Positions 1 to 64,000 of a stretch of 64,000 nucleotides of DNA are shown one piece after another. The stretch covers positions 1 through 64,000 of the forward strand of contig MEQB01000003.1 of NCBI GenBank assembly GCA_001770015.1, given 5' to 3'. Position numbers and translations under genes: made by a program. This DNA is from Bdellovibrionales bacterium RIFOXYC1_FULL_37_79. Lineage in GTDB: Bacteria; Bdellovibrionota; Bacteriovoracia; Bacteriovoracales; Bacteriovoracaceae. The notes under the pieces are model-generated. The model had not been told where the DNA came from, made no database searches, and was given only the letters and a program-made list of their open reading frames with translations. The first letter of the stretch is position 1. Every line of letters starts with the position of its first letter.

Positions 1-125
1 AAGCTCCCAAAGAAACAAAAATTCACAGAGAGGAAGTCTATAAGGCTATTCAAGATCAGAACACTGAAGCTTCAGAAGCTGATTTGACTGATATTCAAAA
101 TTTAACTGAAGAGCTAAATAAGTAA
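1..125 (+). CDS. csrA: Carbon storage regulator CsrA, C-terminal part (5' end outside window)
   Basis: Only the last 40 codons are present, in the frame starting at base 3 and ending with TAA at 123-125. The peptide begins APKETKIHREEVYKAIQ, which matches the end of the CsrA core (the conserved APK-x-x-x-VHREE-x-Y segment of this RNA-binding translational regulator). The core is followed by an acidic tail of about 20 residues ending in ELNK, longer than in enteric CsrA. The next gene is fliW, whose product is the known protein antagonist of CsrA in FliW-containing bacteria. The two are probably co-transcribed, 81 bp apart. The identification is good although the N-terminus cannot be seen. Confidence 0.85.
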   Translation, partial: APKETKIHREEVYKAIQDQNTEASEADLTDIQNLTEELNK

Positions 126-206
126 TAATTTCCCACTTGCCCTTTTATGATACTCACTGCTACAATCGTTGGGAGGGTCGTCTACCCCTTTTTTAGGAGG
201 AAATCT

Positions 207-779
207 GTGAAGATAAATACAACACGATTTGGCATTTTGGAAGTTGAGAAAAAAGATATTATTACATTTAAAGACGGTATTTTAGGTTTTGAAAATCTTA
301 AAAGATTTTTTGTAGTTGACCCAGGTGATCAGACCTTAATCTTATGGCTTCAATCAACCGAAGATAAAGCGGTGGCTTTCCCAATCATAGAACCGAAAAT
401 TTTTGATCCTAATTACACAGTTAAACTACTCCCTGCTGAACTAAGCAGCATTGCACTTGATAATTTACATGATGCTTGCATCTATACGATACTGACTATT
501 CCGAAGCAAGTAACAGAAATGTCCGCCAACTTAAAAGCCCCAGTTGTTATTAACAACAAAACCAAGATTGCCAGACAAATTGTTCTTCAGGACAATAAGC
601 TAGAAGTCAGAAGATTGATGTATGCGGACCTTAAAAAATATATTGTAAATTATTCCTCTGACGATAGTAAAAGAACCAGAACCAAAATTGAGGCTATCGA
701 AATTGAAACTGAATATTCCGAAGCCACCGTTACCTTTGACGAACCAGCTACTTTAAACACTAACGAAGTAGAAGCCTAA
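207..779 (+). CDS. fliW: Flagellar assembly factor FliW
   Basis: FliW binds CsrA and flagellin and so couples flagellin synthesis to filament assembly in the cytoplasm. The family signature is clear: TTRFGILEVEKKDIITFKDGILGFE at the start (residues about 4-28), then a WLQS segment and an IPIIEP-like stretch (here FPIIEPKIF), and later NLKAPVVIN. The start is placed at GTG 207 because a perfect AGGAGG lies at 195-200. The in-frame upstream extension to 147 has no such site and does not resemble FliW. At 190 residues it is longer than the usual ~150. The extra length is an acidic, Glu/Thr-rich C-terminal tail after about residue 150. The csrA neighbour supports the call. Confidence 0.93.
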   Translation: MKINTTRFGILEVEKKDIITFKDGILGFENLKRFFVVDPGDQTLILWLQSTEDKAVAFPIIEPKIFDPNYTVKLLPAELSSIALDNLHDACIYTILTIPKQVTEMSANLKAPVVINNKTKIARQIVLQDNKLEVRRLMYADLKKYIVNYSSDDSKRTRTKIEAIEIETEYSEATVTFDEPATLNTNEVEA

Positions 780-825
780 AGATTATCAATATCATCAACT
801 AGAGGGATTTAAATCCAAACTTGGA

Positions 826-1557
826 TTAGGTGATTGATGTTTCCGTGGCGGTCTCGGACAAATTTAAGTACATTTTCGCCTCAGAATTATATGGATCTTT
901 AACTAGGACATTTCTCCACTCATTTTGGGCCTCTAACACTTTCCCGTTACCATAAAATAGTATCCCTAAGGCTATTCTAGCAGGTATAAACCCGGGATTT
1001 TCAGTTTTAAGTTTCCTAAGTTCATCGAAGGCCTTGGAAACAAATCCTTTTTTTGAATAAACTTTGGCCACCTTTATCCTGGTTTCCAAATGCTCTGGAT
1101 TAAGTGCATTCACCTTGTTGTATTCATAAAGTGCTTCATCGTAACGATTATAACTCATATACATTTCTGCAAGCTCGTAATGCTTTTCTGCAAATTTTTT
1201 ATTGATATGCCGGTCTTCAACATTTTCTTTCGTTTTTCTACTTTTGATCCGTTCATTGGTTTGATCAAAAATTTTTTTACCCTCTTCATATTTTCCAATA
1301 TCATTGTAAAGAATTGATAAACTTATGGATGCGTCAGTATGGCATGGATCAAGTTCAAGCACTTTATTAAACGCCTTGATAGCCTTGCCAATTTCTCCAT
1401 CAATATGAAAAATATTTCCCAAATAATAAAAAGCCTCCGCACTCTTGCCATTACTATCAATAATATCGTTTAAAAGAATCTTAGCTTCTTTATACTTACC
1501 TCTATTATAAAAATCTCGGGCCTTGTTGATTAAGTCTGATTCTTTGTTATTTATCAA
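826..1557 (-). CDS. TPR-repeat protein
   Basis: This is a 243-residue soluble protein built almost entirely of tetratricopeptide repeats. Motifs such as AEAFYYLGNIFHIDGEIGKA and HYELAEMYMSYNRYDEALYEYNK show the alternating small and aromatic residues of TPR helices. There are five or six repeats and no signal peptide. The start is TTG at 1557, chosen because GGAGG sits five bases upstream. It is convergent with fliW. Such proteins scaffold protein complexes; no specific partner can be named. The gene lies upstream-adjacent to bamD on the opposite side (57 bp), in the same orientation, so the order of transcription is bamD then this gene. Confidence 0.8.
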   Translation of the reverse strand: MINNKESDLINKARDFYNRGKYKEAKILLNDIIDSNGKSAEAFYYLGNIFHIDGEIGKAIKAFNKVLELDPCHTDASISLSILYNDIGKYEEGKKIFDQTNERIKSRKTKENVEDRHINKKFAEKHYELAEMYMSYNRYDEALYEYNKVNALNPEHLETRIKVAKVYSKKGFVSKAFDELRKLKTENPGFIPARIALGILFYGNGKVLEAQNEWRNVLVKDPYNSEAKMYLNLSETATETSIT

Positions 1558-1614
1558 AATGTCCTCCAGTAAGATTTTTAAATATCTATATCAATAATAA
1601 CCCAATCGCCGCCA

Positions 1615-2367
1615 TTATTTGACTAATTTATCCTGACATTTCTGCCCCATCTCAAGAATTTTTTCTTTTTGATCAGGGCTAAAAGCACTAGAAAAACTAT
1701 TCGCATATTTTTTACATTCATCGTATTTCTCTTGATAAAAACTAGCCATTATAATTTTCTCCATAGAGTGCTTTCTCAATTCGAGATTATCAAAGTTATT
1801 TAAAATATTTTTGTATCTGAAAACAGCGGCATCATAATCTTTGGTTTTAAAATAAAAATCTGCTACATACTTTTCTTTGTCCTCTTGCATTTTCTTGATA
1901 TATAAAATTCTGGCCTTGGCATCCTTTTCGTATTCAGAGTTGGGATAATTGGCAAGAATATATTCGTAATATTTAATTGCATCATCGCCGGATGTAAGAT
2001 CCCTATCAAAAGTAGAGGGCAACTGATTATAAAAAGACTCGGCTATTTTCCAGTTAACGTAAGCATTTTTAGGGTGCTTGGGATGAAAATCCTTAAACAT
2101 GATATAAGCTGCGGCTGCTTCCACATAATTTTCTTGGTTGTACAACACATCTGCATTTAGCAATTCTGCGTGAGTGGCATAATAACTATAGGGGAACTGC
2201 GAACGGATCATGTTAAGTTTTTCAATGGCAAGCAAATATCTTTCTTTGTCAGCCAATTGCTGGGCTTCTTTGTACAGAATTTCCGCTTCTGTATCCCCTT
2301 TAGGTCGATCGTGACTGCAACCTACCAACAAATAAAATATGATACCTATGACTACTAATGACTTCAT
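1615..2367 (-). CDS. bamD: Outer-membrane assembly lipoprotein BamD
   Basis: BamD is the essential lipoprotein partner of BamA in beta-barrel insertion. The 250-residue sequence has a lipoprotein signal peptide with lipobox LVGC (Cys17). TPR-like repeats follow, with the family hallmarks LYKEAQQLADKERYLLAIEK, a QFPYSYYATHAEL segment (compare FPFSxYAxQAxL), an FHPKHPKNAYVNWKIAESFY segment, and the YYEYILANYPNSEYEKDA motif. The length is typical. The start has a good AGGGAAG site 6-7 bases upstream. It is followed on the same strand by the TPR protein. Confidence 0.93.
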   Translation of the reverse strand: MKSLVVIGIIFYLLVGCSHDRPKGDTEAEILYKEAQQLADKERYLLAIEKLNMIRSQFPYSYYATHAELLNADVLYNQENYVEAAAAYIMFKDFHPKHPKNAYVNWKIAESFYNQLPSTFDRDLTSGDDAIKYYEYILANYPNSEYEKDAKARILYIKKMQEDKEKYVADFYFKTKDYDAAVFRYKNILNNFDNLELRKHSMEKIIMASFYQEKYDECKKYANSFSSAFSPDQKEKILEMGQKCQDKLVK

Positions 2368-2487
2368 ATAGCTTCCCTACGAATATAACGCTTATTGTGA
2401 CTGTATCATTTAGGCGTAAAGATCGTCAAAGGAGAGTTTGTAGTAACCCCATAATTAGGCCCTGATCACTATCAATGACTGCGTAGT

Positions 2488-3531
2488 CTAACCACGACCA
2501 AATATCTCAAAATAAATTTGAGCCACCACCAGTTTAAATGCAGCCGCCAGCGGTATCGAAATGATCATACCAGCCACTCCTAAATAATGTGACCCGACAA
2601 TAACACTAATAACAACAATTATGGGATGGAGATTAACCATTTTGGAAACCAATATTGGAAAAACAAAACCAAGGTCTATAACGTTAGCCGCCAGATATAG
2701 AATCAATATTCCTGAAAATTCTGGAGATTGGATTCCATGCTCCACTAACCCTAAAATGATAGCCGGTAATAATCCTAAAAATGGCCCGAGATAGGGTATG
2801 ATATTTGTAAAAGCCGCTACAATACCCAAAAGAAATGCAAACCGGACACCCATGAGCAAAAGCCCTACAAAAATAATAGTACCAACAATACTGGCTTCTA
2901 TAAATTTGGCAAAAATATAATCACCTATTTTTTTATTTAATTCATTAGATAAATAATAGGTCCTTTCAAAAATTTCATTTGGAACAAGTTTTAAAATAAT
3001 CCTTTTGAAAGAAAAACCATCCCGCAAAAAAAAGAAAAGCAAAAAAGGTATGACCAGTAACCATTCTAAAAGCGAGGCTAAAAGTTTGGGAATATTGATA
3101 ATAATTTTTTGCAGGTTGTCCGAAATATAAATAATTGCGTTTTTAAAATATTCATTGTTAAGTTCCACGCCAGCTTTTTGCAAAACCACCAGCTGGATTT
3201 CCTCATATTTGGTTTTTATATATGTTTCCACTTTAGGCAAATAAATCCCAACATTTTCAACTTCCATCTTTACCGTAGGCACCAGCGCCACGACCGGAAT
3301 AATTGAAATAATTGCCAAACTTAAAAAAATAATAATCACCGCCAGATTTCGTTCAACCCCTAATTTAAGAAGCTGAGGTATGGTTGGCTCAACAATCAAA
3401 TACAAAACATAGGCAATCATCAGCGGTATTGATAATCGGGGCAGACTCCAAATAAAAATGATACTAATCACTATTAACAAGAAGAAAAAAAATATTTTTT
3501 TCCCCTTGTTGCTATTTAACTTCATTTTCAT
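2488..3531 (-). CDS. AI-2E/PerM-family permease
   Basis: A 347-residue polytopic membrane protein of the AI-2E transporter (former UPF0118/PerM/YdiK) family. It has paired N-terminal hydrophobic helices, a long hydrophilic loop (about residues 75-140) and further membrane segments. The family's late Gly/Pro-rich region is present, with FTNIIPYLGPFLGLLPAIILG (about 240-260) and then NLHPIIVVISVIVG. Members export small molecules or sodium, and the substrate cannot be predicted. The start overlaps the end of the upstream cyclic-nucleotide-binding gene by 20 bp (3512-3531), indicating translational coupling. A nearby alternative Met (codon 3) is possible. Confidence 0.87.
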   Translation of the reverse strand: MKMKLNSNKGKKIFFFFLLIVISIIFIWSLPRLSIPLMIAYVLYLIVEPTIPQLLKLGVERNLAVIIIFLSLAIISIIPVVALVPTVKMEVENVGIYLPKVETYIKTKYEEIQLVVLQKAGVELNNEYFKNAIIYISDNLQKIIINIPKLLASLLEWLLVIPFLLFFFLRDGFSFKRIILKLVPNEIFERTYYLSNELNKKIGDYIFAKFIEASIVGTIIFVGLLLMGVRFAFLLGIVAAFTNIIPYLGPFLGLLPAIILGLVEHGIQSPEFSGILILYLAANVIDLGFVFPILVSKMVNLHPIIVVISVIVGSHYLGVAGMIISIPLAAAFKLVVAQIYFEIFGRG

Positions 3532-4141
3532 TTAATTGTTCCATTTTACTTAATTTATACTTCAAAATTTTTACTTCTTTTGTAATCGAATAAAGTCTTT
3601 CTGCAATAATCATGGATACTGATTGTAACAACTTGGTGGCCACTACTGGATGAACTCGTATAAGTTCGTCCAGATCAGGTTTGAAAATTCCAATCAGTTT
3701 ACAGGCATTTTTCGCAACCGCGGTTGCACTTCTTATACTATTTTCTTGCAGCAAGGCCAGTTCTCCGAAATAATCTTTATTTTCCAGACAAGTGACCAGA
3801 CTATATTCCATACTGTCTGCTGAAGAAGTGGATAGGGGATTTTCCTTTTCCACAATAATTTCCACATTCCCATAATAAATTAAATAAAAACCTATCCCTA
3901 GATCCCCTTGTTTAAAAATTATCTCACCATTTTCGTAAGTTCGTTCATGAATAAATTTTGAAAGAATATAAAGTTCATAATCAGAAAAATCCTTGAACAC
4001 AACAATATTTCTTAAAAAATGTGGAATTGTATTTTTTTTAGAAGGATTGTAAGGACTGGATTGCCAAAAATATTTAATAACTCCAATATTTAATCGTTCA
4101 GGCAAATTCACTTCTTCATTTTCGTGTTTAAAGCCACCCAT
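3512..4141 (-). CDS. Cyclic-nucleotide-binding-domain protein
   Basis: A 209-residue cytoplasmic protein with a single cNMP-binding domain (about residues 45-165). The glycine-containing beta roll is visible, with KQGDLGIGFYLIYYGNVEI. So is the phosphate-binding cassette DYFGELALLQENSIRSATA, which keeps the FGE-x-x-L and R-x-A core needed for cyclic nucleotide binding. There is no Crp-type helix-turn-helix, so it is not a DNA-binding Crp. It probably acts by protein contacts, perhaps on the coupled permease it overlaps by 20 bp. A GGGGGA ribosome site precedes ATG 4141. Whether it senses cAMP, cGMP or a cyclic dinucleotide is not visible. Confidence 0.85.
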   Translation of the reverse strand: MGGFKHENEEVNLPERLNIGVIKYFWQSSPYNPSKKNTIPHFLRNIVVFKDFSDYELYILSKFIHERTYENGEIIFKQGDLGIGFYLIYYGNVEIIVEKENPLSTSSADSMEYSLVTCLENKDYFGELALLQENSIRSATAVAKNACKLIGIFKPDLDELIRVHPVVATKLLQSVSMIIAERLYSITKEVKILKYKLSKMEQLNENEVK

Positions 4142-4150
4142 AAATTCCCC

Positions 4151-4813
4151 CTAATATAAACCTATGTCATTTTGAGATAACCAACCTTCAAGTGGTCTTG
4201 GTGAAATCACTTTTAACCATCCATCAACATTTTTACTTACTATGAGTTTTTGGCCATTTTTTATAACGGTTCTGACTGGATATATTGATGATGGACCGGT
4301 TCTTAATTGGCTTTCATGTAATACAATACCTGTCAAAAATTCTTTCTTAATAAATTGTCCAGCACCAAATAAAAATAAACTCAAAAATAAACATACAAAA
4401 CAAAAAGCTTTTTTAAATTTGGTGAACTTCAATAAGACAATAAAAAAAACCATTAAAAAAAACAATCCCCCGATAAGATAATCTTCCTTTTGAATTTCCA
4501 TAATAGAAAAACTTAATTGATCAACTTTATCTAACATTTGAGATTCATTCTCCAGCCCTAACTTGAACCTGACCAAGTCCAAATTCTTCACTATGTTTTT
4601 ATGTGTGCCAATCGAATTTGCTTTCTCTAGGTGATACCGCGCAATGGCAAGTTCTCCTTTCTGAGCATAAAGCGTACCCAAATTATAATGGAAAATATCT
4701 TTGCTAAAAATATTTTTATTTTTCAATAAAGTATCAATTGATTCGCTATAACCCTTATTATTATAGAGTACTTTTAATGACTCTAATGACGTGTTCGTGC
4801 TAGAATTATTCAT
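4151..4813 (-). CDS. Membrane protein with TPR and bacterial SH3 domain (BatE-like)
   Basis: The 220-residue protein has an N-terminal TPR region (about residues 15-75, including FHYNLGTLYAQKGELAIARYH). Two hydrophobic segments follow (about 115-130 and 135-155), then a C-terminal bacterial SH3-type domain (about 165-220, with LRTGPSSIYPVRTVIKNG and a final W-x-x-x-G-W pattern). This layout matches BatE-type proteins, here without visible Bat partners. It lies 9 bp upstream of the cyclic-nucleotide-binding gene on the same strand, so it is probably first in a three-gene operon with that gene and the permease. The ribosome site is weak. A role in envelope sensing or cell-wall binding is only a guess. 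Confidence 0.7.
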   Translation of the reverse strand: MNNSSTNTSLESLKVLYNNKGYSESIDTLLKNKNIFSKDIFHYNLGTLYAQKGELAIARYHLEKANSIGTHKNIVKNLDLVRFKLGLENESQMLDKVDQLSFSIMEIQKEDYLIGGLFFLMVFFIVLLKFTKFKKAFCFVCLFLSLFLFGAGQFIKKEFLTGIVLHESQLRTGPSSIYPVRTVIKNGQKLIVSKNVDGWLKVISPRPLEGWLSQNDIGLY

Positions 4814-4877
4814 AGAAATATTATCTGCTGGGCAAATAGAGAATGCAAGAAAAACAGCTCAACCAATATTTTAAATT

Positions 4878-6251
4878 ATGACAAATATTTTTTCTAACAA
4901 TCTGCAAATTAATAAAACCCTTGAGCATTTATTTTCACTCATTCAAGATCAAAATAATAAAATCAATCAACTTAAAAGATCTCAACCAAATTTATTAATT
5001 GAAAATAATAACCAGGTTAAAAAACTAGAACAGTGCCGTGGCATACCCTCATTTTATAATTATCTTAAAACCGGCAACGGTAATGGTCCTTTTCTGGAAT
5101 TAGCTGATGGTTCCATTAAGTACGATATGATCAATGGCATCGGGATAAATTTGCTTGGATATTCACATCCCATATACATACAATCTCATTTACAATCGGC
5201 CCTGAAAGACAGTGCCATTTGCGGAAATCTATTGCCTGATCCCTCTTACCTGTCATTTTGCGACAAAATTTTAGAAAATGTAAGCCAATCAAGATTAAAA
5301 CATTTTTGGTTTGCCACCTCTGGAAGCCTTGCTAACGATAACGCTATTAAAATAATCTGGTCCAAAACTCACCCCAAAACTCGTTTGATTGCCTTCGAAA
5401 AAACCTTTGCCGGAAGAACAGTTGCCGGACAAAATATAACCTGGAACAAAAAATACAAGGAAAACTTGCCTGATCTTATTGACGTTGACTATATACCTGG
5501 TCCACTTAGCACAAAAGATGATGCCAAAATAACCATTCAGGCGTTAGAAAAATTAATTAAAAAAAATGGAAACATTTATAGCGCACTATTAATTGAATTA
5601 ATTCAAGGCGAAGCCGGTTTTGTTTTTGGTGATGCTAACTACTACCAAGAAGTATTATCCTGGGTCAAGCAACAGGGAATCTATATTTGGGTTGATGAAA
5701 TTCAAACCTTTGCCCGGACCACCGAGCTGTTTGCTTTTCAAATGTTTAATCTGATTGACTTGGTGGATGTAGTCACTATCGGCAAGGCACTCCAGATTTG
5801 TGGCACCCTCTATACCCATGAATTAAACCCTAAAGCTGGAATACTGGGAGGCACCTTTGCCGCTTCATACAGTTCTTTGCTCATGGCCAATCATTCTTTA
5901 AATTTTCTTTTGAATAATAATATCTATGGCGAAAAAGGATTAATTAAAGAAATCCAAAATCATTTTATTAAATGCCTAGATAAACTTCAAAAAAAATATG
6001 GCAAGAAAATTATTCCTTACTATGGCGGAGTGGGCTTAATGATCTCATTTGAAGTGGGGGATTCCAGTTATGAACTTACCTGGAAATTTTTAACCAGACT
6101 TTTTGACAACGGCGTAATAGCCTTTTCAGCCGGCCAAAAACCTGCTCGCATCCGTTTTTTACCCTCCCTGATGACTAGCTTATCGCATATTGAAGAAGTT
6201 TTTGATATAATTGAACAAACCCTAAGCGAGATAATCATCAAGGACAAGTAA
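4878..6251 (+). CDS. Class-III PLP-dependent aminotransferase (AstC/ArgD-like)
   Basis: A 457-residue fold-type I aminotransferase of class III. Visible motifs are FWFATSGSLANDNAIK (cofactor phosphate region), the E-x-IQGEAGF segment, WVDEIQTFART (the conserved D-E-x-Q that contacts the PLP ring), and the Schiff-base lysine in VVTIGKAL. It has about 80 N-terminal residues more than short ArgD-type enzymes. It is followed with no gap by an AstD-like gene, so the pair resembles two consecutive steps (transamination, then semialdehyde oxidation) of arginine/ornithine-type catabolism. The exact amino donor is not determined. No clear Shine-Dalgarno precedes ATG 4878. Confidence 0.82.
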   Translation: MTNIFSNNLQINKTLEHLFSLIQDQNNKINQLKRSQPNLLIENNNQVKKLEQCRGIPSFYNYLKTGNGNGPFLELADGSIKYDMINGIGINLLGYSHPIYIQSHLQSALKDSAICGNLLPDPSYLSFCDKILENVSQSRLKHFWFATSGSLANDNAIKIIWSKTHPKTRLIAFEKTFAGRTVAGQNITWNKKYKENLPDLIDVDYIPGPLSTKDDAKITIQALEKLIKKNGNIYSALLIELIQGEAGFVFGDANYYQEVLSWVKQQGIYIWVDEIQTFARTTELFAFQMFNLIDLVDVVTIGKALQICGTLYTHELNPKAGILGGTFAASYSSLLMANHSLNFLLNNNIYGEKGLIKEIQNHFIKCLDKLQKKYGKKIIPYYGGVGLMISFEVGDSSYELTWKFLTRLFDNGVIAFSAGQKPARIRFLPSLMTSLSHIEEVFDIIEQTLSEIIIKDK

Positions 6252-7772
6252 ATGACTTACGAAATAAAAGGCGATTACTATCATAACAACTTCTCTCTTC
6301 CTCCCACTAAAGGGCTGGATAGCTCCTATATCCTTTTAAAAAAAATCAACCCTTCCAACACCACTGAAATATTATGGCAATGTCCTGCTGATTCCAGACA
6401 CATAATTCCCGTAATCGAATCAGCCGAAGAAGGATTTATATGCTGGAAGAAAACCCCTCTGCGAGACCGTTTAGTTAAAATTAAAACTTATCTTCTAAAA
6501 ATCGAAGAGAGAAAGAATGAAATCGCCAGTACCATTTCCTTAGAAACTGGACGCCCCGTGTGGGAAACCTTGCAAGAGGTTAAACAATCCATCCTCGGCT
6601 GCACCTCTTTGATCAATAATTGCGAACAACAAATTCTTCCCTCCGGCTTATTAAACCATCATTCAACTGACTCTGCGAACGCCAGGGTAATTTACCGGCC
6701 AATTGGTCCAACTTTAATTATTACCTCTTTTTGTTCCCCTTTTCTAATTCCCAACAACTACCTCACCAATTCCTTAATGGCAGGAAATTCCATTATACTT
6801 AAACCATCTCCCGAGACTTGTTATACTTCTCAACTTATCATGGAGTGTTTTCAAGCAGCCGAGTTTCCAAACGGAGTTATAAACTCAATCCAAGGAGATA
6901 GCGAAATAAGCCGAAGGCTGCTAAAAGAAAAATCAATTAAATGTGTATTTTTTATAGGAACCAACGAAGCGGGAAATAAAGTTATTGATGCCACTCAAAA
7001 TGATTTGCACAAAATAATTTCCCTCAATCTCGGAAGTAAAAACACCACTATTATCCATGATGATACAGATATTAATTTTGCAATAAAGGATATGTTGATT
7101 TCTTCTTTCTTATCAAGTGGACAAAACTGCAGATCCACTTCACTAATTGCCATTCATAAAAATATTCAAGAAGAGTTCATTGCCAAATTTCATCAATTAG
7201 CCAAAAAGATTATTATTGATGATCCCATCAACTTTGAAAAAGAGCCCTTTATGGGACCACTGGTGAACCAGCAATCTGTAGACAATTATATTCTTTTTAT
7301 TGGAATGGCCAAAAGAGAGGGTTTTGAGGAAGTCATGAGAGGAAAACAAATCGATAAAAAAAATCCTGGATATTATGTAACCCCCTCAATCCAACTCACC
7401 AACCGATTTGATAAAAAAAGCCGTTTTCTTACTTCAGAAATTTTAGCGCCCACTGCCACCTTTATCCCTTATAGGGATATCGAAGAGGCTATCGAAATCG
7501 CCAACAGCACTGAATATGGTTTGGTTTCCTCCATTTACACAAATCTACCGCAAATTAAAGAAAAATGCCTGGATGAATTACAATCGGGTACTATCAACAT
7601 TAATACCCCTACCACCAATATTGAACAGGACCTCCCCTCCCTCGGAATTAAAAATTCCGGAAACCATCGGGCGGCATTTACCGCAGCTATCAACTCATGC
7701 GTTTACCCATTATCTATTGTAGAAAGTGATGCTAAAAAATTAAATCATCATTTGATTGGATTTCACGAATAA
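6252..7772 (+). CDS. AstD-like aldehyde dehydrogenase with substituted active site
   Basis: This 506-residue aldehyde dehydrogenase superfamily protein is related to succinylglutamate semialdehyde dehydrogenase. The C-terminal end (SGNHRAAFTAAINSCVYPL then SIVESD) follows the AstD pattern SGNHRPSA...WPMASLESD closely. The catalytic cysteine is present (GQNC, Cys293). Two other key positions are not. The oxyanion-hole Asn of the family's Y-N-F-P motif is Cys161 (SFCSPF). The general-base Glu of L-E-M-G-G is Asn259 (SLNLGS). The NAD-site LKPSP and the EILAP motif (with its Glu) remain. The ATG directly abuts the stop of the aminotransferase, with AAGGA just upstream. The reading frame is intact, so this is either a repurposed thiol protein or an enzyme with altered chemistry. 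Confidence 0.8.
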   Translation: MTYEIKGDYYHNNFSLPPTKGLDSSYILLKKINPSNTTEILWQCPADSRHIIPVIESAEEGFICWKKTPLRDRLVKIKTYLLKIEERKNEIASTISLETGRPVWETLQEVKQSILGCTSLINNCEQQILPSGLLNHHSTDSANARVIYRPIGPTLIITSFCSPFLIPNNYLTNSLMAGNSIILKPSPETCYTSQLIMECFQAAEFPNGVINSIQGDSEISRRLLKEKSIKCVFFIGTNEAGNKVIDATQNDLHKIISLNLGSKNTTIIHDDTDINFAIKDMLISSFLSSGQNCRSTSLIAIHKNIQEEFIAKFHQLAKKIIIDDPINFEKEPFMGPLVNQQSVDNYILFIGMAKREGFEEVMRGKQIDKKNPGYYVTPSIQLTNRFDKKSRFLTSEILAPTATFIPYRDIEEAIEIANSTEYGLVSSIYTNLPQIKEKCLDELQSGTININTPTTNIEQDLPSLGIKNSGNHRAAFTAAINSCVYPLSIVESDAKKLNHHLIGFHE

Positions 7773-7774
7773 TT

Positions 7775-8470
7775 TTATTTTTGTCTTTTATTAATAAGCA
7801 GACCACTATTTGAAGAAATTTTTATTCCATTTTGCTTTTCATCATCACCTTTATTGGCACGAATATCCACCGAGGAGTTATTTTTATAAAGCAAATAAAT
7901 CTCTTTTTTCTTTAATTTTTTCTGACATTGCTTGAGTTTATTTTTTTGCTTCAGAATAAATTCCCCGATATTGATTTTTTTTAGTTCATGCTTTTTTCGA
8001 TGTATTTCCTCTTCATGATCATAAATTGAAAAACTTCCGTTCTTATTGACTTCAATTACATTTCTTCCTTTGGCACCAGCTAGCTCTTGATCGTATTTGT
8101 CGAACTCATAATCATCGCTTGGTTCTTGATTATTAACATTTGAAGAGTCATTTATAAACGGGAGGATTTTAGCGCTTTTATGATCATCATTTTCACTTCC
8201 AATGCCATTTTCCGGGACCTTGGCGTATTTATTTTCCAAAATTTCCTTAGTCAAAAATTCAGTTAATGGAATCATGGATGTTGAATCAAAAACCGATGCA
8301 ATCTCGACCAACTCTTCCCAAGTAAGCAGCCTCAAATAGTTTTTTAAAATAGAATCTTGAACACTTGAATTATCAGCGTCCTGTTTTGCCAACATTTCGT
8401 CAGCCACCATCTCCACCGAATCATCCAGAGGTGCTGCATTGTCATCAATTTTTACTGCTTCAGAACTCAT
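7775..8470 (-). CDS. Hypothetical cytoplasmic protein
   Basis: A 231-residue protein of no family I recognise. It has no signal peptide or membrane segment. The N-terminal half is acidic with a short ordered stretch (YLRLLTWEELVEIASVFDST, residues about 44-63). The middle is Asp/Asn-rich and probably disordered. Residues about 155-190 form a very basic, Lys-rich, probably helical or coiled segment. It is convergent with the AstD-like gene, only 2 bp from it. Repeat A (8504-8608) lies immediately upstream, so its promoter region may derive from or lie within that repeat. Confidence 0.6.
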   Translation of the reverse strand: MSSEAVKIDDNAAPLDDSVEMVADEMLAKQDADNSSVQDSILKNYLRLLTWEELVEIASVFDSTSMIPLTEFLTKEILENKYAKVPENGIGSENDDHKSAKILPFINDSSNVNNQEPSDDYEFDKYDQELAGAKGRNVIEVNKNGSFSIYDHEEEIHRKKHELKKINIGEFILKQKNKLKQCQKKLKKKEIYLLYKNNSSVDIRANKGDDEKQNGIKISSNSGLLINKRQK

Positions 8471-8503
8471 ATTTAGATCCTATATTAACCCACTTATTTG
8501 ATC

Positions 8504-8608
8504 GGAATTAGTTTGACTTTCTTTAGCAAATTAATAAGCTTTCAGAAACTTTCCATGTAATTTCAACTAGATATATCCTTCATAAAAATCTTACATTAAA
8601 CCTTATTC
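8504..8608. repeat. Repeat A, left copy (pairs with 10167-10271)
   Basis: This 105-bp segment, beginning GGAATTAGTTTGACTTTC, recurs in the same orientation at 10167-10271. The copies have equal length and only two mismatches seen by eye (C/T at 8521 and A/G at 8582). It lies just upstream of the leftward hypothetical gene. Two bases later it is followed by repeat B. It looks like duplicated non-coding DNA left by recombination. Confidence 0.85.
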
Positions 8609-8610
8609 CA

Positions 8611-8700
8611 GGTTTTTTTTAATTTTCTATTAAGGATCTTCATAAAAATGGCGTAACTGCCTCTTAAAGAGAAGTTCTTAATACCCCAATATTTTTTCAG
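8611..8700. repeat. Repeat B, left copy (pairs with 10043-10134)
   Basis: About 90 bp beginning GGTTTTTTTTAATTTTC, recurring in the same orientation at 10043-10134 with two single-base length differences and one substitution. Its right end overlaps the last seven codons of the subtilase remnant. The left order is A-B, whereas the right order is B-A, so B is the inner and A the outer pair around a 1.3-kb accessory segment. Confidence 0.85.
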
Positions 8701-8935
8701 GGTTTATATACCCTGAAGACTCAACTTTTCCAACGAAAGAAGGATGTTGAGTAATTGTATCATAGATGATTTTCCTCACTTCTAGAGGTGTTAGTTTTTG
8801 ATTTCTGCTTAATATTTTTGAAATAAATAAACCCAGATTTGATGTAACAAATGAGATTCCGTCGACAGTATCAATTTCACCTTTCAAAAATATAAATATG
8901 GTATTCAATTTGCTAACAAACTTGGATACTATGGC
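8678..8935 (-). pseudogene. Subtilisin-like serine protease (S8), C-terminal remnant
   Basis: The leftward frame from 8935 to the stop at 8678-8680 encodes about 85 residues that read as the end of an S8 subtilase. DGISFVTSNLGLFIS corresponds to the catalytic-Ser motif D-G-T-S-x-A/V-x-P-x-V-A-G. LTPLEVRKIIYDT corresponds to the LTP-x-E-V-x-x-x-L-x-x-T helix, followed by VESSGYINPEKIL. The expected Asp and His domains are absent and an in-frame TAG at 8936-8938 closes the frame upstream. The best available start is a TTG (8908) without a ribosome site. It is therefore a decayed gene fragment. The last codons lie in repeat B, a second copy of which carries the same tail at 10120-10134. Confidence 0.6.
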
Positions 8936-9092
8936 CTAATTATCCGAAAACACAACATTGAAAGCAGGTGCTTGTTATTTTCATTTATTGAAATTGATAA
9001 AAAGTTTTTTAGTTGATGGAATTATTTTACAAAAAGTTTTTATTTCCAGAGAATCAATAAGTATCAAAAATTGGAGCAATTTTGTATACTTA

Positions 9093-10031
9093 TTACTTAC
9101 CATTCTTATGTTGAGATTCTAAATATAAAACAGTCCCAATTCCACCAAACCAAATTGTTTTAAATATATATTCCGCTAATAATTCATTTTTCCAATTAAA
9201 TTTCTTTCTTTGCAATTTCAGAAAATCATCTTTATCCGTAGATTTTTGATAAGTCTCAAGAGTATCTTTCATTTCATCAAAAAGTTTATTTATTTCTTTT
9301 TTTCCATCTTCTTTTTTCATAACATCTAGAAACATTTTTCTATGTCCTTCAAGCTCTTCAAATACTTTTACAAATTTATCCTCTGGAATTAACGTCAAAT
9401 AATCCCATTGCCTTGCCGAAAGCAACTTGACTCCTTCAAAATGTGCCAATGTGTTCATTGGCAAAGGATTAGAAATACTAACAACAGGTATTTTATCCCA
9501 TAAAGGTCTTGAGTCATTGAATAAAACTCTATTCATTTCTTGAATAAGATCTAATTTGTGCAATATTGGATGTTGGTTAAACTCCCTACTAACACTGATG
9601 TTATTAGCTGTTTCAATCAGTTTATCTCTTTCAATCAGTCCATCTCTTAAAGTACCGAGTGGATCTTCTTTTAATTTATCCATTTCTCCCTTAGTAACTT
9701 CAGATAAAGATTCGACTTTAGTTAATTCTCTCTTTTTAAGTTGCATTTTGATCCAATCTTGTTGGTTTTTCGGTAAAGTTGACAATAAATAATCCTCGTA
9801 CAGATTACCCAATTCAATAATCTCTTTTCGAGGATCACCACCTGACTGCGTAAAAATATTTCGGAGTTGCACTAACTGCTCATCATTAAAATTATTTATA
9901 AGTTTTGTAATGTTACCTGATTGATTCTCTGGATAAAATTCCAAGATTGATTTAAGACATTCTTTCGCAGTATTATTTGCATAACTGTAAGAAGTAAGAA
10001 AAATTAACAACAATAGCGACACTCTACTCAC
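9093..10031 (-). CDS. Exported protein of unknown function
   Basis: A 312-residue protein with a convincing signal peptide (residues 1-18, ending SYA). The mature part is long, charged and largely helical. A short hydrophobic segment lies near the C-terminus (about residues 290-307, IWFGGIGTVLYL) and could anchor it in a membrane. I recognise no domain. It sits alone between the two B repeats, next to the subtilase remnant, so it may be part of a small acquired or rearranged segment. Its upstream region is repeat B, whose 5' part lies 11 bp from the start codon. No strong ribosome site is visible. Confidence 0.6.
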   Translation of the reverse strand: MSRVSLLLLIFLTSYSYANNTAKECLKSILEFYPENQSGNITKLINNFNDEQLVQLRNIFTQSGGDPRKEIIELGNLYEDYLLSTLPKNQQDWIKMQLKKRELTKVESLSEVTKGEMDKLKEDPLGTLRDGLIERDKLIETANNISVSREFNQHPILHKLDLIQEMNRVLFNDSRPLWDKIPVVSISNPLPMNTLAHFEGVKLLSARQWDYLTLIPEDKFVKVFEELEGHRKMFLDVMKKEDGKKEINKLFDEMKDTLETYQKSTDKDDFLKLQRKKFNWKNELLAEYIFKTIWFGGIGTVLYLESQHKNGK

Positions 10032-10042
10032 ACTTTTTAATC

Positions 10043-10134
10043 GGTTTTTTTTAATTTTCTATTAAGGATCTTCATAAAAATGGCGTAACTGCCTCTTAAA
10101 GGGAAGTTCTTAAATACCCCAATATTTTTTCCAG
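10043..10134. repeat. Repeat B, right copy
   Basis: Same orientation as 8611-8700. It has an extra A at about 10112 and an extra C near 10131 relative to the left copy, plus a G for A substitution in AAAGGGAAG. Read leftward, its right end still encodes the EKILGY tail of the subtilase remnant, so it preserves the end of a second lost copy. A 32-bp non-repeated spacer separates it from repeat A. Confidence 0.85.
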
Positions 10135-10166
10135 TAATTTTCTTCAGTGTCCTTTAGCTTTTTCCA

Positions 10167-10271
10167 GGAATTAGTTTGACTTTTTTTAGCAAATTAATAA
10201 GCTTTCAGAAACTTTCCATGTAATTTCAACTAGATATATCCTTCGTAAAAATCTTACATTAAACCTTATTC
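10167..10271. repeat. Repeat A, right copy
   Basis: This 105-bp direct repeat of 8504-8608 has two mismatches. It ends 9 bp before the tRNA-Asn promoter. The A and B pairs bracket 8.6-10.05 kb, and the unequal order (A-B on the left, B-A on the right) is not what a single simple target-site duplication gives. Confidence 0.85.
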
Positions 10272-10280
10272 TTTTTTTTG

Positions 10281-10309
10281 TAGACAAAGATATTGTAAAT
10301 ACTTATAAA
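10281..10309 (+). promoter_or_regulatory. Promoter of tRNA-Asn
   Basis: -35 TAGACA (10281-10286), 17-bp spacer, -10 TATAAA (10304-10309). The predicted start is near 10316, about 15 bp before the tRNA. Both boxes match the sigma-70 consensus at five of six positions. Confidence 0.65.
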
Positions 10310-10330
10310 TAAATACGTCTAAATTATCGT

Positions 10331-10405
10331 TGGGGTGTGGCGCAGCGGTAGCGCAGCGGACTGTTAATCCGTTGGTCGTGGGTTCAAATCCCTCCACCCC
10401 AGCCA
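10331..10405 (+). tRNA. tRNA-Asn (GUU)
   Basis: The cloverleaf is readable. The acceptor arm TGGGGTG (10331-10337) pairs with CACCCCA (10395-10401). The anticodon loop CTGTTAA carries anticodon GTT, and the T arm contains GGTTCAAATCC. The discriminator is G and the CCA end is encoded (10403-10405). It is 75 nt including CCA. It lies beside the A/B repeat region, and tRNA genes are common boundaries of accessory DNA, but no tRNA-end duplication is seen. Confidence 0.95.
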
Positions 10406-10419
10406 CTAATTTTCAACCT

Positions 10420-10454
10420 AAATAAAAACTCCGACGTTCAAACGTTTTTTATTT
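10420..10454 (+). terminator. AT-rich hairpin after tRNA-Asn
   Basis: AAATAAAAAC at 10420-10429 pairs with the stretch CGTTTTTTATTT at 10443-10454, and a small ACGTT/AACGT inner stem is also possible. The T-run follows directly, as expected for an intrinsic terminator 15 bp after the tRNA. Confidence 0.5.
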
Positions 10455-10641
10455 CTTGATGTAAATCAGGATGTCAATATTTTATGGCAATTAAAATTTA
10501 TAATGTATTTTTTTAAATATGATTTTCATAAGTAATGACCAAAAATAAAATAACTTGAAAAAAGATTGAATGAATTATTGAACAATATTATTATTAATAT
10601 GTTATATTTTTACCAAGCAGCGTTATGAAAAAGGAAAAGCG

Positions 10642-11097
10642 ATGCCTTTTTACTTAAAAGTCAGTTACAACGGAAAATCGGCAAATGTTAAATTAGAGAC
10701 TGATAAAATTTTTATTGGCAGGTCCTCCACCTGTCAGATTAAACTCAAAGATCCTCTTATTTCCAATTGTCATTGCTTGATTACTATTGTCGACAACCAT
10801 TTAGTAATCAAAGACTTACAATCTACCAATGGTATGCTTATAAATGGACTGAACGTTCAAGAAACCAAATTATATATTGGAGATGTCATTCTCATTGGAA
10901 AAACTTCGCTGCAGCTGATATCAAAAGAAATGACTCCCGAGCAAACCATTATTCATACCAATAAAAACACCCAAATTAAAACCCAGGTTGCCGAGATAAG
11001 CTTCCCAAAAACAATTAAAGAAAAAATTGAAAAAAACAAAAAAAATTCTAAAATAGAGCCGGTAACCATCAGCCTACCCGAGGACGATGAATCTTAA
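10642..11097 (+). CDS. FHA-domain protein
   Basis: A 151-residue cytoplasmic protein consisting of one forkhead-associated domain (about residues 3-95) and a Lys/Glu-rich tail. The phosphothreonine-binding signature is complete: IGRSSTCQI, then S-N-x-H (ISNCHCLI), then LQSTNGMLING. It should bind phosphothreonine peptides, so a Ser/Thr kinase elsewhere is implied. AAAGGAAAAG precedes ATG 10642. The stop overlaps the convergent adenosyltransferase gene by 4 bp. The partner protein is unknown. Confidence 0.88.
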   Translation: MPFYLKVSYNGKSANVKLETDKIFIGRSSTCQIKLKDPLISNCHCLITIVDNHLVIKDLQSTNGMLINGLNVQETKLYIGDVILIGKTSLQLISKEMTPEQTIIHTNKNTQIKTQVAEISFPKTIKEKIEKNKKNSKIEPVTISLPEDDES

Positions 11098-11660
11098 TGC
11101 CAGGCCTCTTCTGATATTCCTAGCGACTGGTTGACATATCTCGCTAATACAAAAAAATAATCAGACAACCTGTTTATATAAACAAGTAGCTCAAAGCAGG
11201 TCTCTTCTTTTTTTAAATTATAAAAATGAACCAGATTTCTTTCAAGCCTTCTGCACACTGTTCTTACCAGGTGCAAGTAAGCCGCTTCTTCGCTTCCTCC
11301 CGGCAAAATAAAAAAATTAATTTTTGAATTTTTACTCTCCAATTCATCAATCATGGATTCAATTTTATTTATATGCTCATTTTCAATCAAAGATAAATTA
11401 TATTTAACCCAATCTTTCTTGTCACAGGCAAGTAGTGAACCAAAATCAAACATTTTCTTTTGAATATCAAATAGAAATTCCAATACATCGTTTTCAAAAT
11501 TTATTTTCTTGAGCTTTGCTATCACAATTCCAATGCATGAATTCAGCTCGTCAGACGTTCCATAAACATCCAGTCGGATATCTGATTTTTCAATTTTTGA
11601 ACTATTTACCAGCGATGTTTTTCCCTCATCACCCATTTTAGTATATATTTTCATACTCAC
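11094..11660 (-). CDS. ATP:cob(I)alamin adenosyltransferase, PduO type
   Basis: PduO-type enzymes transfer the adenosyl group of ATP to cob(I)alamin, giving adenosylcobalamin. The 188-residue sequence shows the N-terminal ATP site KIYTKMGDEGKTSL, the YGTSDELNSCIG helix, FILPGGSEEAAYLH, then VCRRLERNL and INRLSDYFFVLARYVN. These are all the usual landmarks at the usual spacing. It overlaps the stop of the upstream lgt-like gene by 4 bp. This suggests it is the last gene of the lspA-lgt operon, though it has no functional link to lipoprotein maturation. Codon 3 is an alternative Met start. Confidence 0.92.
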   Translation of the reverse strand: MSMKIYTKMGDEGKTSLVNSSKIEKSDIRLDVYGTSDELNSCIGIVIAKLKKINFENDVLEFLFDIQKKMFDFGSLLACDKKDWVKYNLSLIENEHINKIESMIDELESKNSKINFFILPGGSEEAAYLHLVRTVCRRLERNLVHFYNLKKEETCFELLVYINRLSDYFFVLARYVNQSLGISEEAWH

Positions 11661-12400
11661 CTTCTGTATATCCTCTTTCGTGTTAAATATATAATTACCA
11701 AAGTCAAAATAAAAATTGAAACGATCTGCGATGCTGATAACAAATTAAAGAATATGCCCCGCACCTGATCTCCACGGAAAAATTCCAATATAAATCTCAT
11801 CACTGCATAATAAATAAAATAAAACGAAATAATCAAATCATGATTATTTTTTTTAAAAATCAACTTGGTGACAATCACACCTAAAATCACCAATAAAATT
11901 GATTCATATAACTGGACTGGATATCTAGAAGCACCATGCAATTGGATACTGAAAAAAGAAGAGGTCTCTTGACCGTAGCAACATCCAGCTAAAAGGCAAC
12001 CAATTCGCCCTATGGCATGTCCGTAAGCTAAAGCCGGCAGTAAAACTATCAACTTATCCCCCGTCAAGGTTTTATCTACAAACATGCAATAAAATATAAC
12101 AAAAAGCACACCGGCTAAAAGTCCACCATAAAAAACAAAACCACCTCCCAGCCAAAAATAACTAGAAATCAGATGATGTCGAAAATTTTCCATTGACGAA
12201 AAAATTAAAAAAAAGACTTTTGCACCCACCCAGGAAACAACGAATAAACCCAGTGTAAAAAGTTTGAAACGCTTAAACTCAATATCTAGCTTATTGATAA
12301 AAAATTGGGTAATTTGAAAAGCAAGGCCCCAGGCAAACCCTATAAACAAAGGATAAGAATAAACTTTAAACTCCCCAAAAGAGATAATTAATGGCTGCAC
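11657..12400 (-). CDS. lgt: Prolipoprotein diacylglyceryl transferase (Lgt family, Cys-rich variant)
   Basis: A 247-residue, seven-helix membrane protein of the Lgt family. Lgt transfers diacylglycerol from phosphatidylglycerol to the lipobox Cys of prelipoproteins. The C-terminal R-x-x-x-E-F-F-R signature is present (RFILEFFRGD). The central signature, normally G-R-x-G-N-F-x-N-x-E-x-x-G, here reads GRIGCLLAGCCYG. The Arg is kept, but Asn and Glu positions are replaced and three Cys appear. From memory this Cys-rich form occurs in Lgt homologues of several phyla. It follows lspA by 34 bp, which supports a role in lipoprotein maturation. A second canonical Lgt elsewhere cannot be excluded. Confidence 0.82.
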   Translation of the reverse strand: MQPLIISFGEFKVYSYPLFIGFAWGLAFQITQFFINKLDIEFKRFKLFTLGLFVVSWVGAKVFFLIFSSMENFRHHLISSYFWLGGGFVFYGGLLAGVLFVIFYCMFVDKTLTGDKLIVLLPALAYGHAIGRIGCLLAGCCYGQETSSFFSIQLHGASRYPVQLYESILLVILGVIVTKLIFKKNNHDLIISFYFIYYAVMRFILEFFRGDQVRGIFFNLLSASQIVSIFILTLVIIYLTRKRIYRR

Positions 12401-12434
12401 ATTACAATCCTACATCACAATAATTCATATTAGA

Positions 12435-12941
12435 TTATTGTTCATGTCTTTTTTTTATAGATACAATTATGAAATCTAAAACCAATAATCCAGCCGCAAC
12501 AGATATCGAAGAATCAGCCACGTTAAAAGCAGGAAAATGATAAGTACCATAATAAAAATCTAAAAAATCTATTACATAATTAAGAGAGAATCTATCGATA
12601 AGGTTACCAACAGCCCCCGCAAAAATCATACTGTATGCAATTTCCAAAATGAGGTTTTTTCTCCAAACTTGTTTAAGAAAAAAAACCAATAAAAAGCAAG
12701 CCAGCACTGGTACCACAAAAATCAATGGTTTCCTTATCGTATCACTAACATTGGCTAAAAACCCAAATGCAGCACCTGGATTTCTAACATAAGTAAAGCT
12801 AAAAAAACCATCTATAATCGGTTTTGATTCATTTACAAAAAAATTTGAAACTACCCAGCTTTTGGTCACTTGATCCAACACCACAATGATCAGGATAAAG
12901 GAAATAAAAATGGAGAGTCTTTTTAAGAAATACAAACTCAT
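12435..12941 (-). CDS. lspA: Lipoprotein signal peptidase LspA
   Basis: This membrane aspartyl peptidase (signal peptidase II) removes prolipoprotein signal peptides. The 168-residue protein has four hydrophobic helices and all family blocks: DQVTKSWV, VRNPGAAFG, GAVGNLIDR (first catalytic Asp) and YVIDFLDF followed by PAFNVADSSI (second catalytic Asp). The start overlaps the stop of the upstream response regulator by 4 bp. Its transcription is therefore tied to the two-component system, an unusual linkage. Confidence 0.96.
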   Translation of the reverse strand: MSLYFLKRLSIFISFILIIVVLDQVTKSWVVSNFFVNESKPIIDGFFSFTYVRNPGAAFGFLANVSDTIRKPLIFVVPVLACFLLVFFLKQVWRKNLILEIAYSMIFAGAVGNLIDRFSLNYVIDFLDFYYGTYHFPAFNVADSSISVAAGLLVLDFIIVSIKKRHEQ

Positions 12942-14434
12942 GCGTAGTACTCCTTCGGATCAAGTCCATATTTTTCAATTTTTCTGAGCAAGGTTTTTTT
13001 AGGTATATTGGCCTTAAGGGCTGTCTGATTGATTTTACCCTTATTTAACGATAAGGCATAAATAATAAATTCTTTTTCAAAAAGATCTTTGGCAATTTGA
13101 AAGTCTAAATTAATCTCTCCATTTTCTTTTTTATTGATAAAAGAAAACTTGTAACCATTTACATCGTTTTGGCTAAGCTGGTTATCCAATACTGAATCTT
13201 GAATACCTCTAAAGTCAATTTGACTGGTTTCATCGTTGGAATAGTTCTTTTCAATTTTTGCATTTTTTCGAACACTCTCTGGAAGTGCAGAGGCTTGAAT
13301 ATAATCACCGGATTCTATGATAAATGCATGTTCAATTACATTTCTAAGTTCCCTAATATTTCCCGGCCAATTATAATTTTTAAGCAGTTGTTCAGCCTGT
13401 GGCCCCACCCCTTTAATTTCCAGATTGTGAATATTATTGAAATATTTAACATAATGATCCACCAGATAAGGAATATCAGAAACACGTTCCCGAAGTGGTG
13501 GCAAATAAACAGGAAGCACGTTTAATCTATAAAACAAATCTTCTCTAAATGTTCCTTCCTTTATCATCCCTTCAAAATTTTTATGAGAAGCTGCTATCAC
13601 TCTCACATCAACTTTAATAGTCCGGTTACTACCGACCGGATTAAAGATTTGTTCTTGTAAAACTCTAAGTAATTTTACCTGCATGGCAGGAGATACATCG
13701 CCAATTTCATCCAAAAACAGAGTTCCACCATCCGCAAATTGAAATTTGCCAATCTTTCTTTCACTTGCGCCGGTAAAGGCTCCTTTTTCATGACCAAATA
13801 ATTCTGACTCAATCAGATTTTCAGGCACAGCAGCCAGATTGATAGTTACAAATTTATTATCTTTTCTAGGCCCGTTATAGTGAATAGCCTTGGCAACCAG
13901 TTCTTTACCTGTTCCCGATTCCCCTCTAATTAAAACCGGTGTTTGAACTTGAGCCAGCTTGGAAATTACATTAAAAACTTTTTGCATGACATCTGACTCT
14001 CCCACAAACTTGTCGGAGGGACTGCCTCCCAGGGAAAGAGTAGGAGCTGAAAACGCCGAGGTCTCAACTAATGACCTGGCCTTCAAGGCCCTTTTAATCA
14101 GCGCCACCAGGTTATCGGAGCTAATTGGCTTTTCTAAATAATTAAATGCACCTTCCTTAACTGCCTTGACAGCATCACCCACATTTGAATAGGCCGTTAA
14201 AATTAAAACAATAATTGAAGCATCATATTTTTTTATTTCAACTAATGCCTCGAGGCCGTCCATTTCCGGCATGTTGACATCCATGACCACCAAGTCATAT
14301 TTCTCTCGATAAATCGCAGTTAAAGCCTCTTTTCCATTATTGGCAGTATTAACAAAAAAGTGATGATATTCCAAGGCCTGCTTAACTGATTCCTGAAGTA
14401 CCTTATCATCATCAACCACTAACACCTTATGCAT
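12938..14434 (-). CDS. NtrC-family sigma-54-dependent response regulator
   Basis: A 498-residue transcription activator in three parts. The receiver domain (1-120) has phospho-acceptor Asp52 in VVMDVNMPEMDG. The AAA+ domain (about 145-380) has Walker A GESGTGKE, the sigma-54-contacting GAFTGA loop, Walker B GGTLFLDEIGD and WPGNIRELRN. A Fis-type helix-turn-helix lies at the C-terminus (NQTALKANIPKKTLLRKIEK). It is encoded 48 bp after the CHASE2 kinase, its likely phosphodonor, and overlaps lspA. Target promoters need RpoN and are not identifiable here. Confidence 0.95.
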   Translation of the reverse strand: MHKVLVVDDDKVLQESVKQALEYHHFFVNTANNGKEALTAIYREKYDLVVMDVNMPEMDGLEALVEIKKYDASIIVLILTAYSNVGDAVKAVKEGAFNYLEKPISSDNLVALIKRALKARSLVETSAFSAPTLSLGGSPSDKFVGESDVMQKVFNVISKLAQVQTPVLIRGESGTGKELVAKAIHYNGPRKDNKFVTINLAAVPENLIESELFGHEKGAFTGASERKIGKFQFADGGTLFLDEIGDVSPAMQVKLLRVLQEQIFNPVGSNRTIKVDVRVIAASHKNFEGMIKEGTFREDLFYRLNVLPVYLPPLRERVSDIPYLVDHYVKYFNNIHNLEIKGVGPQAEQLLKNYNWPGNIRELRNVIEHAFIIESGDYIQASALPESVRKNAKIEKNYSNDETSQIDFRGIQDSVLDNQLSQNDVNGYKFSFINKKENGEINLDFQIAKDLFEKEFIIYALSLNKGKINQTALKANIPKKTLLRKIEKYGLDPKEYYA

Positions 14435-14481
14435 ATTTGCCTCCTAAACCGGCATGTTCCTAAATAATCTTTTACACCATT

Positions 14482-16368
14482 TTATGCGTTTTTCAACTTA
14501 ATTTGAAAAGTTGTACCTTCATTCAGAGAAGATTCCACACTTATCTGACCACCATGTAGTTCCACAAAATATCTCACTAGATAAAGACCCAAACCGGTCC
14601 CCTTAATCTTGTGAGACGCATCATTTTTTACCCTATAAAATTTTTCAAATACAAAAGGTAAATCTTCCTCCGGTATCCCGGCTCCATTATCACTCACTTC
14701 TATATAAACCCATTTTTCATCATCGTAAGTTTTTACAATCACCGTACTATTTTCCCCAGAGTATTTAATCGCATTTTCAATCATGTTTGATAGAACACGA
14801 TTAATAAGAGTGACGTCAATATTGATCGGATAAAGTGGCTCCAATTGGGCGATAAAGTTTATATTTTTACGACTGGCTTCAAACCTTAGTCCCTCCAATA
14901 CACTTTCGATAATGGGATTAATATCTTTGGAGACCAGTTGCAAATTAAGTTTTTGTGATTCAACCTTGGTAAGATCCAAAATAGATGTAATAAATTTATT
15001 CAGCTCCTTAGTAGATTCAATAATTGAAAATAAATTTTTTTCCAGATTCAAATTCCCTTTGTTTTGCTGAAGTGCCACATCCGCAATTCCTGCAATTTTA
15101 GCTACGGGAGTTTTTAAATCGTGACTCATAAGAGAGATGAAATTTCTCTTTAAACCATCCACTTGTTTTAAAAGTTTTGATTCCTCCTGTATGGCAAATC
15201 TTCTTTTATATTCACCAATCGCCTTAAAGGGAACCCAGATATAATAGATAACCAATACCGTCAGGAGCGGATGAGTCATATAAAACCAGTAACCAAATAA
15301 TCCAAACAATAAATAAGAAATCACAATCACACCCAACATCAAACCAAGCGTGATCATCAACCCTTTGATTGGTTGAAATCTAAACACCACAAACGAAAGG
15401 ATGACCGCAATAACAATGGAAACTATATATGAGAATTCAATCGGTATTTGAGTGATCGTTTTATTGTCAATCAAACATTGGATGATATTGGCATGTATTG
15501 ATAATTTTGATGATCTGAGATTTTCCTTTTCAAACGGCGAAAGCGAATAGTCATCACTCGGTTTGGAGATATAACTTGATCCAACCAGGACAATTTTATC
15601 TGTAAAATACCCTCTCGGAAAATTTCCTACCACCACCCGGTGAAATGGAATCTTTTTTATTTTTAAATTATCTTCCAAAGGAGAGGTGGCATATCTAAAA
15701 AGAGCAAAAGTCGCATCAGCTTCTCTGACATAATAGGAACCAAGAACTGATTTGGTATCAATTTCTTTTTTTCCTTGAAACAATCTAAAACGGTTAGCTG
15801 CCCAAAAATGAATTGAGGGTTCTCCCGAAATATTCAATAATGCCCTTCGCACAACATTATCTTTCGAAAAAATTGCATTATCAACATTGATAATCGCCAA
15901 AGAATACCCAAGATCTTGTAGATACCTTGGAGGGATTTTTTCCCCCCATTCATCAAGACCTGTGCCAAATCTAAAAGACCCTCCGGATTCCCGGTATTCC
16001 ATTATGCTATTTTTAAAATTAATGAGATTATTTTTATCACCCTTGGCAACCGAACCTTGTAAATTAACCAAATAGCTAATAAGCAAAGGTTGGTCCTGCA
16101 TCACTCTTCTGATCAGCTTGTTGTGACTGGCATAAGTGTAGGGATATTGTTCGCCAAGAAACTCATCACTTTCCTCATCTAACACGATCAATATGATATT
16201 ATCTTTAAAACTAATTCCAAAATCATACTTTAACCGCAAATCATAAAAAATGGATTCCATCGAATGAAAATTATATTGAAATAAAATAACGACAAAAACT
16301 AATGTAAAAAACAAGGGATAATAATTTGTAAAATCTCCAATTTTTTTCAAAATTTTTTTATCCATCAT
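14482..16368 (-). CDS. CHASE2-domain sensor histidine kinase
   Basis: The 628-residue membrane kinase has one N-terminal transmembrane helix (about 17-34). An extracytoplasmic CHASE2 sensor follows (about 40-300; F-Y-D-L-R near its start and FPRGYFTDKIVLVGSSY near its end). Three closely spaced helices follow (about 310-380). The cytoplasmic part has HisKA with His416 in SHDLKTP and a HATPase domain with N box NMIENAIKYSG, G1 DNGAGIP and G2 GTGLGLYLV. It should sense an envelope stimulus and phosphorylate the adjacent NtrC-type regulator. It starts 14 bp after the M48-like gene. Confidence 0.93.
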   Translation of the reverse strand: MMDKKILKKIGDFTNYYPLFFTLVFVVILFQYNFHSMESIFYDLRLKYDFGISFKDNIILIVLDEESDEFLGEQYPYTYASHNKLIRRVMQDQPLLISYLVNLQGSVAKGDKNNLINFKNSIMEYRESGGSFRFGTGLDEWGEKIPPRYLQDLGYSLAIINVDNAIFSKDNVVRRALLNISGEPSIHFWAANRFRLFQGKKEIDTKSVLGSYYVREADATFALFRYATSPLEDNLKIKKIPFHRVVVGNFPRGYFTDKIVLVGSSYISKPSDDYSLSPFEKENLRSSKLSIHANIIQCLIDNKTITQIPIEFSYIVSIVIAVILSFVVFRFQPIKGLMITLGLMLGVIVISYLLFGLFGYWFYMTHPLLTVLVIYYIWVPFKAIGEYKRRFAIQEESKLLKQVDGLKRNFISLMSHDLKTPVAKIAGIADVALQQNKGNLNLEKNLFSIIESTKELNKFITSILDLTKVESQKLNLQLVSKDINPIIESVLEGLRFEASRKNINFIAQLEPLYPINIDVTLINRVLSNMIENAIKYSGENSTVIVKTYDDEKWVYIEVSDNGAGIPEEDLPFVFEKFYRVKNDASHKIKGTGLGLYLVRYFVELHGGQISVESSLNEGTTFQIKLKNA

Positions 16369-16382
16369 AGGTGATCCGTGAA

Positions 16383-17180
16383 TTATTCATATTGTTTGGA
16401 GCAGCTGAGATCCTGAAAAACCAATTGATTTACCACGCCTAGATGTTGACAGGGAACCAACGCAAAATTATCAAAAAAGGGATCATTTTCCAACCTACCG
16501 TCAATGTCAGCTTTAAATAAATTGTATATTTTAAAAATCAAGGGATCTGTATTAAATCCATATTGGGTTTTCAACTCATTACTTATCAAATTTATGGCTT
16601 TTCTTAGACTTTTATCCGCTATAATAAATCGACAAAAATGCAGTGGAAAAAAACAAAAAGACACCCAACGAACCAGCATTGTATTTTCAAAAATCTTCAA
16701 CCGTTTTAATAATAAAAGCGGCCACTCATAAAATAATAAAAGCAGATTGAACCATGTATGGTTTCTAACTTGATATTTATCAATCAAATGAAAAAACAAA
16801 AACAACAATGCTTCCATATCCTCTTTGGATAAAACACTAAAAATATCACGACCAATGACCAAAATCGGCTTATGATACATTGTCTGAAAAAAATAAACAT
16901 TTTTTGAGTATTTTGAAGAAATATAAAAATGAACTTTAGGCATACTCATTTTATATTTCAAGTTTTCACCCAAACAATTAATATATTGCGGAATACCTCC
17001 CTGATAAGCGTTTAGCTGTCCGATGATCCATTTATCACCAAAATAAAAAATTAATCCAAACAGTAGTGTCATGGAGACCAGACTTAAAATCAACGCTATG
17101 ACATAGGGAAAAATCAATATCAGAATAAAAAATTTAAGAGAAATGATTGATAAAAATATTAGTGCAAACGCAATGCGCAT
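16383..17180 (-). CDS. M48-like membrane protein lacking the zinc motif
   Basis: A 265-residue protein with two N-terminal hydrophobic helices (about 3-20 and 24-47) and further hydrophobic segments near 145-190. The region 48-145 follows the HtpX-type M48 layout: GDKWIIGQLNAY, then MPKVHFYIS, then KPILVIGRDIFSVLSKEDMEALL. Where M48 peptidases carry HExxH after the E-x-E-A-V-L-A helix, this protein reads LFFHL (residues 128-132). The zinc ligands and catalytic Glu are gone, so it cannot be an ordinary metalloprotease. It is apparently first in the operon with the CHASE2 kinase and could be an envelope-stress sensor or inhibitor. The M48 kinship is inferred from pattern only. Confidence 0.55.
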   Translation of the reverse strand: MRIAFALIFLSIISLKFFILILIFPYVIALILSLVSMTLLFGLIFYFGDKWIIGQLNAYQGGIPQYINCLGENLKYKMSMPKVHFYISSKYSKNVYFFQTMYHKPILVIGRDIFSVLSKEDMEALLFLFFHLIDKYQVRNHTWFNLLLLFYEWPLLLLKRLKIFENTMLVRWVSFCFFPLHFCRFIIADKSLRKAINLISNELKTQYGFNTDPLIFKIYNLFKADIDGRLENDPFFDNFALVPCQHLGVVNQLVFQDLSCSKQYE

Positions 17181-17266
17181 TGATAAAAACTTCCGTTAAT
17201 TTTTTTTTTGCTCCTTCTGCCTGCGCCAAGCGTTATGTGTTAATATTACAGCTTCAAGAAATGAGG

Positions 17267-17295
17267 TGGACAATATTTACAAATGACGTTATAAC
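17267..17295 (+). promoter_or_regulatory. Promoter upstream of leader ORF and nfo-like gene
   Basis: -35 TGGACA (17267-17272), 17-bp spacer, -10 TATAAC (17290-17295), each matching five of six consensus bases. The start near 17302 would give a leader of about 124 nt before the nfo-like ATG. Confidence 0.55.
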
Positions 17296-17345
17296 GCATC
17301 ATCAAGTCGCTATCTAAATGATGACATTCTTTAGGAGTTACAGCA

Positions 17346-17393
17346 ATGAAAATTTCGCAAACTTGTTTTTCAGAAAAAAAAATTATTAAGTAA
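17346..17393 (+). CDS. Possible 15-residue leader peptide
   Basis: ATG 17346 begins a 15-codon ORF (MKISQTCFSEKKIIK) ending TAA at 17391-17393. A good AGGAG (17333-17337) lies 8 bases upstream. It lies between the promoter at 17267-17295 and the nfo-like start at 17426. The strong ribosome site and position suggest a translated leader, but so short an ORF can arise by chance. Confidence 0.3.
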   Translation: MKISQTCFSEKKIIK

Positions 17394-17425
17394 ACGAAAC
17401 GTCAATTTCATAAGGAGTTCAGTTA

Positions 17426-18265
17426 ATGCGATCTGACAGACTATTATTCGGCACAGCAGGTATCCCCAACAGTACGGTAAAAAAAAATAATCCAGTGGAA
17501 GGTGTAAAACAGATCCATGCTCTCGGATTGGACTGTATGCAACTTGAATTTGCCCACGGCGTTCGTATGAAAGAGGAGGTCTCCTCAAGTCTAAGAAAAA
17601 TTTCTTATGAGCTGGGCATTCCCCTCACCTCCCACGGGCCTTATTATATAAACTTGAATGCCAGAGAGCAGGACAAGATTGATTCTTCGGTAGAACGAAT
17701 TATCCAAACCGCAAAAATTTCCGACTTGTGTGGTGCTGAATCCATGACCTTTCACGCTGCTTTTTATATGAAAGACTCGCCTTACGATGTATTTGATCTA
17801 GTAGAAAAAAGCATGAGTGTGATTGAGGAACGATTAAGTCGTTTGGACATACAAATTGAGCTTCGCCCCGAACTTACTGGTAAAACAAGTCAGTTTGGTT
17901 CACTTGATGAACTCATTAGCCTCACCAAAAGTGTTTCTTCGTGCCGGCCTTGCATGGATTTTTCCCACCTGTTTGCAAGAACAAATGCCTACAATAACTT
18001 CCAGCAATTTTGTGAAGTACTTGATCGTCTTAAACTCGAGCTTGGAGATAGATCTCTCCAAAATATGCATATCCATTTGTCAGGCATAAGCTCAAATTCT
18101 AAAGGCGACCTTAAACACTTAAATCTGAACCAGTCAAAATTCAACTGGAAGGAATTGATGCAAGCCTTGAAAAGTTATAACTGTCGTGGCTATATTATCT
18201 GCGGCAGCCCTAATTTAGAAGTAGATGCTAAAATGATGAAAGATTATTACATGAGTTTGCAATAA
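17426..18265 (+). CDS. Endonuclease IV-like (AP endonuclease family 2) protein
   Basis: A 279-residue TIM-barrel protein of the Nfo type. Nfo enzymes cleave DNA at abasic sites with three zinc ions. Family landmarks in order are SHGPYYINLN, MTFHAAFY (His ligand), IELRPELTGKTSQFGS (Glu ligand), CMDFSHLFAR (Asp and His ligands), NMHIHLSG and GDLKHLNL. The last ligand, Glu in the archaeal-type I-C-E-S-P motif, is Gly260 here (IICGSP). The metal site may therefore be incomplete, or the real function may differ. AAGGAG lies 8-9 bases before ATG. A strong promoter and a leader ORF precede it. It is convergent with the next gene, with no gap. Confidence 0.8.
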   Translation: MRSDRLLFGTAGIPNSTVKKNNPVEGVKQIHALGLDCMQLEFAHGVRMKEEVSSSLRKISYELGIPLTSHGPYYINLNAREQDKIDSSVERIIQTAKISDLCGAESMTFHAAFYMKDSPYDVFDLVEKSMSVIEERLSRLDIQIELRPELTGKTSQFGSLDELISLTKSVSSCRPCMDFSHLFARTNAYNNFQQFCEVLDRLKLELGDRSLQNMHIHLSGISSNSKGDLKHLNLNQSKFNWKELMQALKSYNCRGYIICGSPNLEVDAKMMKDYYMSLQ

Positions 18266-18781
18266 TCAGTTTGGTCCCTTGGTTTCTTCCTCATCCTCCA
18301 AGTCTTTTTCCAGAATATCTTTATCGGTTATATTAATTTTTTCCTTGGAATTAATATATGTTTTTACATTTTGAACATCAGATATGAGCCAGTTCTCATT
18401 TTGTTTTTCAATTTTCGCAATTTTTTTGACTTCTATATTAAATTTAGCTTCACGTTTTTTATCATCTTTAAAATCTACATAACTCAAATTGTAAGTTATA
18501 AAACAAATATCAGCTTTACAATTCTCTAACACAATTTTAAAACTCTTCTTTTGAAGCTTGTCTACAGATGCATATTTTTTAAACTCCACTTCATCCATTT
18601 CGGCAATCAGGTTTTTCAATCTTCCATGAGTTTGTTCCAACAATGCATCCCGGCTTTGATTTTCTTGAAAGCGATAGGAAATAAAATCAATCAAGGCCCT
18701 TTCAGCCGTTTTTTCTTTCCTGCAAGAAATAATCAGAGTTGAAAACACCAATAAAATAAATGTCATTTGTTTCATATTCAA
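18266..18781 (-). CDS. Lipoprotein of unknown function
   Basis: A 171-residue predicted lipoprotein with lipobox IISC (Cys20). The mature part is charged, with a Cys-x-x-x-x-Cys pair (CKADIC, about residues 87-92) and a beta-rich NENWLISDVQN stretch typical of small periplasmic domains. It ends in an acidic tail. It overlaps the upstream PilZ-like membrane gene by 4 bp, so the two are translated together. I recognise no family. Confidence 0.65.
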   Translation of the reverse strand: MNMKQMTFILLVFSTLIISCRKEKTAERALIDFISYRFQENQSRDALLEQTHGRLKNLIAEMDEVEFKKYASVDKLQKKSFKIVLENCKADICFITYNLSYVDFKDDKKREAKFNIEVKKIAKIEKQNENWLISDVQNVKTYINSKEKINITDKDILEKDLEDEEETKGPN

Positions 18782-19515
18782 GTCCTAGCAAAAAAAGGGG
18801 TATAACCTCTATCCCTAATTATAGTATAAAAATCTCTCCAACCCCAGCTTGTTTTTTCATTTTTAGTCTTAATAAATTTAAGTCCGTAACCTTTGTCATA
18901 AGAGGAGACAATTTTCCCGTATTCCTCAAAAGTTTCATTTTCAAATTTCAATCTTAAAATAATAGGCGATTCCATCAATCGCATATCCATTTTTTGTTCT
19001 GATTCATCAATTAAACAAAAAATACCTCGCTGATCCCAATTGGTCAGTTTAATTGGAAAAATAACTCCACTTTTTAATTCAATTTCTGATACAAAATCAT
19101 AATAGAATTTTTTCCAGCAGTCATATTTACTATATCCTGGACGATAAACGACATCTTCCAGTTCGATATTCCAAAGTAAGTAGTAAGTAAAAAAAATGAG
19201 TACATGAAAAAAAATCAACACCAGAACAATTTTGTCAAGTTTATAGAAAAAAATGTCAAATTCACTCAACAGGGTCAGTATCATAAACAAAAGTATTACA
19301 AATTTCGACCATCTTTTAACCAGATAAACTGACACCATCGAAACCAAAACCAGCAGTAATAAAATTTTATTATTAACAATAAAATTAAAACTTTTCACCA
19401 AATTAAAGGCAGATTCACCACTGTCAAGGGAAGCCAATATATAAGAGTAAAGATATGACAAAAATAAGAAAGCAATATATTGGTAAACAATAACACTTCT
19501 TCTAAATAATCTCAT
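18778..19515 (-). CDS. Membrane protein with PilZ-like C-terminal domain
   Basis: The 245-residue protein has four hydrophobic helices in its first ~115 residues and a soluble C-terminal part (about 130-235). The latter resembles a PilZ domain: LTNWDQRGIFCLID takes the place of the D/N-x-S-x-x-G strand, and KGYGLKFIK fits the G-x-G-x-x-F strand. PilZ domains bind cyclic di-GMP. The N-terminal R-x-x-x-R motif is not clearly identifiable, so ligand binding is uncertain. It is coupled to a lipoprotein gene by a 4-bp overlap. Confidence 0.6.
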   Translation of the reverse strand: MRLFRRSVIVYQYIAFLFLSYLYSYILASLDSGESAFNLVKSFNFIVNNKILLLLVLVSMVSVYLVKRWSKFVILLFMILTLLSEFDIFFYKLDKIVLVLIFFHVLIFFTYYLLWNIELEDVVYRPGYSKYDCWKKFYYDFVSEIELKSGVIFPIKLTNWDQRGIFCLIDESEQKMDMRLMESPIILRLKFENETFEEYGKIVSSYDKGYGLKFIKTKNEKTSWGWRDFYTIIRDRGYTPFFART

Positions 19516-19550
19516 ATATAAACCATCGCCTTATTTTGATACTGTTTAAC

Positions 19551-19579
19551 TTGGTAACCCAAAGATTTCGTAATATAGT
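19551..19579 (+). promoter_or_regulatory. Promoter of ferredoxin gene (leaderless transcript likely)
   Basis: -35 TTGGTA (19551-19556), 17-bp spacer, -10 TATAGT (19574-19579). Transcription would begin 7-9 bases later, at or within two bases of the ATG at 19588. No Shine-Dalgarno is present, which is consistent with leaderless mRNA. Confidence 0.5.
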
Positions 19580-19587
19580 TATTATAT

Positions 19588-19782
19588 ATGATAACAAACC
19601 TAAAAATCCAATCCAACTGCATAAAATGTGATATGTGTAAAATACTTTGCCCGGAAAACGCCATTATTAACGTTGAAAATGAATATTTTCTGGAGACATG
19701 GGCCTGTTCGTTGTGCAATATTTGCGTAAAAATTTGCCCGGTTGATTGTATAAAAAGCAATAAGGATTGCGATGAAATTTAA
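19588..19782 (+). CDS. 2[4Fe-4S] ferredoxin
   Basis: This 64-residue protein has two complete C-x-x-C-x-x-C-x-x-x-C-P motifs: CIKCDMCKILCP (Cys11, 14, 17, 21) and CSLCNICVKICP. It is a low-potential dicluster electron carrier in the cytoplasm. It is convergent with murU, which ends 28 bp away, and divergent from the PilZ-like gene. No redox partner is encoded nearby. The start is set by the predicted promoter and the absence of any upstream alternative. Confidence 0.88.
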   Translation: MITNLKIQSNCIKCDMCKILCPENAIINVENEYFLETWACSLCNICVKICPVDCIKSNKDCDEI

Positions 19783-19809
19783 AAAACCCTTAAGCGTAAA
19801 AAACAACCA

Positions 19810-20751
19810 CTACACAACTTCATCAATAAGTTCATTAAAATATAATCCCGTCGAATTAATAATGGTTTTTTGATTGGACTTTAAAATAATTGCTTGATAA
19901 TTCTGTGGATTACTAAATGGGAACTTTGAAAAATTTAATACCTTTTTATCGTAACAATCTGATTTTTGCCCCGTCATTATGGGCCCAGCAATTCCCAATC
20001 TGGAAAACAAATTAACCTGGGAATCAAATTCATCCGCCACTTTAAAGCAAGTCTCAAAGTATCGTTGAGATGTTCCAAAATCATAGTAATGATAATCTCT
20101 TGCTGAAGTAATAAAGATTTGATCAGATTTGTAATTAGCAACCGTCTCCCAAAAATTAGAAACCCCAGGCACATATGTCAATCTATCCATATTAATAATT
20201 CCCATTCCTGAAAAAGTAAGATAGGAATCATTTTTGTTTTTTTGAATGTTTTTAATATTGATAATCTCTTGCAAAAGATTGTCTTTTACAACCAATTCGT
20301 TATACCCATCTTTCAAAGAACAATTTAATGGGAATAAAACAGCGGTATGACGGCTTGATTCTATACATGCCCGCTCCCAAATCTCCGGGTGTGGAAAATA
20401 AAACTGATCAGAATTCAAAACCAACAACTTTGAAAAAGCTCCTTTTTTCAATTTTAATAGGTTATGGATGGTGCCTCCACTTTTTAAAAGCACTGGTTCA
20501 TGTAAAAGAATTATATCTCTACCATATTCTTTTTGCTTAATATATTCATTGATCTGATTGGACAAATGATGAGTATTGATAAAAATTCTCTTAATTTTGA
20601 GATTTCTTAAATACGTTATCTGGTAATCCAATATGGTTTGTTCAAATATGGGCCAAAGTGGCTTGGGTAACTGCTTTCCTATTATTCCCATGCGGGTACC
20701 AAATCCAGCACATAATAGGAGAGCAGTATCAATTGGTGTAATAATGTCCAT
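19810..20751 (-). CDS. murU: N-acetylmuramate-1-phosphate uridylyltransferase MurU-like
   Basis: A 313-residue nucleotidyltransferase. It has the N-terminal NTP-binding loop LLCAGFGTRM followed by LPKPLWPI, then EPVLLKSGGTIHNLL and the metal-binding LVLNSDQFYF. Sequence alone would allow a hexose-1-phosphate nucleotidyltransferase. The gene overlaps an AmgK-like kinase gene by 23 bp, and this pair defines the MurNAc recycling route that converts MurNAc-1-P to UDP-MurNAc and bypasses de novo synthesis. Its C-terminal ~80 residues have no obvious motif. Recovery of peptidoglycan sugars would suit a predator or a recycler. Confidence 0.8.
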   Translation of the reverse strand: MDIITPIDTALLLCAGFGTRMGIIGKQLPKPLWPIFEQTILDYQITYLRNLKIKRIFINTHHLSNQINEYIKQKEYGRDIILLHEPVLLKSGGTIHNLLKLKKGAFSKLLVLNSDQFYFPHPEIWERACIESSRHTAVLFPLNCSLKDGYNELVVKDNLLQEIINIKNIQKNKNDSYLTFSGMGIINMDRLTYVPGVSNFWETVANYKSDQIFITSARDYHYYDFGTSQRYFETCFKVADEFDSQVNLFSRLGIAGPIMTGQKSDCYDKKVLNFSKFPFSNPQNYQAIILKSNQKTIINSTGLYFNELIDEVV

Positions 20752-21769
20752 AAATAATCTTTCTTAGTTCATTTAACGAAGGATCTTTAAACAAAAATTC
20801 CTTTAATTTTTCCATGGCATAGCCAATATATTTCAAATATCTATAATCTTTTCTCTGGCTGACAAAAAAAGAAAAACTTCCTACTGCTTTAAAAATTCTT
20901 TGGATGGCCATTAAATTATAATATTTTTCAAAATCTTCATACGACTCTTGGTAACCGGTCGATTTCAAAAAATTGTCCCAATAATATTTTTTAATTTTTT
21001 CTACATTCAGATCATTCACCTTATGATAGCAATCTTCCAGAATAGAAACCAAATCATATTGAGGTATGCCAATCCTGGCATCTTGAAAATCAATCAAAAC
21101 CAATTCTTCATTCACCACCATAATGTTTCTGGTATGAAAATCTCGATGACAGAGGACAAATTTGGTATCTGATAACTTTTTACATAAACTTTCAAAGTGT
21201 AACAACAGACATCGTTGTTCATTCTCCGAAAGATGATGACCTAGAAAATTGATGAAAAAGTTTTTAATCGAAAAATTCATCTCACTAAGAAGTTTCTCCT
21301 GATCAAACATCAGTTTGGCAAAATTTGCATCAGGATAGTTTTGATATTTGATTTTATGAATTTTTATCAAGTTATCCACTGCTTTTTTTAAAAAATCATA
21401 CTCTTCACCGATTGAATTGATATGTGCAAAACGCATGAGCAGGGTTTCATCTCCCAGATCTTCTTGTAAAATATAACCTGATTTATCAATGGTATCGTAG
21501 ATGATTGGGGTTCTAACTTTATTTTTTAAAAAAGCCTCACCTACTACAATAAAGTTAGATCTGGCATCAAATTCATTTTTAACAGTTTCCAGACAAACTA
21601 CATACCGGTTACGGTTTGTGTTAATTCGATAGTAGGTTCTCGTAGAAGCATCGCCCGGTAAACGATTAATCCCCAGAATACTTTCTTTGGGCACACATCC
21701 CTTCTCCATTGAATCTGCCACAAGTTCATAAACTAATAAATTATTATTCTCGGTCATTTTTGTTTCCAT
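20729..21769 (-). CDS. amgK: N-acetylmuramate/N-acetylglucosamine kinase AmgK-like
   Basis: This 346-residue APH-fold kinase phosphorylates the anomeric hydroxyl of MurNAc or GlcNAc. The AmgK pattern is clear: RLPGDASTRTYYRI near the start, the catalytic loop LCHRDFHTRNIM, and the metal Asp in LIDFQDARIG followed by YDLVSILED. It overlaps murU downstream by 23 bp and the degenerate M48 lipoprotein upstream by 26 bp, so all three are one transcriptional unit. An AGGAT site precedes ATG 21769, and Met5 is an alternative. Confidence 0.88.
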   Translation of the reverse strand: METKMTENNNLLVYELVADSMEKGCVPKESILGINRLPGDASTRTYYRINTNRNRYVVCLETVKNEFDARSNFIVVGEAFLKNKVRTPIIYDTIDKSGYILQEDLGDETLLMRFAHINSIGEEYDFLKKAVDNLIKIHKIKYQNYPDANFAKLMFDQEKLLSEMNFSIKNFFINFLGHHLSENEQRCLLLHFESLCKKLSDTKFVLCHRDFHTRNIMVVNEELVLIDFQDARIGIPQYDLVSILEDCYHKVNDLNVEKIKKYYWDNFLKSTGYQESYEDFEKYYNLMAIQRIFKAVGSFSFFVSQRKDYRYLKYIGYAMEKLKEFLFKDPSLNELRKIIYGHYYTN

Positions 21770-22559
21770 ATCCTGCCCTGGTTAATTCTTTTTTAAAATT
21801 ATAAAAATCTACTGAAGATCTCCGCTCAAATCTTTGGGCATCGTCGTTGGAAATTCCCTGTCCAACAATAAATTTTTTAAAAATAAATTCTTGTCTGGAA
21901 ATTTTCTGGGTATCCCCCCCATGCTGCAGGATAAAATCCATCGAATTTCTATTTTGTATTTGTAACCAACTTAAATATGCAATGGCATCATAACCCGCTC
22001 TTTTCATTGTGTAAAATGCCCACTTATCAATTTCTGTTTGATTTTTTTCAGATAATCTAAGCAGCGACAATAGTCTCTCTGTGTCGATATATCCAATAGA
22101 AACGACACTTTTTCTTCCATAAATTTCATATTGTACCCGAAAAATTTCAGCACTCAAGACCGAAATTAAGATATCCTCATGTTTAAGATATTTATGAATC
22201 AATTCAGAAGAAAAAAAGAATTTTCCATTAGGTAATGAAAAGGTAAATGGCGTTTTACTGTCGATAATATAAAAGGATGGTTGAATTTTTTTAGTGTAGT
22301 ATAATTCATTTTCTAGGGTTAATTTCATGTAGATACTGGTTAGATATTCAAGACTTTGATTACCAAGTTTAAGATTTTTTATTCCCGGAGTTTGCAGATA
22401 GTGATCTCCCAGCGCCGAAAGATGCATTAAATAATCACGATCTTCCATCTTTTTATAACTTGCCAGCACATTATTTTTTTTCTCTGGATGAAAAACATCC
22501 TGTATCATTGAACAAGATATAAAAAAAATTAAAATGATTAAAATACTAAATTTTTCCAT
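21744..22559 (-). CDS. M48-like lipoprotein with broken zinc motif
   Basis: A 271-residue predicted lipoprotein (lipobox FISC, Cys16). Its mature region follows the periplasmic M48 layout: TPFTFSLPNGKFFFSSELIHKYLKHEDILISVL, then the position of HExxH, then EIDKWAFYTMKRAGYDAIAYLSWL, which mirrors the E-x-x-A-D...GYDP segment of BepA-like proteases. HExxH is replaced by AEIFR (residues 137-141), so both zinc His are lost while the Glu stays. It is probably catalytically dead. It heads the operon with amgK and murU, so it may bind cell wall or act as a chaperone or regulator of envelope turnover. A hairpin with a T-run abuts its start codon. Confidence 0.65.
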   Translation of the reverse strand: MEKFSILIILIFFISCSMIQDVFHPEKKNNVLASYKKMEDRDYLMHLSALGDHYLQTPGIKNLKLGNQSLEYLTSIYMKLTLENELYYTKKIQPSFYIIDSKTPFTFSLPNGKFFFSSELIHKYLKHEDILISVLSAEIFRVQYEIYGRKSVVSIGYIDTERLLSLLRLSEKNQTEIDKWAFYTMKRAGYDAIAYLSWLQIQNRNSMDFILQHGGDTQKISRQEFIFKKFIVGQGISNDDAQRFERRSSVDFYNFKKELTRAGYGNKNDRE

Positions 22560-22587
22560 AAAAAACCCTAGCTAGTCAGCTAGGGTT
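22559..22587 (-). terminator. Intrinsic terminator, also covering the next gene's ribosome site
   Basis: AACCCTAGCT (22564-22573) and AGCTAGGGTT (22578-22587) form a perfect 10-bp stem with a 4-nt loop. Read leftward it is followed by a T-run and then, immediately, by the ATG of the M48-like lipoprotein (22557-22559). It fits as terminator of the LysM gene. The only purine-rich ribosome site candidate for the next gene (TAGGG) is inside the stem. Confidence 0.7.
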
Positions 22588-22640
22588 AATTATATCAGAT
22601 CCGTTTAAATTACACCAAACAGGTTAACAATAATTCCAAA

Positions 22641-23276
22641 CTAAAGTGATGCCAGATTGGCAAGATCTGGGTAATGAAGGGTAAAACCGGCAAAAATTAA
22701 ATCAGGATTTTTAATCATTGGACGATTGTTTTCCCAAATATTTTTCCACTTACTTTTAGTATTATAATATTTTTCAGAGATAGTACCCAAGGTTTCACCT
22801 CGCACTATCAAATGCGGGTTACCCGATGGTTGCCAGGAAAACGCTTGAGCGGGAACTGCATATCTTATGGTCTTTCCGACTATTAACCCTGAGCGATTAA
22901 CCTGGTTCATTTGCTCTAAATCCTTCCACTTGGTATAATCCCCATAAAGCTTGAAGGCAATCAACATCAATGTATCACCTGGTTGAATAATATAATCGGC
23001 CATGTCGTTTATTGATATATTTCTATCACTGACTTGATTACCAGATGCAGACGCTACCTCTGCGGGCATGGTATCCACCTTGACGCTCTCATCAGATTGC
23101 GTTCCCGATAAGTCACTTTCGGTCTCAGCCTTATCAACATCAAGATCATCCACTTCCAATGCCTCTGTAGAACTGTCCACATCTGAAATATTTTCTGTGT
23201 TTTCATTATTTGATCCTCCCGAACACGAAACCAGTGTCAGCATAGACAAAACAATCAACACCCTAATCTCTTTCAT
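22641..23276 (-). CDS. LysM-domain lipoprotein
   Basis: A 211-residue predicted lipoprotein (lipobox LVSC, Cys18). A Ser/Glu/Asp-rich linker (to about residue 85) is followed by two LysM peptidoglycan-binding modules. The first is about 92-140 (YIIQPGDTLMLIAFKLYGD) and the second about 157-205 (LIVRGETLGTISEKYYNT). It probably tethers the outer membrane to the cell wall. It has no catalytic domain. The good terminator downstream and a 61-bp gap upstream suggest its own unit or the end of the transglycosylase unit. Confidence 0.9.
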   Translation of the reverse strand: MKEIRVLIVLSMLTLVSCSGGSNNENTENISDVDSSTEALEVDDLDVDKAETESDLSGTQSDESVKVDTMPAEVASASGNQVSDRNISINDMADYIIQPGDTLMLIAFKLYGDYTKWKDLEQMNQVNRSGLIVGKTIRYAVPAQAFSWQPSGNPHLIVRGETLGTISEKYYNTKSKWKNIWENNRPMIKNPDLIFAGFTLHYPDLANLASL

Positions 23277-23337
23277 AATTCCTCCTAAGAGTTAAACATG
23301 ATCAGTGATTTAATTGTAAGCCCGGACGGTTTTTTTT

Positions 23338-25425
23338 TTAATAGGTAGAACCTTCCGCTTGCTGAAACTTTACAAAAAAGTCTGACGGAATTGCTTTACT
23401 AATATCAGCATTTTCTTTTAATAGATTATAAAAGAAAAGATTTCTAAAGATCAATTTTACATACCAGCAGGTTTCCTGATAGGGGATGGCCTCAATATCA
23501 ATAATCGGATCATTACTGTTTAGATACTTAGTACGCCATCTTTTAACGGCAGTTTCGCCGGCATTATACGCTGCCAGTACAAATATTAAATTACCGTCAT
23601 ATTTTTTTACCAGATTGTTAAAATACCGGATTCCAAGTTCAAGATTTATATCCGGAACATAAAGATTTTCTTTTCTTAAATTTCTTTTTAGCATTTTACC
23701 AGTTGCCGGCATCAGTTGCATCAATCCCCTGGCGCCGGCAGGAGATCTGGCATGTGTATTAAAGGCTGATTCTTGCCTGATTAACGAAAGAATTAAAATT
23801 GGATCAAAGTTGGTTTTATGTTTTTCAATTTTATTTAAATAATTGACCGGAAAAAGCTTTTGTAAAAAATCAAAACTTATTTGATCAATGCTCCGGGAAG
23901 AACCTTGATCAAATAGCTTAAAAAATGCCAAATGCTGATTATTATAATTTAAAACATGGGCAATATTGGTTATTAATAATTTTTCATAATCAAGCTGGTT
24001 GGCAATTTTTCTACTCAACATTATTTTTTTATCATTACTGTTCATCAATACATTAATTTCTTTACTGATAAAAACCCCGTACGACAACTTGGACCATAGA
24101 TTCAGCCTTTTTAATGCCTTTATGGTTTCATCTTCGCACTCAACCGTGGTTAACAATTTATCTCTCTCATTTTTTTTAAAATCAAAAGCAGGTGGCTTGA
24201 TTTCTTCAAAACCATTTCTTTTATTCATTATTTTCAAGGACAATACTGAATAATATGAAAAAAATGAGGACTTGATTAATTTGCGATATAACACATCGGC
24301 CTGTTGAATATTTTTATTTTTTTCAAAAGTATATGCAATCCAAAACCGTAAACGATCATCATATTTATCCCAGGAAGCAAGCATGTTTTTTTCATTTATT
24401 ATATTTACATTATCCACATATTTTTTAGCATACAGGTTTGCCCATAATAACATAAACCAGGTCTGTTGCTCTTTTCCCGGCAAGGTAATTTCCGTAGTAA
24501 TCTGCAAAAGACCTAACGCCGTTTCCGTCAAGCCATAGACCAACAATAACTCTTTTCCCAGATCAGTAAAATGCTGCCAGACAATTTCTTTTTCAATCGC
24601 CTGCAGATTTGTTTTATAAAAATTTATAAGTTCAACAATTTGCTGATAAGCCAATTCAATTTTATTTTCGCCTAGTTTGCGATTAATTTCCCTCACCCGC
24701 TCTCGAAACTCATTGGTATGAGACGAAAAACCCATGGACTTGCTTGCGTTAATTTTCAAAATCTCATTTTTGAATTCATCTGATAAATTCAGATCCTCTA
24801 ATATTTTATCAGGTATATTGGTTTTTTTTATTATTGATTCTTTGGCCAAAAGACTTGAAATAACTGACCACAAGGATTCATTTTTTTTAATTTTATTCAA
24901 GATTTTTTGAGTATTGTTTTCCTCGCCTGCCATAAACAAAAAGTCAGTGTTCTTTTTAAAAAAACTTAAATTACTTTCTTTTAATAGCTCGTAGCCGTTA
25001 TTTTCATCAAGTTTTTCAAAGAAAATTTTTCGACATAACGGACTTATTTTTTTGTCCAAATACCAAACCCCGGCTATCACTTTATTCTCGTATCCCGAAC
25101 AAGTAACAACAATTTCGCTTATTTTTATTGCTGGATCGCCAAGTTTTTTTAAAATATCCAGCTCTTCTTTTAGGTTTGAAAAAAGTTCCAAACTTGGATT
25201 TATCTGAATTTTTTTAACCAGCGAAATATTTATTTTTCCCTTACTTAAATTTGCAATAAGTTCGACCAGGTTTCTTCCCAAAACCTCACTTTCGGCATTA
25301 TTTTGTAATTCAAAAAAAGCATTCACCGAATCAGCCGACTCAAGCGCAAGTTCTTCTGTTTTTATATTTGCCAAAAGATTGTTTATTAAAACAATGAATA
25401 CTAATATAACGAGATATTTTACCAA
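23338..25425 (-). CDS. Soluble lytic murein transglycosylase (Slt70-like)
   Basis: A roughly 695-residue periplasmic enzyme cleaving the MurNAc-GlcNAc bond to 1,6-anhydro products. A signal peptide is followed by a long alpha-helical superhelix domain and a C-terminal SLT domain. The SLT domain has the catalytic Glu near residue 552 in RQESAFNTHA, then SPAGARGLMQLMP and AAYNAGETAV. I place the start at TTG 25425 because AGGAGG lies four bases upstream and the signal peptide then begins normally. The frame is also open to a GTG at 25449, which would put the ribosome site inside the gene. It follows the HAMP gene by 25 bp. Confidence 0.88.
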   Translation of the reverse strand: MVKYLVILVFIVLINNLLANIKTEELALESADSVNAFFELQNNAESEVLGRNLVELIANLSKGKINISLVKKIQINPSLELFSNLKEELDILKKLGDPAIKISEIVVTCSGYENKVIAGVWYLDKKISPLCRKIFFEKLDENNGYELLKESNLSFFKKNTDFLFMAGEENNTQKILNKIKKNESLWSVISSLLAKESIIKKTNIPDKILEDLNLSDEFKNEILKINASKSMGFSSHTNEFRERVREINRKLGENKIELAYQQIVELINFYKTNLQAIEKEIVWQHFTDLGKELLLVYGLTETALGLLQITTEITLPGKEQQTWFMLLWANLYAKKYVDNVNIINEKNMLASWDKYDDRLRFWIAYTFEKNKNIQQADVLYRKLIKSSFFSYYSVLSLKIMNKRNGFEEIKPPAFDFKKNERDKLLTTVECEDETIKALKRLNLWSKLSYGVFISKEINVLMNSNDKKIMLSRKIANQLDYEKLLITNIAHVLNYNNQHLAFFKLFDQGSSRSIDQISFDFLQKLFPVNYLNKIEKHKTNFDPILILSLIRQESAFNTHARSPAGARGLMQLMPATGKMLKRNLRKENLYVPDINLELGIRYFNNLVKKYDGNLIFVLAAYNAGETAVKRWRTKYLNSNDPIIDIEAIPYQETCWYVKLIFRNLFFYNLLKENADISKAIPSDFFVKFQQAEGSTY

Positions 25426-25450
25426 ACAACCTCCTGTCGTTTTCACCAAG

Positions 25451-26017
25451 TTACTTTTTTAACATCTTAATTTTTTCTATTACTATCTGCAATTGTCCTG
25501 CAACCTCATTTCCTGATTTTGTTTTTATTTCTTCCAGCTGAACAATCACCTCATCTACTGCTCCACTTAAATTGCTTAAACTTTGAATTTCTCCAAAACT
25601 TTTATTCCAAATATCGGCTATCTCCGAAAAATAATCCCCTTGTCGGAAAATCAGTTTGGGAACTATTTTTTGATTTGGCAGGTCTTTCAAATATTCTTTT
25701 AATTTGTGCAAAGGACCTGCAATTCTGTGACTGATAAATATACACACTACAAATGCCAGGGACAAAGTACCAATTACCCACAAGGATAAAAGCGTGAAAA
25801 TTTCAACTTTTTGTTCTTCCAGTATCTGCATTTTGGCCGGATCATATTCGGAAATCGCCTGCGCAAACAAGTAAAAAAGCTGCCATATTCCAATTGGATA
25901 TACTATCGTACAAACTACTACACAAAGTATCAGATAAATGCTGACTTTAATTTGAAATCGTGGGTTTATTAAGTAATTTTTTCTCTTGTAGTCTTTCAAT
26001 CCAACACCCCTAAACAA
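25451..26017 (-). CDS. Membrane protein with HAMP-like region
   Basis: A 188-residue protein with two transmembrane helices (about 26-52 and 75-97) separated by a short periplasmic loop. SHRIAGPLHKLKEYLKDL follows, which is the start of a HAMP-like signalling linker, and then a helical tail. There is no methyl-accepting, kinase or cyclase domain. It may transmit a membrane signal to a separate protein or act as a small receptor. The stop lies 25 bp before the transglycosylase start, so the two are probably co-transcribed. Confidence 0.7.
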   Translation of the reverse strand: MFRGVGLKDYKRKNYLINPRFQIKVSIYLILCVVVCTIVYPIGIWQLFYLFAQAISEYDPAKMQILEEQKVEIFTLLSLWVIGTLSLAFVVCIFISHRIAGPLHKLKEYLKDLPNQKIVPKLIFRQGDYFSEIADIWNKSFGEIQSLSNLSGAVDEVIVQLEEIKTKSGNEVAGQLQIVIEKIKMLKK

Positions 26018-26173
26018 AATATTTAATTTTAGAACTTTTTACATAACTAATAATAAGCTTTTTACCCTGTCCTATCTAGAAATTTTTATTCAAGTAGTTA
26101 GATATTAATTGATTAAATTCATCGGCCATATTTTTTTTGTCATCTCTGGAATTTTCAATATACTTTTAAAACC

Positions 26174-26707
26174 ATGTTATTTGAAATTTTAAATAAACAC
26201 TATCAATACCATTTTAGCGGTGCCGTTAATATCATCCAGTTAAATGGCCAAAACATTGGAACCATTTTTTTAAAAAATGGAAGGATTATTCATTCCAAAA
26301 CCAATAATTATGCAAACGAACAGGCCTTGATTTATCTAATTTACCTGGTTTTCCACGAGCCTAAAAATTATAAAATCATGTCCGAAGCCGGAGATCACTT
26401 TTTTTTAGCGACGGAGACCATCGGTGACCTTAAATCAATTTTAAAAAAATTTAAAAAATTTCACGATGAGATTTTACAAATCAAAAAATTAGGATATAAT
26501 TTTTTTTCTAACTATCAACTCTCCCCTGATCAAACCACTTCCCGCAACACTCTAAGTACAATTGATTTTCAGGTTTTATCTGAAATTATCGAAAGAAAAA
26601 ATGTTTCACGACTACTTTACGAAAACCAACTAGCAGAAACTGACCTTTTTTTTTCCATTCAAAACCTGATGGACAAGGGAATCATCAAACAACAAGAAGA
26701 AGCATAG
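26174..26707 (+). CDS. DUF4388-like (PATAN-type) protein
   Basis: A 177-residue soluble protein. Its first ~60 residues follow the DUF4388 pattern: SGAVNIIQLNGQNIGTIFLKNGRIIHSKT, then a small helix NEQALIYLIYLV. A C-terminal winged-helix-like stretch follows (about 135-175, with VLSEIIERKNVSRLLYENQL). Such proteins are common in delta-type lineages and are associated with two-component or GTPase signalling. The binding partner is unknown. No clear ribosome site precedes the ATG. A terminator candidate lies about 130 bp downstream. Confidence 0.6.
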   Translation: MLFEILNKHYQYHFSGAVNIIQLNGQNIGTIFLKNGRIIHSKTNNYANEQALIYLIYLVFHEPKNYKIMSEAGDHFFLATETIGDLKSILKKFKKFHDEILQIKKLGYNFFSNYQLSPDQTTSRNTLSTIDFQVLSEIIERKNVSRLLYENQLAETDLFFSIQNLMDKGIIKQQEEA

Positions 26708-26833
26708 TAAATATATATTATTGATTGTCTGCTTTATATATATTGTTCAAATTTTATACATCCCCATAACCTGTCAAAATATTATACATAAAAATTATTT
26801 GAATAATTTCAGATAGTTAGCAACACAATCTCC

Positions 26834-26859
26834 CCAATTAACGGACATAATTGGTTTTT
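26834..26859 (+). terminator. Hairpin with T-run, possible terminator
   Basis: CCAATTA (26834-26840) and TAATTGG (26848-26854) form a perfect 7-bp stem around a 7-nt loop, followed by TTTTTA. It suits termination of the DUF4388-like gene. The stem is AT-rich, and an operator for the next gene is an alternative. Confidence 0.4.
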
Positions 26860-26920
26860 ACGCATGGCACCATTATTGCTACTTATTATGTCATCTAAGC
26901 ATTAACCTCAGGAGAGAGTT

Positions 26921-27919
26921 ATGAAAAGCTTAAATGGCTTTAGACAACTCGCATTCACTAGCATCTGTTTAATCCTCACTACTTTTGCAGTAGCTTGCAT
27001 CTATAGTGATTTGATTTTAACTTCAACTTCCTATATGGAGTTCAGTGAGGTTAAGTTTGAAAAAAGATTAGACGATAATTACGAAAGATTTGTAGCATCT
27101 AAAAAGCAAATCTCGATCCCGGTTATCAAAATACAAAAGCAGAACATGAAAAAGAAGTTTTCTAAGCCAACTTTAGTCTCAGAAAGCAAATCTGATTTAA
27201 CTAATAATGAAGAAAACTATGAAATTTTAATTGCCAGCTTTGATGTTTTGAAAATTAAACCAGTTAATAAAAAACTAGAAAAAGCGACTATTGATTCACA
27301 AAAAAGTGAAATTAAAGTTAAAATAGTCAATAACCAAATAACCGACATCATCTATCTTTACGTCATTTTTGATAATTCATTCCGTTATGAAATTACTTCT
27401 CCGGTTTCTGTAAATCCTTTAAGCGGACAGTTTTCCAGTCCATCTTCAACAAGATCAAACTATAATGATGGTGGCTTTGTAAATTTTGACAATAATACTT
27501 ACACCTTAAATATACGTTTTTTCACAGGGATTTTACAAGATAGCTTGATCGTGTTTAAAAATCATCAAACTGAACAAGAAATTGCGGAAATCAATAATAA
27601 TGTAAGTCCTGACGATGCTTATAATAAACTTATTGCAGAAGATGAAGCTCGGGCAATTGAAGCAGCCCAGCCAGTACAACCCCTTGCCTTTCAAACCAAA
27701 GAAGAAGCCATCAGACACCGCACTTTGGTTTCGCAAACCAACAATCGAAATCAAGAAGAAGATAACGATATGCCAGAATCTGAATCTGAATCTGATAAAT
27801 CTGATGAAGCTAACGAGCAAACCGAAGCTCAACTGGAAAAATCAGAAGTTGAAATGGATGCCGTGGAACCAGAGCATGCAGCAGGTTTTTCCTTTAAAGC
27901 AAACAACGAAAGAATCTAG
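26921..27919 (+). CDS. Membrane-anchored or exported protein with acidic tail
   Basis: A 332-residue protein with an N-terminal hydrophobic segment (about 9-27) that may be a signal peptide or anchor. A charged Lys-rich region follows to about residue 110, then a beta-rich central domain (about 120-215, including IIYLYVIFDNSFRYEI). The C-terminal third is strongly acidic with Glu/Ser runs (SESESDKSDEANEQ). A strong AGGAGAG site precedes the ATG. It is convergent with folK, with a 4-bp gap. No family is recognised. Confidence 0.6.
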   Translation: MKSLNGFRQLAFTSICLILTTFAVACIYSDLILTSTSYMEFSEVKFEKRLDDNYERFVASKKQISIPVIKIQKQNMKKKFSKPTLVSESKSDLTNNEENYEILIASFDVLKIKPVNKKLEKATIDSQKSEIKVKIVNNQITDIIYLYVIFDNSFRYEITSPVSVNPLSGQFSSPSSTRSNYNDGGFVNFDNNTYTLNIRFFTGILQDSLIVFKNHQTEQEIAEINNNVSPDDAYNKLIAEDEARAIEAAQPVQPLAFQTKEEAIRHRTLVSQTNNRNQEEDNDMPESESESDKSDEANEQTEAQLEKSEVEMDAVEPEHAAGFSFKANNERI

Positions 27920-27923
27920 TAGA

Positions 27924-28382
27924 TCACACCGGGGTAGCAAGATTGGCGAAAGTCTTTTTGAACTGATAGAGCCGGTTTAAATCTTCAAAACAAGGCAAAT
28001 CTGAAAGAGGTTTTACCACAAAAGAACGATCAAACAGTCTCGGGTGAGGAATTTCCACTATTTCATTTTTAACCTTTCTATCTCCAAAGAACAAAAGATC
28101 CATATCAATAATCCGGGGTCCTTTATTAATTATTCTTTCCCGGCCCATTTCATCTTCCAACGAAAGCAATAACTTCATTAATATTTCTTCATCTATATCA
28201 GGTGAAACAAATTCAAGAACCTGATTATAAAAGTAGGGTTGATTTTCATAATCTTCTGCTTCAGATTTGTATATCCGACTTTCGGCTATTAACTCAAAAT
28301 GATTTTCCAAAAGTGCCCTGGCCTTCCTAAGGTTTTCCATTCTATTTCCAATATTTGATCCAATGCCAATCACCAAACTCAT
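27924..28382 (-). CDS. folK: HPPK, folate biosynthesis (FolK)
   Basis: 2-amino-4-hydroxy-6-hydroxymethyldihydropteridine pyrophosphokinase transfers pyrophosphate from ATP to the pterin alcohol. The 152-residue sequence has GIGSNIGNRMENLRKA at the start, NQVLEF, and the signature GPRIIDMDLLFFGD with its metal-binding Asp pair. PHPRLFDRSFVVKPL follows. The length is typical. It overlaps the upstream small lipoprotein by 4 bp. Confidence 0.95.
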   Translation of the reverse strand: MSLVIGIGSNIGNRMENLRKARALLENHFELIAESRIYKSEAEDYENQPYFYNQVLEFVSPDIDEEILMKLLLSLEDEMGRERIINKGPRIIDMDLLFFGDRKVKNEIVEIPHPRLFDRSFVVKPLSDLPCFEDLNRLYQFKKTFANLATPV

Positions 28383-28552
28383 TCGTCTATCTCTTCCGGT
28401 TTTTCTATTTCAATATCCTTATCATTTTTCTCAATAAACTTTTCTTCATAGCTGGGAATCACACTCTCGGGAGGAATCAAAGGCGGTGATTTCACCCCAC
28501 AAGCCGTCGCCAACCCCACGATCACCAATATCAACGTAAATTTAAAATTCAA
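28379..28552 (-). CDS. Small LptM-like lipoprotein
   Basis: A short lipoprotein with signal peptide LNFKFTLILVIVGLATAC and the post-Cys sequence GVKSPPLIPP, followed by an acidic Glu/Asp/Lys tail. The Cys-Gly-x-K-x-P-L pattern recalls LptM/YifL, the small lipoprotein associated with LptDE. I prefer TTG 28552 as start because it gives a normal signal peptide. An ATG at 28594 in the same frame adds 14 residues. It overlaps the end of the barrel gene by 11 bp and folK by 4 bp. Confidence 0.6.
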   Translation of the reverse strand: MNFKFTLILVIVGLATACGVKSPPLIPPESVIPSYEEKFIEKNDKDIEIEKPEEIDE

Positions 28553-29501
28553 GACTAAACCCCATGGCAAACAAATCCGAGCCAAGATTTCCATGTATAA
28601 ACCATCCAGGCACCAAGCGTTTTAAAAATGTTATACCCACCACCGGCGTAGTTTTTTCAGTCTTCTCATATAAAGCTGTTTCTTTATCAAGTTGCTCTTG
28701 GGTCGTATCAGTATCAGTTGAATCACTGGCCCTTATAACCTGAAATCCAAAGTAGGGTTTTATATAGGAATAAAAAGGCCCGGCAAAAGTGTATTTTACT
28801 CTAAAGGTAAAATTCGTGACACTGGTATCTAGGCCATCATCAGGAAAATCAGAGATACGATGCTGGCCAAAACCAAGCTCTCCCCACACATTATCCAAAA
28901 ATTGATAGGCCCATTGTCCATTAAACTGACCAAAACGGTGACTTGAATGATCAGTGTTGACCCCTTCCACAAAAGCATAGGAAACGCTAATTATATTGTC
29001 CTGTTTGAGAATCCTTTTACTATTTTCCTGCAACGTCAGATCTTCTTCTAATAATGTATCATCAAATAAATTATCTTCCGTTTTAATTTTTCCCTCAACA
29101 TCCTCACCCACTTCATCTTTCTTCCTATAATAACTATCGTCCCCTCTGATTATCAAAACAGAATCACCCGGTTTTAATTTTTTTAAAATCTCCTCGTTGT
29201 ATATTTTAACAACTTTAATTCCCACATATGCCTTGGTAACTTTCGCAATCAAGGCCCGAAAAACCAGATCTTGGTTAAAAATAATGGATATAAAATCACC
29301 CTTGATCAGCACCTCATTGGAATTTGTAATAACAATGATCCTTCCAGAGACGGAAATCTTAAAAATTTTTTCAGTGATCATATCACCGGTCAGAGAGCTT
29401 GCTGAATCGCTATTGATCTCTGTTACAACATTTTGTCCAAACACAAATGATGAGTAACAAAAAACAACTGAAAAAAAACAAAAAGCCAGGGTTTTAAACA
29501 T
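28542..29501 (-). CDS. Exported protein, probable outer-membrane beta-barrel domain
   Basis: The 319-residue protein has a signal peptide (residues 1-22, ending VFG). An N-terminal soluble domain (about 45-115) repeats SxxIxI-type strands and a KPGDSVLII turn, resembling SAF- or FlgA-like strand-rich folds. A C-terminal part (about 165-319) has alternating hydrophobic strands ending in Phe (MGFSLEF), as in outer-membrane barrels. It is unnamed in any family I know. It is divergent from ychF, and the small lipoprotein and folK follow with overlaps. Confidence 0.65.
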   Translation of the reverse strand: MFKTLAFCFFSVVFCYSSFVFGQNVVTEINSDSASSLTGDMITEKIFKISVSGRIIVITNSNEVLIKGDFISIIFNQDLVFRALIAKVTKAYVGIKVVKIYNEEILKKLKPGDSVLIIRGDDSYYRKKDEVGEDVEGKIKTEDNLFDDTLLEEDLTLQENSKRILKQDNIISVSYAFVEGVNTDHSSHRFGQFNGQWAYQFLDNVWGELGFGQHRISDFPDDGLDTSVTNFTFRVKYTFAGPFYSYIKPYFGFQVIRASDSTDTDTTQEQLDKETALYEKTEKTTPVVGITFLKRLVPGWFIHGNLGSDLFAMGFSLEF

Positions 29502-29603
29502 ATGCTAATCATACTATTTTATTATATATTATTTCAAATTTTATTAACCCGGCAACGTCAATATATTGCCTTAACGCACTTGATAATTTTAATTGAGGTG
29601 TCG

Positions 29604-30677
29604 ATGAGTCTGAATTGTGGGATTGTAGGTCTTCCCAATGTTGGCAAATCTACCATTTTTAAAGCCTTAACAAATCACCATGCTGTTATTGAAAATTATC
29701 CATTTTCCACCATCGAACCCAATATTGCCAGATTAAATGTTCATGACAAACGACTTGTACAAATTTCTCAAATAACTAAAAGCAAGCAAATAATCCCTGC
29801 CTCAGTTGAATTTATCGACATCGCCGGTCTGGTCAAAGGCGCCAGCAAAGGTGAAGGACTTGGTAATCAATTTCTAGGACACATAAGGCAAGTCAACGCC
29901 ATCTTTCATGTGATCAGATGTTTTGATGATGTAAACATCACACATGTACATGAAACTCTTGACCCCATCCGTGATATAGAAATCGTTGAGTTAGAATTAA
30001 TTCTGGCTGATTTAGAAGTTATAGAAAAAAAATTAAAAAATTTGCAAAACGCTCATAAATGTTCCGACAAGGAATCGACTCGAAAAAATCAACAAAACCT
30101 GGTCGTGTTGGAGCAATTGAAAAAAAAATTATGTGACAGCAACTTAGAACTGGCCTGGATTAACGAAGTTTCCAATTGCGATATGATTAGAGAACTCAAT
30201 TTAATCAGCCTTAAACCAAGAATCTATGTCTGCAATATTGATGATTCCCAAATCAGTAAGGACTGCGCCGAAAAGGTATCCATCTGGGCCCAAAATAAAA
30301 AATCCAAATCTCTTAATATCAATGGATTTCAAGCGGTACAATGTCACTCTTTGCATTTTAACGAAAAATCTGATAATGCCTGCGAGCAGTTAATCAAAGA
30401 ATCCTATCGTTTGCTGGATTTGATTACATTTTTTACCAAAAACAAAAATGAAGTAAGGGCATGGGAAATAAAAAAAGGGACCTCCGCTCAAAAAGCTGCT
30501 GGGAAAATTCATTCCGACATGGAAAGAGGGTTTATCCGAGCCGAAATTATCAGCTCACATGATTTAGTGCAATTGTTATCTGAAGAAAAAGTCCGAGAAG
30601 CTGGTAAAGTCAGAATTGAGGGTAAGAACTACCAAATCCAGGATGGAGACATTATGAATGTGAGATTTAACATTTAA
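29604..30677 (+). CDS. ychF: Ribosome-binding ATPase YchF
   Basis: An Obg-family P-loop NTPase (ATP-preferring) that binds the ribosome. From ATG 29604, with GAGGTG upstream, the protein is 357 residues, close to the usual 363. The frame stays open to 29502 but that extension is a hydrophobic non-conserved stretch. Motifs: G1 GLPNVGKST, YPFSTIEPN, G3 DIAGLVKGASKGEGLG, the G4 region NIDDSQI (YchF has a non-canonical N-x-x-D/E), a coiled-coil insert and a C-terminal TGS domain with FFT...VRAWEIKKGT and QDGDIMNVRF. Confidence 0.95.
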   Translation: MSLNCGIVGLPNVGKSTIFKALTNHHAVIENYPFSTIEPNIARLNVHDKRLVQISQITKSKQIIPASVEFIDIAGLVKGASKGEGLGNQFLGHIRQVNAIFHVIRCFDDVNITHVHETLDPIRDIEIVELELILADLEVIEKKLKNLQNAHKCSDKESTRKNQQNLVVLEQLKKKLCDSNLELAWINEVSNCDMIRELNLISLKPRIYVCNIDDSQISKDCAEKVSIWAQNKKSKSLNINGFQAVQCHSLHFNEKSDNACEQLIKESYRLLDLITFFTKNKNEVRAWEIKKGTSAQKAAGKIHSDMERGFIRAEIISSHDLVQLLSEEKVREAGKVRIEGKNYQIQDGDIMNVRFNI

Positions 30678-30682
30678 TAAGC

Positions 30683-31261
30683 CTACTTATCAATAATTGA
30701 AACAAGACATTTTCGACTATAGTTGCCTGCTGCCTTGGCAAAACCCAACTTAATACTATCCTCCAATGCCTTGGCAGCACTGTCGAGATAAATATCCAGA
30801 TGAACTGACTCTTGCTTATTAAATCCTGAAAGAACCCAGTCTTTCGAATCCCCCACCGAAGGCCTTCCTACCCCTAATCTTATTCTTTTAAAATCCTGAC
30901 TACCGCAAGTATCGACGATGGATTTAAGGCCATTGTGTCCCGCCAGTCCACCGCCCTCTTTAAAAGCAATAGTCCCAAAAGGCAGATCCATTTCATCATG
31001 GAGAACAATAATATTTTTCAAATCAATTTGGTAAAAACTTATTAAAGCAGAAATACTTCTTCCGCTTAAATTCATAAAGGTAAGAGGTTTGAGAAAATAA
31101 AATTTGGTATTACCAAAATCCTTGGAGGCAAAAACACCTTTAAATTTTTCTTTCCAGGAAAGTTCTTTGAAAAATGAAAGTCGATCCATTACCAACCAGG
31201 CAATGTTGTGCCGAGTATTTTCATATTCTCTGCCAGGATTGCCTAAAGCAACAATCAACAT
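30683..31261 (-). CDS. pth: Peptidyl-tRNA hydrolase
   Basis: Pth releases tRNA from prematurely terminated peptidyl-tRNA. From ATG 31259-31261 the protein has 192 residues. It shows GNPGREYENTRHNIAW (catalytic His18 and Asn8), KPLTFMNLSGRS, and HDEMDLPFG followed by GGGLAGHNGLKSI. The frame remains open to 31366, but that extension overlaps prs and is not Pth-like. The gene is 22 bp after prs. The order prs-pth is common, but the usual rplY between them is missing. Confidence 0.95.
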   Translation of the reverse strand: MLIVALGNPGREYENTRHNIAWLVMDRLSFFKELSWKEKFKGVFASKDFGNTKFYFLKPLTFMNLSGRSISALISFYQIDLKNIIVLHDEMDLPFGTIAFKEGGGLAGHNGLKSIVDTCGSQDFKRIRLGVGRPSVGDSKDWVLSGFNKQESVHLDIYLDSAAKALEDSIKLGFAKAAGNYSRKCLVSIIDK

Positions 31262-31283
31262 ATTCACTGTTGCCCCAGACTTG

Positions 31284-32228
31284 CTACAGGAACAGGGAGC
31301 TGACTGAGTCGTTGTTGAAGGTTCTGTGAATAGCCTTCGCCAAAACTTCTGTAATTGAAACAACATGTATTCTCGCTACTTTTTTTCCATCTTCAGAGAG
31401 TGGAATGGTATCAGTTACAACCACTCTGTCAAGCGCTTCACATCCAGCAATTCTTTCAATAGCAGGATTGGAGAAAACACCGTGAGTGGCAATTGCATAA
31501 ACCTTGGTGGCACCATTTTCTTTTAAGGCCCGACAAGCTTCCACGAGGGTACCGGCAGTATCAATCATATCATCAATTAAAATACAATCTTTTCCGTTTA
31601 CATTACCAACTATATTCATCGCTTTGGCCACATTTCTTCCGGTTCTGCGTTTATCAATCATGGCAATGTCCAGCCCAAGCTTTTTGGCATAATGGGAAAC
31701 CCTTTCAACACCACCGCTATCAGGAGAAACACAAATGGCATTATCTGTGGCAATATTTTTTTTAATATAATCAACCATGACTGGTGATCCATAAATATTA
31801 TCAAAGGGAATATCAAAAAAACCTTGAATCTGTCCTGCATGCAAATCCATGGTAATAACCCGGGTAGCTCCCGCCGCCGAAATTAAGTTGGCTACCAATT
31901 TAGCGGTAATGGGACTTCTGGGACTGATTTTTCTATCTTGTCTTGAATACCCGTAATTGGGCATAACCGCCGTTATCGAAGCAGCAGATGCTCGTTTGAG
32001 GGCATCTATCACAATCAATAGTTCCATTAAATTATCATTGGCCGGAGTTGAGGTGGATTGAATAATAAAAACGTCTGCTCCTCTAACACTCTTTTCTACT
32101 TCACAACACACTTCCCCATTGGCAAATTTCACCAAACCTGGATTAACCAACGTTACATCCAAATACTTTGCAATTCTTTTTGATAATTCAAAATTTGATG
32201 AACCGGATACAAGAACAAGTCTTTTCAT
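31284..32228 (-). CDS. prs: Ribose-phosphate pyrophosphokinase
   Basis: PRPP synthetase makes phosphoribosyl pyrophosphate from ribose-5-phosphate and ATP. Starting at ATG 32228 (GAGGC upstream) it has 314 residues, the standard length. Motifs: KFANGEVCCEVEKSVRGADVFIIQS, the NYGYSRQDRK ATP region, TMDLHAGQIQGFF, and the PRPP loop ILIDDMIDTAGT. The upstream in-frame extension runs across the tRNA-Gln gene and is not coding. It is probably transcribed from the promoter before that tRNA. Confidence 0.96.
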   Translation of the reverse strand: MKRLVLVSGSSNFELSKRIAKYLDVTLVNPGLVKFANGEVCCEVEKSVRGADVFIIQSTSTPANDNLMELLIVIDALKRASAASITAVMPNYGYSRQDRKISPRSPITAKLVANLISAAGATRVITMDLHAGQIQGFFDIPFDNIYGSPVMVDYIKKNIATDNAICVSPDSGGVERVSHYAKKLGLDIAMIDKRRTGRNVAKAMNIVGNVNGKDCILIDDMIDTAGTLVEACRALKENGATKVYAIATHGVFSNPAIERIAGCEALDRVVVTDTIPLSEDGKKVARIHVVSITEVLAKAIHRTFNNDSVSSLFL

Positions 32229-32247
32229 AATTGCCTCGCCTTTCTGC

Positions 32248-32322
32248 TGGTTGGGGTGGTAGGACTTGAACCTACGCATGGCAGAATCAAAATCTGATGA
32301 CTTACCACTTGTCGACACCCCA
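32248..32322 (-). tRNA. tRNA-Gln (UUG)
   Basis: Read leftward: acceptor TGGGGTG (from 32322) pairs with CACCCCA. The anticodon loop TTTTGAT has anticodon TTG, the T arm contains GGTTCAAGTCC, the discriminator is A, and CCA is encoded at 32250-32248. It is 75 nt including CCA. It ends 20 bp before the prs start, so tRNA and prs mRNA probably share a primary transcript that must be processed. Confidence 0.94.
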
Positions 32323-32345
32323 ACTAAATATTCATTATGCCGTGG

Positions 32346-32374
32346 ACTATACTATTGAGTATGATCTTTTGCAA
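32346..32374 (-). promoter_or_regulatory. Promoter of tRNA-Gln/prs/pth
   Basis: On the minus strand: -35 TTGCAA (32374-32369), 17-bp spacer, -10 TATAGT (32351-32346). The start near 32339 lies about 17 bp before the tRNA. It is the only strong promoter seen before this unit. Confidence 0.65.
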
Positions 32375-32424
32375 TAGCACACAATGGGAATCCGTTTTTT
32401 CTGGGAAAATATTACCGAATTTCA

Positions 32425-34344
32425 TCAGCGAAATTTATCACAGCTTAATTCATTAAATCTTTTCCCTCTATCACTAAAAAAACTTTGAAAAATTTTAAAG
32501 GCAGTCGTGCTCCCGAACAATCGATACTCCTGCCCTTTTTGTCTGCCCTCAAACCCCACCCATATAACTCCCAAATAATAACCATCAAAAAAAACAAACC
32601 AGTTATTATAACCATTATTGGAGGTACCGGTTTTACCAAAAAATTTTAATTGACTTAAATTATCTGCCACCACATTTCTAATGGTCGTTCGATCCGGAGA
32701 AGCAAGTAAAAAAAGAGCAGAATTATTTTCATCCGTGGTTTCCAAATATTTTTTACATTCATCAAGCAAAAAAACTGTATAAAGCTCATAGACTCTGTTT
32801 AGACTCAACTCCAAAGAACCCAGCAGCTGGGCAGGAAATTCCTTTAAAGGGACAGCTAGCTCTGGTAAATATTTTTTTAGCTCGTCTTCTATTAATTTAA
32901 AACCGAGAGACTGTGCCAGATTGATAACCGGCCGATTATAAGAATTAATAAGCGCTTCAGCAACGGTCACACTTTCCGGTAAATCGGTATGCGCCTCCTT
33001 GGGAGACCATCTCCCCGATTTCAATATCAAATCAAAAGGTTCGGTGCTGACCTGATCCTCCGGTTTAATGTTGTTTTTAAAAAAAATGGAATAAATAACA
33101 GGTTTAAGAATACTTCCCACCTGTTGTTTTTCCAAACTAAAGGCAGCCTCTTTTTTCTTTTCGATTTTGGAATAAAACCTGTATTCACCCAAACTCTTTT
33201 GAGAGGGAACTCCCATGATAACTTTCGCTGCAAAACTTTCCCCCTTATAACGCTTTTCAATCTCGTAAAGCATGGTTTGGATATTTTTTTTAAGAACAAA
33301 AAATTCATACTGGCCCATGATTTTTTTATAATCGCTATCCCGGTCAACAGTTAGTGCATAAAAAGGTCGGGTATTATTTTTTTGAATTATTTTTTTTTGC
33401 CACCCGGCCCACTGATCATCGGACCACAAAAAACTTTTCTCTGAGGCAAAAATCTTTAATTGAATAAGCCGGTCATAAACATATTGAGCCCGTTGTTTAA
33501 GCCTTCCTATATGGTAAAGAGGACTGTAATAGCTTGGTCCTTTAAGCAAGGATATCAAAATAGCTGCTTCGTAAGGAGTGATCTCTTCCACTTTTTTGCT
33601 AAAATAAAATAACGAAGCCGCATCAATACCCCGCACATGAATCCCCTGCAAGCTTCCCCAATAAACTTCATTAAAATATATTTCAAGAATATCCTCTTTT
33701 GTCAGTTTATGTTCGATATAAATGGATAAAATTATTTCTTTTACTTTTCTAGCCAGGCTCCGCTCATTAGTAAAAAATAAATTCTTAATCAATTGCTGGG
33801 TCAGGGTTGATCCTCCCTGTGCCAGTTTCTGTACTTGAATATCTTTTATGATCGCCCTCAGAATTGATTTTAAATCAATTCCAAAGTGATCTAGGAACCT
33901 GACGTCCTCGATACCAATCAGTCCTTTCCAAAAAACGCTGGGAATATGATTAAAATCAATTTTATGTTGGAAACAATAAACATCCTTGCAAGTGTTTTCA
34001 GTTAATGCGGGAACATAAAAATTTTTTTTGATATAAATTCGTTCGTTTTCGACATCAATTTTCTTTTCATCCATTAACTCTTTTAACCAGTCGTTAAATG
34101 TACTTTTAGCATCGGTAAATAAATAATAATTTTGCAAATCCTCCAATAAGACCCCGGAACCTTCCTCTAATAAATATTCCGGCACGCTTTCTTCTGCATA
34201 AATCTGCTGGCCTTCACTTACTTTACCCAACTTATCAAAGGGTAAATCCCAGATTAAATACATAAGTCCCAACGCCAGCAAAACCATTGCACATAAAAAC
34301 AAACCGATAAATATTTTTATTAAAAATTTCCTGCTAAGCATCAT
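32425..34344 (-). CDS. Bifunctional penicillin-binding protein 1 (class A)
   Basis: A 639-residue membrane-anchored peptidoglycan synthase. One transmembrane helix (about 9-31) precedes a small UB2H-like region. The GT51 glycosyltransferase domain has catalytic Glu146 in GIEDVRFLDHFGID and the QGGSTLTQQLIKN block (176-188). The transpeptidase domain has SILK (Ser411 nucleophile, Lys414), SYN (468-470) and KTGTSNN (571-577). All catalytic motifs are intact. The domain order and UB2H-like insertion suggest PBP1b-type rather than 1a. It is transcribed alone, divergent from the porin-like gene. Confidence 0.93.
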   Translation of the reverse strand: MMLSRKFLIKIFIGLFLCAMVLLALGLMYLIWDLPFDKLGKVSEGQQIYAEESVPEYLLEEGSGVLLEDLQNYYLFTDAKSTFNDWLKELMDEKKIDVENERIYIKKNFYVPALTENTCKDVYCFQHKIDFNHIPSVFWKGLIGIEDVRFLDHFGIDLKSILRAIIKDIQVQKLAQGGSTLTQQLIKNLFFTNERSLARKVKEIILSIYIEHKLTKEDILEIYFNEVYWGSLQGIHVRGIDAASLFYFSKKVEEITPYEAAILISLLKGPSYYSPLYHIGRLKQRAQYVYDRLIQLKIFASEKSFLWSDDQWAGWQKKIIQKNNTRPFYALTVDRDSDYKKIMGQYEFFVLKKNIQTMLYEIEKRYKGESFAAKVIMGVPSQKSLGEYRFYSKIEKKKEAAFSLEKQQVGSILKPVIYSIFFKNNIKPEDQVSTEPFDLILKSGRWSPKEAHTDLPESVTVAEALINSYNRPVINLAQSLGFKLIEDELKKYLPELAVPLKEFPAQLLGSLELSLNRVYELYTVFLLDECKKYLETTDENNSALFLLASPDRTTIRNVVADNLSQLKFFGKTGTSNNGYNNWFVFFDGYYLGVIWVGFEGRQKGQEYRLFGSTTAFKIFQSFFSDRGKRFNELSCDKFR

Positions 34345-34383
34345 ATATTAATCATTAATCCCTTACTCAACGTCTTAGTTTTA

Positions 34384-34412
34384 TAGACAGTTTGCGTCCT
34401 GTTTCATATTAT
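34384..34412 (+). promoter_or_regulatory. Promoter of porin-like gene
   Basis: -35 TAGACA (34384-34389), 17-bp spacer, -10 TATTAT (34407-34412). The predicted start near 34419 gives a 50-nt leader with AGAGGT before GTG 34469. The -35 box is identical to that of the tRNA-Asn promoter, as fits a highly expressed outer-membrane protein. Confidence 0.6.
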
Positions 34413-34468
34413 CTTCAATATTATACTTAAACTAGAATTATCTATTATTTTGTCACAAGAGGTAAGTC

Positions 34469-35944
34469 GTGAAGAAGTTAAAGACAATTTTTAAATCCTT
34501 TCTTTTTTTTGTACTAGGTTTCACCTGTTTGGATTTAGCAGCCACCCCCATAGATTGGAATGGAGCTGTTGGCTTTGATACCACTATGTTGCAAAACTTC
34601 CGCCGCATTAAAAGTACCACTGATAATTCTGTCGGCAGGCCAGGCTCACAAGAAGTTACCTATGGTGGAAAAGATAATTCACAATTTCAATCATACCTGT
34701 TCCGGTTAAACCCGGTTATAATCGTTAATGATTCTGCCAGCGTATTCGGAGAATTCACCACCGGATACGGCCGTGGTGGTTTTATGGGTGATAGCTCAAT
34801 CCAATCCAAAGAAACCGACTGGGGTAATGCCCTTTACCTGCACAACACGACCGACACGACTAGAAATGCCCTGAATGTTACTAAACTTTACACCGTCCTC
34901 TACTCTGATGCGTTCACCTACACCATCGGAAGACACTCCAAGCATTGGGGTCTGGGCACTGTTATGAACAGTGGTGAAAACGTCTGGGATCGTTATTCAA
35001 GCATTCGTGACGGAATCACGGTGGATTTAAAAATCGGCAGTTTTTCTATCGCCCCTTATTGGGCCAAAATCAGCTCAGAAAACTCCCTAACGGACTCCAC
35101 GAAATCCAAAGAGTACGGGGTCGGTGTTTTGTATGACAACAGTGAAAAGGAACTGGCCTTTGGGGTTTTATATAACAAAAAAGCCAACGCTCTTGGCAAC
35201 GAGAGTTTTGAAACTGATGTTACCAACACCGGCACAGCCTATAATTTTGGCGAAACCAACATTAAATTAATTGATATCTATTTTAGAAAATCCTTTGGCC
35301 CTTTAAATGTTGGTATTGAATTCCCGCTTGCCAGTGGCGAGATTGGAAACATTTATCAAAACGGCCAATCCACCAAGTACAAGGCCAAAGCCTTTATAAC
35401 TGAAACTGAATATAATTTCAGCGAAGCCTGGAAAATGGGATTGAACTTGGGTCATGTCAGCGGAGATCCTGGTAGTGAATCCAGTTTTGAGGCCATGTTT
35501 TTAAACCCAAACTACCAAATCGCCAACATCATGTTCAGGTACAATATGGATGCCATCAATAACCCGGCTACCAAAAGTCTTTACGATTCCTATATAACCA
35601 ATACAAAATTTTTAAAATTTGGAGCGACCTACACCACTTCTAAATGGATGTTAAATAGCGCTTTTATCTACGCCAAGGCCAATCAGGCAGCCAAAGGGGG
35701 CAATCTTCGAACCTATAACCACACTAAAAATAAAATTTTTAACGCAACCTTGGCCCAAGAAGATGACCTGGGCTTTGAAGTCGATTTAAATTGCACTTAT
35801 AAATGGAGCGATGAAATTAATATTGCTCTCTTGACCGGTTATCATTTTACCGGTGATTATTACGCCTATACCAACGACAGCAGTGTAGTAAACGAAACTG
35901 AAAATGTTTTTCTTGGCCAGCTTAGAGTTGGAATAAGCTTCTAA
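34469..35944 (+). CDS. Porin-like outer-membrane beta-barrel protein
   Basis: A 491-residue protein with a clear signal peptide (about 1-25, ending LAA). The remainder is rich in Gly, Asn, Thr and aromatic residues in alternating strands and ends in Phe after LRVGISF, the hallmark of outer-membrane barrels. Its length would suit 16-18 strands. Loop regions are Asn/Ser/Thr-rich. It starts with GTG after AGAGGT and has a strong promoter. It may be a major porin, but substrate and family are not determined. Confidence 0.75.
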   Translation: MKKLKTIFKSFLFFVLGFTCLDLAATPIDWNGAVGFDTTMLQNFRRIKSTTDNSVGRPGSQEVTYGGKDNSQFQSYLFRLNPVIIVNDSASVFGEFTTGYGRGGFMGDSSIQSKETDWGNALYLHNTTDTTRNALNVTKLYTVLYSDAFTYTIGRHSKHWGLGTVMNSGENVWDRYSSIRDGITVDLKIGSFSIAPYWAKISSENSLTDSTKSKEYGVGVLYDNSEKELAFGVLYNKKANALGNESFETDVTNTGTAYNFGETNIKLIDIYFRKSFGPLNVGIEFPLASGEIGNIYQNGQSTKYKAKAFITETEYNFSEAWKMGLNLGHVSGDPGSESSFEAMFLNPNYQIANIMFRYNMDAINNPATKSLYDSYITNTKFLKFGATYTTSKWMLNSAFIYAKANQAAKGGNLRTYNHTKNKIFNATLAQEDDLGFEVDLNCTYKWSDEINIALLTGYHFTGDYYAYTNDSSVVNETENVFLGQLRVGISF

Positions 35945-35965
35945 TTCTTTTTGCGTCCCTCTTGA

Positions 35966-38092
35966 TTATTGCCATTGACCATAAGGCATTTGCCCTTGGC
36001 CATAGTTCAAGCTGCCGCCAAAGTTCATACCGTTGTTTCCACCACCATACATGTTCGGACTATACCCTTGTTGCCTTTGCATCAACATCTGATTCGGTGA
36101 TGAATTCATGTAACTATTATTGCCAAACGGACTTTGGGGCATATCAAACTCAAGCCCATAATCCGGATACATCATATAGTCCATTGAATCATAGGAAACA
36201 TCGTTATAAGAGTTATTAAATAAATAACTATCTGCCGATCCAAAATCAATCCTGCTTGAAAAATTATTTCCACCATACAGACTACCGTATCTCTCTTCTC
36301 TTTGAGCTCTTTTATACCTGGCACCCAGCATTTCATACTTTCTCCAACCAGAAGCCTTCGCTTGCAATTGGGTCATATTTCTTTTATAGCTCTCTTCAGT
36401 TATCATTCTTTGCTGATTGCGGACATTCATTCCTTTATAATATTTACTACAATTGGCTTGGTTTAAAACACCAAATCCCCAAGGACTCTGCGTACATCCC
36501 TTTCTAAGTTCCATTTCTCTGGAATACATTTGCTCCATTTGAGCTTGATAACCTTGTTCGGTTGCCCTCATTTGGGATATATACACTGGCGACATGGTTT
36601 TTTTACCAGTACTAACCAAATACTTGATTTTGGCTTCTTTAGTTTCTTTTACCAACTGCTTGCCTGCCTTCATAATTTCTTTCTTGGCCTCGTTAGGTTT
36701 AAAACCATCTTCATCATGATTTACCATGGACCAGTTTACCGATCGAAAATACAAATCCCCAGCTTTTTTTGCATTCATAGAAAGACCTTTTGCGGCTAAC
36801 AAAACCACCACCTCATCAGCTCTTCCAGTTTCTTCCGCATACATACCAATAAGTCTATTTAGCAGAACAATGCTATCATCTATCGTTTTTCTTTCTTCCT
36901 CACTATCCGCTTTTTTTCGCATTTCATATCTTTTTTCCAAAATTTCAATTAAAGGATTCATATAATCTGATTCAAGTTTATAGCGAAGTTCATCGTAATC
37001 TCGACTAAGCTTTTTAATATCATCATCTCCTCCCTCAAGCATATCCTCCGCTAACTCACCCATTTTTTTCACAATGTCCTTCATCTGAGCTTGTATATTT
37101 TTATACTCCTTATTATCATTTCCTATCTTATCTTTTTTAAACAGGATATCCTCCAAATATTTTAGATAGGTATTGGAAAGCCCCTCATAATCTTCTGTTT
37201 TCAAAGTTTCAAAAAGTTGGTCTATATGCCTCTGTATACAGTCCTCTGAACCAGAGCATCCTTCCAAATCACTTTTATCCTTTAAAATTTTTGAATCAAG
37301 GATCGGAGTCTCTTTATCCTCCATATTAAAATTTTCTACCTTGTAGCATATATTCTTGTTGTCAACATTTTTTACAACTCCACTTCTGGGTACTAATCCT
37401 GGAACAGGTGAATTCATATAAACAAACACATTCTCTACATCATCGACCTTGGCAGGATTGGTCAGATGAACCACTCTGCCGATTTCCATATCTCGATCTG
37501 GCTCAATGTCAACCACGTCCTGTTTCACTCCATCCTTCACGATGGTTTTGATTTTTCCAGCCTTTTTAAAGCGATTTTCAAAACACTTCGTTAAACGGGC
37601 ATCTTGAGTAAGACGATTCATTTCCTCTTCGCTTCCAAAAATCTCTTTTACAATGACCGGATTTTTTTGAAAAAAATTATTCCTGACCTGTATAATGAAA
37701 CCTGGTCTTTTAGGCTTTTCTATTGTTAGTATTTCAATCTTCGGATCAAAACATTCCTTTATGTAAGTAGGTATATATACCTGCAAATCAACCCTATCTC
37801 CCACGATCCTTTTTTCAACCCTCGGCGGATGATTTTCAAAGTCAGCCACGGTTTTCAAAAGATCCCAAGAAAGGTAATTTCTAGAATCAATACATTTATT
37901 CTCTTGCGCTATATTGACCGTCTGCTGTTGTGATGCATACGATGTAGTATCATCGATAGAGCCTTCGCTTGTGGATGATACAATACTTCCTGCGGTTTTT
38001 TTGGGAAAATTGAAAACCAGCGCAAACGCCGATCCAGAAATGGTTGCCAGAAGTATTGCCAAAACAACTTGTTTTTTTAGTAAACCCTTCAT
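35966..38092 (-). CDS. Large exported protein with Gly/Asn/Gln/Tyr-rich tail
   Basis: A 708-residue protein with an N-terminal signal peptide (about 1-25, ending AFA). A beta-rich region with several Cys follows (about 65-280), including CxxxxxC near GCSGSEDC. A long helical, charged, probably coiled-coil middle spans about 300-520. The last ~90 residues form a low-complexity tail rich in Gly, Asn, Gln, Met, Tyr and Pro, prone to disorder or assembly. I recognise no domain. It is convergent with the porin-like gene (21 bp) and stands alone. It is perhaps a surface or cell-envelope structural component. Confidence 0.65.
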   Translation of the reverse strand: MKGLLKKQVVLAILLATISGSAFALVFNFPKKTAGSIVSSTSEGSIDDTTSYASQQQTVNIAQENKCIDSRNYLSWDLLKTVADFENHPPRVEKRIVGDRVDLQVYIPTYIKECFDPKIEILTIEKPKRPGFIIQVRNNFFQKNPVIVKEIFGSEEEMNRLTQDARLTKCFENRFKKAGKIKTIVKDGVKQDVVDIEPDRDMEIGRVVHLTNPAKVDDVENVFVYMNSPVPGLVPRSGVVKNVDNKNICYKVENFNMEDKETPILDSKILKDKSDLEGCSGSEDCIQRHIDQLFETLKTEDYEGLSNTYLKYLEDILFKKDKIGNDNKEYKNIQAQMKDIVKKMGELAEDMLEGGDDDIKKLSRDYDELRYKLESDYMNPLIEILEKRYEMRKKADSEEERKTIDDSIVLLNRLIGMYAEETGRADEVVVLLAAKGLSMNAKKAGDLYFRSVNWSMVNHDEDGFKPNEAKKEIMKAGKQLVKETKEAKIKYLVSTGKKTMSPVYISQMRATEQGYQAQMEQMYSREMELRKGCTQSPWGFGVLNQANCSKYYKGMNVRNQQRMITEESYKRNMTQLQAKASGWRKYEMLGARYKRAQREERYGSLYGGNNFSSRIDFGSADSYLFNNSYNDVSYDSMDYMMYPDYGLEFDMPQSPFGNNSYMNSSPNQMLMQRQQGYSPNMYGGGNNGMNFGGSLNYGQGQMPYGQWQ

Positions 38093-38215
38093 GAATAAAA
38101 CCTCTCTTAGGTACTAAACCTACAAAACTCTACAAGCTCTTTTTCGGCTAATTCAAATATATCTTTAATTCATGTGAACAAAATTGGTACATTTTAGCAG
38201 TGGTTTAAACAGACT

Positions 38216-40225
38216 TTATTGGATTTGATAAGGGTCAACATCAATTTTAATCCCAACCCTTTTGGTCGGAATATACTTTTTCTTCATCGTACTCAACAAA
38301 TTATGTAGGTTATTGATATTTTCTCCTCTCAACATAAAAACCCAGGTGTATTTATTTACTTTCTTTTCGATAAGAGCAGTTCGAGGTCCTAAAATGACAA
38401 CATCATTAAAAAATTTCTCAGCTAAATTTTTTAAAAAATCCCCCATTAGCTCGGCTTCCTCGATAACATCCTTTTGTTTTTGAGAGGTAACATAAATAAT
38501 AGCAATCTTGGAGTAAGGCGGTGACTTGCTCATTTTTCTTAGTTTTATTTCATCATCATAGAACAAGTTAAAATCATGATCTTTTACATATTGATAAACC
38601 CGGTTTTCAGGTGCGAGCGTATGGATCAAAACTTCACTATCTTTGCCAAACCGACCCGATCGTCCGGAAATCTGGGTTAACAGTTGGTAGGCCCGTTCGT
38701 TACTTCTAAAATCCGGAAAATTCAGTTGTAAATCCACACCAAAAATTAAAACCAAATTGACGTTTTTAAAATTGTGCCCCTTGGATAACATCTGGGTGCC
38801 CACCAAAACATCAATCTTCCCCTGATGAAAATCATCCAGCCTTTGTTCCAATTTTTTAAAGGTGGTCACATCATCCCGATCAAATCGACCTATGGTTTTG
38901 GAAGGAAATACTTTTTTCAAAACTTGCTGCAATTTTTCAGTGCCAAAACCAATTTGTAAAATATTTAGATTGGAGCATTGGGGACAGATCTCAGGTTTCT
39001 TGTCGGTATATTCACAATATTGGCATTGGATTTCATTTTTTTTATGAAAGTATTTAAGATTGATTGTACAATTAGGACAATAAAATTGATAACCACAAGC
39101 ACTACATTGCAAGTAATTGGCATAACCCAAACGATTTACAAAAACCACCACCTGTTCATTTTTTGCCAAGGCCTCTTGAATTTTTTTTATACTGTGTTCT
39201 TTAAATGGCCATATCTCCGGATTTTCATACGATTTATTTTTTCTTAAATCCACCAATTCTATGAAAGGAAGTTTACTTTGATTGACTCTTTCCTTAAGGG
39301 AAAAATAATTTTCATCTGCCTTGGTTTTAAAGTGATAATATGTTTCAACGCTTGGGGTGGCAGAGCCAAGTATGACCGGAACAGATAGCAAACTGGCTTT
39401 TTTAATGGCCAAATCCCTGGCATTATATGGGCATCTATCCTCTTGCTTGAAAGAATGATCATGCTCTTCATCCACTATAATCAAACCAAGATTATTAATA
39501 GGTAAAAAAATCGAGCTTCTTACTCCAATAATCACACTCGGTTCATTTTTATTTTTAAGGGTTTTCCACATTTCATATTTTTTGGAATTACTGATCGAGC
39601 TGTTATAAGGGTAAATGTCCACCTTCAGATATTCACTAAAAGTCTGGATAAACTGGGGAGTTAAATTAATTTCTGGTAACAAAAATAAAACTGATTTGTT
39701 CTGAAGCAACATTTCTTGAATAAGGTTGAGATAAATAATGGTCTTTCCGCTGCCAGTAACCCCATGTAATAAAAATTTTTTAAATGTTCCATCTATCTCT
39801 TTTCTGATTTTCAACCAGATCGCTGTTTGACCTGAAGTCATGGTGGGCAACGGACAGGCTCCCATTCCTTTCACAGCTGATAGCTTATGCGGCTTTTTTA
39901 AAATTCTGGGAAGACAATCAAAAATGAGTTTACCCAGCGGATAATGATAATAGCTGGCAATCCACTGATAAAAAAGTATTTCTTCGGAAGATAACTTGAA
40001 CTCCCTGGTTAAAAAAGCTTCAATTGGTTTGATTTTCTCTTCTGATATTGAATCATCCAGCTGCAAGAAGGATAAATTTGTTTTTAATAAACACCCCTCT
40101 ATGGTTCTCCTCCCCAGGGGAACGCTAACCAAATCTCCCTCGGCAAAACCCCATTTGTCTTCCTGTATGTAATTTAGCAAAGAATCATTAAACGGTGAAT
40201 TGACCGCTACCCGGCAATATTTCAT
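38216..40225 (-). CDS. priA: Primosomal replication helicase PriA
   Basis: PriA restarts stalled forks as a 3'-5' DNA helicase. The 669-residue sequence has the N-terminal fork-binding domain (VAVNSPFNDSLLNYI, then VPLGRRTIEG). Superfamily 2 motifs are Walker A HGVTGSGKT, the DEEH box, GSATPSVET and LSKGHNFKNVNLV. Zinc-binding cysteines occur in four pairs (CSACGYQFYCPNC and CQYCEYTDKKPEICPQC). The length is slightly below the E. coli enzyme (732). The start codon overlaps the upstream gene by 4 bp. Confidence 0.96.
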   Translation of the reverse strand: MKYCRVAVNSPFNDSLLNYIQEDKWGFAEGDLVSVPLGRRTIEGCLLKTNLSFLQLDDSISEEKIKPIEAFLTREFKLSSEEILFYQWIASYYHYPLGKLIFDCLPRILKKPHKLSAVKGMGACPLPTMTSGQTAIWLKIRKEIDGTFKKFLLHGVTGSGKTIIYLNLIQEMLLQNKSVLFLLPEINLTPQFIQTFSEYLKVDIYPYNSSISNSKKYEMWKTLKNKNEPSVIIGVRSSIFLPINNLGLIIVDEEHDHSFKQEDRCPYNARDLAIKKASLLSVPVILGSATPSVETYYHFKTKADENYFSLKERVNQSKLPFIELVDLRKNKSYENPEIWPFKEHSIKKIQEALAKNEQVVVFVNRLGYANYLQCSACGYQFYCPNCTINLKYFHKKNEIQCQYCEYTDKKPEICPQCSNLNILQIGFGTEKLQQVLKKVFPSKTIGRFDRDDVTTFKKLEQRLDDFHQGKIDVLVGTQMLSKGHNFKNVNLVLIFGVDLQLNFPDFRSNERAYQLLTQISGRSGRFGKDSEVLIHTLAPENRVYQYVKDHDFNLFYDDEIKLRKMSKSPPYSKIAIIYVTSQKQKDVIEEAELMGDFLKNLAEKFFNDVVILGPRTALIEKKVNKYTWVFMLRGENINNLHNLLSTMKKKYIPTKRVGIKIDVDPYQIQ

Positions 40226-41283
40226 TTGACAAAAAAGTAGGGCCCGTTTTGATCCCGTTGATTTAAGCGGGAAGAGCTTCTTTCCTTGTTATCAATTATT
40301 TTTTTAAACTGATCGTTTAATTTATTTAAGTCAGCTGCTTGCGAAACATGTTTTAACTCTAATATCCTGATAATAAAATTACGCCCGTTAGTGGTTTTAA
40401 AAAGGATTCTTTTGGGTAGCTGGTGTATTCCATCAAACAACATATAGTTACCCATGATAGTTGTAATATTGGCGGTGTCTTTATTAAAATCCACTTTATA
40501 AAGATCCCTGTTTTCGTTTTTATAATACGCCTTGAAAGTTGGTAAATTCACCATCCAAAAAAAGTTCCCATCCAGCCTTTGCAAAGAAACCTGGTTATTT
40601 TTTTGATACATGCTCATATGCATCATCTCATCCATCTGTTTCTTTTTGGTTGAAGCATCCTCATCCAGGGAGGGAGTGGGGACTGGAAGATTTTTATCTT
40701 TTTTTTCAGCCAAAAATAATTTGTATTTCTCCAAATGTTTTATCTTTTCCCGGTTTAACAGCATGGTGTTGGATAAAAAAGTAGGCTCATGTCTCATTAG
40801 AAATTCCACCATTCCCCGAGAATCGTTTAACACCAGACTGGATATAATTGCATAAAAAAGACTTCTTTCTAAATTATTGTCATCTCTGATTTTACTATGA
40901 TAGTCCCCCAAATAATTGATCAACTCCAAATGGGGGCTTTTCATCAGCGAATCAGAATAAACTTCTTGAAATAACTCGATCTTGCTCTCTTTTTTAAGCG
41001 AAAACGTCCAAGTCAAATATTTGGTTTCAAATTTGTCATGTTTTTCTAAAGTAAGAGCTTCGGGAATTTCCGTTTTTATGACATCCTTATTCGACAAATC
41101 ACCTTCTAATTCACTCTTTATTCTTTTCTCATCGCTTTCTTCAACCTGAAATTTCAAAACAATTTGGTTTCCCGCAACCTCTTGATTGCCAGTATTTTTG
41201 AAAAGATCTTCAGCGGTCGGATAAGCTGAAAACAAATTTGAACTAAAAAACAGTAAAAGGATTAAAATAGACCTAAAATTCAT
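40222..41283 (-). CDS. Exported protein of unknown function
   Basis: A 353-residue protein with signal peptide (1-19, ending LFSA). The mature protein is mixed helix and strand, with a Met-rich stretch (QMDEMMHMSMYQKN, about 215-228). A C-terminal domain (about 235-335) reads as beta strands (FFWMVNLPTFKAYY, NGRNFIIRILELKH). No family is recognised. It lies upstream of priA with a 4-bp overlap, so the two are translationally coupled although not evidently related. It is divergent from the next exported protein by 77 bp. Confidence 0.6.
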   Translation of the reverse strand: MNFRSILILLLFFSSNLFSAYPTAEDLFKNTGNQEVAGNQIVLKFQVEESDEKRIKSELEGDLSNKDVIKTEIPEALTLEKHDKFETKYLTWTFSLKKESKIELFQEVYSDSLMKSPHLELINYLGDYHSKIRDDNNLERSLFYAIISSLVLNDSRGMVEFLMRHEPTFLSNTMLLNREKIKHLEKYKLFLAEKKDKNLPVPTPSLDEDASTKKKQMDEMMHMSMYQKNNQVSLQRLDGNFFWMVNLPTFKAYYKNENRDLYKVDFNKDTANITTIMGNYMLFDGIHQLPKRILFKTTNGRNFIIRILELKHVSQAADLNKLNDQFKKIIDNKERSSSRLNQRDQNGPYFFVK

Positions 41284-41360
41284 TTCTCCACCATTAACAA
41301 ATCAATAAAACATATATAAGATAATGGAATTGATATTACAACCATCTAACGGATTAGACT

Positions 41361-42269
41361 ATGAAAATGACCAAACTCCTATTTCTTCTTCTTGGCCTGC
41401 TTCTTATCAATTGTTTTCCCCCACCCATATATGCAAAATTACGAGACCTTGAAACGACCAGACTGAAATCCACTGCAGGTACAGGGGTCGGCTCTATCTT
41501 AATGGAGGAATCAAGTGTTTTAAACCCTGCACCAGTCGCCTTTTTTAAAGATTCCTCTATCTACCTGCAAAAAATTTCTGGAAATATTACCCAAGAAACT
41601 AGCAACAACCCCCATGCTGCGCCATTGGACATTGATAGCATGGCCGCTATACTCACAGAGTCAGGACAGACCATAAGTGGTTCGATCGGATATCAATATG
41701 CGGAGGATCGCTTTGATAAAAGAAAAAGACTGATGATTGCTTCGGCTGGCAGAGCTGGCGACAAATCTTCTCTGGGCATTGCGGCAAGAATCACCCAAGA
41801 CTCTTTAAGTGAAAATGGCCAAGACGTTCAGAATATAAAATATAATCAGCTGGTTTTAGGCGCATCCCACGTTTTGGGTGAAGCAGTAACTATGGGAGTT
41901 ACCTTTATTGACCCACTTAAAGAAAGGCCTAATGAAACCCGAGGTATTCTCGGATTACAATATGTCTATGAGGATTTTGTTTTTTTAATACTTGATGCGG
42001 GAGCCGATTATAATAAAGCCTTGGCGGAAACCTTCCTCTATCGCGGGGCTGTTCAGTTTAAAGTTTTTGGTGATTTTTTTGTACGGGCCGGTTTTTTTAC
42101 AGACGATGGATTGAATGAAAATGGTAGTGGTGCCGGACTTAGCTGGGTACAACCCAAATTGATGTTTGATTTTGCCCTAAAAAATACCAATATCAAAGCA
42201 GATTTAGACAAGAATATAGAACCAGAAAAAATTAAAGAAACTTCTTTTTCACTCTCATACAGGTTTTAG
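41361..42269 (+). CDS. Exported protein, probable beta-barrel
   Basis: A 302-residue protein with a signal peptide (about 1-25, ending YAK). Gly-rich segments and alternating hydrophobic strands end in SFSLSYRF, a terminal-Phe barrel signature. TGVGSILMEESSVLNPAPVAFF recalls the start of FadL/PorV-type barrels, where conserved Asn-Pro follows a Gly-rich turn. It is followed after 9 bp by the CFI-box gene. Function unknown. Confidence 0.6.
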   Translation: MKMTKLLFLLLGLLLINCFPPPIYAKLRDLETTRLKSTAGTGVGSILMEESSVLNPAPVAFFKDSSIYLQKISGNITQETSNNPHAAPLDIDSMAAILTESGQTISGSIGYQYAEDRFDKRKRLMIASAGRAGDKSSLGIAARITQDSLSENGQDVQNIKYNQLVLGASHVLGEAVTMGVTFIDPLKERPNETRGILGLQYVYEDFVFLILDAGADYNKALAETFLYRGAVQFKVFGDFFVRAGFFTDDGLNENGSGAGLSWVQPKLMFDFALKNTNIKADLDKNIEPEKIKETSFSLSYRF

Positions 42270-42278
42270 GTAAGACCG

Positions 42279-43034
42279 ATGTCTGCCGCCAAAAAAAACA
42301 AAAACGAAGGCCCAAGCCGTGCCATGATCATGGGTTACAAATGCAGACTTGATTACATCAAGCAAGGCCAGATGTATGAAAACAAGGGTGAGTTAATTAA
42401 CGCCATTACCGTTTACGAAAAATATTTTGAAGTGGTTGCCAAATGGCACAAAGTCGAAAAGGAAAAATTAAAACCAGAGATGTTTAAAAAACTGACCAAA
42501 GAAGGTCTCATCAACGAAAAAGAAGATGACCTCCATGAAATTTTTTTAATCAGTCTGGTATCCTGGAATTTGGCCAGAATTTATGCCTACAGTGATAAAG
42601 AAAAGCATTTGGAAAAATTAAAAATCATGCTGGATCGCTTTGTGCTGTTTTCCATAGGATACAAATTTCAATTTTTAAATTGTGAAACTCTCCGAAAATA
42701 TTTAAAAAAAGTTACTGGTCCCCAGGAAAAACTCATGGAGGAAGCCTATCAAAAACTCCGGGTTCATTCCAAAAGATGCTACCTGGCGACCCACTGCTTT
42801 GGAGAAAATCATCCGCATCTTTTTATCCTACGAAGTTTTCGTGATAATTATTTGGATAACTGGGGTGGAGAACAATTTCTTAAATTCTACTACACCTTAT
42901 CTCCCGGTTTTATTACTTATTGTCAACGTCACAAATACTGTGATCAACTGCTAACCCCGGCAATCCGTTTATTTATCCATTTAATCATTTTATTCCTCCC
43001 TGGTAAAAACAAGAAAAAAATATGCACGAAATAA
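42279..43034 (+). CDS. Protein with CFI-box-like C-terminal domain
   Basis: A 251-residue protein without signal peptide. The N-terminal part (about 15-150) is helical, with a TPR-like YIKQGQMYENKGELINAITVYEKYF. The C-terminal part (about 170-225) matches the short conserved module written C-F-I-A-T-x-x-x-G...L-R-x-F-R-D...L...G-x-x-F...Y-Y-x-x-S-P. Here it reads CYLATHCFGENHPHL, then LRSFRDNYL, then FLKFYYTLSP. A weakly hydrophobic tail follows. The module's role is unknown. It overlaps the LptF/G gene by 13 bp, so the products may act together in envelope biogenesis. Confidence 0.65.
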   Translation: MSAAKKNKNEGPSRAMIMGYKCRLDYIKQGQMYENKGELINAITVYEKYFEVVAKWHKVEKEKLKPEMFKKLTKEGLINEKEDDLHEIFLISLVSWNLARIYAYSDKEKHLEKLKIMLDRFVLFSIGYKFQFLNCETLRKYLKKVTGPQEKLMEEAYQKLRVHSKRCYLATHCFGENHPHLFILRSFRDNYLDNWGGEQFLKFYYTLSPGFITYCQRHKYCDQLLTPAIRLFIHLIILFLPGKNKKKICTK

Positions 43035-44119
43035 AAAAATTAATACTCAAGGAATGGTATAAATTTTTTCTAGCTTCATTGGTGCTATTGTTTGTTTTAA
43101 TGTCCATTTCAAATTTGATCTCAGGATTACTGCGAAGTAATGTCAGTGGTTACGAAGTTTTAATGAACTATATTATTGAAGTACCCAGTTTTATGAGTAA
43201 AATATTGCCTTTGTCCTGCCTGACAGCATCCCTGTTTTCAATCAATAAACTAAAAGATCGAAATGAGCTAACTGCACTCTTTTCCCTCGGTTATTCCCGA
43301 AAAAATTTTGTCATTACTATTTTACAAGCTTCATCAATAATCGCAGTTATTAATTTTTTTAATTCAGCTTATATTCAACCTTTTTTTAATGAAAATAAAT
43401 ACATTCTTATTCCAAATATAAATAAATTTAAAAATTTAAACAGCGAGGGGCTGCGCTCAAGCACGATTGGCAGTGGCAAAATATGGTATAAGGGGGAAAA
43501 TTATTTTTTTTCATTTACTGCTTTTGACAAAGAAACCAATTCTATAATGGATTTAGCAATCTATGAATATGCTAACAATAAATTAAGCCGGGTGACCAAC
43601 GCCAAAAAAGCGGTTTACCATGACCCGACTTGGATTTTTCATGAAGGCAAAACAATGAATAATCTAAATAATTTGGAGTTCCCCCAAATAGAGTCTTTTG
43701 CCATGAAAATTTTTCCCCTTCTTGAGCGTCCCAGTGATTTTGAAAAAATTGAGGCAGATATCACTACCTTGGATATTGTAAAATTAAATGAATACATTAA
43801 AAGTCTGGATGAAGTGGGAATCAATACCAGCTCTTACAAAGTCACACTTTTAGATAAATTTTCAACTTCTTTTATCTGCTGTGTTCTGGCCTTAATCGCC
43901 TCCATGTCAATTTTTAACCCTAACCGCCGAAGCAGTTCATTTGGCAAAAATGTTCTATATACCCTAGTTTTTGCTATTTTATATTGGCTTATTTATTCTT
44001 ATACTTTTGAACTCGGAAGAAGCTCTAAAGTAAATCCTTACGTTGCAACCTTCATTATGCCTTTAGTTTTTACATCGTTTTTAATCTATAATTTTTTACG
44101 CTACCGAAAAATTCGTTAA
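43022..44119 (+). CDS. LptF/LptG-family permease
   Basis: A 365-residue protein of the YjgP/YjgQ family. LptF and LptG form the membrane part of the ABC exporter that extracts LPS from the inner membrane. Three N-terminal helices (about 15-120) include LPLSCLTASLFSINKLKDRNELTALFSLGYS, with the family's coupling helix. A periplasmic beta-jellyroll spans about 125-275, followed by three C-terminal helices. Only one such gene is present, so its partner is elsewhere. It is translationally coupled to the CFI-box gene. Confidence 0.88.
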   Translation: MHEIKKLILKEWYKFFLASLVLLFVLMSISNLISGLLRSNVSGYEVLMNYIIEVPSFMSKILPLSCLTASLFSINKLKDRNELTALFSLGYSRKNFVITILQASSIIAVINFFNSAYIQPFFNENKYILIPNINKFKNLNSEGLRSSTIGSGKIWYKGENYFFSFTAFDKETNSIMDLAIYEYANNKLSRVTNAKKAVYHDPTWIFHEGKTMNNLNNLEFPQIESFAMKIFPLLERPSDFEKIEADITTLDIVKLNEYIKSLDEVGINTSSYKVTLLDKFSTSFICCVLALIASMSIFNPNRRSSSFGKNVLYTLVFAILYWLIYSYTFELGRSSKVNPYVATFIMPLVFTSFLIYNFLRYRKIR

Positions 44120-44144
44120 CCTATTAATTCTTTTGTGTTATATC
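44116..44144 (+). promoter_or_regulatory. Weak promoter candidate for def-fmt-rpe
   Basis: -35 TTAACC (44116-44121), 17-bp spacer, -10 TATATC (44139-44144), each four of six. The start near 44151 would lie 3 bases before ATG 44154, i.e. a nearly leaderless def message, consistent with the missing ribosome site there. Confidence 0.35.
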
Positions 44145-44153
44145 TTTGTATCT

Positions 44154-44738
44154 ATGTGCGACTTATCATTTTTAAAAAACTACAAACTAGAAGGCGAATT
44201 GCTGGAAATTTATGAATTCCCAGATCCCATTTTAAAAAAAGTGGCCAAAGAAGTTACCGTTTTTGACGACGATCTCATTAAAACTATAAAAAACATGCTT
44301 TATACCATGTACAATGCACCAGGCCTCGGATTAGCAGCACCCCAGATCGGTATCAGTAAGCGTTTTTTTGTCATGGATATCGATTATGACCGTGAAAAAA
44401 TAACCAATGCCAATGGAGAAGAAGAAACCCGGTTAAGTGCTTTTAACCCTAGAGTATTTATAAACCCCAAACTTTCCAATCATACCGGCGAAATTTTTTA
44501 CGAAGAAGGGTGTTTGAGTGTCCCGGGTATCTATGAAAAAGTCAAACGTGCCCAATCAATTTCGGTGGTTTACCAGGACCTGCAAGGGAAAATACAGACC
44601 CTTGAGGCAACTGATCTTTTAGCCATTTGTATTCAACATGAAACTGATCATCTGGATGGAATTGTTTTCTTGGAGCGATTGAGCTTAATGAAAAGAAAGT
44701 TTATTAAAAAGCAATTTTTAAAAGAACGTAACAAATAA
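44154..44738 (+). CDS. def: Peptide deformylase
   Basis: Deformylase removes the formyl group from nascent proteins with a bound Fe/Zn ion. All three motifs are intact: GLGLAAPQIG, EEGCLSVPG (Cys ligand) and QHETDHLDG (two His ligands plus catalytic Glu). With ATG 44154 it has 194 residues. No ribosome site is visible there. A TTG at 44199 after AAGG would start at LLEIYEFPDPIL, exactly where most Def proteins begin, and is a serious alternative. fmt follows 22 bp later, the classic pairing. Confidence 0.93.
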   Translation: MCDLSFLKNYKLEGELLEIYEFPDPILKKVAKEVTVFDDDLIKTIKNMLYTMYNAPGLGLAAPQIGISKRFFVMDIDYDREKITNANGEEETRLSAFNPRVFINPKLSNHTGEIFYEEGCLSVPGIYEKVKRAQSISVVYQDLQGKIQTLEATDLLAICIQHETDHLDGIVFLERLSLMKRKFIKKQFLKERNK

Positions 44739-44760
44739 AAATTTTTAGATGGAATAAGCT

Positions 44761-45708
44761 TTGGAAAAACTAAAAACAATTTTCCTGGGAACCCCTGATT
44801 TTGCCACACCTTCTTTGGAAATCCTATTTAATCATCCCCTGATTGATTTAAGATATGTCGTAACCATGCCCGATAGAAAAAGTGGACGTGGTCAACAACT
44901 ACATTCTCCACCGGTGGCACTCTTTGCCAGGGAAAACAAAATTTCTCTTATTCAAACATCCAGCATCAATACGGAGAAAGATATTTTACAAAAATTTAAA
45001 GCTGAAAAAATTGACCTGGCAATCGTTTTGGCCTTCTCCCAATTTTTAAGCCCAGAATTGTTAAATATCCCCAGACTTGGTTGCTATAATATTCATACCT
45101 CACTTCTTCCTAAATATCGTGGAGCTGCCCCAATCCAATACGCCCTTTTAAAGGGCGATTCAATTACAGGTGTATCAATTTTTAAAATTGTAAAAAAAAT
45201 GGATGCTGGAGATATTGCGCTTGCTCAGGCAGTATCCATTGAAGACAACGAAAATTATGCTGAACTTTACAGCAAACTAAAATTCCAATCAGCACTTTCC
45301 TTAAATACTTTTATAAGAAAAATTTACACTGGAAATCTGACCTGGCAACCCCAAGATGAATCCCAGATATCGTTTGCCCCAACCCTTAAAAAAGAAGATG
45401 GTTTTATCGATTTTAAAAATGAATCGCAAATTAAAATTAATAACAAGGTTCGGGCCCTTATTCCCTGGCCGGGATGTTATTTTTTTATTAATGAGCATCG
45501 CTATAAATTATTAGAAATTGAAATTTCCAGCAAATCTCTAATGCCTGGAACCCTTTATACTGATCTGGGACAGCTACTGGTTGGTTGTGCTGATAATAAA
45601 TCTATCCGATTAAAATCAATTCAACGGGAAGGTAAAAATATTACCTCCGACCTATCCTTGATCAATGCCTTCAAAAGCAGAAATGAAACAATTAATGTTA
45701 ATCCCTAA
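44761..45708 (+). CDS. fmt: Methionyl-tRNA formyltransferase
   Basis: Fmt formylates initiator Met-tRNA using 10-formyl-tetrahydrofolate. The 315-residue protein has FLGTPDFATPSLE at the N-terminus, the SLLPKYRGAAPIQ signature preceded by N-I-H-T (catalytic Asn and His), and MDAGDI with the catalytic Asp. It begins with TTG after GATGGAA. It is located between def and rpe on the same strand. folK in this window also serves the folate supply it needs. Confidence 0.95.
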   Translation: MEKLKTIFLGTPDFATPSLEILFNHPLIDLRYVVTMPDRKSGRGQQLHSPPVALFARENKISLIQTSSINTEKDILQKFKAEKIDLAIVLAFSQFLSPELLNIPRLGCYNIHTSLLPKYRGAAPIQYALLKGDSITGVSIFKIVKKMDAGDIALAQAVSIEDNENYAELYSKLKFQSALSLNTFIRKIYTGNLTWQPQDESQISFAPTLKKEDGFIDFKNESQIKINNKVRALIPWPGCYFFINEHRYKLLEIEISSKSLMPGTLYTDLGQLLVGCADNKSIRLKSIQREGKNITSDLSLINAFKSRNETINVNP

Positions 45709-45720
45709 AAGGAATTTTTT

Positions 45721-46371
45721 ATGGTTATTATTTCGCCGAGTATTCTCTCTTGTGATTTTCTAAATATAGAAAATGAACTTCGGGCATTGGAACCATGTAA
45801 AAATATTTGGATTCATCTGGATATTATGGATTCGCATTTTGTACCCAACCTGACTTTCGGCGGACCAGTGGTTAAAAATTTGCATAAAATCACCAAACAT
45901 CCGTTGGATGCCCATTTCATGGTCACCAACCCCGAATTTTTTCTAGACGATTTCAAAAATTACAAAATTCATAATTTTACTTTTCACGTAGAGGCTAATC
46001 CCAACCCAATGGATATCATCACCAAGGGAAAAAAAATTTATCCAAGCATTGGTATCTCAATTAAACCTAAAACCCCTGTATCCCAAATTCCAAAAGAAGT
46101 CTTAGAATGTATTGATCTTATTTTAATCATGTCCGTGGAACCAGGTTTCGGTGGCCAAAAATTTATAGAGATTAGTCTAGACAAGATCAAAGAACTTGAT
46201 CAGCTTAGAAAAAAGAATAAATATCACTATCAAATTCAAATTGATGGCGGAATCACCAATCAAAATGCCAAGCAGCTGATTGATCTGGGGGTTAATAACC
46301 TGGTAGCGGGTTCTTATATTTTCAGTGGTTCTCCCCAGGGCTATCCACAAATGGTGGAGAGTTTGAGGTAA
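45721..46371 (+). CDS. rpe: Ribulose-phosphate 3-epimerase
   Basis: Rpe interconverts ribulose-5-phosphate and xylulose-5-phosphate in the pentose phosphate pathway. It is a 216-residue TIM barrel with SPSILSCDF, HLDIMDSHFVPNLTFGG (metal-binding His and Asp), DAHFMV, MSVEPGFGGQKF and QIDGGI, all standard. AAGGAA precedes the ATG, 12 bp after fmt. It is likely the last gene of the def-fmt-rpe run. Confidence 0.96.
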   Translation: MVIISPSILSCDFLNIENELRALEPCKNIWIHLDIMDSHFVPNLTFGGPVVKNLHKITKHPLDAHFMVTNPEFFLDDFKNYKIHNFTFHVEANPNPMDIITKGKKIYPSIGISIKPKTPVSQIPKEVLECIDLILIMSVEPGFGGQKFIEISLDKIKELDQLRKKNKYHYQIQIDGGITNQNAKQLIDLGVNNLVAGSYIFSGSPQGYPQMVESLR

Positions 46372-46450
46372 GGAAAAAATCTGCAAAATATCCTTACCCC
46401 ATTTCTTTTTTCATTCTCGATTTTAGCATCAACGGCAAGCAAATACTTAT

Positions 46451-46846
46451 TTATTGTAACTTACACTCTTTTAATATTCCCCGCTCTAGTTGTCTGAATA
46501 TAATATTATTTGATTTTGATTCACCTGTCTTAAAATCAATATCAAGAGTGCTTCCATCCTCAAAAATAAAAGATGCTTGCAAAAGCTCATTAGTTTGTTT
46601 TTGCTGATATATATCGCCAGATGCGATTTGCTTCATTAAATCTGTGGGTATTCCCGCAACGTTATAAACTAGAAGCCAATTTCTTTGTTCAATGTTCATA
46701 TACACTTCAAATTTTCTTGGAATATTTGGGTTAACACCATCTGATGTGACTAAACAAGTTAAATAAAGTTGATTCCCTTCATCTGCTTGAAGTGTAAAAG
46801 ATAAAACATTTCCCAAAATAAGTAATCCTAATAATAAATTTTTCAT
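46451..46846 (-). CDS. Small exported protein
   Basis: A 131-residue protein with a clear signal peptide (about 1-21, ending LQA). The mature region is a short beta-rich domain with Cys near both ends (LTCLVTSDG and LKECKLQ), which could form one disulfide. No family is recognised. It is the last of four leftward genes headed by a TIGR02147 regulator, 61 bp after its neighbour. Confidence 0.6.
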   Translation of the reverse strand: MKNLLLGLLILGNVLSFTLQADEGNQLYLTCLVTSDGVNPNIPRKFEVYMNIEQRNWLLVYNVAGIPTDLMKQIASGDIYQQKQTNELLQASFIFEDGSTLDIDFKTGESKSNNIIFRQLERGILKECKLQ

Positions 46847-46907
46847 TTTTTCTCCATTTTTTAATTCTGTTATGCTTATTTGTTAAACACAGATAAATTT
46901 TTTAATA

Positions 46908-47384
46908 TTAGTTCAAGGCATCCTGATCTGCCCTCTCACATCTTTGTTTCGCTTCAATAAGAGCTGTTTTAGCTTCCTCATCAGTCATTGGAGCTTTGAC
47001 ATCTGCCCAAGTAGCATCACTTGAAAGATTTGTGTTAATTAAATCAAATGATACAAAATGTTCCGTTGTTTTAGTTTCAATTTTTTGCTCAAATAAATCT
47101 CCCCAGCAAGTATACCATTTGTACAATGTTCGGGTCACTGATTCCGCTGGTCTGGAGTACCCCCCCACCCAATAGCGTGCCACATGCGTTCCAAAGCTAA
47201 AAGTATAATCTCCTTGTGCTAGAGCAAGGGGAGTTGTTTGTGCACATTTGTCTGATGTAAAATGTGATTTAAATGATAAAATTTTTGTATGTAAAACAAG
47301 GTTATTACAATACCTATGACTATAATATCCAAACGTAACCGATGACAAGCTATACATAATAACAATTAATAAATACTTCTTCAT
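46908..47384 (-). CDS. Small exported protein
   Basis: A 158-residue protein with signal peptide (about 1-19, ending FGY). The mature part has four Cys (RYCNNL, DKCAQT, YTCWGD, QRCERA), suggesting two disulfides, and a Trp/Tyr-rich centre (ARYWVGGYSRPAES). An AGGAGA site lies upstream of its start. It follows the 370-residue gene by 17 bp in the TIGR02147 operon. Function unknown. Confidence 0.6.
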   Translation of the reverse strand: MKKYLLIVIMYSLSSVTFGYYSHRYCNNLVLHTKILSFKSHFTSDKCAQTTPLALAQGDYTFSFGTHVARYWVGGYSRPAESVTRTLYKWYTCWGDLFEQKIETKTTEHFVSFDLINTNLSSDATWADVKAPMTDEEAKTALIEAKQRCERADQDALN

Positions 47385-47401
47385 ATATATTCTCCTTAGA
47401 A

Positions 47402-48514
47402 TTAAATGTTTAACATCAGATATCCACCACGAAAAAAATCTCCTACTCCGCAGTCATTTTTATCATTTTTTAATAAATGCACAGGACAATTCATTAACTT
47501 TTTAACTTCTTGTCGACTGTGACCATTAAATGCCCTTCTAAACTCAACAACACCATCTCCATTTGGGGCCGCTCCAGTACCTGTTTTTCCCTTATAACCA
47601 ATTAGAACATCGCCTTGTGTTGAAAAAATATCTAACATTTTTTTGAAAATCATTGATTTGGGATACTGATGTGTTAACTTATAAAGATTTTTTGCTAGAT
47701 GAAAATTACAAACATGAGTATTATCCGTACTCCAATTAACTACTAATGGTAAAACACATTTTATAAAGTCGTCTCCGTATATTTTTTTTAGTGGAAACGT
47801 CATATTATCATCTAAAAACCCATCTATATTTCCTTCCTCCAAATCCCATTTCGCCAACGCTACAGCAAGATTTACCTTAGAAACTTTAACTTTTTCTAAA
47901 AAATCATACATAGCAACGACATCATTTGGATTAGTATATGCTGCTTGAAATGCCATTTCTGCCCCAATCACGTCATTATACGAGGCAGAGGGGTTAACTA
48001 TCCAATAAGCTTCATGAAAAAGCAAAGCCATCTGATCATTGCGACTTAGTTTATTAAAGTCCGGAAGAAGGTAGGTAAACTTTTGAACAGTATCCGTAAT
48101 AGCGAATAACTTGAGTTGCGTACTATCCACACCAGTCACTCTTCTAAACTCCTCCATAAGTCTTTCGTAAATCTTGGGCGTTAATTGTTCAGGCTCAGCA
48201 AATAAATATTTTCGCTTAGAAGAGGGAATCATTGTCTCTATAAAAACACCCTTGGTTTTAAGGTCTATTGTTTCAAGATTAGCAATATAACTAATTAAAT
48301 CGTCTAATGCTGGTAATTGAAATGTCATCTCATTCTGATTATTTAATTTTACATAAAGTCCTGCACTGTAGAATGACATATATTTGCTATTCGTTACGAC
48401 ACCTCCACCTCCATTTCCAACTTCTTGCCCGTCGGTTCCCACCTCTTTCCCGGCGGCAAAAACATAAAAATTAAATAAACCGACTAATAAAATCAAAAAT
48501 TTAAATTTATTCAT
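47402..48514 (-). CDS. Exported protein with Gly-rich N-terminus
   Basis: A 370-residue protein with signal peptide (1-20, ending FAA). A striking Gly-rich N-terminus (GNGGGGVVTN) resembles that of other secreted proteins in this lineage. A helical domain contains ALLFHEAYWIVNP (about 165-178), which is similar to the LLxHEx segment of a protein group I have seen beside TIGR02147 genes, but a full metalloprotease HExxH is absent. It ends with a Cys pair near NCPVHLLKNDKNDCGVG. It overlaps the regulator gene by 4 bp, so it is the regulator's direct partner. Confidence 0.65.
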   Translation of the reverse strand: MNKFKFLILLVGLFNFYVFAAGKEVGTDGQEVGNGGGGVVTNSKYMSFYSAGLYVKLNNQNEMTFQLPALDDLISYIANLETIDLKTKGVFIETMIPSSKRKYLFAEPEQLTPKIYERLMEEFRRVTGVDSTQLKLFAITDTVQKFTYLLPDFNKLSRNDQMALLFHEAYWIVNPSASYNDVIGAEMAFQAAYTNPNDVVAMYDFLEKVKVSKVNLAVALAKWDLEEGNIDGFLDDNMTFPLKKIYGDDFIKCVLPLVVNWSTDNTHVCNFHLAKNLYKLTHQYPKSMIFKKMLDIFSTQGDVLIGYKGKTGTGAAPNGDGVVEFRRAFNGHSRQEVKKLMNCPVHLLKNDKNDCGVGDFFRGGYLMLNI

Positions 48515-49329
48515 AATTTCTCCTTAGAAACTCTAAAAAATTGAGTTGATAAACAATACAAATTGTCCTTGTTTTGGTTTTCGTGATTCATTACATATGT
48601 ATTTATCTCTTTTCGAAAGTTAACTATCTTTTCAAATATTTCTGGAAGTATTTCTTTTGGTAAAGCTATGGTTAACGAGGAAAATATTCTTTCATCAATA
48701 TCTTGCTCACCCAAGGCATTCATGGCAGCCTTGAGTTGCAATGAATGATGTTGTCTTATGGCCATAGAAGGGATCTTTTCGCTTGTGGTACTCACATACT
48801 CATTAACTTTATAAACTTTTCCTTCCTTGATAATAAAATCCAAATCAACAAGTCTTTTAAGAGCTGATTGGATTTCTTCTTTGGAAAATTTCAAAATTTC
48901 TTCCAGGCCTTCTAACGTTGGTGGCAGGTCATCCAATTTTAAAGCCTCAATTATTTGATAATGAATAGGTCTTGAAATTTGTTTAAAAATATCATCATCA
49001 ACAAATTTTTCAATAGATTGAATATTTTCTTTGTAATTTTGATTAATTTTTTCAATTGCTTTTTTTCGAGATACTTTCGATCTAGAATGACTCGCTTCGA
49101 CCAGATGTAAAAATACTTCCTTGTCTTTATCCGTCCATTTTAAAGAGGAAATCATTGACCTTGCTCGCTTATAAGAAAAACCTCTTTTTTTAGAAAAAGC
49201 TAAACTTAACCTTGAAGGTTCAATTCCAAGGTCACGGGCAAAGGCCCGAAGGGAGTACTGATCATTAATAATCTTTCTATTATTAAATTCAGTTTGAAGC
49301 ATATGAATATATTTTTCTTGATAATTCAT
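48511..49329 (-). CDS. TIGR02147-family protein (putative regulator)
   Basis: A 272-residue protein of the TIGR02147/DUF4423 type. An N-terminal helix-turn-helix-like part (about 20-65, YSLRAFARDLGIEPSRLSLAFSKKRGFS) precedes the conserved helical DUF4423 region (SRPIHYQIIEALKLDDLPPTLEGL, then MAIRQHHSLQLKAAMNAL). The family is concentrated in Fibrobacter and Bdellovibrio-like bacteria. ATG 49329 is chosen because a promoter lies at 49336-49364, making the open extension to 49395 untranslatable from it. It heads an operon with three exported proteins. Confidence 0.82.
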   Translation of the reverse strand: MNYQEKYIHMLQTEFNNRKIINDQYSLRAFARDLGIEPSRLSLAFSKKRGFSYKRARSMISSLKWTDKDKEVFLHLVEASHSRSKVSRKKAIEKINQNYKENIQSIEKFVDDDIFKQISRPIHYQIIEALKLDDLPPTLEGLEEILKFSKEEIQSALKRLVDLDFIIKEGKVYKVNEYVSTTSEKIPSMAIRQHHSLQLKAAMNALGEQDIDERIFSSLTIALPKEILPEIFEKIVNFRKEINTYVMNHENQNKDNLYCLSTQFFRVSKEKL

Positions 49330-49335
49330 GATGCC

Positions 49336-49364
49336 GGTATAAGTCACTTTAAAATTTAAGTCAA
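49336..49364 (-). promoter_or_regulatory. Promoter of TIGR02147 operon (leaderless start likely)
   Basis: Minus strand: -35 TTGACT (49364-49359), 17-bp spacer, -10 TATACC (49341-49336). Transcription would start at about 49329, the A of the ATG. No ribosome site precedes that ATG. Confidence 0.5.
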
Positions 49365-49477
49365 TAGTTTGTGAAACAAAGTGTTGCACGAACAAAGAAA
49401 CATGAATTTTTTATATGGTTTCCGGTCTACACCAAAACTCATCTAACTGATTATACCTTTCGCCTTATCTTTTTTAA

Positions 49478-49564
49478 TCAAATCACTTTGAAATCCAGGA
49501 ACTCGTAAAGCCTCATTGCGCCCAGGTTATCGTTCATAACCCTTAAGGCAACAATATGAACCAT
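49478..49564 (-). pseudogene. GNAT acetyltransferase, C-terminal remnant
   Basis: Twenty-eight codons read LRVMNDNLGAMRLYEFLDFKVI before a TGA (49478-49480). This is the terminal GNAT signature L-x-V-x-x-x-N-x-x-A-x-x-L-Y-E-x-x-G-F, with Asp for the usual Gly. The frame is blocked upstream by TAA (at about 49606) and no other GNAT part is readable. The gene is therefore decayed. The surrounding gap 49396-49784 otherwise shows only the promoter and repeats listed here. Confidence 0.5.
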
Positions 49565-49757
49565 AAATAAGTACCCCTTTCGCCAAATTACTATCCTGAT
49601 ATGCCTTTAAACACTTTGTTTCGAGGTATTTCAATATTTTTACAGATTACAATAAGGCATGAGTCCATGTAGCTAATCCCTGTAATAACACCTCTCTTGG
49701 TTTTTAAATAGGAGCATAAAGGAATTAAGCACTTCATAATTCTTCAAACTGTTTTTA

Positions 49758-49801
49758 CCAAAACTCGATAAATATTAATAAAAGTTGACCAAAACTCGAT
49801 T
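49758..49801. repeat. Two 13-bp direct repeats at the ATPase promoter
   Basis: ACCAAAACTCGAT occurs at 49758-49770 and 49789-49801, 31 bp apart (about three helical turns). The second copy begins inside the -35 box and fills most of the spacer of the promoter. This layout suits a repressor or autoregulator operator. Confidence 0.6.
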
Positions 49802-49814
49802 TATGTGTAAAATG
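49786..49814 (+). promoter_or_regulatory. Promoter of DUF4143 ATPase gene
   Basis: -35 TTGACC (49786-49791), 17-bp spacer, -10 TAAAAT (49809-49814), each five of six. The start near 49821 lies upstream of ATG 49833 and rules out the more distal in-frame start at 49785. Confidence 0.65.
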
Positions 49815-49832
49815 GTAATAAGAGGATTTCTT

Positions 49833-51020
49833 ATGAAAGACCGGTATTTAAATAAATTAATCGTTGAAGATGCCCTCGCTTCCTTAAAAATTGCCTTCGT
49901 AACCGGGCCTAGACAGGTTGGGAAGACCACTCTTTGCAAACAAATTCTCGAACAAGCAAAAGAAAAAACGGCTTATTATACCTGGGATGATGATGATTTT
50001 CGTCTGGCATGGTTGCAATCTCCCAAAACGCTAGTTGAGGGAAAAAAAATTGTTGTTTTTGATGAAATCCATAAGGATCGTAAATGGAAAAACAAATTAA
50101 AAGGATTGTTTGATATTTATGGTAACGACACAAATTTAATAGTTTCAGGAAGTGCACGGTTGGATTATTTTAGAAAATCAGGAGATAGTTTGCAAGGAAG
50201 ATATTTTCCCTATCGACTTCATCCTTTTACTCTTGGAGAAACTCCTAAGATAAAACCTCCTTCGCAAAGGGATTGGTTTGAGCATGCGACTTTAAGTGAC
50301 ATAAAACTTGATGACTTGCTCAAACTTGGCGGATTCCCTGAACCTCTTATGGGACAAAATTTAAATAAGGCCACCCGTTGGAGAAATCTTTATAAAGAGA
50401 GAATGATTAAAGAAGATTTAAGAGATCTACAAAATGTGCGTGATCTATCCGTACTTGATAATTTATCCCTGCTCCTTAAAACTAAAGTGGGAGGTCAACT
50501 TTCCTATGAATCCATTCGTAAGGATTTATCAGTTTCCTTTGAGTCTATTCTTAGATGGATTGATCTGCTAGAAGCGGTTTATTATTGTTATCGAATCAGA
50601 CCTTATTCAACCAAAATTAAAAATTCACTCACGAAAGAGCCAAAACTTTTTCTCTATGACTGGTCAGGAATCGAAGATGAGGGGGCAAAATTTGAAAATA
50701 TGATTGCAGGACATCTATTAAAAAATGTACATCTATGGACTGATGGTGCCATGGGAGATTTTAAATTATTTTACTTAAGAGACAAGCAAAAAAGAGAAGT
50801 AGATTTTCTTATAACCTGTAATAACAAACCTTATCTTCTTTTAGAGGTAAAATCCAATCAAAATACCCTCACTTCGCCTCTCATTCATTACAACGAAGTT
50901 CTAAAACCTACCTTTTGTTTTCAACTCGTCCGTGAAACAAAAAAAGAAAGAAATGCATCACTACTTCATCCCAATATTAGAATTGTTCATGTGGATAAAT
51001 TTTTATCTTCCTTAAACTAA
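49833..51020 (+). CDS. AAA ATPase with DUF4143 domain
   Basis: A 395-residue protein. The N-terminal ATPase domain has Walker A GPRQVGKTT (Lys31), Walker B VVFDEIH and the sensor VSGSARLD. The C-terminal DUF4143 domain (about 190-395) includes GGFPEP and ends in a nuclease-like KREVDFLI...LLEVKSN, the E/D-x-D...E-x-K order of PD-(D/E)xK folds. This widespread family has no firm function and is often solitary and mobile. AAGAGGA precedes ATG 49833. It stands alone next to decayed genes, consistent with acquisition. Two promoter repeats hint at tight control. Confidence 0.88.
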   Translation: MKDRYLNKLIVEDALASLKIAFVTGPRQVGKTTLCKQILEQAKEKTAYYTWDDDDFRLAWLQSPKTLVEGKKIVVFDEIHKDRKWKNKLKGLFDIYGNDTNLIVSGSARLDYFRKSGDSLQGRYFPYRLHPFTLGETPKIKPPSQRDWFEHATLSDIKLDDLLKLGGFPEPLMGQNLNKATRWRNLYKERMIKEDLRDLQNVRDLSVLDNLSLLLKTKVGGQLSYESIRKDLSVSFESILRWIDLLEAVYYCYRIRPYSTKIKNSLTKEPKLFLYDWSGIEDEGAKFENMIAGHLLKNVHLWTDGAMGDFKLFYLRDKQKREVDFLITCNNKPYLLLEVKSNQNTLTSPLIHYNEVLKPTFCFQLVRETKKERNASLLHPNIRIVHVDKFLSSLN

Positions 51021-51239
51021 TTCAGCCCGATAATAACTTTTTTCTCCAGTTTTCACCTGATCTTTAAAATTTAAACAATCAAATAAAAGATATCTACTGC
51101 CTCATATTTTTGGCGGCCATACTTAAGACAATCATCCAAGATAAAGCCAAAATTGGTATTTTAAACATCTGATAACAGCCAAATTATGGGGGTATGAAAA
51201 TTGCAGATAAATCAACAACTAAGATGAAAAGGAATACTT

Positions 51240-54200
51240 ATGCATAATAAAATGAATTTATTTATAATCACTTTCCTTATCCTTTGTGTTTCAAGTTGTG
51301 GCCTGAAAAGACCAGGGGCCACTTCTCCCACACCTGACAAATTCTCCTTTGAAAAAAATATCTTTACCAATCCGGATGGAACCAAGAAAAGCTACATGGC
51401 TGGTTGGGCCAGTGAATCAAGCAACGGAACTTATGGAAAATCATGGATCCTGCATAATTATAATATGGCCATGCACTGCAATCTTGTTTTCGATGTAAGA
51501 GAACAATATTTAGTAGGACTTCAGATCGATCCATCTTATCCCAACGATCAAAGCAGATGGAAAGAAGTATTAACAATACCAATTCTCAAACATTACTACC
51601 TGGAAAAAGGAAAAGATAATTACAATCGGGAGACAAATGAGATCGTAGAAAATTCATCAAGAAGCTACTGGAAAAATCGAACCCACATCAAACTTGATTT
51701 TTCTGGCATTAAAATTTTGGAAGAAGAATTTAAAATTTTTTGGGGACATGACAGCACTATTATCACTGGCGTTGAAGATGAAGAAGTAACAGAAGAAAAT
51801 GGCAAAACCTTTATTGCCTTTACCGCTTCCATAACCAGTTCATTTTTCGGTAGCGAAATGCAGGGAAAATTTCGCTTTAACTTCCTTGAATACAAGCATG
51901 ATCATCAATTTAAAAAAATAAAATATGATGAAAACAACGCAAAAAAAATTAATCCTATTTTTATTATGGGAAAAAAGGTGGATGGACTTAATCAGATTTT
52001 ACATGTAGCCAGATGGGATCTTGAAAATAATAACTTGCCAATAAAACTTTACGCCAGGAATTTTCCCGATGAATATAAGTCAATTGTTGAGGATGTTGTA
52101 AAAGAATGGAATGTGACTTTTACAAAAGTATTTATGCCTGAGATAAAAGACATATACCAGAATTATACCGAATATTTTGCATTGGAATTCATTGATAGAA
52201 AATACGCTTTTGATTTACGCTATCCAACCATTAACTGGGTTAGTGACAGGGAAATCAGTGAACATGGGCCGCTTGGCATTGCCATGACTCATGCAGATGT
52301 GCTGAATGGAAAAATCCAGTGGGGAGCTGTTAATATTTTCGGGGGGACGATTGAAGGTTACCTGGATCATTATTATCCACTGAATTCGGGCAAGGAAGAA
52401 AACCAATATAAAATAAATAATCTGCAAATGGTTCCACGGTTTCCAATTACAAAAAAGCAATTAATGAGATTAATTGGAGAGAATAATCAAGTGCCCAAAG
52501 GGTTTAATAATAATTTTGATATTAGCGGAATGAAATTAGAAAAATTTAAAAATAAAATTGGAGATTCTTTAAATCTATCTTCACTACTGTCCAAACAGGA
52601 AAAAGAAAATTATGTATTAAACGTAATTAATGAAATTTTTGGAGAAGCAAGAAATGAGCAAGAAAAATATGCTCAAAAAATAATCGACATAACGAATTCC
52701 GTTCAAGATAGACAGGATAAAATTCTTGGATATAACCTTTCAAACAAAAAATCCACGGAAACCAGTGAACTTACCAAGGAAGAAAAGATGCAAATTGCCC
52801 TTTCCCCTTATGCATCCCATATCGAACGCGGAAGTGTGCTACAAAACAATGGTGTGTTTGACCTGGATCGCAGGTTTAGTGATGTAATCGGTGGCTGGCA
52901 AGAGGGATTGAAAGAACAGGGTATTGAACACTATCCTGAAGCCTTAAGAGCAATGTTAAAGGGACTAATATTACATGAAATGGGCCATATGTTTGGACTC
53001 GGCCATCAATTTAAAGAAAATATTCTACCTGCCCAAGGAACTGTGCCTGATAAATATCTTTTTGGCGATGAACACAGTCATCACAATCATTTAAAAGAAG
53101 GACTTGTAAAAAGATCCACTAAAGAAAGTGGTTATACGAACTATACATCTGTAATGGGATACCGACATCCAAAATCAGAGGTCCTGACTGATTATGACGA
53201 TTTAATCCCTGGCCCCCAGGATTATCTGACCTTGATGTATATTTATCGAAATAAATATCCAATTTACCAACAAGGCCAAAATGACTTTGAATTCCTAGAC
53301 GTTTCATCTGGTGGTAAAATTCCAAACACCGCCGCTTATTTTCCAGCCTGTAATGACTTAGAGGCAAGTCTTTATGCAGATCCGTATTGCAATAGGCACG
53401 ACCGTGGAAACAAGGCCAGTGAAATTATGGCCAGCTATTTTGATGGAATAATTAATAATCTAGACACAAAATTATTCTCGTTCACAGATCAGGCCGGCGG
53501 CAATCCTGAAGCCAAAGAAATGTATTTGTGGCAACAATCTCTTCTCAATTTAAGTAGAATTAGGATTTTTTATGATTATATGAGACAAAAATACAGTAAA
53601 CAAATTGCTGAAATCGTGGCCAAAGATGAGCAGAATTTCATGGAGTTTTATGATACATGCAGCGGTAAAATCAATCACAATAGCAAATTAAACAATCTTT
53701 TTAACCATTATGAAGAATTAAAAGAATTATGTATCGCCAATGGCCAGGCAATTAATGAACTAACCTTGCTAATGTCACTGGATGCCGCTGATTACAGCAA
53801 ATATGACCGAGACAAATATATGATGCCCGCGGGAATGAGTGCGTTGGATGTAAATAGAGACTATGGTCGTTTTTTTGGTACCTGGAAGGAATTAACCGCC
53901 ATCCCAATCAAAACCAGTGCACTTTACTATTTGACCACCACTTCACCATCCATGCTTTACAATATGGAATTTGCTCCAATCCCCAAATATTCTGACAGCG
54001 AGTCACACTATTCCTATGCCACACTTTACCCTGTGGAATATACCAAATCACTTCATGCAGCAGTTAATGAAAATATAAAATTACCTTCGGAAAATGATGA
54101 AAATCAAAGAACAATAGTAGGTCGCCTCATTCATTCAATTGGTGGATTTGCGTTTATGAACCAATCCACCAACGATCAAAATTTGGGTAAGGCTGAAAGA

Positions 54201-54899
54201 ATACTTGAAAAAATCAGAAATCAAGTTGGCTTTCAGGTATCACTTGGAATGGTCATTTTAAAGGAACATAAATTTGACGGAAAAACCCAGAGTAAGAAAG
54301 TTTCCCATTTTACAGCCGGACTTTATGATCTTTCTACTCAAAGAATGACAGGAACTCAATCAGTGCATATTCTTCCAGGTAAAAAATTGTTGGTCAGGGG
54401 TCTTGATGGAACATTTATCATACCCACTGGTTCTCCCGAAATTAAATTTTTCGGGGAGAATAAAGATTCAAGCGGTCTTGCTTATAGTTATGTAATTAAA
54501 GTTGAATTTGATGACGAACGGGACGATTTACTTTCCAAATACTCACTAAAGTTTGCTCTTAAATCGCTCCACAATAAAGTGATGGATGAATGTATCCACA
54601 AAGGTCCGGGAAATGAAATGAACGGACTTGATTATTTTTTTAATGAAAACGGTGAAGGGTTTGAAGGCTTCGAATATAACAGTAATATTGGAGGCAATCC
54701 CCTCAGTCAGGATAAATTCTTCGAATCAGTTGAGAAACAATATAAAATTTATTATACAAAAGGTATAGAGGGAAAAAAATTGCCCAGTCCGGATACTTGT
54801 GCAAAAGCAGTACAAGGACTTAAGGCAATTGTTACCACCTCCGGTCTTTTACAAGGTATGGTTTTACCTACCTTGCTTCAAGTACAGGAGATAGAATAA
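51240..54899 (+). CDS. Giant metzincin-type lipoprotein
   Basis: A 1219-residue predicted lipoprotein (lipobox VSSC, Cys20). Residues 1-270 are beta-rich. A helical insert follows (about 400-520), and then the zinc-protease signature HEMGHMFGLGH (His579, Glu580, His583, His589) preceded by a long helix. A metzincin Met-turn, SVMGY with Met639, follows 50 residues later. The C-terminal ~550 residues have no recognised domain. All catalytic residues for an HExxHxxGxxH protease are present. It probably acts at the cell surface or periplasm. AAGGAA precedes the ATG. The stop overlaps the next gene's ATG (TAATG), so the trio is translated together. Confidence 0.8.
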   Translation: MHNKMNLFIITFLILCVSSCGLKRPGATSPTPDKFSFEKNIFTNPDGTKKSYMAGWASESSNGTYGKSWILHNYNMAMHCNLVFDVREQYLVGLQIDPSYPNDQSRWKEVLTIPILKHYYLEKGKDNYNRETNEIVENSSRSYWKNRTHIKLDFSGIKILEEEFKIFWGHDSTIITGVEDEEVTEENGKTFIAFTASITSSFFGSEMQGKFRFNFLEYKHDHQFKKIKYDENNAKKINPIFIMGKKVDGLNQILHVARWDLENNNLPIKLYARNFPDEYKSIVEDVVKEWNVTFTKVFMPEIKDIYQNYTEYFALEFIDRKYAFDLRYPTINWVSDREISEHGPLGIAMTHADVLNGKIQWGAVNIFGGTIEGYLDHYYPLNSGKEENQYKINNLQMVPRFPITKKQLMRLIGENNQVPKGFNNNFDISGMKLEKFKNKIGDSLNLSSLLSKQEKENYVLNVINEIFGEARNEQEKYAQKIIDITNSVQDRQDKILGYNLSNKKSTETSELTKEEKMQIALSPYASHIERGSVLQNNGVFDLDRRFSDVIGGWQEGLKEQGIEHYPEALRAMLKGLILHEMGHMFGLGHQFKENILPAQGTVPDKYLFGDEHSHHNHLKEGLVKRSTKESGYTNYTSVMGYRHPKSEVLTDYDDLIPGPQDYLTLMYIYRNKYPIYQQGQNDFEFLDVSSGGKIPNTAAYFPACNDLEASLYADPYCNRHDRGNKASEIMASYFDGIINNLDTKLFSFTDQAGGNPEAKEMYLWQQSLLNLSRIRIFYDYMRQKYSKQIAEIVAKDEQNFMEFYDTCSGKINHNSKLNNLFNHYEELKELCIANGQAINELTLLMSLDAADYSKYDRDKYMMPAGMSALDVNRDYGRFFGTWKELTAIPIKTSALYYLTTTSPSMLYNMEFAPIPKYSDSESHYSYATLYPVEYTKSLHAAVNENIKLPSENDENQRTIVGRLIHSIGGFAFMNQSTNDQNLGKAERILEKIRNQVGFQVSLGMVILKEHKFDGKTQSKKVSHFTAGLYDLSTQRMTGTQSVHILPGKKLLVRGLDGTFIIPTGSPEIKFFGENKDSSGLAYSYVIKVEFDDERDDLLSKYSLKFALKSLHNKVMDECIHKGPGNEMNGLDYFFNENGEGFEGFEYNSNIGGNPLSQDKFFESVEKQYKIYYTKGIEGKKLPSPDTCAKAVQGLKAIVTTSGLLQGMVLPTLLQVQEIE

Positions 54900-57800
54900 T
54901 GAAAACAAAAAAATTTTTATTACTAATCAATCTCCTGGCTATTTTATTATGGAGTGCTTGTTCCAAAAAAACCATAGACCGAGATAACCATGAATCTGAA
55001 AGTGCGTATGTGGACAAACAGGTTCAAATCGCAGAACAACTACCAAGTGAACTGGATGGTCTTCGCTCTTTTGCCCATGACTTACCTACTCTTAATAAGA
55101 AATTAGAAGATCCTGCTTTTAAGATTAACGAGAAAATTATAACACCTCTTAAAACATATTTTTTTAACAGCTCCATGATTTCTAACAGCGACTACACCAA
55201 CCAAACCATATTTCACAAATTATTCAATTTGTTTTCCAGGGCCATTTTGATTCAAACCGTAAATGAAAAAAACCAGGGATTAATAGATCAATTCTACAAA
55301 GTATTATTGGAGGCGTGTGCAGACGATATATCCAATTGTCACGCCCTGGAATTTTATAAGAGAAGTCCATTTTCATATCAAGTTTTAAAGAATTTACTCG
55401 AAACCAAGATGAAAAAAAGTGTTATTGCCAAGTCTTCAAAAGGGATCATGTCTAAGGAGTACATCCAAGATTTCAATGAAACCACCGAACTACTTTATGT
55501 ATGTAGGTATATAAAACACCAGAAAGATAATCATTTGGATGAAATAACCATTAAGCTGATGAATGACTATCAAACCCTACAAGGATCTAAAGAAGCCAAA
55601 AAAATTGAAAAAACCTTTCATCTTAAACCAATTAAAGTTGCAAAATTATTATTCAATTGGTTTGACACCAAAGATCAAGACATGCTCGGCAATGCGTTTA
55701 AACTCTCACGAATTGATTCAAATATTGGCGATTACAATTTTGCTGCCAAAAATTACTTATTACTTGCCTCAAAAGTTCTTTTAAATGATCCTGAAAAAAG
55801 CAAAAGCCTGTTTGACGATGAATTAGAATCAATCAAAGAATCTTCCAAGCACAAAAGAGGAAGTTATTTTTTTATAGCCAACAAGATCGAGCATATAAAA
55901 AAAATTAATGACCCGAAAAACATTAATAATGAATCACAAAAAACGCTGAAAGTGCTGGATGAAATTGATCCAAGTTTTAGTTTCAAGGCGGAAGATTTAG
56001 TAATTTTGAATAATGATTTGATAAAAACAGATAATTCAAATTCAATTTATCTGTTTTTAATTGACCGGCTTTATGAAAACCATTTTAGTCTGGAAGATAC
56101 CAATATAATTTGGGGACATTATATAAAAAATTTAAAAGACAAAGCAGAAGTTGAAAATGAATTTTTAAGGGTTGCCAGACATTATCTTCAAACAATGATT
56201 TTTTATAAAGTTGTTTCATCGCATAACGAGCTTAAAAAGAAATTTCATGAGTACAATGGTTCAAAAGAAAACAAGCTAAAGAGTGTTTTAAATTTTTCAA
56301 ATTATTATTTCAAGGACTGGGGGGAAACTCTTGAAAGAGCTAAAAACATTCAAAACTTTATACAAACACATTTTTATCACGGAAATAATTCCACCAAGGA
56401 ATACATCAACTTATGTAATTCTATTGAAGTCCTGGATGAAAATATAAAGATATTTTCCGTATGGCCATTAATGATGTATTTTTCATACCAATTTAAAAAC
56501 GAGAACACTTCAAAGATCTCCAACTTTCTAAACACTGAATTTTCCATTGATGGTCGTGAACTTATCCGGATGTTTAACGAAACTGAATCAGCCTGGATAC
56601 CTTTAACAGCCGATAATAAACCCATCTCAACGTTAAAAACCATTTATTCACTCTCCTATTTATTTTCCATGGGATTGTTAAACAACTCCGGTAACGAGCA
56701 AGATCAATCAGCTGATTTTTTTATCAGTTTTGTAAAAAAATTAACAATTACCATGCGCAATGATTTAAGTGAACATATCTCAAAATTCAATAAATTAGTG
56801 ACTCGCCCGGAAATGAATAAATACCTTAATGCCTGCGATGCTTTTATTAATATGGATAAAAATAGGGAACCAATCAAAGTTGAACTTTCTTTGACGGATC
56901 TGGATAAAACGTTGTTTATTGGAACAGAAAATGCCGGGATAGGCTCCGCATTTTTAAAATTTTATCAATCATCTCAAAACACCCAAGACTTCTTGGTATC
57001 CAATCAACTAATAAAATTTTTAAAGGAAATTAATTCTCTCCACAACTTTATAAATCATGTTATCAAAATTACAAATCAAATTTACGAAACAACCCTTGAG
57101 CAAAAAGTTATTGCGGGATTAATTTCCAAGCAGGAACAGCAAGAAAGATTAAAGAAAATTAATTCCACTGTTAATGAATTAACAAACAATACAACTAAAC
57201 TAAGAAGAGAATTTGAAAAAGGTGTTTTCAAACTTTACAGTGATTTGGATAGATGCATGGTAGATTTTTTATCTCTTGAAAATTCACTCAGACACCATGT
57301 TTTGGACAAGATCAAGCCTTACTTTAAAAACATTTATAAATTACTTAATAACACTTCACCTGATGAAAATAATATAATACCCATAAATGGCCCGGAAGGT
57401 TATCGGGGCTTTGATTCAATGATCTCCAATAATAGTTACAATATGCATAAAATTGATATTATGATCAAGATTGGTGAAATTCTTAAAAATACCAGTTCTA
57501 TCAAATACAATGGTAAAGATATTCTTATTGCCCCATCAATCACTCCACCTAGTAATTTTTATAACCTAGAGATAATCAAACGACCGAAATCGAGTGATAT
57601 CAAACCCATTAACAATGAGGATAACTACCACGAATTTGAAAATCAAATATTTTTAACAATGCTGACCTGGTCCAGCGCAAACGGGGAAAAATTTATTAAT
57701 TGGTTTGGCGAAACCTACGATCTTGATAAAATCATCCAAAAAATCGAACTTTCCCGTGAATTACTAAAGGCTTCCTATTATCACTCTTACAACGGAATAA

Positions 57801-58414
57801 AATCCATTTCTCCCAATTCCATCATTCAAGCACTGATACGAGTATCTGACTATTTGAATATCTCAAATAAAGACATGACTTTATTACAGCTATTTAACCA
57901 AGAATCAAAACACAACATCGATCAAATCAGACAATTATTTTATAAAAATAATACGTTGATACCCTACACAGAAAATTATTTCTTAACACTTAAGGATGAG
58001 TTAATACCTAAAACGTATTTAGGAATTGGCCAAGGTACCATTATGGAGACCATACATTTTTACAAGTCACAAAGGGATTTGGATAAGTTTTTCTTTAATA
58101 TTGACAAAACTGTATCAGAAGGCATTAAAGAGGCTTATCAAGATACCGCAAACATAAAAATGAAAACCATAAAAGACTTCATGCGTGCCTGTGAAAAATA
58201 TCAAGATACTGTAATAGTAAGCAGCCATTATCTTGACTCTGATTTTAAAAACTTTGATTCCCAGGAAAGAATCTATAATCCGGAGGTATTTGAAGATAAT
58301 ATCAATTCAATAAGAAAAACATTTTATGAAGAGACCGGTTGTTTTTATAACAAGACAAGTACAGATATTAATAACTACTTTAAGATTAACATTGATACAT
58401 GCGAAAAGTTATGA
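54899..58414 (+). CDS. Giant lipoprotein, second of the coupled trio
   Basis: A 1171-residue predicted lipoprotein (lipobox WSAC, Cys21) of unknown family. It is almost wholly alpha-helical, Asn/Lys/Ile-rich, with no zinc motif. A Cys pair near residues 140-147 (ACADDISNC) lies in a segment that resembles one in the third protein (FCDNYTPDC). Another matched stretch is INWFGETYDL here against LDWWANDNTS there, with similar following spacing. The last residues contain further Cys (ETGCFYN, TCEKL). The ATG overlaps the first gene's stop by one base, and its own stop overlaps the third gene. It probably forms a complex with its neighbours. Confidence 0.65.
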   Translation: MKTKKFLLLINLLAILLWSACSKKTIDRDNHESESAYVDKQVQIAEQLPSELDGLRSFAHDLPTLNKKLEDPAFKINEKIITPLKTYFFNSSMISNSDYTNQTIFHKLFNLFSRAILIQTVNEKNQGLIDQFYKVLLEACADDISNCHALEFYKRSPFSYQVLKNLLETKMKKSVIAKSSKGIMSKEYIQDFNETTELLYVCRYIKHQKDNHLDEITIKLMNDYQTLQGSKEAKKIEKTFHLKPIKVAKLLFNWFDTKDQDMLGNAFKLSRIDSNIGDYNFAAKNYLLLASKVLLNDPEKSKSLFDDELESIKESSKHKRGSYFFIANKIEHIKKINDPKNINNESQKTLKVLDEIDPSFSFKAEDLVILNNDLIKTDNSNSIYLFLIDRLYENHFSLEDTNIIWGHYIKNLKDKAEVENEFLRVARHYLQTMIFYKVVSSHNELKKKFHEYNGSKENKLKSVLNFSNYYFKDWGETLERAKNIQNFIQTHFYHGNNSTKEYINLCNSIEVLDENIKIFSVWPLMMYFSYQFKNENTSKISNFLNTEFSIDGRELIRMFNETESAWIPLTADNKPISTLKTIYSLSYLFSMGLLNNSGNEQDQSADFFISFVKKLTITMRNDLSEHISKFNKLVTRPEMNKYLNACDAFINMDKNREPIKVELSLTDLDKTLFIGTENAGIGSAFLKFYQSSQNTQDFLVSNQLIKFLKEINSLHNFINHVIKITNQIYETTLEQKVIAGLISKQEQQERLKKINSTVNELTNNTTKLRREFEKGVFKLYSDLDRCMVDFLSLENSLRHHVLDKIKPYFKNIYKLLNNTSPDENNIIPINGPEGYRGFDSMISNNSYNMHKIDIMIKIGEILKNTSSIKYNGKDILIAPSITPPSNFYNLEIIKRPKSSDIKPINNEDNYHEFENQIFLTMLTWSSANGEKFINWFGETYDLDKIIQKIELSRELLKASYYHSYNGIKSISPNSIIQALIRVSDYLNISNKDMTLLQLFNQESKHNIDQIRQLFYKNNTLIPYTENYFLTLKDELIPKTYLGIGQGTIMETIHFYKSQRDLDKFFFNIDKTVSEGIKEAYQDTANIKMKTIKDFMRACEKYQDTVIVSSHYLDSDFKNFDSQERIYNPEVFEDNINSIRKTFYEETGCFYNKTSTDINNYFKINIDTCEKL

Positions 58415-61400
58415 TGAAAGCAATAATTTTCATTTCATTTATTATTCTCATTAGCTGCACCAGGGAAAACTCTGAAAGTATCAAACATGATGTTTCTTTA
58501 TCTGATAGCTCATCTAACACTCCACAATCAACCGAGTCATTTACCGAAATCTTTAAATCCATACCTAAATATCAACCCAATCAATTGCTCATTCTTGCTA
58601 ATGAATTATTAAACCACGATATTGCAGCTAACGAGGAAATTACATCTTCTTTGGATTATAGAAACAAGTTAAAAATTTTAAACGGCAATCTTTTAAAAAG
58701 TACCGATGTGGCCAAAGAACATCCTTCCATTTTGGCACTTTTTAAAAAAAATATTTTTTGTGACAACTACACACCTGATTGTCCGGGACACAAACTCCTA
58801 AAGACCGGTAACTTTATACAGGAAGTATTGGTCAAAATCATTATTAGCGATATTAACAGCTCAAATCTTTCATCACAAGAAATGCTAAATGCTTTTTATC
58901 TCGCCTACGAAATATTAAAAATAAAAGACAAACAAATTTTGGACCGTTTGTTTTTAATAAGATATTCCATGCTCAGAAATTCCTCTGATCTTGATTCAAA
59001 CATAAAATCAGTATTAGACAAGCGTCTTGGGCTTGTTACCGACAGACTGAGTAAATCCACTCTTCAAAGTGAAAACTTAGACGAATTGATCAAATCTGTT
59101 CGACCCTGGAATTATAGCAACTACTTAACAGATGATTCAAGCAATCTGCAACAGGTACTTTTTATTCATTGGATCAAGCAAAAACCATCAGTTCAACAAT
59201 ATCAAGAAGCATTAGAAAGTGACAATTTGTCCATTCTAAATCAAATAAAAGAATTTTCACCCCAAATACTTGCTAACTTAAAAATTAATCAAATCACTCC
59301 TGACAAGTGTTATTATCTGCTTGATCGAACTTTCAACAAACATCTTTCCAGTGAATCTGCAAAAATGATCGTTTCCTCAATGGATGGCAACGAAAAATTA
59401 GACTGCATAAAACAAATTCAAAATTTTTTAAAAGGACGTATACTGATTACAACTAAAAACTCAAGCACCCAACTTTTAAGTATTATAAAAAAAATTAAAA
59501 AGGAGAAAATTTCCAATATTAAAATTTTTGAAGCCATTGAATCCCGGCTATCTGTTTTGACCAGATATTGGCAAAATGAACTTGAAAAATTCAAGTCTCT
59601 GGAAGAATTATTAAACGTTGAATTTGTGAACGTAAACAGCGATGATTTCGATCAATTAAAACTTTCTTTTGAAGGTCTTGGCGAAAAATTTCAAATGTAC
59701 GCCCAATACCCATCGACACTGTCTTTACTTTATCATTTCAAAGATATGATTTCCTCCAACGTTGGAATGGATTTTAGTATAAAGGAAAATGATGTTTCTA
59801 ACAAACTGGAAGATCTTCTGATCGGCGGAGAGTGGCCGGTGTTGGATTTTGGACTTAGAAATTACGGTGTTGACAAAACATTAAATCAAACTAAAATTTT
59901 TTATAGCTTTCAAAGCGCTTTATCTACCAATACCTTTAATGACCTCGAAACACCTCCTCTAAGTATTTTAGAATTTATAATCGATCACCTACCCACCCGG
60001 GAATATAAGTATTTAAGCAAGGAGCTTGCTACATTAAAACCTCATGAGATTAATTCAAGCTACAAAACAGTTTCCAAATTTTGCGAAAACCACGCTAAAA
60101 ACTTTTTGATCAATGATTCTTCTAAGTATAAATTTAATAAAAAATTTAGCGAACTAAGTTCATCAATCTTGTTTGATGCAAAAAAAGTTTTTGTTGTTGA
60201 TCATTCGGTTATGGAAAGATTTCCCGCCATGACTGAAATTGCCAGACTTGATTATGAAAGAAAAATCAGATTTGGAAGATTACTTAAAGATATCTACAAC
60301 GAATTTGCAAGCAAACAAAACAATCTTGTCATAATTTCCAACGACCTTTATGACTCTTGGGCAAAAAAACATCTGGAAACCCAAAAAAGTATTTTCAAAA
60401 CTAATCTGGATTATTCCAACAAAAGTTATTCATGTCTAAATCACGTAAAAAATATTCAAAAAATTATAACCAGAAAAGTTTTTAGCTATGAATACCTTTT
60501 TCTAAAAGAGGTGCATAAGCAAATGACTCTCTTAAGAAGTGGGGACCTTGATAATCTTCAAGAAGCAAATCATATCGCCCAAATCGGGCTCAACAATTTT
60601 TCAAAGAAAAAAGAGTACTACTTCAACAATCATATTTTTTCATATTCTAAAATTGCTTTTTTATTTCGCTTGAAACACTATTTAACTTCCATCACAGAAA
60701 TAGGCGATAAAAAACTCCCTGCCATTGCAAACAAACTGATTATTACCAACGACATGTATAATTTTGATGAAAATGATTTGATCTTATCCAAAGATATTCC
60801 CTACCATGAAAACGTAAATATTTTTATCAAAAGTGCTATGGGAAACTTACATGCCAAACAAAGCAAAAATAGCTTCCTGGATTGGTGGGCAAACGACAAT
60901 ACTTCCTATATGCTCGCTTCTAAGGTCAATACCTACCTGCAATTATATAGAACTAATATCCACGGATTAAACTCTTTAGTGGATGAAAACAAGATTATTT
61001 CCGAAATATTAAAAAATTACAAGCTTCTTGCTATCGATGAAACCAAAAATATTTATGGCATTTCAGAAAAAGAATTATTTCAACTTACCGGACTTGAAAT
61101 GGCCGCAAATGTACAAAATCCCCTTGATAATTACCATGGAGTAAACATCAATCATTACATTAATTCAACAGGTACCATGATCCATAATATCTTTAATGGT
61201 CCATCATCCTATTTTTTTAATTTTGCCATTGGAGACACTCTTATTTCTCAACAAACTACAGAGGAAATCCAAAAAATTGATGAAGGAGCCGATACCAGCG
61301 ACTCTTTAAGTAAAAACTATGGCGGTTACGACGAAGGATATAATTACTTCAGAGATAAAAACAGCATGGGTCCTTTAATTTTTGATGGATTTGAGACAGT

Positions 61401-61692
61401 TGAAAGCATTCTTGACAAAGAATTTAGTAATCTCATTAAATTTGATTTGGATAAAGTTAAAAGTTTTCATGAAATTATTTCCAATGAAAATATAATTCAT
61501 CCTCTTCTTAAAAAATACAATTTAAACCCAAACAATATGCTTATTAGGATAACTGATCATGAATCCCAATACCTTCCCAGGGAATTGATCAGTTCTGAAA
61601 TGAATGACCGACTAACAGATCACTACCACGAACTTCTAGATAAAATCCTCGAGGCTGTAGAAAATAAGAAAATTCAAGATATGATCAGATAA
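58411..61692 (+). CDS. Giant lipoprotein, third of the coupled trio
   Basis: About 1093 residues. The lipobox is LISC (Cys16 counting from ATG 58411). I choose 58411 because it makes an ATGA overlap with the preceding stop. The frame is open to ATG 58399, which would add MRKV and keep the signal peptide. It is helical and Asn/Ser/Lys-rich like the second protein, with the matching Cys pair near residue 115 (FCDNYTPDC) and WW motif near 830. The C-terminal region is distinctive, with HGVNINHYINSTGTMIHNIF followed by GPSSYFF and a Gly/Tyr-rich KNYGGYDEGYNYF. No known domain. Confidence 0.65.
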   Translation: MMKAIIFISFIILISCTRENSESIKHDVSLSDSSSNTPQSTESFTEIFKSIPKYQPNQLLILANELLNHDIAANEEITSSLDYRNKLKILNGNLLKSTDVAKEHPSILALFKKNIFCDNYTPDCPGHKLLKTGNFIQEVLVKIIISDINSSNLSSQEMLNAFYLAYEILKIKDKQILDRLFLIRYSMLRNSSDLDSNIKSVLDKRLGLVTDRLSKSTLQSENLDELIKSVRPWNYSNYLTDDSSNLQQVLFIHWIKQKPSVQQYQEALESDNLSILNQIKEFSPQILANLKINQITPDKCYYLLDRTFNKHLSSESAKMIVSSMDGNEKLDCIKQIQNFLKGRILITTKNSSTQLLSIIKKIKKEKISNIKIFEAIESRLSVLTRYWQNELEKFKSLEELLNVEFVNVNSDDFDQLKLSFEGLGEKFQMYAQYPSTLSLLYHFKDMISSNVGMDFSIKENDVSNKLEDLLIGGEWPVLDFGLRNYGVDKTLNQTKIFYSFQSALSTNTFNDLETPPLSILEFIIDHLPTREYKYLSKELATLKPHEINSSYKTVSKFCENHAKNFLINDSSKYKFNKKFSELSSSILFDAKKVFVVDHSVMERFPAMTEIARLDYERKIRFGRLLKDIYNEFASKQNNLVIISNDLYDSWAKKHLETQKSIFKTNLDYSNKSYSCLNHVKNIQKIITRKVFSYEYLFLKEVHKQMTLLRSGDLDNLQEANHIAQIGLNNFSKKKEYYFNNHIFSYSKIAFLFRLKHYLTSITEIGDKKLPAIANKLIITNDMYNFDENDLILSKDIPYHENVNIFIKSAMGNLHAKQSKNSFLDWWANDNTSYMLASKVNTYLQLYRTNIHGLNSLVDENKIISEILKNYKLLAIDETKNIYGISEKELFQLTGLEMAANVQNPLDNYHGVNINHYINSTGTMIHNIFNGPSSYFFNFAIGDTLISQQTTEEIQKIDEGADTSDSLSKNYGGYDEGYNYFRDKNSMGPLIFDGFETVESILDKEFSNLIKFDLDKVKSFHEIISNENIIHPLLKKYNLNPNNMLIRITDHESQYLPRELISSEMNDRLTDHYHELLDKILEAVENKKIQDMIR

Positions 61693-61936
61693 TCTTGGTT
61701 GTCGATGCACAATCAACATCACATCATGCCCTTTACTCCAATTTCAACACATAAATATTTTTAATAAACGATTTTTTAAACTTGAACCAAACAGAAAATT
61801 TATGGCATCTAATGAAAATTATTATTAAAATATCCACATACTTTTATACGTTGCTGGAAAAGAACCTGCTTGAAAAATTCGATATCTAATGCTACACCTA
61901 AATTCCAAATGGCATCATCTATCCCAAGGATATAAA

Positions 61937-63460
61937 ATGAAGTATTTTTTTACCTCACTATCACTCTGGCTCAGTATTCTTTGTCTAGTTTATGCCAATA
62001 CTCCCACTCTGGCAGATAAACTTGAAAATCAATGGCAAATATATAAAAATGCACAACATTACCTCTATCAAGTCGTAAGCAGTGGTGAAAAAGTCGACCG
62101 TACGACTTGGGAAAAAATGGTAAAACCACATGATGAGTGGAAATTCACGGATGAAGATTTAATGAATTTAACCAAAATGCAATCTGAACGAATTCTTGTT
62201 GCTAAAGAAGTGGCCTACCAAAACTCTGTCATTAACTTTGATGCTTTCAGAAAACTTCCAGCGGAGGAAGCAAAAATAATTATTCATAATTTTTGTCAGC
62301 ATATGCCCAAGGGGGGAATGTTACACGTTCATCCCTTTGGAACTTTTACTCGAAACACGTTGACCCAACTCATGATACTAAAAAATCCTATTCTGGACTG
62401 GATTGAGTTCCTGAACTTCTTTAATAATCCCGAAAATACTTGTATGATCTACCCAGAAGAAAATAATTGGATGAGTACTTTTATTAATGGAACAAGATTT
62501 TCTGATTTATCCCCAATAGATCAGAAAAAAACCATTGATTTATTCTTTTTACCCTTTGGTAATCATGATTTTACTCGTTTTGATTCTGTTTTTGTTTTTC
62601 TTGGTATTCCAGTAAGCACTTATCAAGACTACCTTTTTGCGCTCGAGAATTTTGCACAAAAAGCGTCTGCACAAGGTATTTTCTATATTGAATTTACCAC
62701 TGATATACTTACAGATCATGCTTTAAATTTTTATAAAAATTTAGCAGATACCTATTTAAAAAATTTCGGTATAATATTAAAAATTAATGAATCACTTTTC
62801 CGACTAGACTCCGACGAAAACATGCGAAAAAATACACGTACACTTTTGATGCTAAATGACCCTATATTAGTCGGTGTTGACCTGCTTGGAAACGAATCAA
62901 ACAGCCCCACCCTGGAAAATGGCCAAATCCCCTACGCACTGGTGGGCAACGCACTTACTAACGGAACACACAAAATAAAAAGAACCATTCATGCTGGAGA
63001 ATTAGGAGATGATCGCAATCCGCGAGATGCTCTGATTTTTGGTGTTGAACGCATCGGTCACGGTATCAAATTAGAAAATGATCCGATTGCGCTGGAATAT
63101 GCGGCCTCAAAAAAAATTGGAATCGAGATCAATCTTACAAGTAACATTCGCTTAAAGGCCGTCAATGATATTAAACAACACCCCTTCGTCAAGTATTTAC
63201 GCCTTGGTATTCCCGTAAGTCTAAGCACAGATGATGAAGGTATTTTTGAAACAGACATGAACACTGAATGTGAAATAGCTATCTCCCAAAGCGATATCAC
63301 CTACGCTGAATTGAAACAAATGGCTATCAATTCCATTGAAACTGCATTCGTCGGCGATCAAGAGAAAAGTGAATTACTGTCGAAATTACTTCAACAAATC
63401 AATAAATTTGAACAAACCCTTACATCATTAATTTTGCCCAAGAAAAAGCAAGAGTTATAA
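61937..63460 (+). CDS. Exported adenosine deaminase (ADGF-like)
   Basis: A 507-residue amidohydrolase converting adenosine to inosine. From ATG 61937 (AAGG upstream) it has a signal peptide (about 1-20, ending VYA), so it is periplasmic or secreted. An ADGF-type N-terminal extension follows. The metal and catalytic residues are visible: HVH in GMLHVHPFG, then IHAGELGD, ERIGHGIKL and STDDEGIF (usual S-x-D-D-P; Pro is Glu here). An open extension to 61889 lacks a ribosome site. Extracellular ADA would feed purine salvage from host or prey material. The 244-bp gap before it shows no clear gene. Confidence 0.85.
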   Translation: MKYFFTSLSLWLSILCLVYANTPTLADKLENQWQIYKNAQHYLYQVVSSGEKVDRTTWEKMVKPHDEWKFTDEDLMNLTKMQSERILVAKEVAYQNSVINFDAFRKLPAEEAKIIIHNFCQHMPKGGMLHVHPFGTFTRNTLTQLMILKNPILDWIEFLNFFNNPENTCMIYPEENNWMSTFINGTRFSDLSPIDQKKTIDLFFLPFGNHDFTRFDSVFVFLGIPVSTYQDYLFALENFAQKASAQGIFYIEFTTDILTDHALNFYKNLADTYLKNFGIILKINESLFRLDSDENMRKNTRTLLMLNDPILVGVDLLGNESNSPTLENGQIPYALVGNALTNGTHKIKRTIHAGELGDDRNPRDALIFGVERIGHGIKLENDPIALEYAASKKIGIEINLTSNIRLKAVNDIKQHPFVKYLRLGIPVSLSTDDEGIFETDMNTECEIAISQSDITYAELKQMAINSIETAFVGDQEKSELLSKLLQQINKFEQTLTSLILPKKKQEL

Positions 63461-63867
63461 CAATATTTTTATGGTTTTTAAAACTTGTAAAATTTAAATC
63501 CCAGAAATAATTTGCTGCTTCCATCATTTTATTTAATTTAATAATTTAAACATTTAGCTGAGGAATCATTGATAACATCCCATGAAGAAGTCTAATATGT
63601 ATCTTGACCCTGTCTATATTATTTATGTTTTGTCTACATTTAAGCCAGTATTTAAAATCTAAAAATCCAATTTATCGGAAGTTTAATATAGTGAATCCTT
63701 TTGTGAAAAATCCTGTATCACTTCCGTATAAATTTTGCATATGAGTTTGAATTAATAATGTAGTCTAAGCGATGTAAATTGTTAGTATGTAAACTGCTTA
63801 ACCAGATATTGGGATATGACTCTATGATTTAAGTATATATTATGTTAAGTGCAAGCGATTAGACCTT
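63461..63867. other. Intergenic region without recognised feature
   Basis: About 400 bp of AT-rich DNA between the convergent adenosine deaminase and the partial leftward gene. I see no ORF with a plausible start, no tRNA and no strong hairpin with T-run. Short AT-rich inverted stretches near 63472-63495 are too weak to call. Confidence 0.5.
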
Positions 63868-64000
63868 TTAGCTTTTTACTTCAAAATCCTTTGCCATAAT
63901 CTCTTTTGCTTTCTGTAGACCAAGCTCTGTTAGTATTACTGATTGATTTTTACTCTTAGGATCAGAGATTAATTCCGCTCTAAAAAGTCTATCTGTTATC
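63868..64000 (-). CDS. DUF6429-like protein, C-terminal part (5' end outside window)
   Basis: The last 43 codons are present, with the stop TAA at 63870-63868. The peptide contains LISDPKSKNQSVILTELGLQKAKEI, which matches the end of DUF6429 proteins (G-x-I-S-D-P-K-S-K-x-K-S-V-x-L-T-E-E-G), a small helix-winged domain of about 75-80 residues. Function is unknown. The family assignment is from pattern memory, and the start cannot be seen. Confidence 0.6.
   Translation of the reverse strand, partial: ITDRLFRAELISDPKSKNQSVILTELGLQKAKEIMAKDFEVKS

Follow-up and report, generated by a model that had tools for sequence, protein, structure and literature searches.

The three genes at positions 51240-61692 of the window (the whole analysed stretch, 64,000 nucleotides of contig MEQB01000003.1 of Bdellovibrionales bacterium RIFOXYC1_FULL_37_79) are one copy of a conserved Bdellovibrionota system, in which a lipoprotein metzincin (M) is encoded together with two giant lipoproteins (A and B) and usually with a small putative outer-membrane barrel. 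The system is real and is undescribed in the open-licence papers searched: our literature searches there returned no description of an M-A-(barrel)-B system, in line with the initial annotation, which had recognised no described system of this architecture. Its carriers are mostly uncultured relatives of predatory bacteria.

Sequence features of the metzincin and its two partners

The initial annotation had read the locus as a trio of lipoproteins of 1219, 1171 and about 1093 residues, joined by overlaps of one and four bases and led by a protein with a complete HExxHxxGxxH site (residues 579-589) and a Met-turn at Met639. The coordinates bear out the sizes and both junctions (TAATG and ATGA; Table 1), and profiles built with the window left out recovered all three genes (M, 1126 bits; A, E 4.6e-87; B, E 3.2e-60). 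M, A and B all carry lipoprotein-type signal peptides, in which a hydrophobic N-terminus ends at Cys20, Cys21 and Cys16, respectively, and these lipobox cysteines are invariant across the respective family alignments, so that the lipoprotein assignment stands as well. A Shine-Dalgarno-like motif lies inside gene M ahead of the start of A. The overlapping starts imply coordinated translation; stoichiometry is not proved by the overlaps. An in-frame ATG further upstream would extend B to 1097 aa. Promoter and terminator scans gave hits at chance level only.

Table 1 Coordinates of the trio, its sequence features and associated genes (window positions unless another locus is named)
Feature	Position	Strand	Remark
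Gene M (gene 1), lipoprotein metzincin	51240..54899	+	1219 aa; 44% identity to L081 M
Gene A (gene 2), giant alpha-helical lipoprotein	54899..58414	+	1171 aa; A-family HMM match
Gene B (gene 3), giant lipoprotein, A paralogue	58411..61692	+	1093 aa from ATG 58411
Alternative start of gene B	58399	+	in-frame ATG
Lipobox Cys20 of M	51297..51299	+	invariant in M family alignment
Zinc site HEMGHMFGLGH, M residues 579-589	52974..53006	+	H/E/H/G/H invariant, 24 members
Met-turn methionine M639 of M	53154..53156	+	invariant in family alignments
Shine-Dalgarno-like AGGAGA	54886-54891	+	ahead of A start
M-to-A stop/start overlap TAATG	54897..54901	+	1 base
A-to-B stop/start overlap ATGA	58411..58414	+	4 bases
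DUF4423/TIGR02147-type regulator	48511..49395	-	tentative associated gene
AAA_14/DUF4143 ATPase	49785-51020	+	directly upstream of trio
Exported adenosine-deaminase-like protein	61889-63460	+	just downstream of trio
Second operon of the window's genome (L016, G000:C2:54000-73900)	3143-14418	-	complete M-A-barrel-B
Lone barrel gene of G225	L109:9171-10385	-	
2194-aa lipoprotein-like protein	L024:4498-11082	+	
2194-aa lipoprotein-like protein	L025:6330-12914	-	
Additional Met-zincin gene (L063)	G000:C73:63826-64140	+	
Additional Met-zincin gene (L063)	G000:C73:71140-71529	-	

M is a divergent Met-zincin of Pfam family PF16313 (DUF4953), as judged from sequence profiles. The family profile was matched by 21 of 24 M family members at E<=0.01 (best 5.6e-12), while none of the members matched DUF5117 or DUF5118. 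The window M itself scored 13.3 bits against PF16313, where the Pfam gathering cut-off is 24.2; despite this sub-cut-off score it was placed in the M family because of its strong match to the family profile. In the alignment of the 24 M proteins, which are about 1200-1450 aa long, the zinc-site residues and the Met-turn methionine (mature numbering 560, 561, 564, 570 and 620) are invariant, and M is predicted to be a zinc endopeptidase. The model of mature M reached a mean pLDDT of 76, with an ill-predicted stretch (360-520) directly before the catalytic helix, and sequence and fold searches of M against the PDB gave no significant match (fold TM <=0.07 on the query). Two more genes of the window's genome pass the DUF4953 cut-off as Met-zincins; their open frames are 834 and 1236 aa long, and neither has A or B neighbours within the stretch viewed.

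The initial annotation had assigned no known domain to genes 2 and 3. This holds for Pfam, since a family-wide search found no significant Pfam domain in A or B; what reading alone could not detect is the homology between the two, which runs along their length (hhalign E 1e-103; window B against the A-family HMM, E 6e-32). Four cysteines are near-invariant in the joint A/B alignment, and both proteins are probably disulfide-containing. An AlphaFold2 model of a family member, the A protein of locus L095, is nearly all helix (mean pLDDT 86.8), and the PDB entries nearest to it, with weak scores (TM <= about 0.16), are long proteins of helical repeats, for example exportins and CAND1. A is thus predicted from the model to be an alpha-solenoid of its own kind, without a PDB match.

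Distribution, gene order and the barrel gene

Single-sequence searches with genes 2 and 3 were empty beyond their own genome, which would have left both as orphans; profile searches overturned this and found them in 21 of 369 Bdellovibrionota genomes. Long M was present in all 21, and no A or B homologue without M was found among the 369 genomes, where the initial annotation had named such homologues as grounds for rejecting its reading. The long-M profile gave strong matches in the same 21 genomes. It also picked up short fragments in G079 and G241, of which one lies at a contig start and the other in a highly fragmented assembly. If presences were independent, this co-occurrence would have a probability of about 3e-32. 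M likewise appeared to lack relatives when gene 1 alone was used in a genome-contig scan, whereas the family alignment yielded 28 loci in one genome per species (84,980 species), all titled as Bdellovibrionota-related MAGs; as the scan consisted of two short peptide patterns, it does not prove absence elsewhere.

Wherever a locus has all the parts, M, A and B are consecutive genes of the same strand that either overlap briefly or are separated by short gaps, and the order M-A-B recurs in every locus uncut by contig ends. The interpretation of the initial annotation is partly supported: a conserved functional unit with the metzincin first and two large partners behind it is borne out, and domain and structure searches returned no characterised secretion or toxin system. 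The initial annotation overlooked the usual fourth component (missing in the window), the paralogy of A and B, and a second, complete operon on another contig of the same genome (L016). A further copy (L015) lies in a genome of the same genus, and single genomes hold up to four.

In most loci a gene of about 276-453 aa lies between A and B, giving the usual order M-A-barrel-B; in L110 the order is barrel-M-A'-B', with A' and B' confirmed as homologues. Most members of this family begin with a signal peptide and finish in a YxF-like C-terminus of the outer-membrane type, and one matched PF13505 (OMP beta-barrel family), features by which the gene putatively encodes an outer-membrane-type beta-barrel. 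The barrel is missing from the window copy, L081, L088/L090, L091, L092/L097, L102 and L104. A single barrel-less lineage was rejected, as the well-supported branches of the M tree demand at least four changes and the tree itself a minimum of six. Genomes with barrel-less copies encode the barrel at another place: of 13 genomes searched, 12 had one. In the window's genome (G000) it belongs to the second operon, and in G259 and G312 to other operons; G225, which has several barrel-less M-A-B operons, has a lone barrel gene that one of the operons on its contig lies about 79 kb away from, and G224 has a corresponding hit. In G263, whose assembly is 74% complete, the barrel was not found. The cases of G000, G225, G259 and G312 fit a barrel that may be shared in trans between operons. 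A barrel-like gene beside the shorter M homologues also looked related, but the barrel profile matched none of these neighbours even at E 1.

In the M tree, the window M groups with that of L081 (support 100/100), a locus of another family within the phylum, and not with its own paralogue in L016 (31% identity), which is sister to the M of RIFOXYA1_FULL_36_14; the two operons of the window's genome therefore have separate histories. A homologue of the regulator encoded near the trio lies just upstream of the L081 operon (blastp E 8e-20), a weak link because DUF4423/TIGR02147 regulators are a common paralogous family. Conservation of the secreted gene at 47402-48514 beside this sister operon was rejected (E 0.74). 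Downstream of M-A-barrel-B, both genomes of the window's genus encode the 2194-aa lipoprotein-like protein, the L024 copy of which contains Calx-beta and RCC1 repeats.

Selection and divergence of the three genes

The partner proteins A and B change much faster than M. Mean pairwise identity within families is about 26-36% for M, 16-24% for A and 14-19% for B, and the window A shares about 17-21% identity with other A proteins. Purifying selection acts on each of the three genes, most strongly on M and least on B: in the L088/L090 pair, dN/dS is 0.012 for M, 0.037 for A and 0.069 for B, at a similar dS of about 0.4 for all three.

Comparison of two related genomes (L092 and L097) revealed 99% identity for M and about 90-95% for the flanks, while the 3' part of A and the whole of B share 56-88% nucleotide identity. 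The divergent segment (about 14800-20450) is sharply bounded and looks like an exchanged segment, a possible recombination event in this single genome pair. Such a segment is compatible with A and B being the variable, specificity-setting parts, and is no proof of it.

Proposed function and comparison with known systems

Taken together, we infer that M, A and B form an envelope protease complex, located at the outer membrane and probably at the surface, whose specificity comes from A and B and whose outer-membrane partner, the barrel, can be shared, a reading to which we give an even chance. M would be a lipid-tethered zinc endopeptidase, probably in the outer membrane; the solenoid lipoproteins A and B would bind to M and either present protein substrates to it or select them; and the roughly 280-residue barrel would serve as outer-membrane anchor or conduit, which for the window copy would have to come from elsewhere in the genome. 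Prey-envelope proteins and nutrient proteins are both plausible substrates.

Gene coupling of this kind can also serve periplasmic assembly machines, which counts against reading it as a sign of a surface complex, and lipoproteins of model Gram-negatives are sorted by default to the periplasmic leaflet. The latter, like the extreme purifying selection on M (dN/dS about 0.01), would suit periplasm-facing envelope maintenance, with M processing or degrading outer-membrane or periplasmic proteins of the cell itself, A and B as scaffolds on the outer membrane's inner leaflet, and the barrel as a client or as a docking site in the outer membrane. We consider this unlikely, as the presence in 21 of 369 genomes is patchy, the up to four copies per genome are unlike a housekeeping function, and A and B diverge down to 15-20% identity. 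Distinctly unlikely, too, is a secretion or assembly apparatus in which barrel and solenoids export M or other cargo, or mount it on the surface, M being either cargo or maturation protease: of all the parts the barrel is the one most open to sharing, as a conduit should be, and the order barrel-M-A'-B' exists in L110, yet several operon copies lack the barrel and homology to known secretion components was not found. That A and B recognise other cells in contact-dependent antagonism or recognition, with alleles swapped by recombination and M attacking a surface protein, appears improbable. The bounded divergent A/B segment and the several copies per genome would fit such a role, but that segment was observed once, and beside the operons viewed neither a toxin domain nor a small immunity-like gene recurs.

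A bolder version of the envelope protease reading, speculative and rather unlikely, is an undescribed class of surface proteolytic machine, in which a conserved metzincin blade is combined with exchangeable pairs of giant solenoid lipoproteins that set the target, one barrel serves several operons in trans, and Bdellovibrionota use the whole on proteins of other cells. Should A and B indeed be what sets specificity, the system would exemplify, in nature, a membrane-anchored protease whose targeting arms can be exchanged. Two large Pfam-less families are now placed in a genomic context and given a partner enzyme that can be tested. The phylum is known for its predators, and little is understood of their surface machinery.

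M resembles the PF16313 Met-zincins in its zinc site and Met-turn, and differs from them in its length, its lipid anchor and its A/B partners. For the barrel, Slam offers a possible parallel: Slam is reported to be an outer-membrane barrel serving several surface lipoproteins (PMC5449769, PMC9090332), and the likeness would lie in one barrel with several clients. The Slam/DUF560 family was absent from the Pfam and NCBIfam hits of 15 barrel members. For the operon, the comparison is with Treponema denticola dentilisin, where the three-gene lipoprotein operon PrcB-PrcA-PrtP gives rise to an outer-membrane protease complex and the accessory lipoproteins are required for expression and stability (PMC8167434). 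Both are lipoprotein operons that include a protease. Compared by description, the dentilisin protease belongs to the subtilisin family whereas M is a zincin, the gene order is another, and the partners are smaller (23 and 70 kDa), PrcA and PrcB being described as unique to oral spirochetes (PMC8167434). Because protease class and partners differ, M-A-B is not a member of the dentilisin type, and the two may rather be parallel in how they work.
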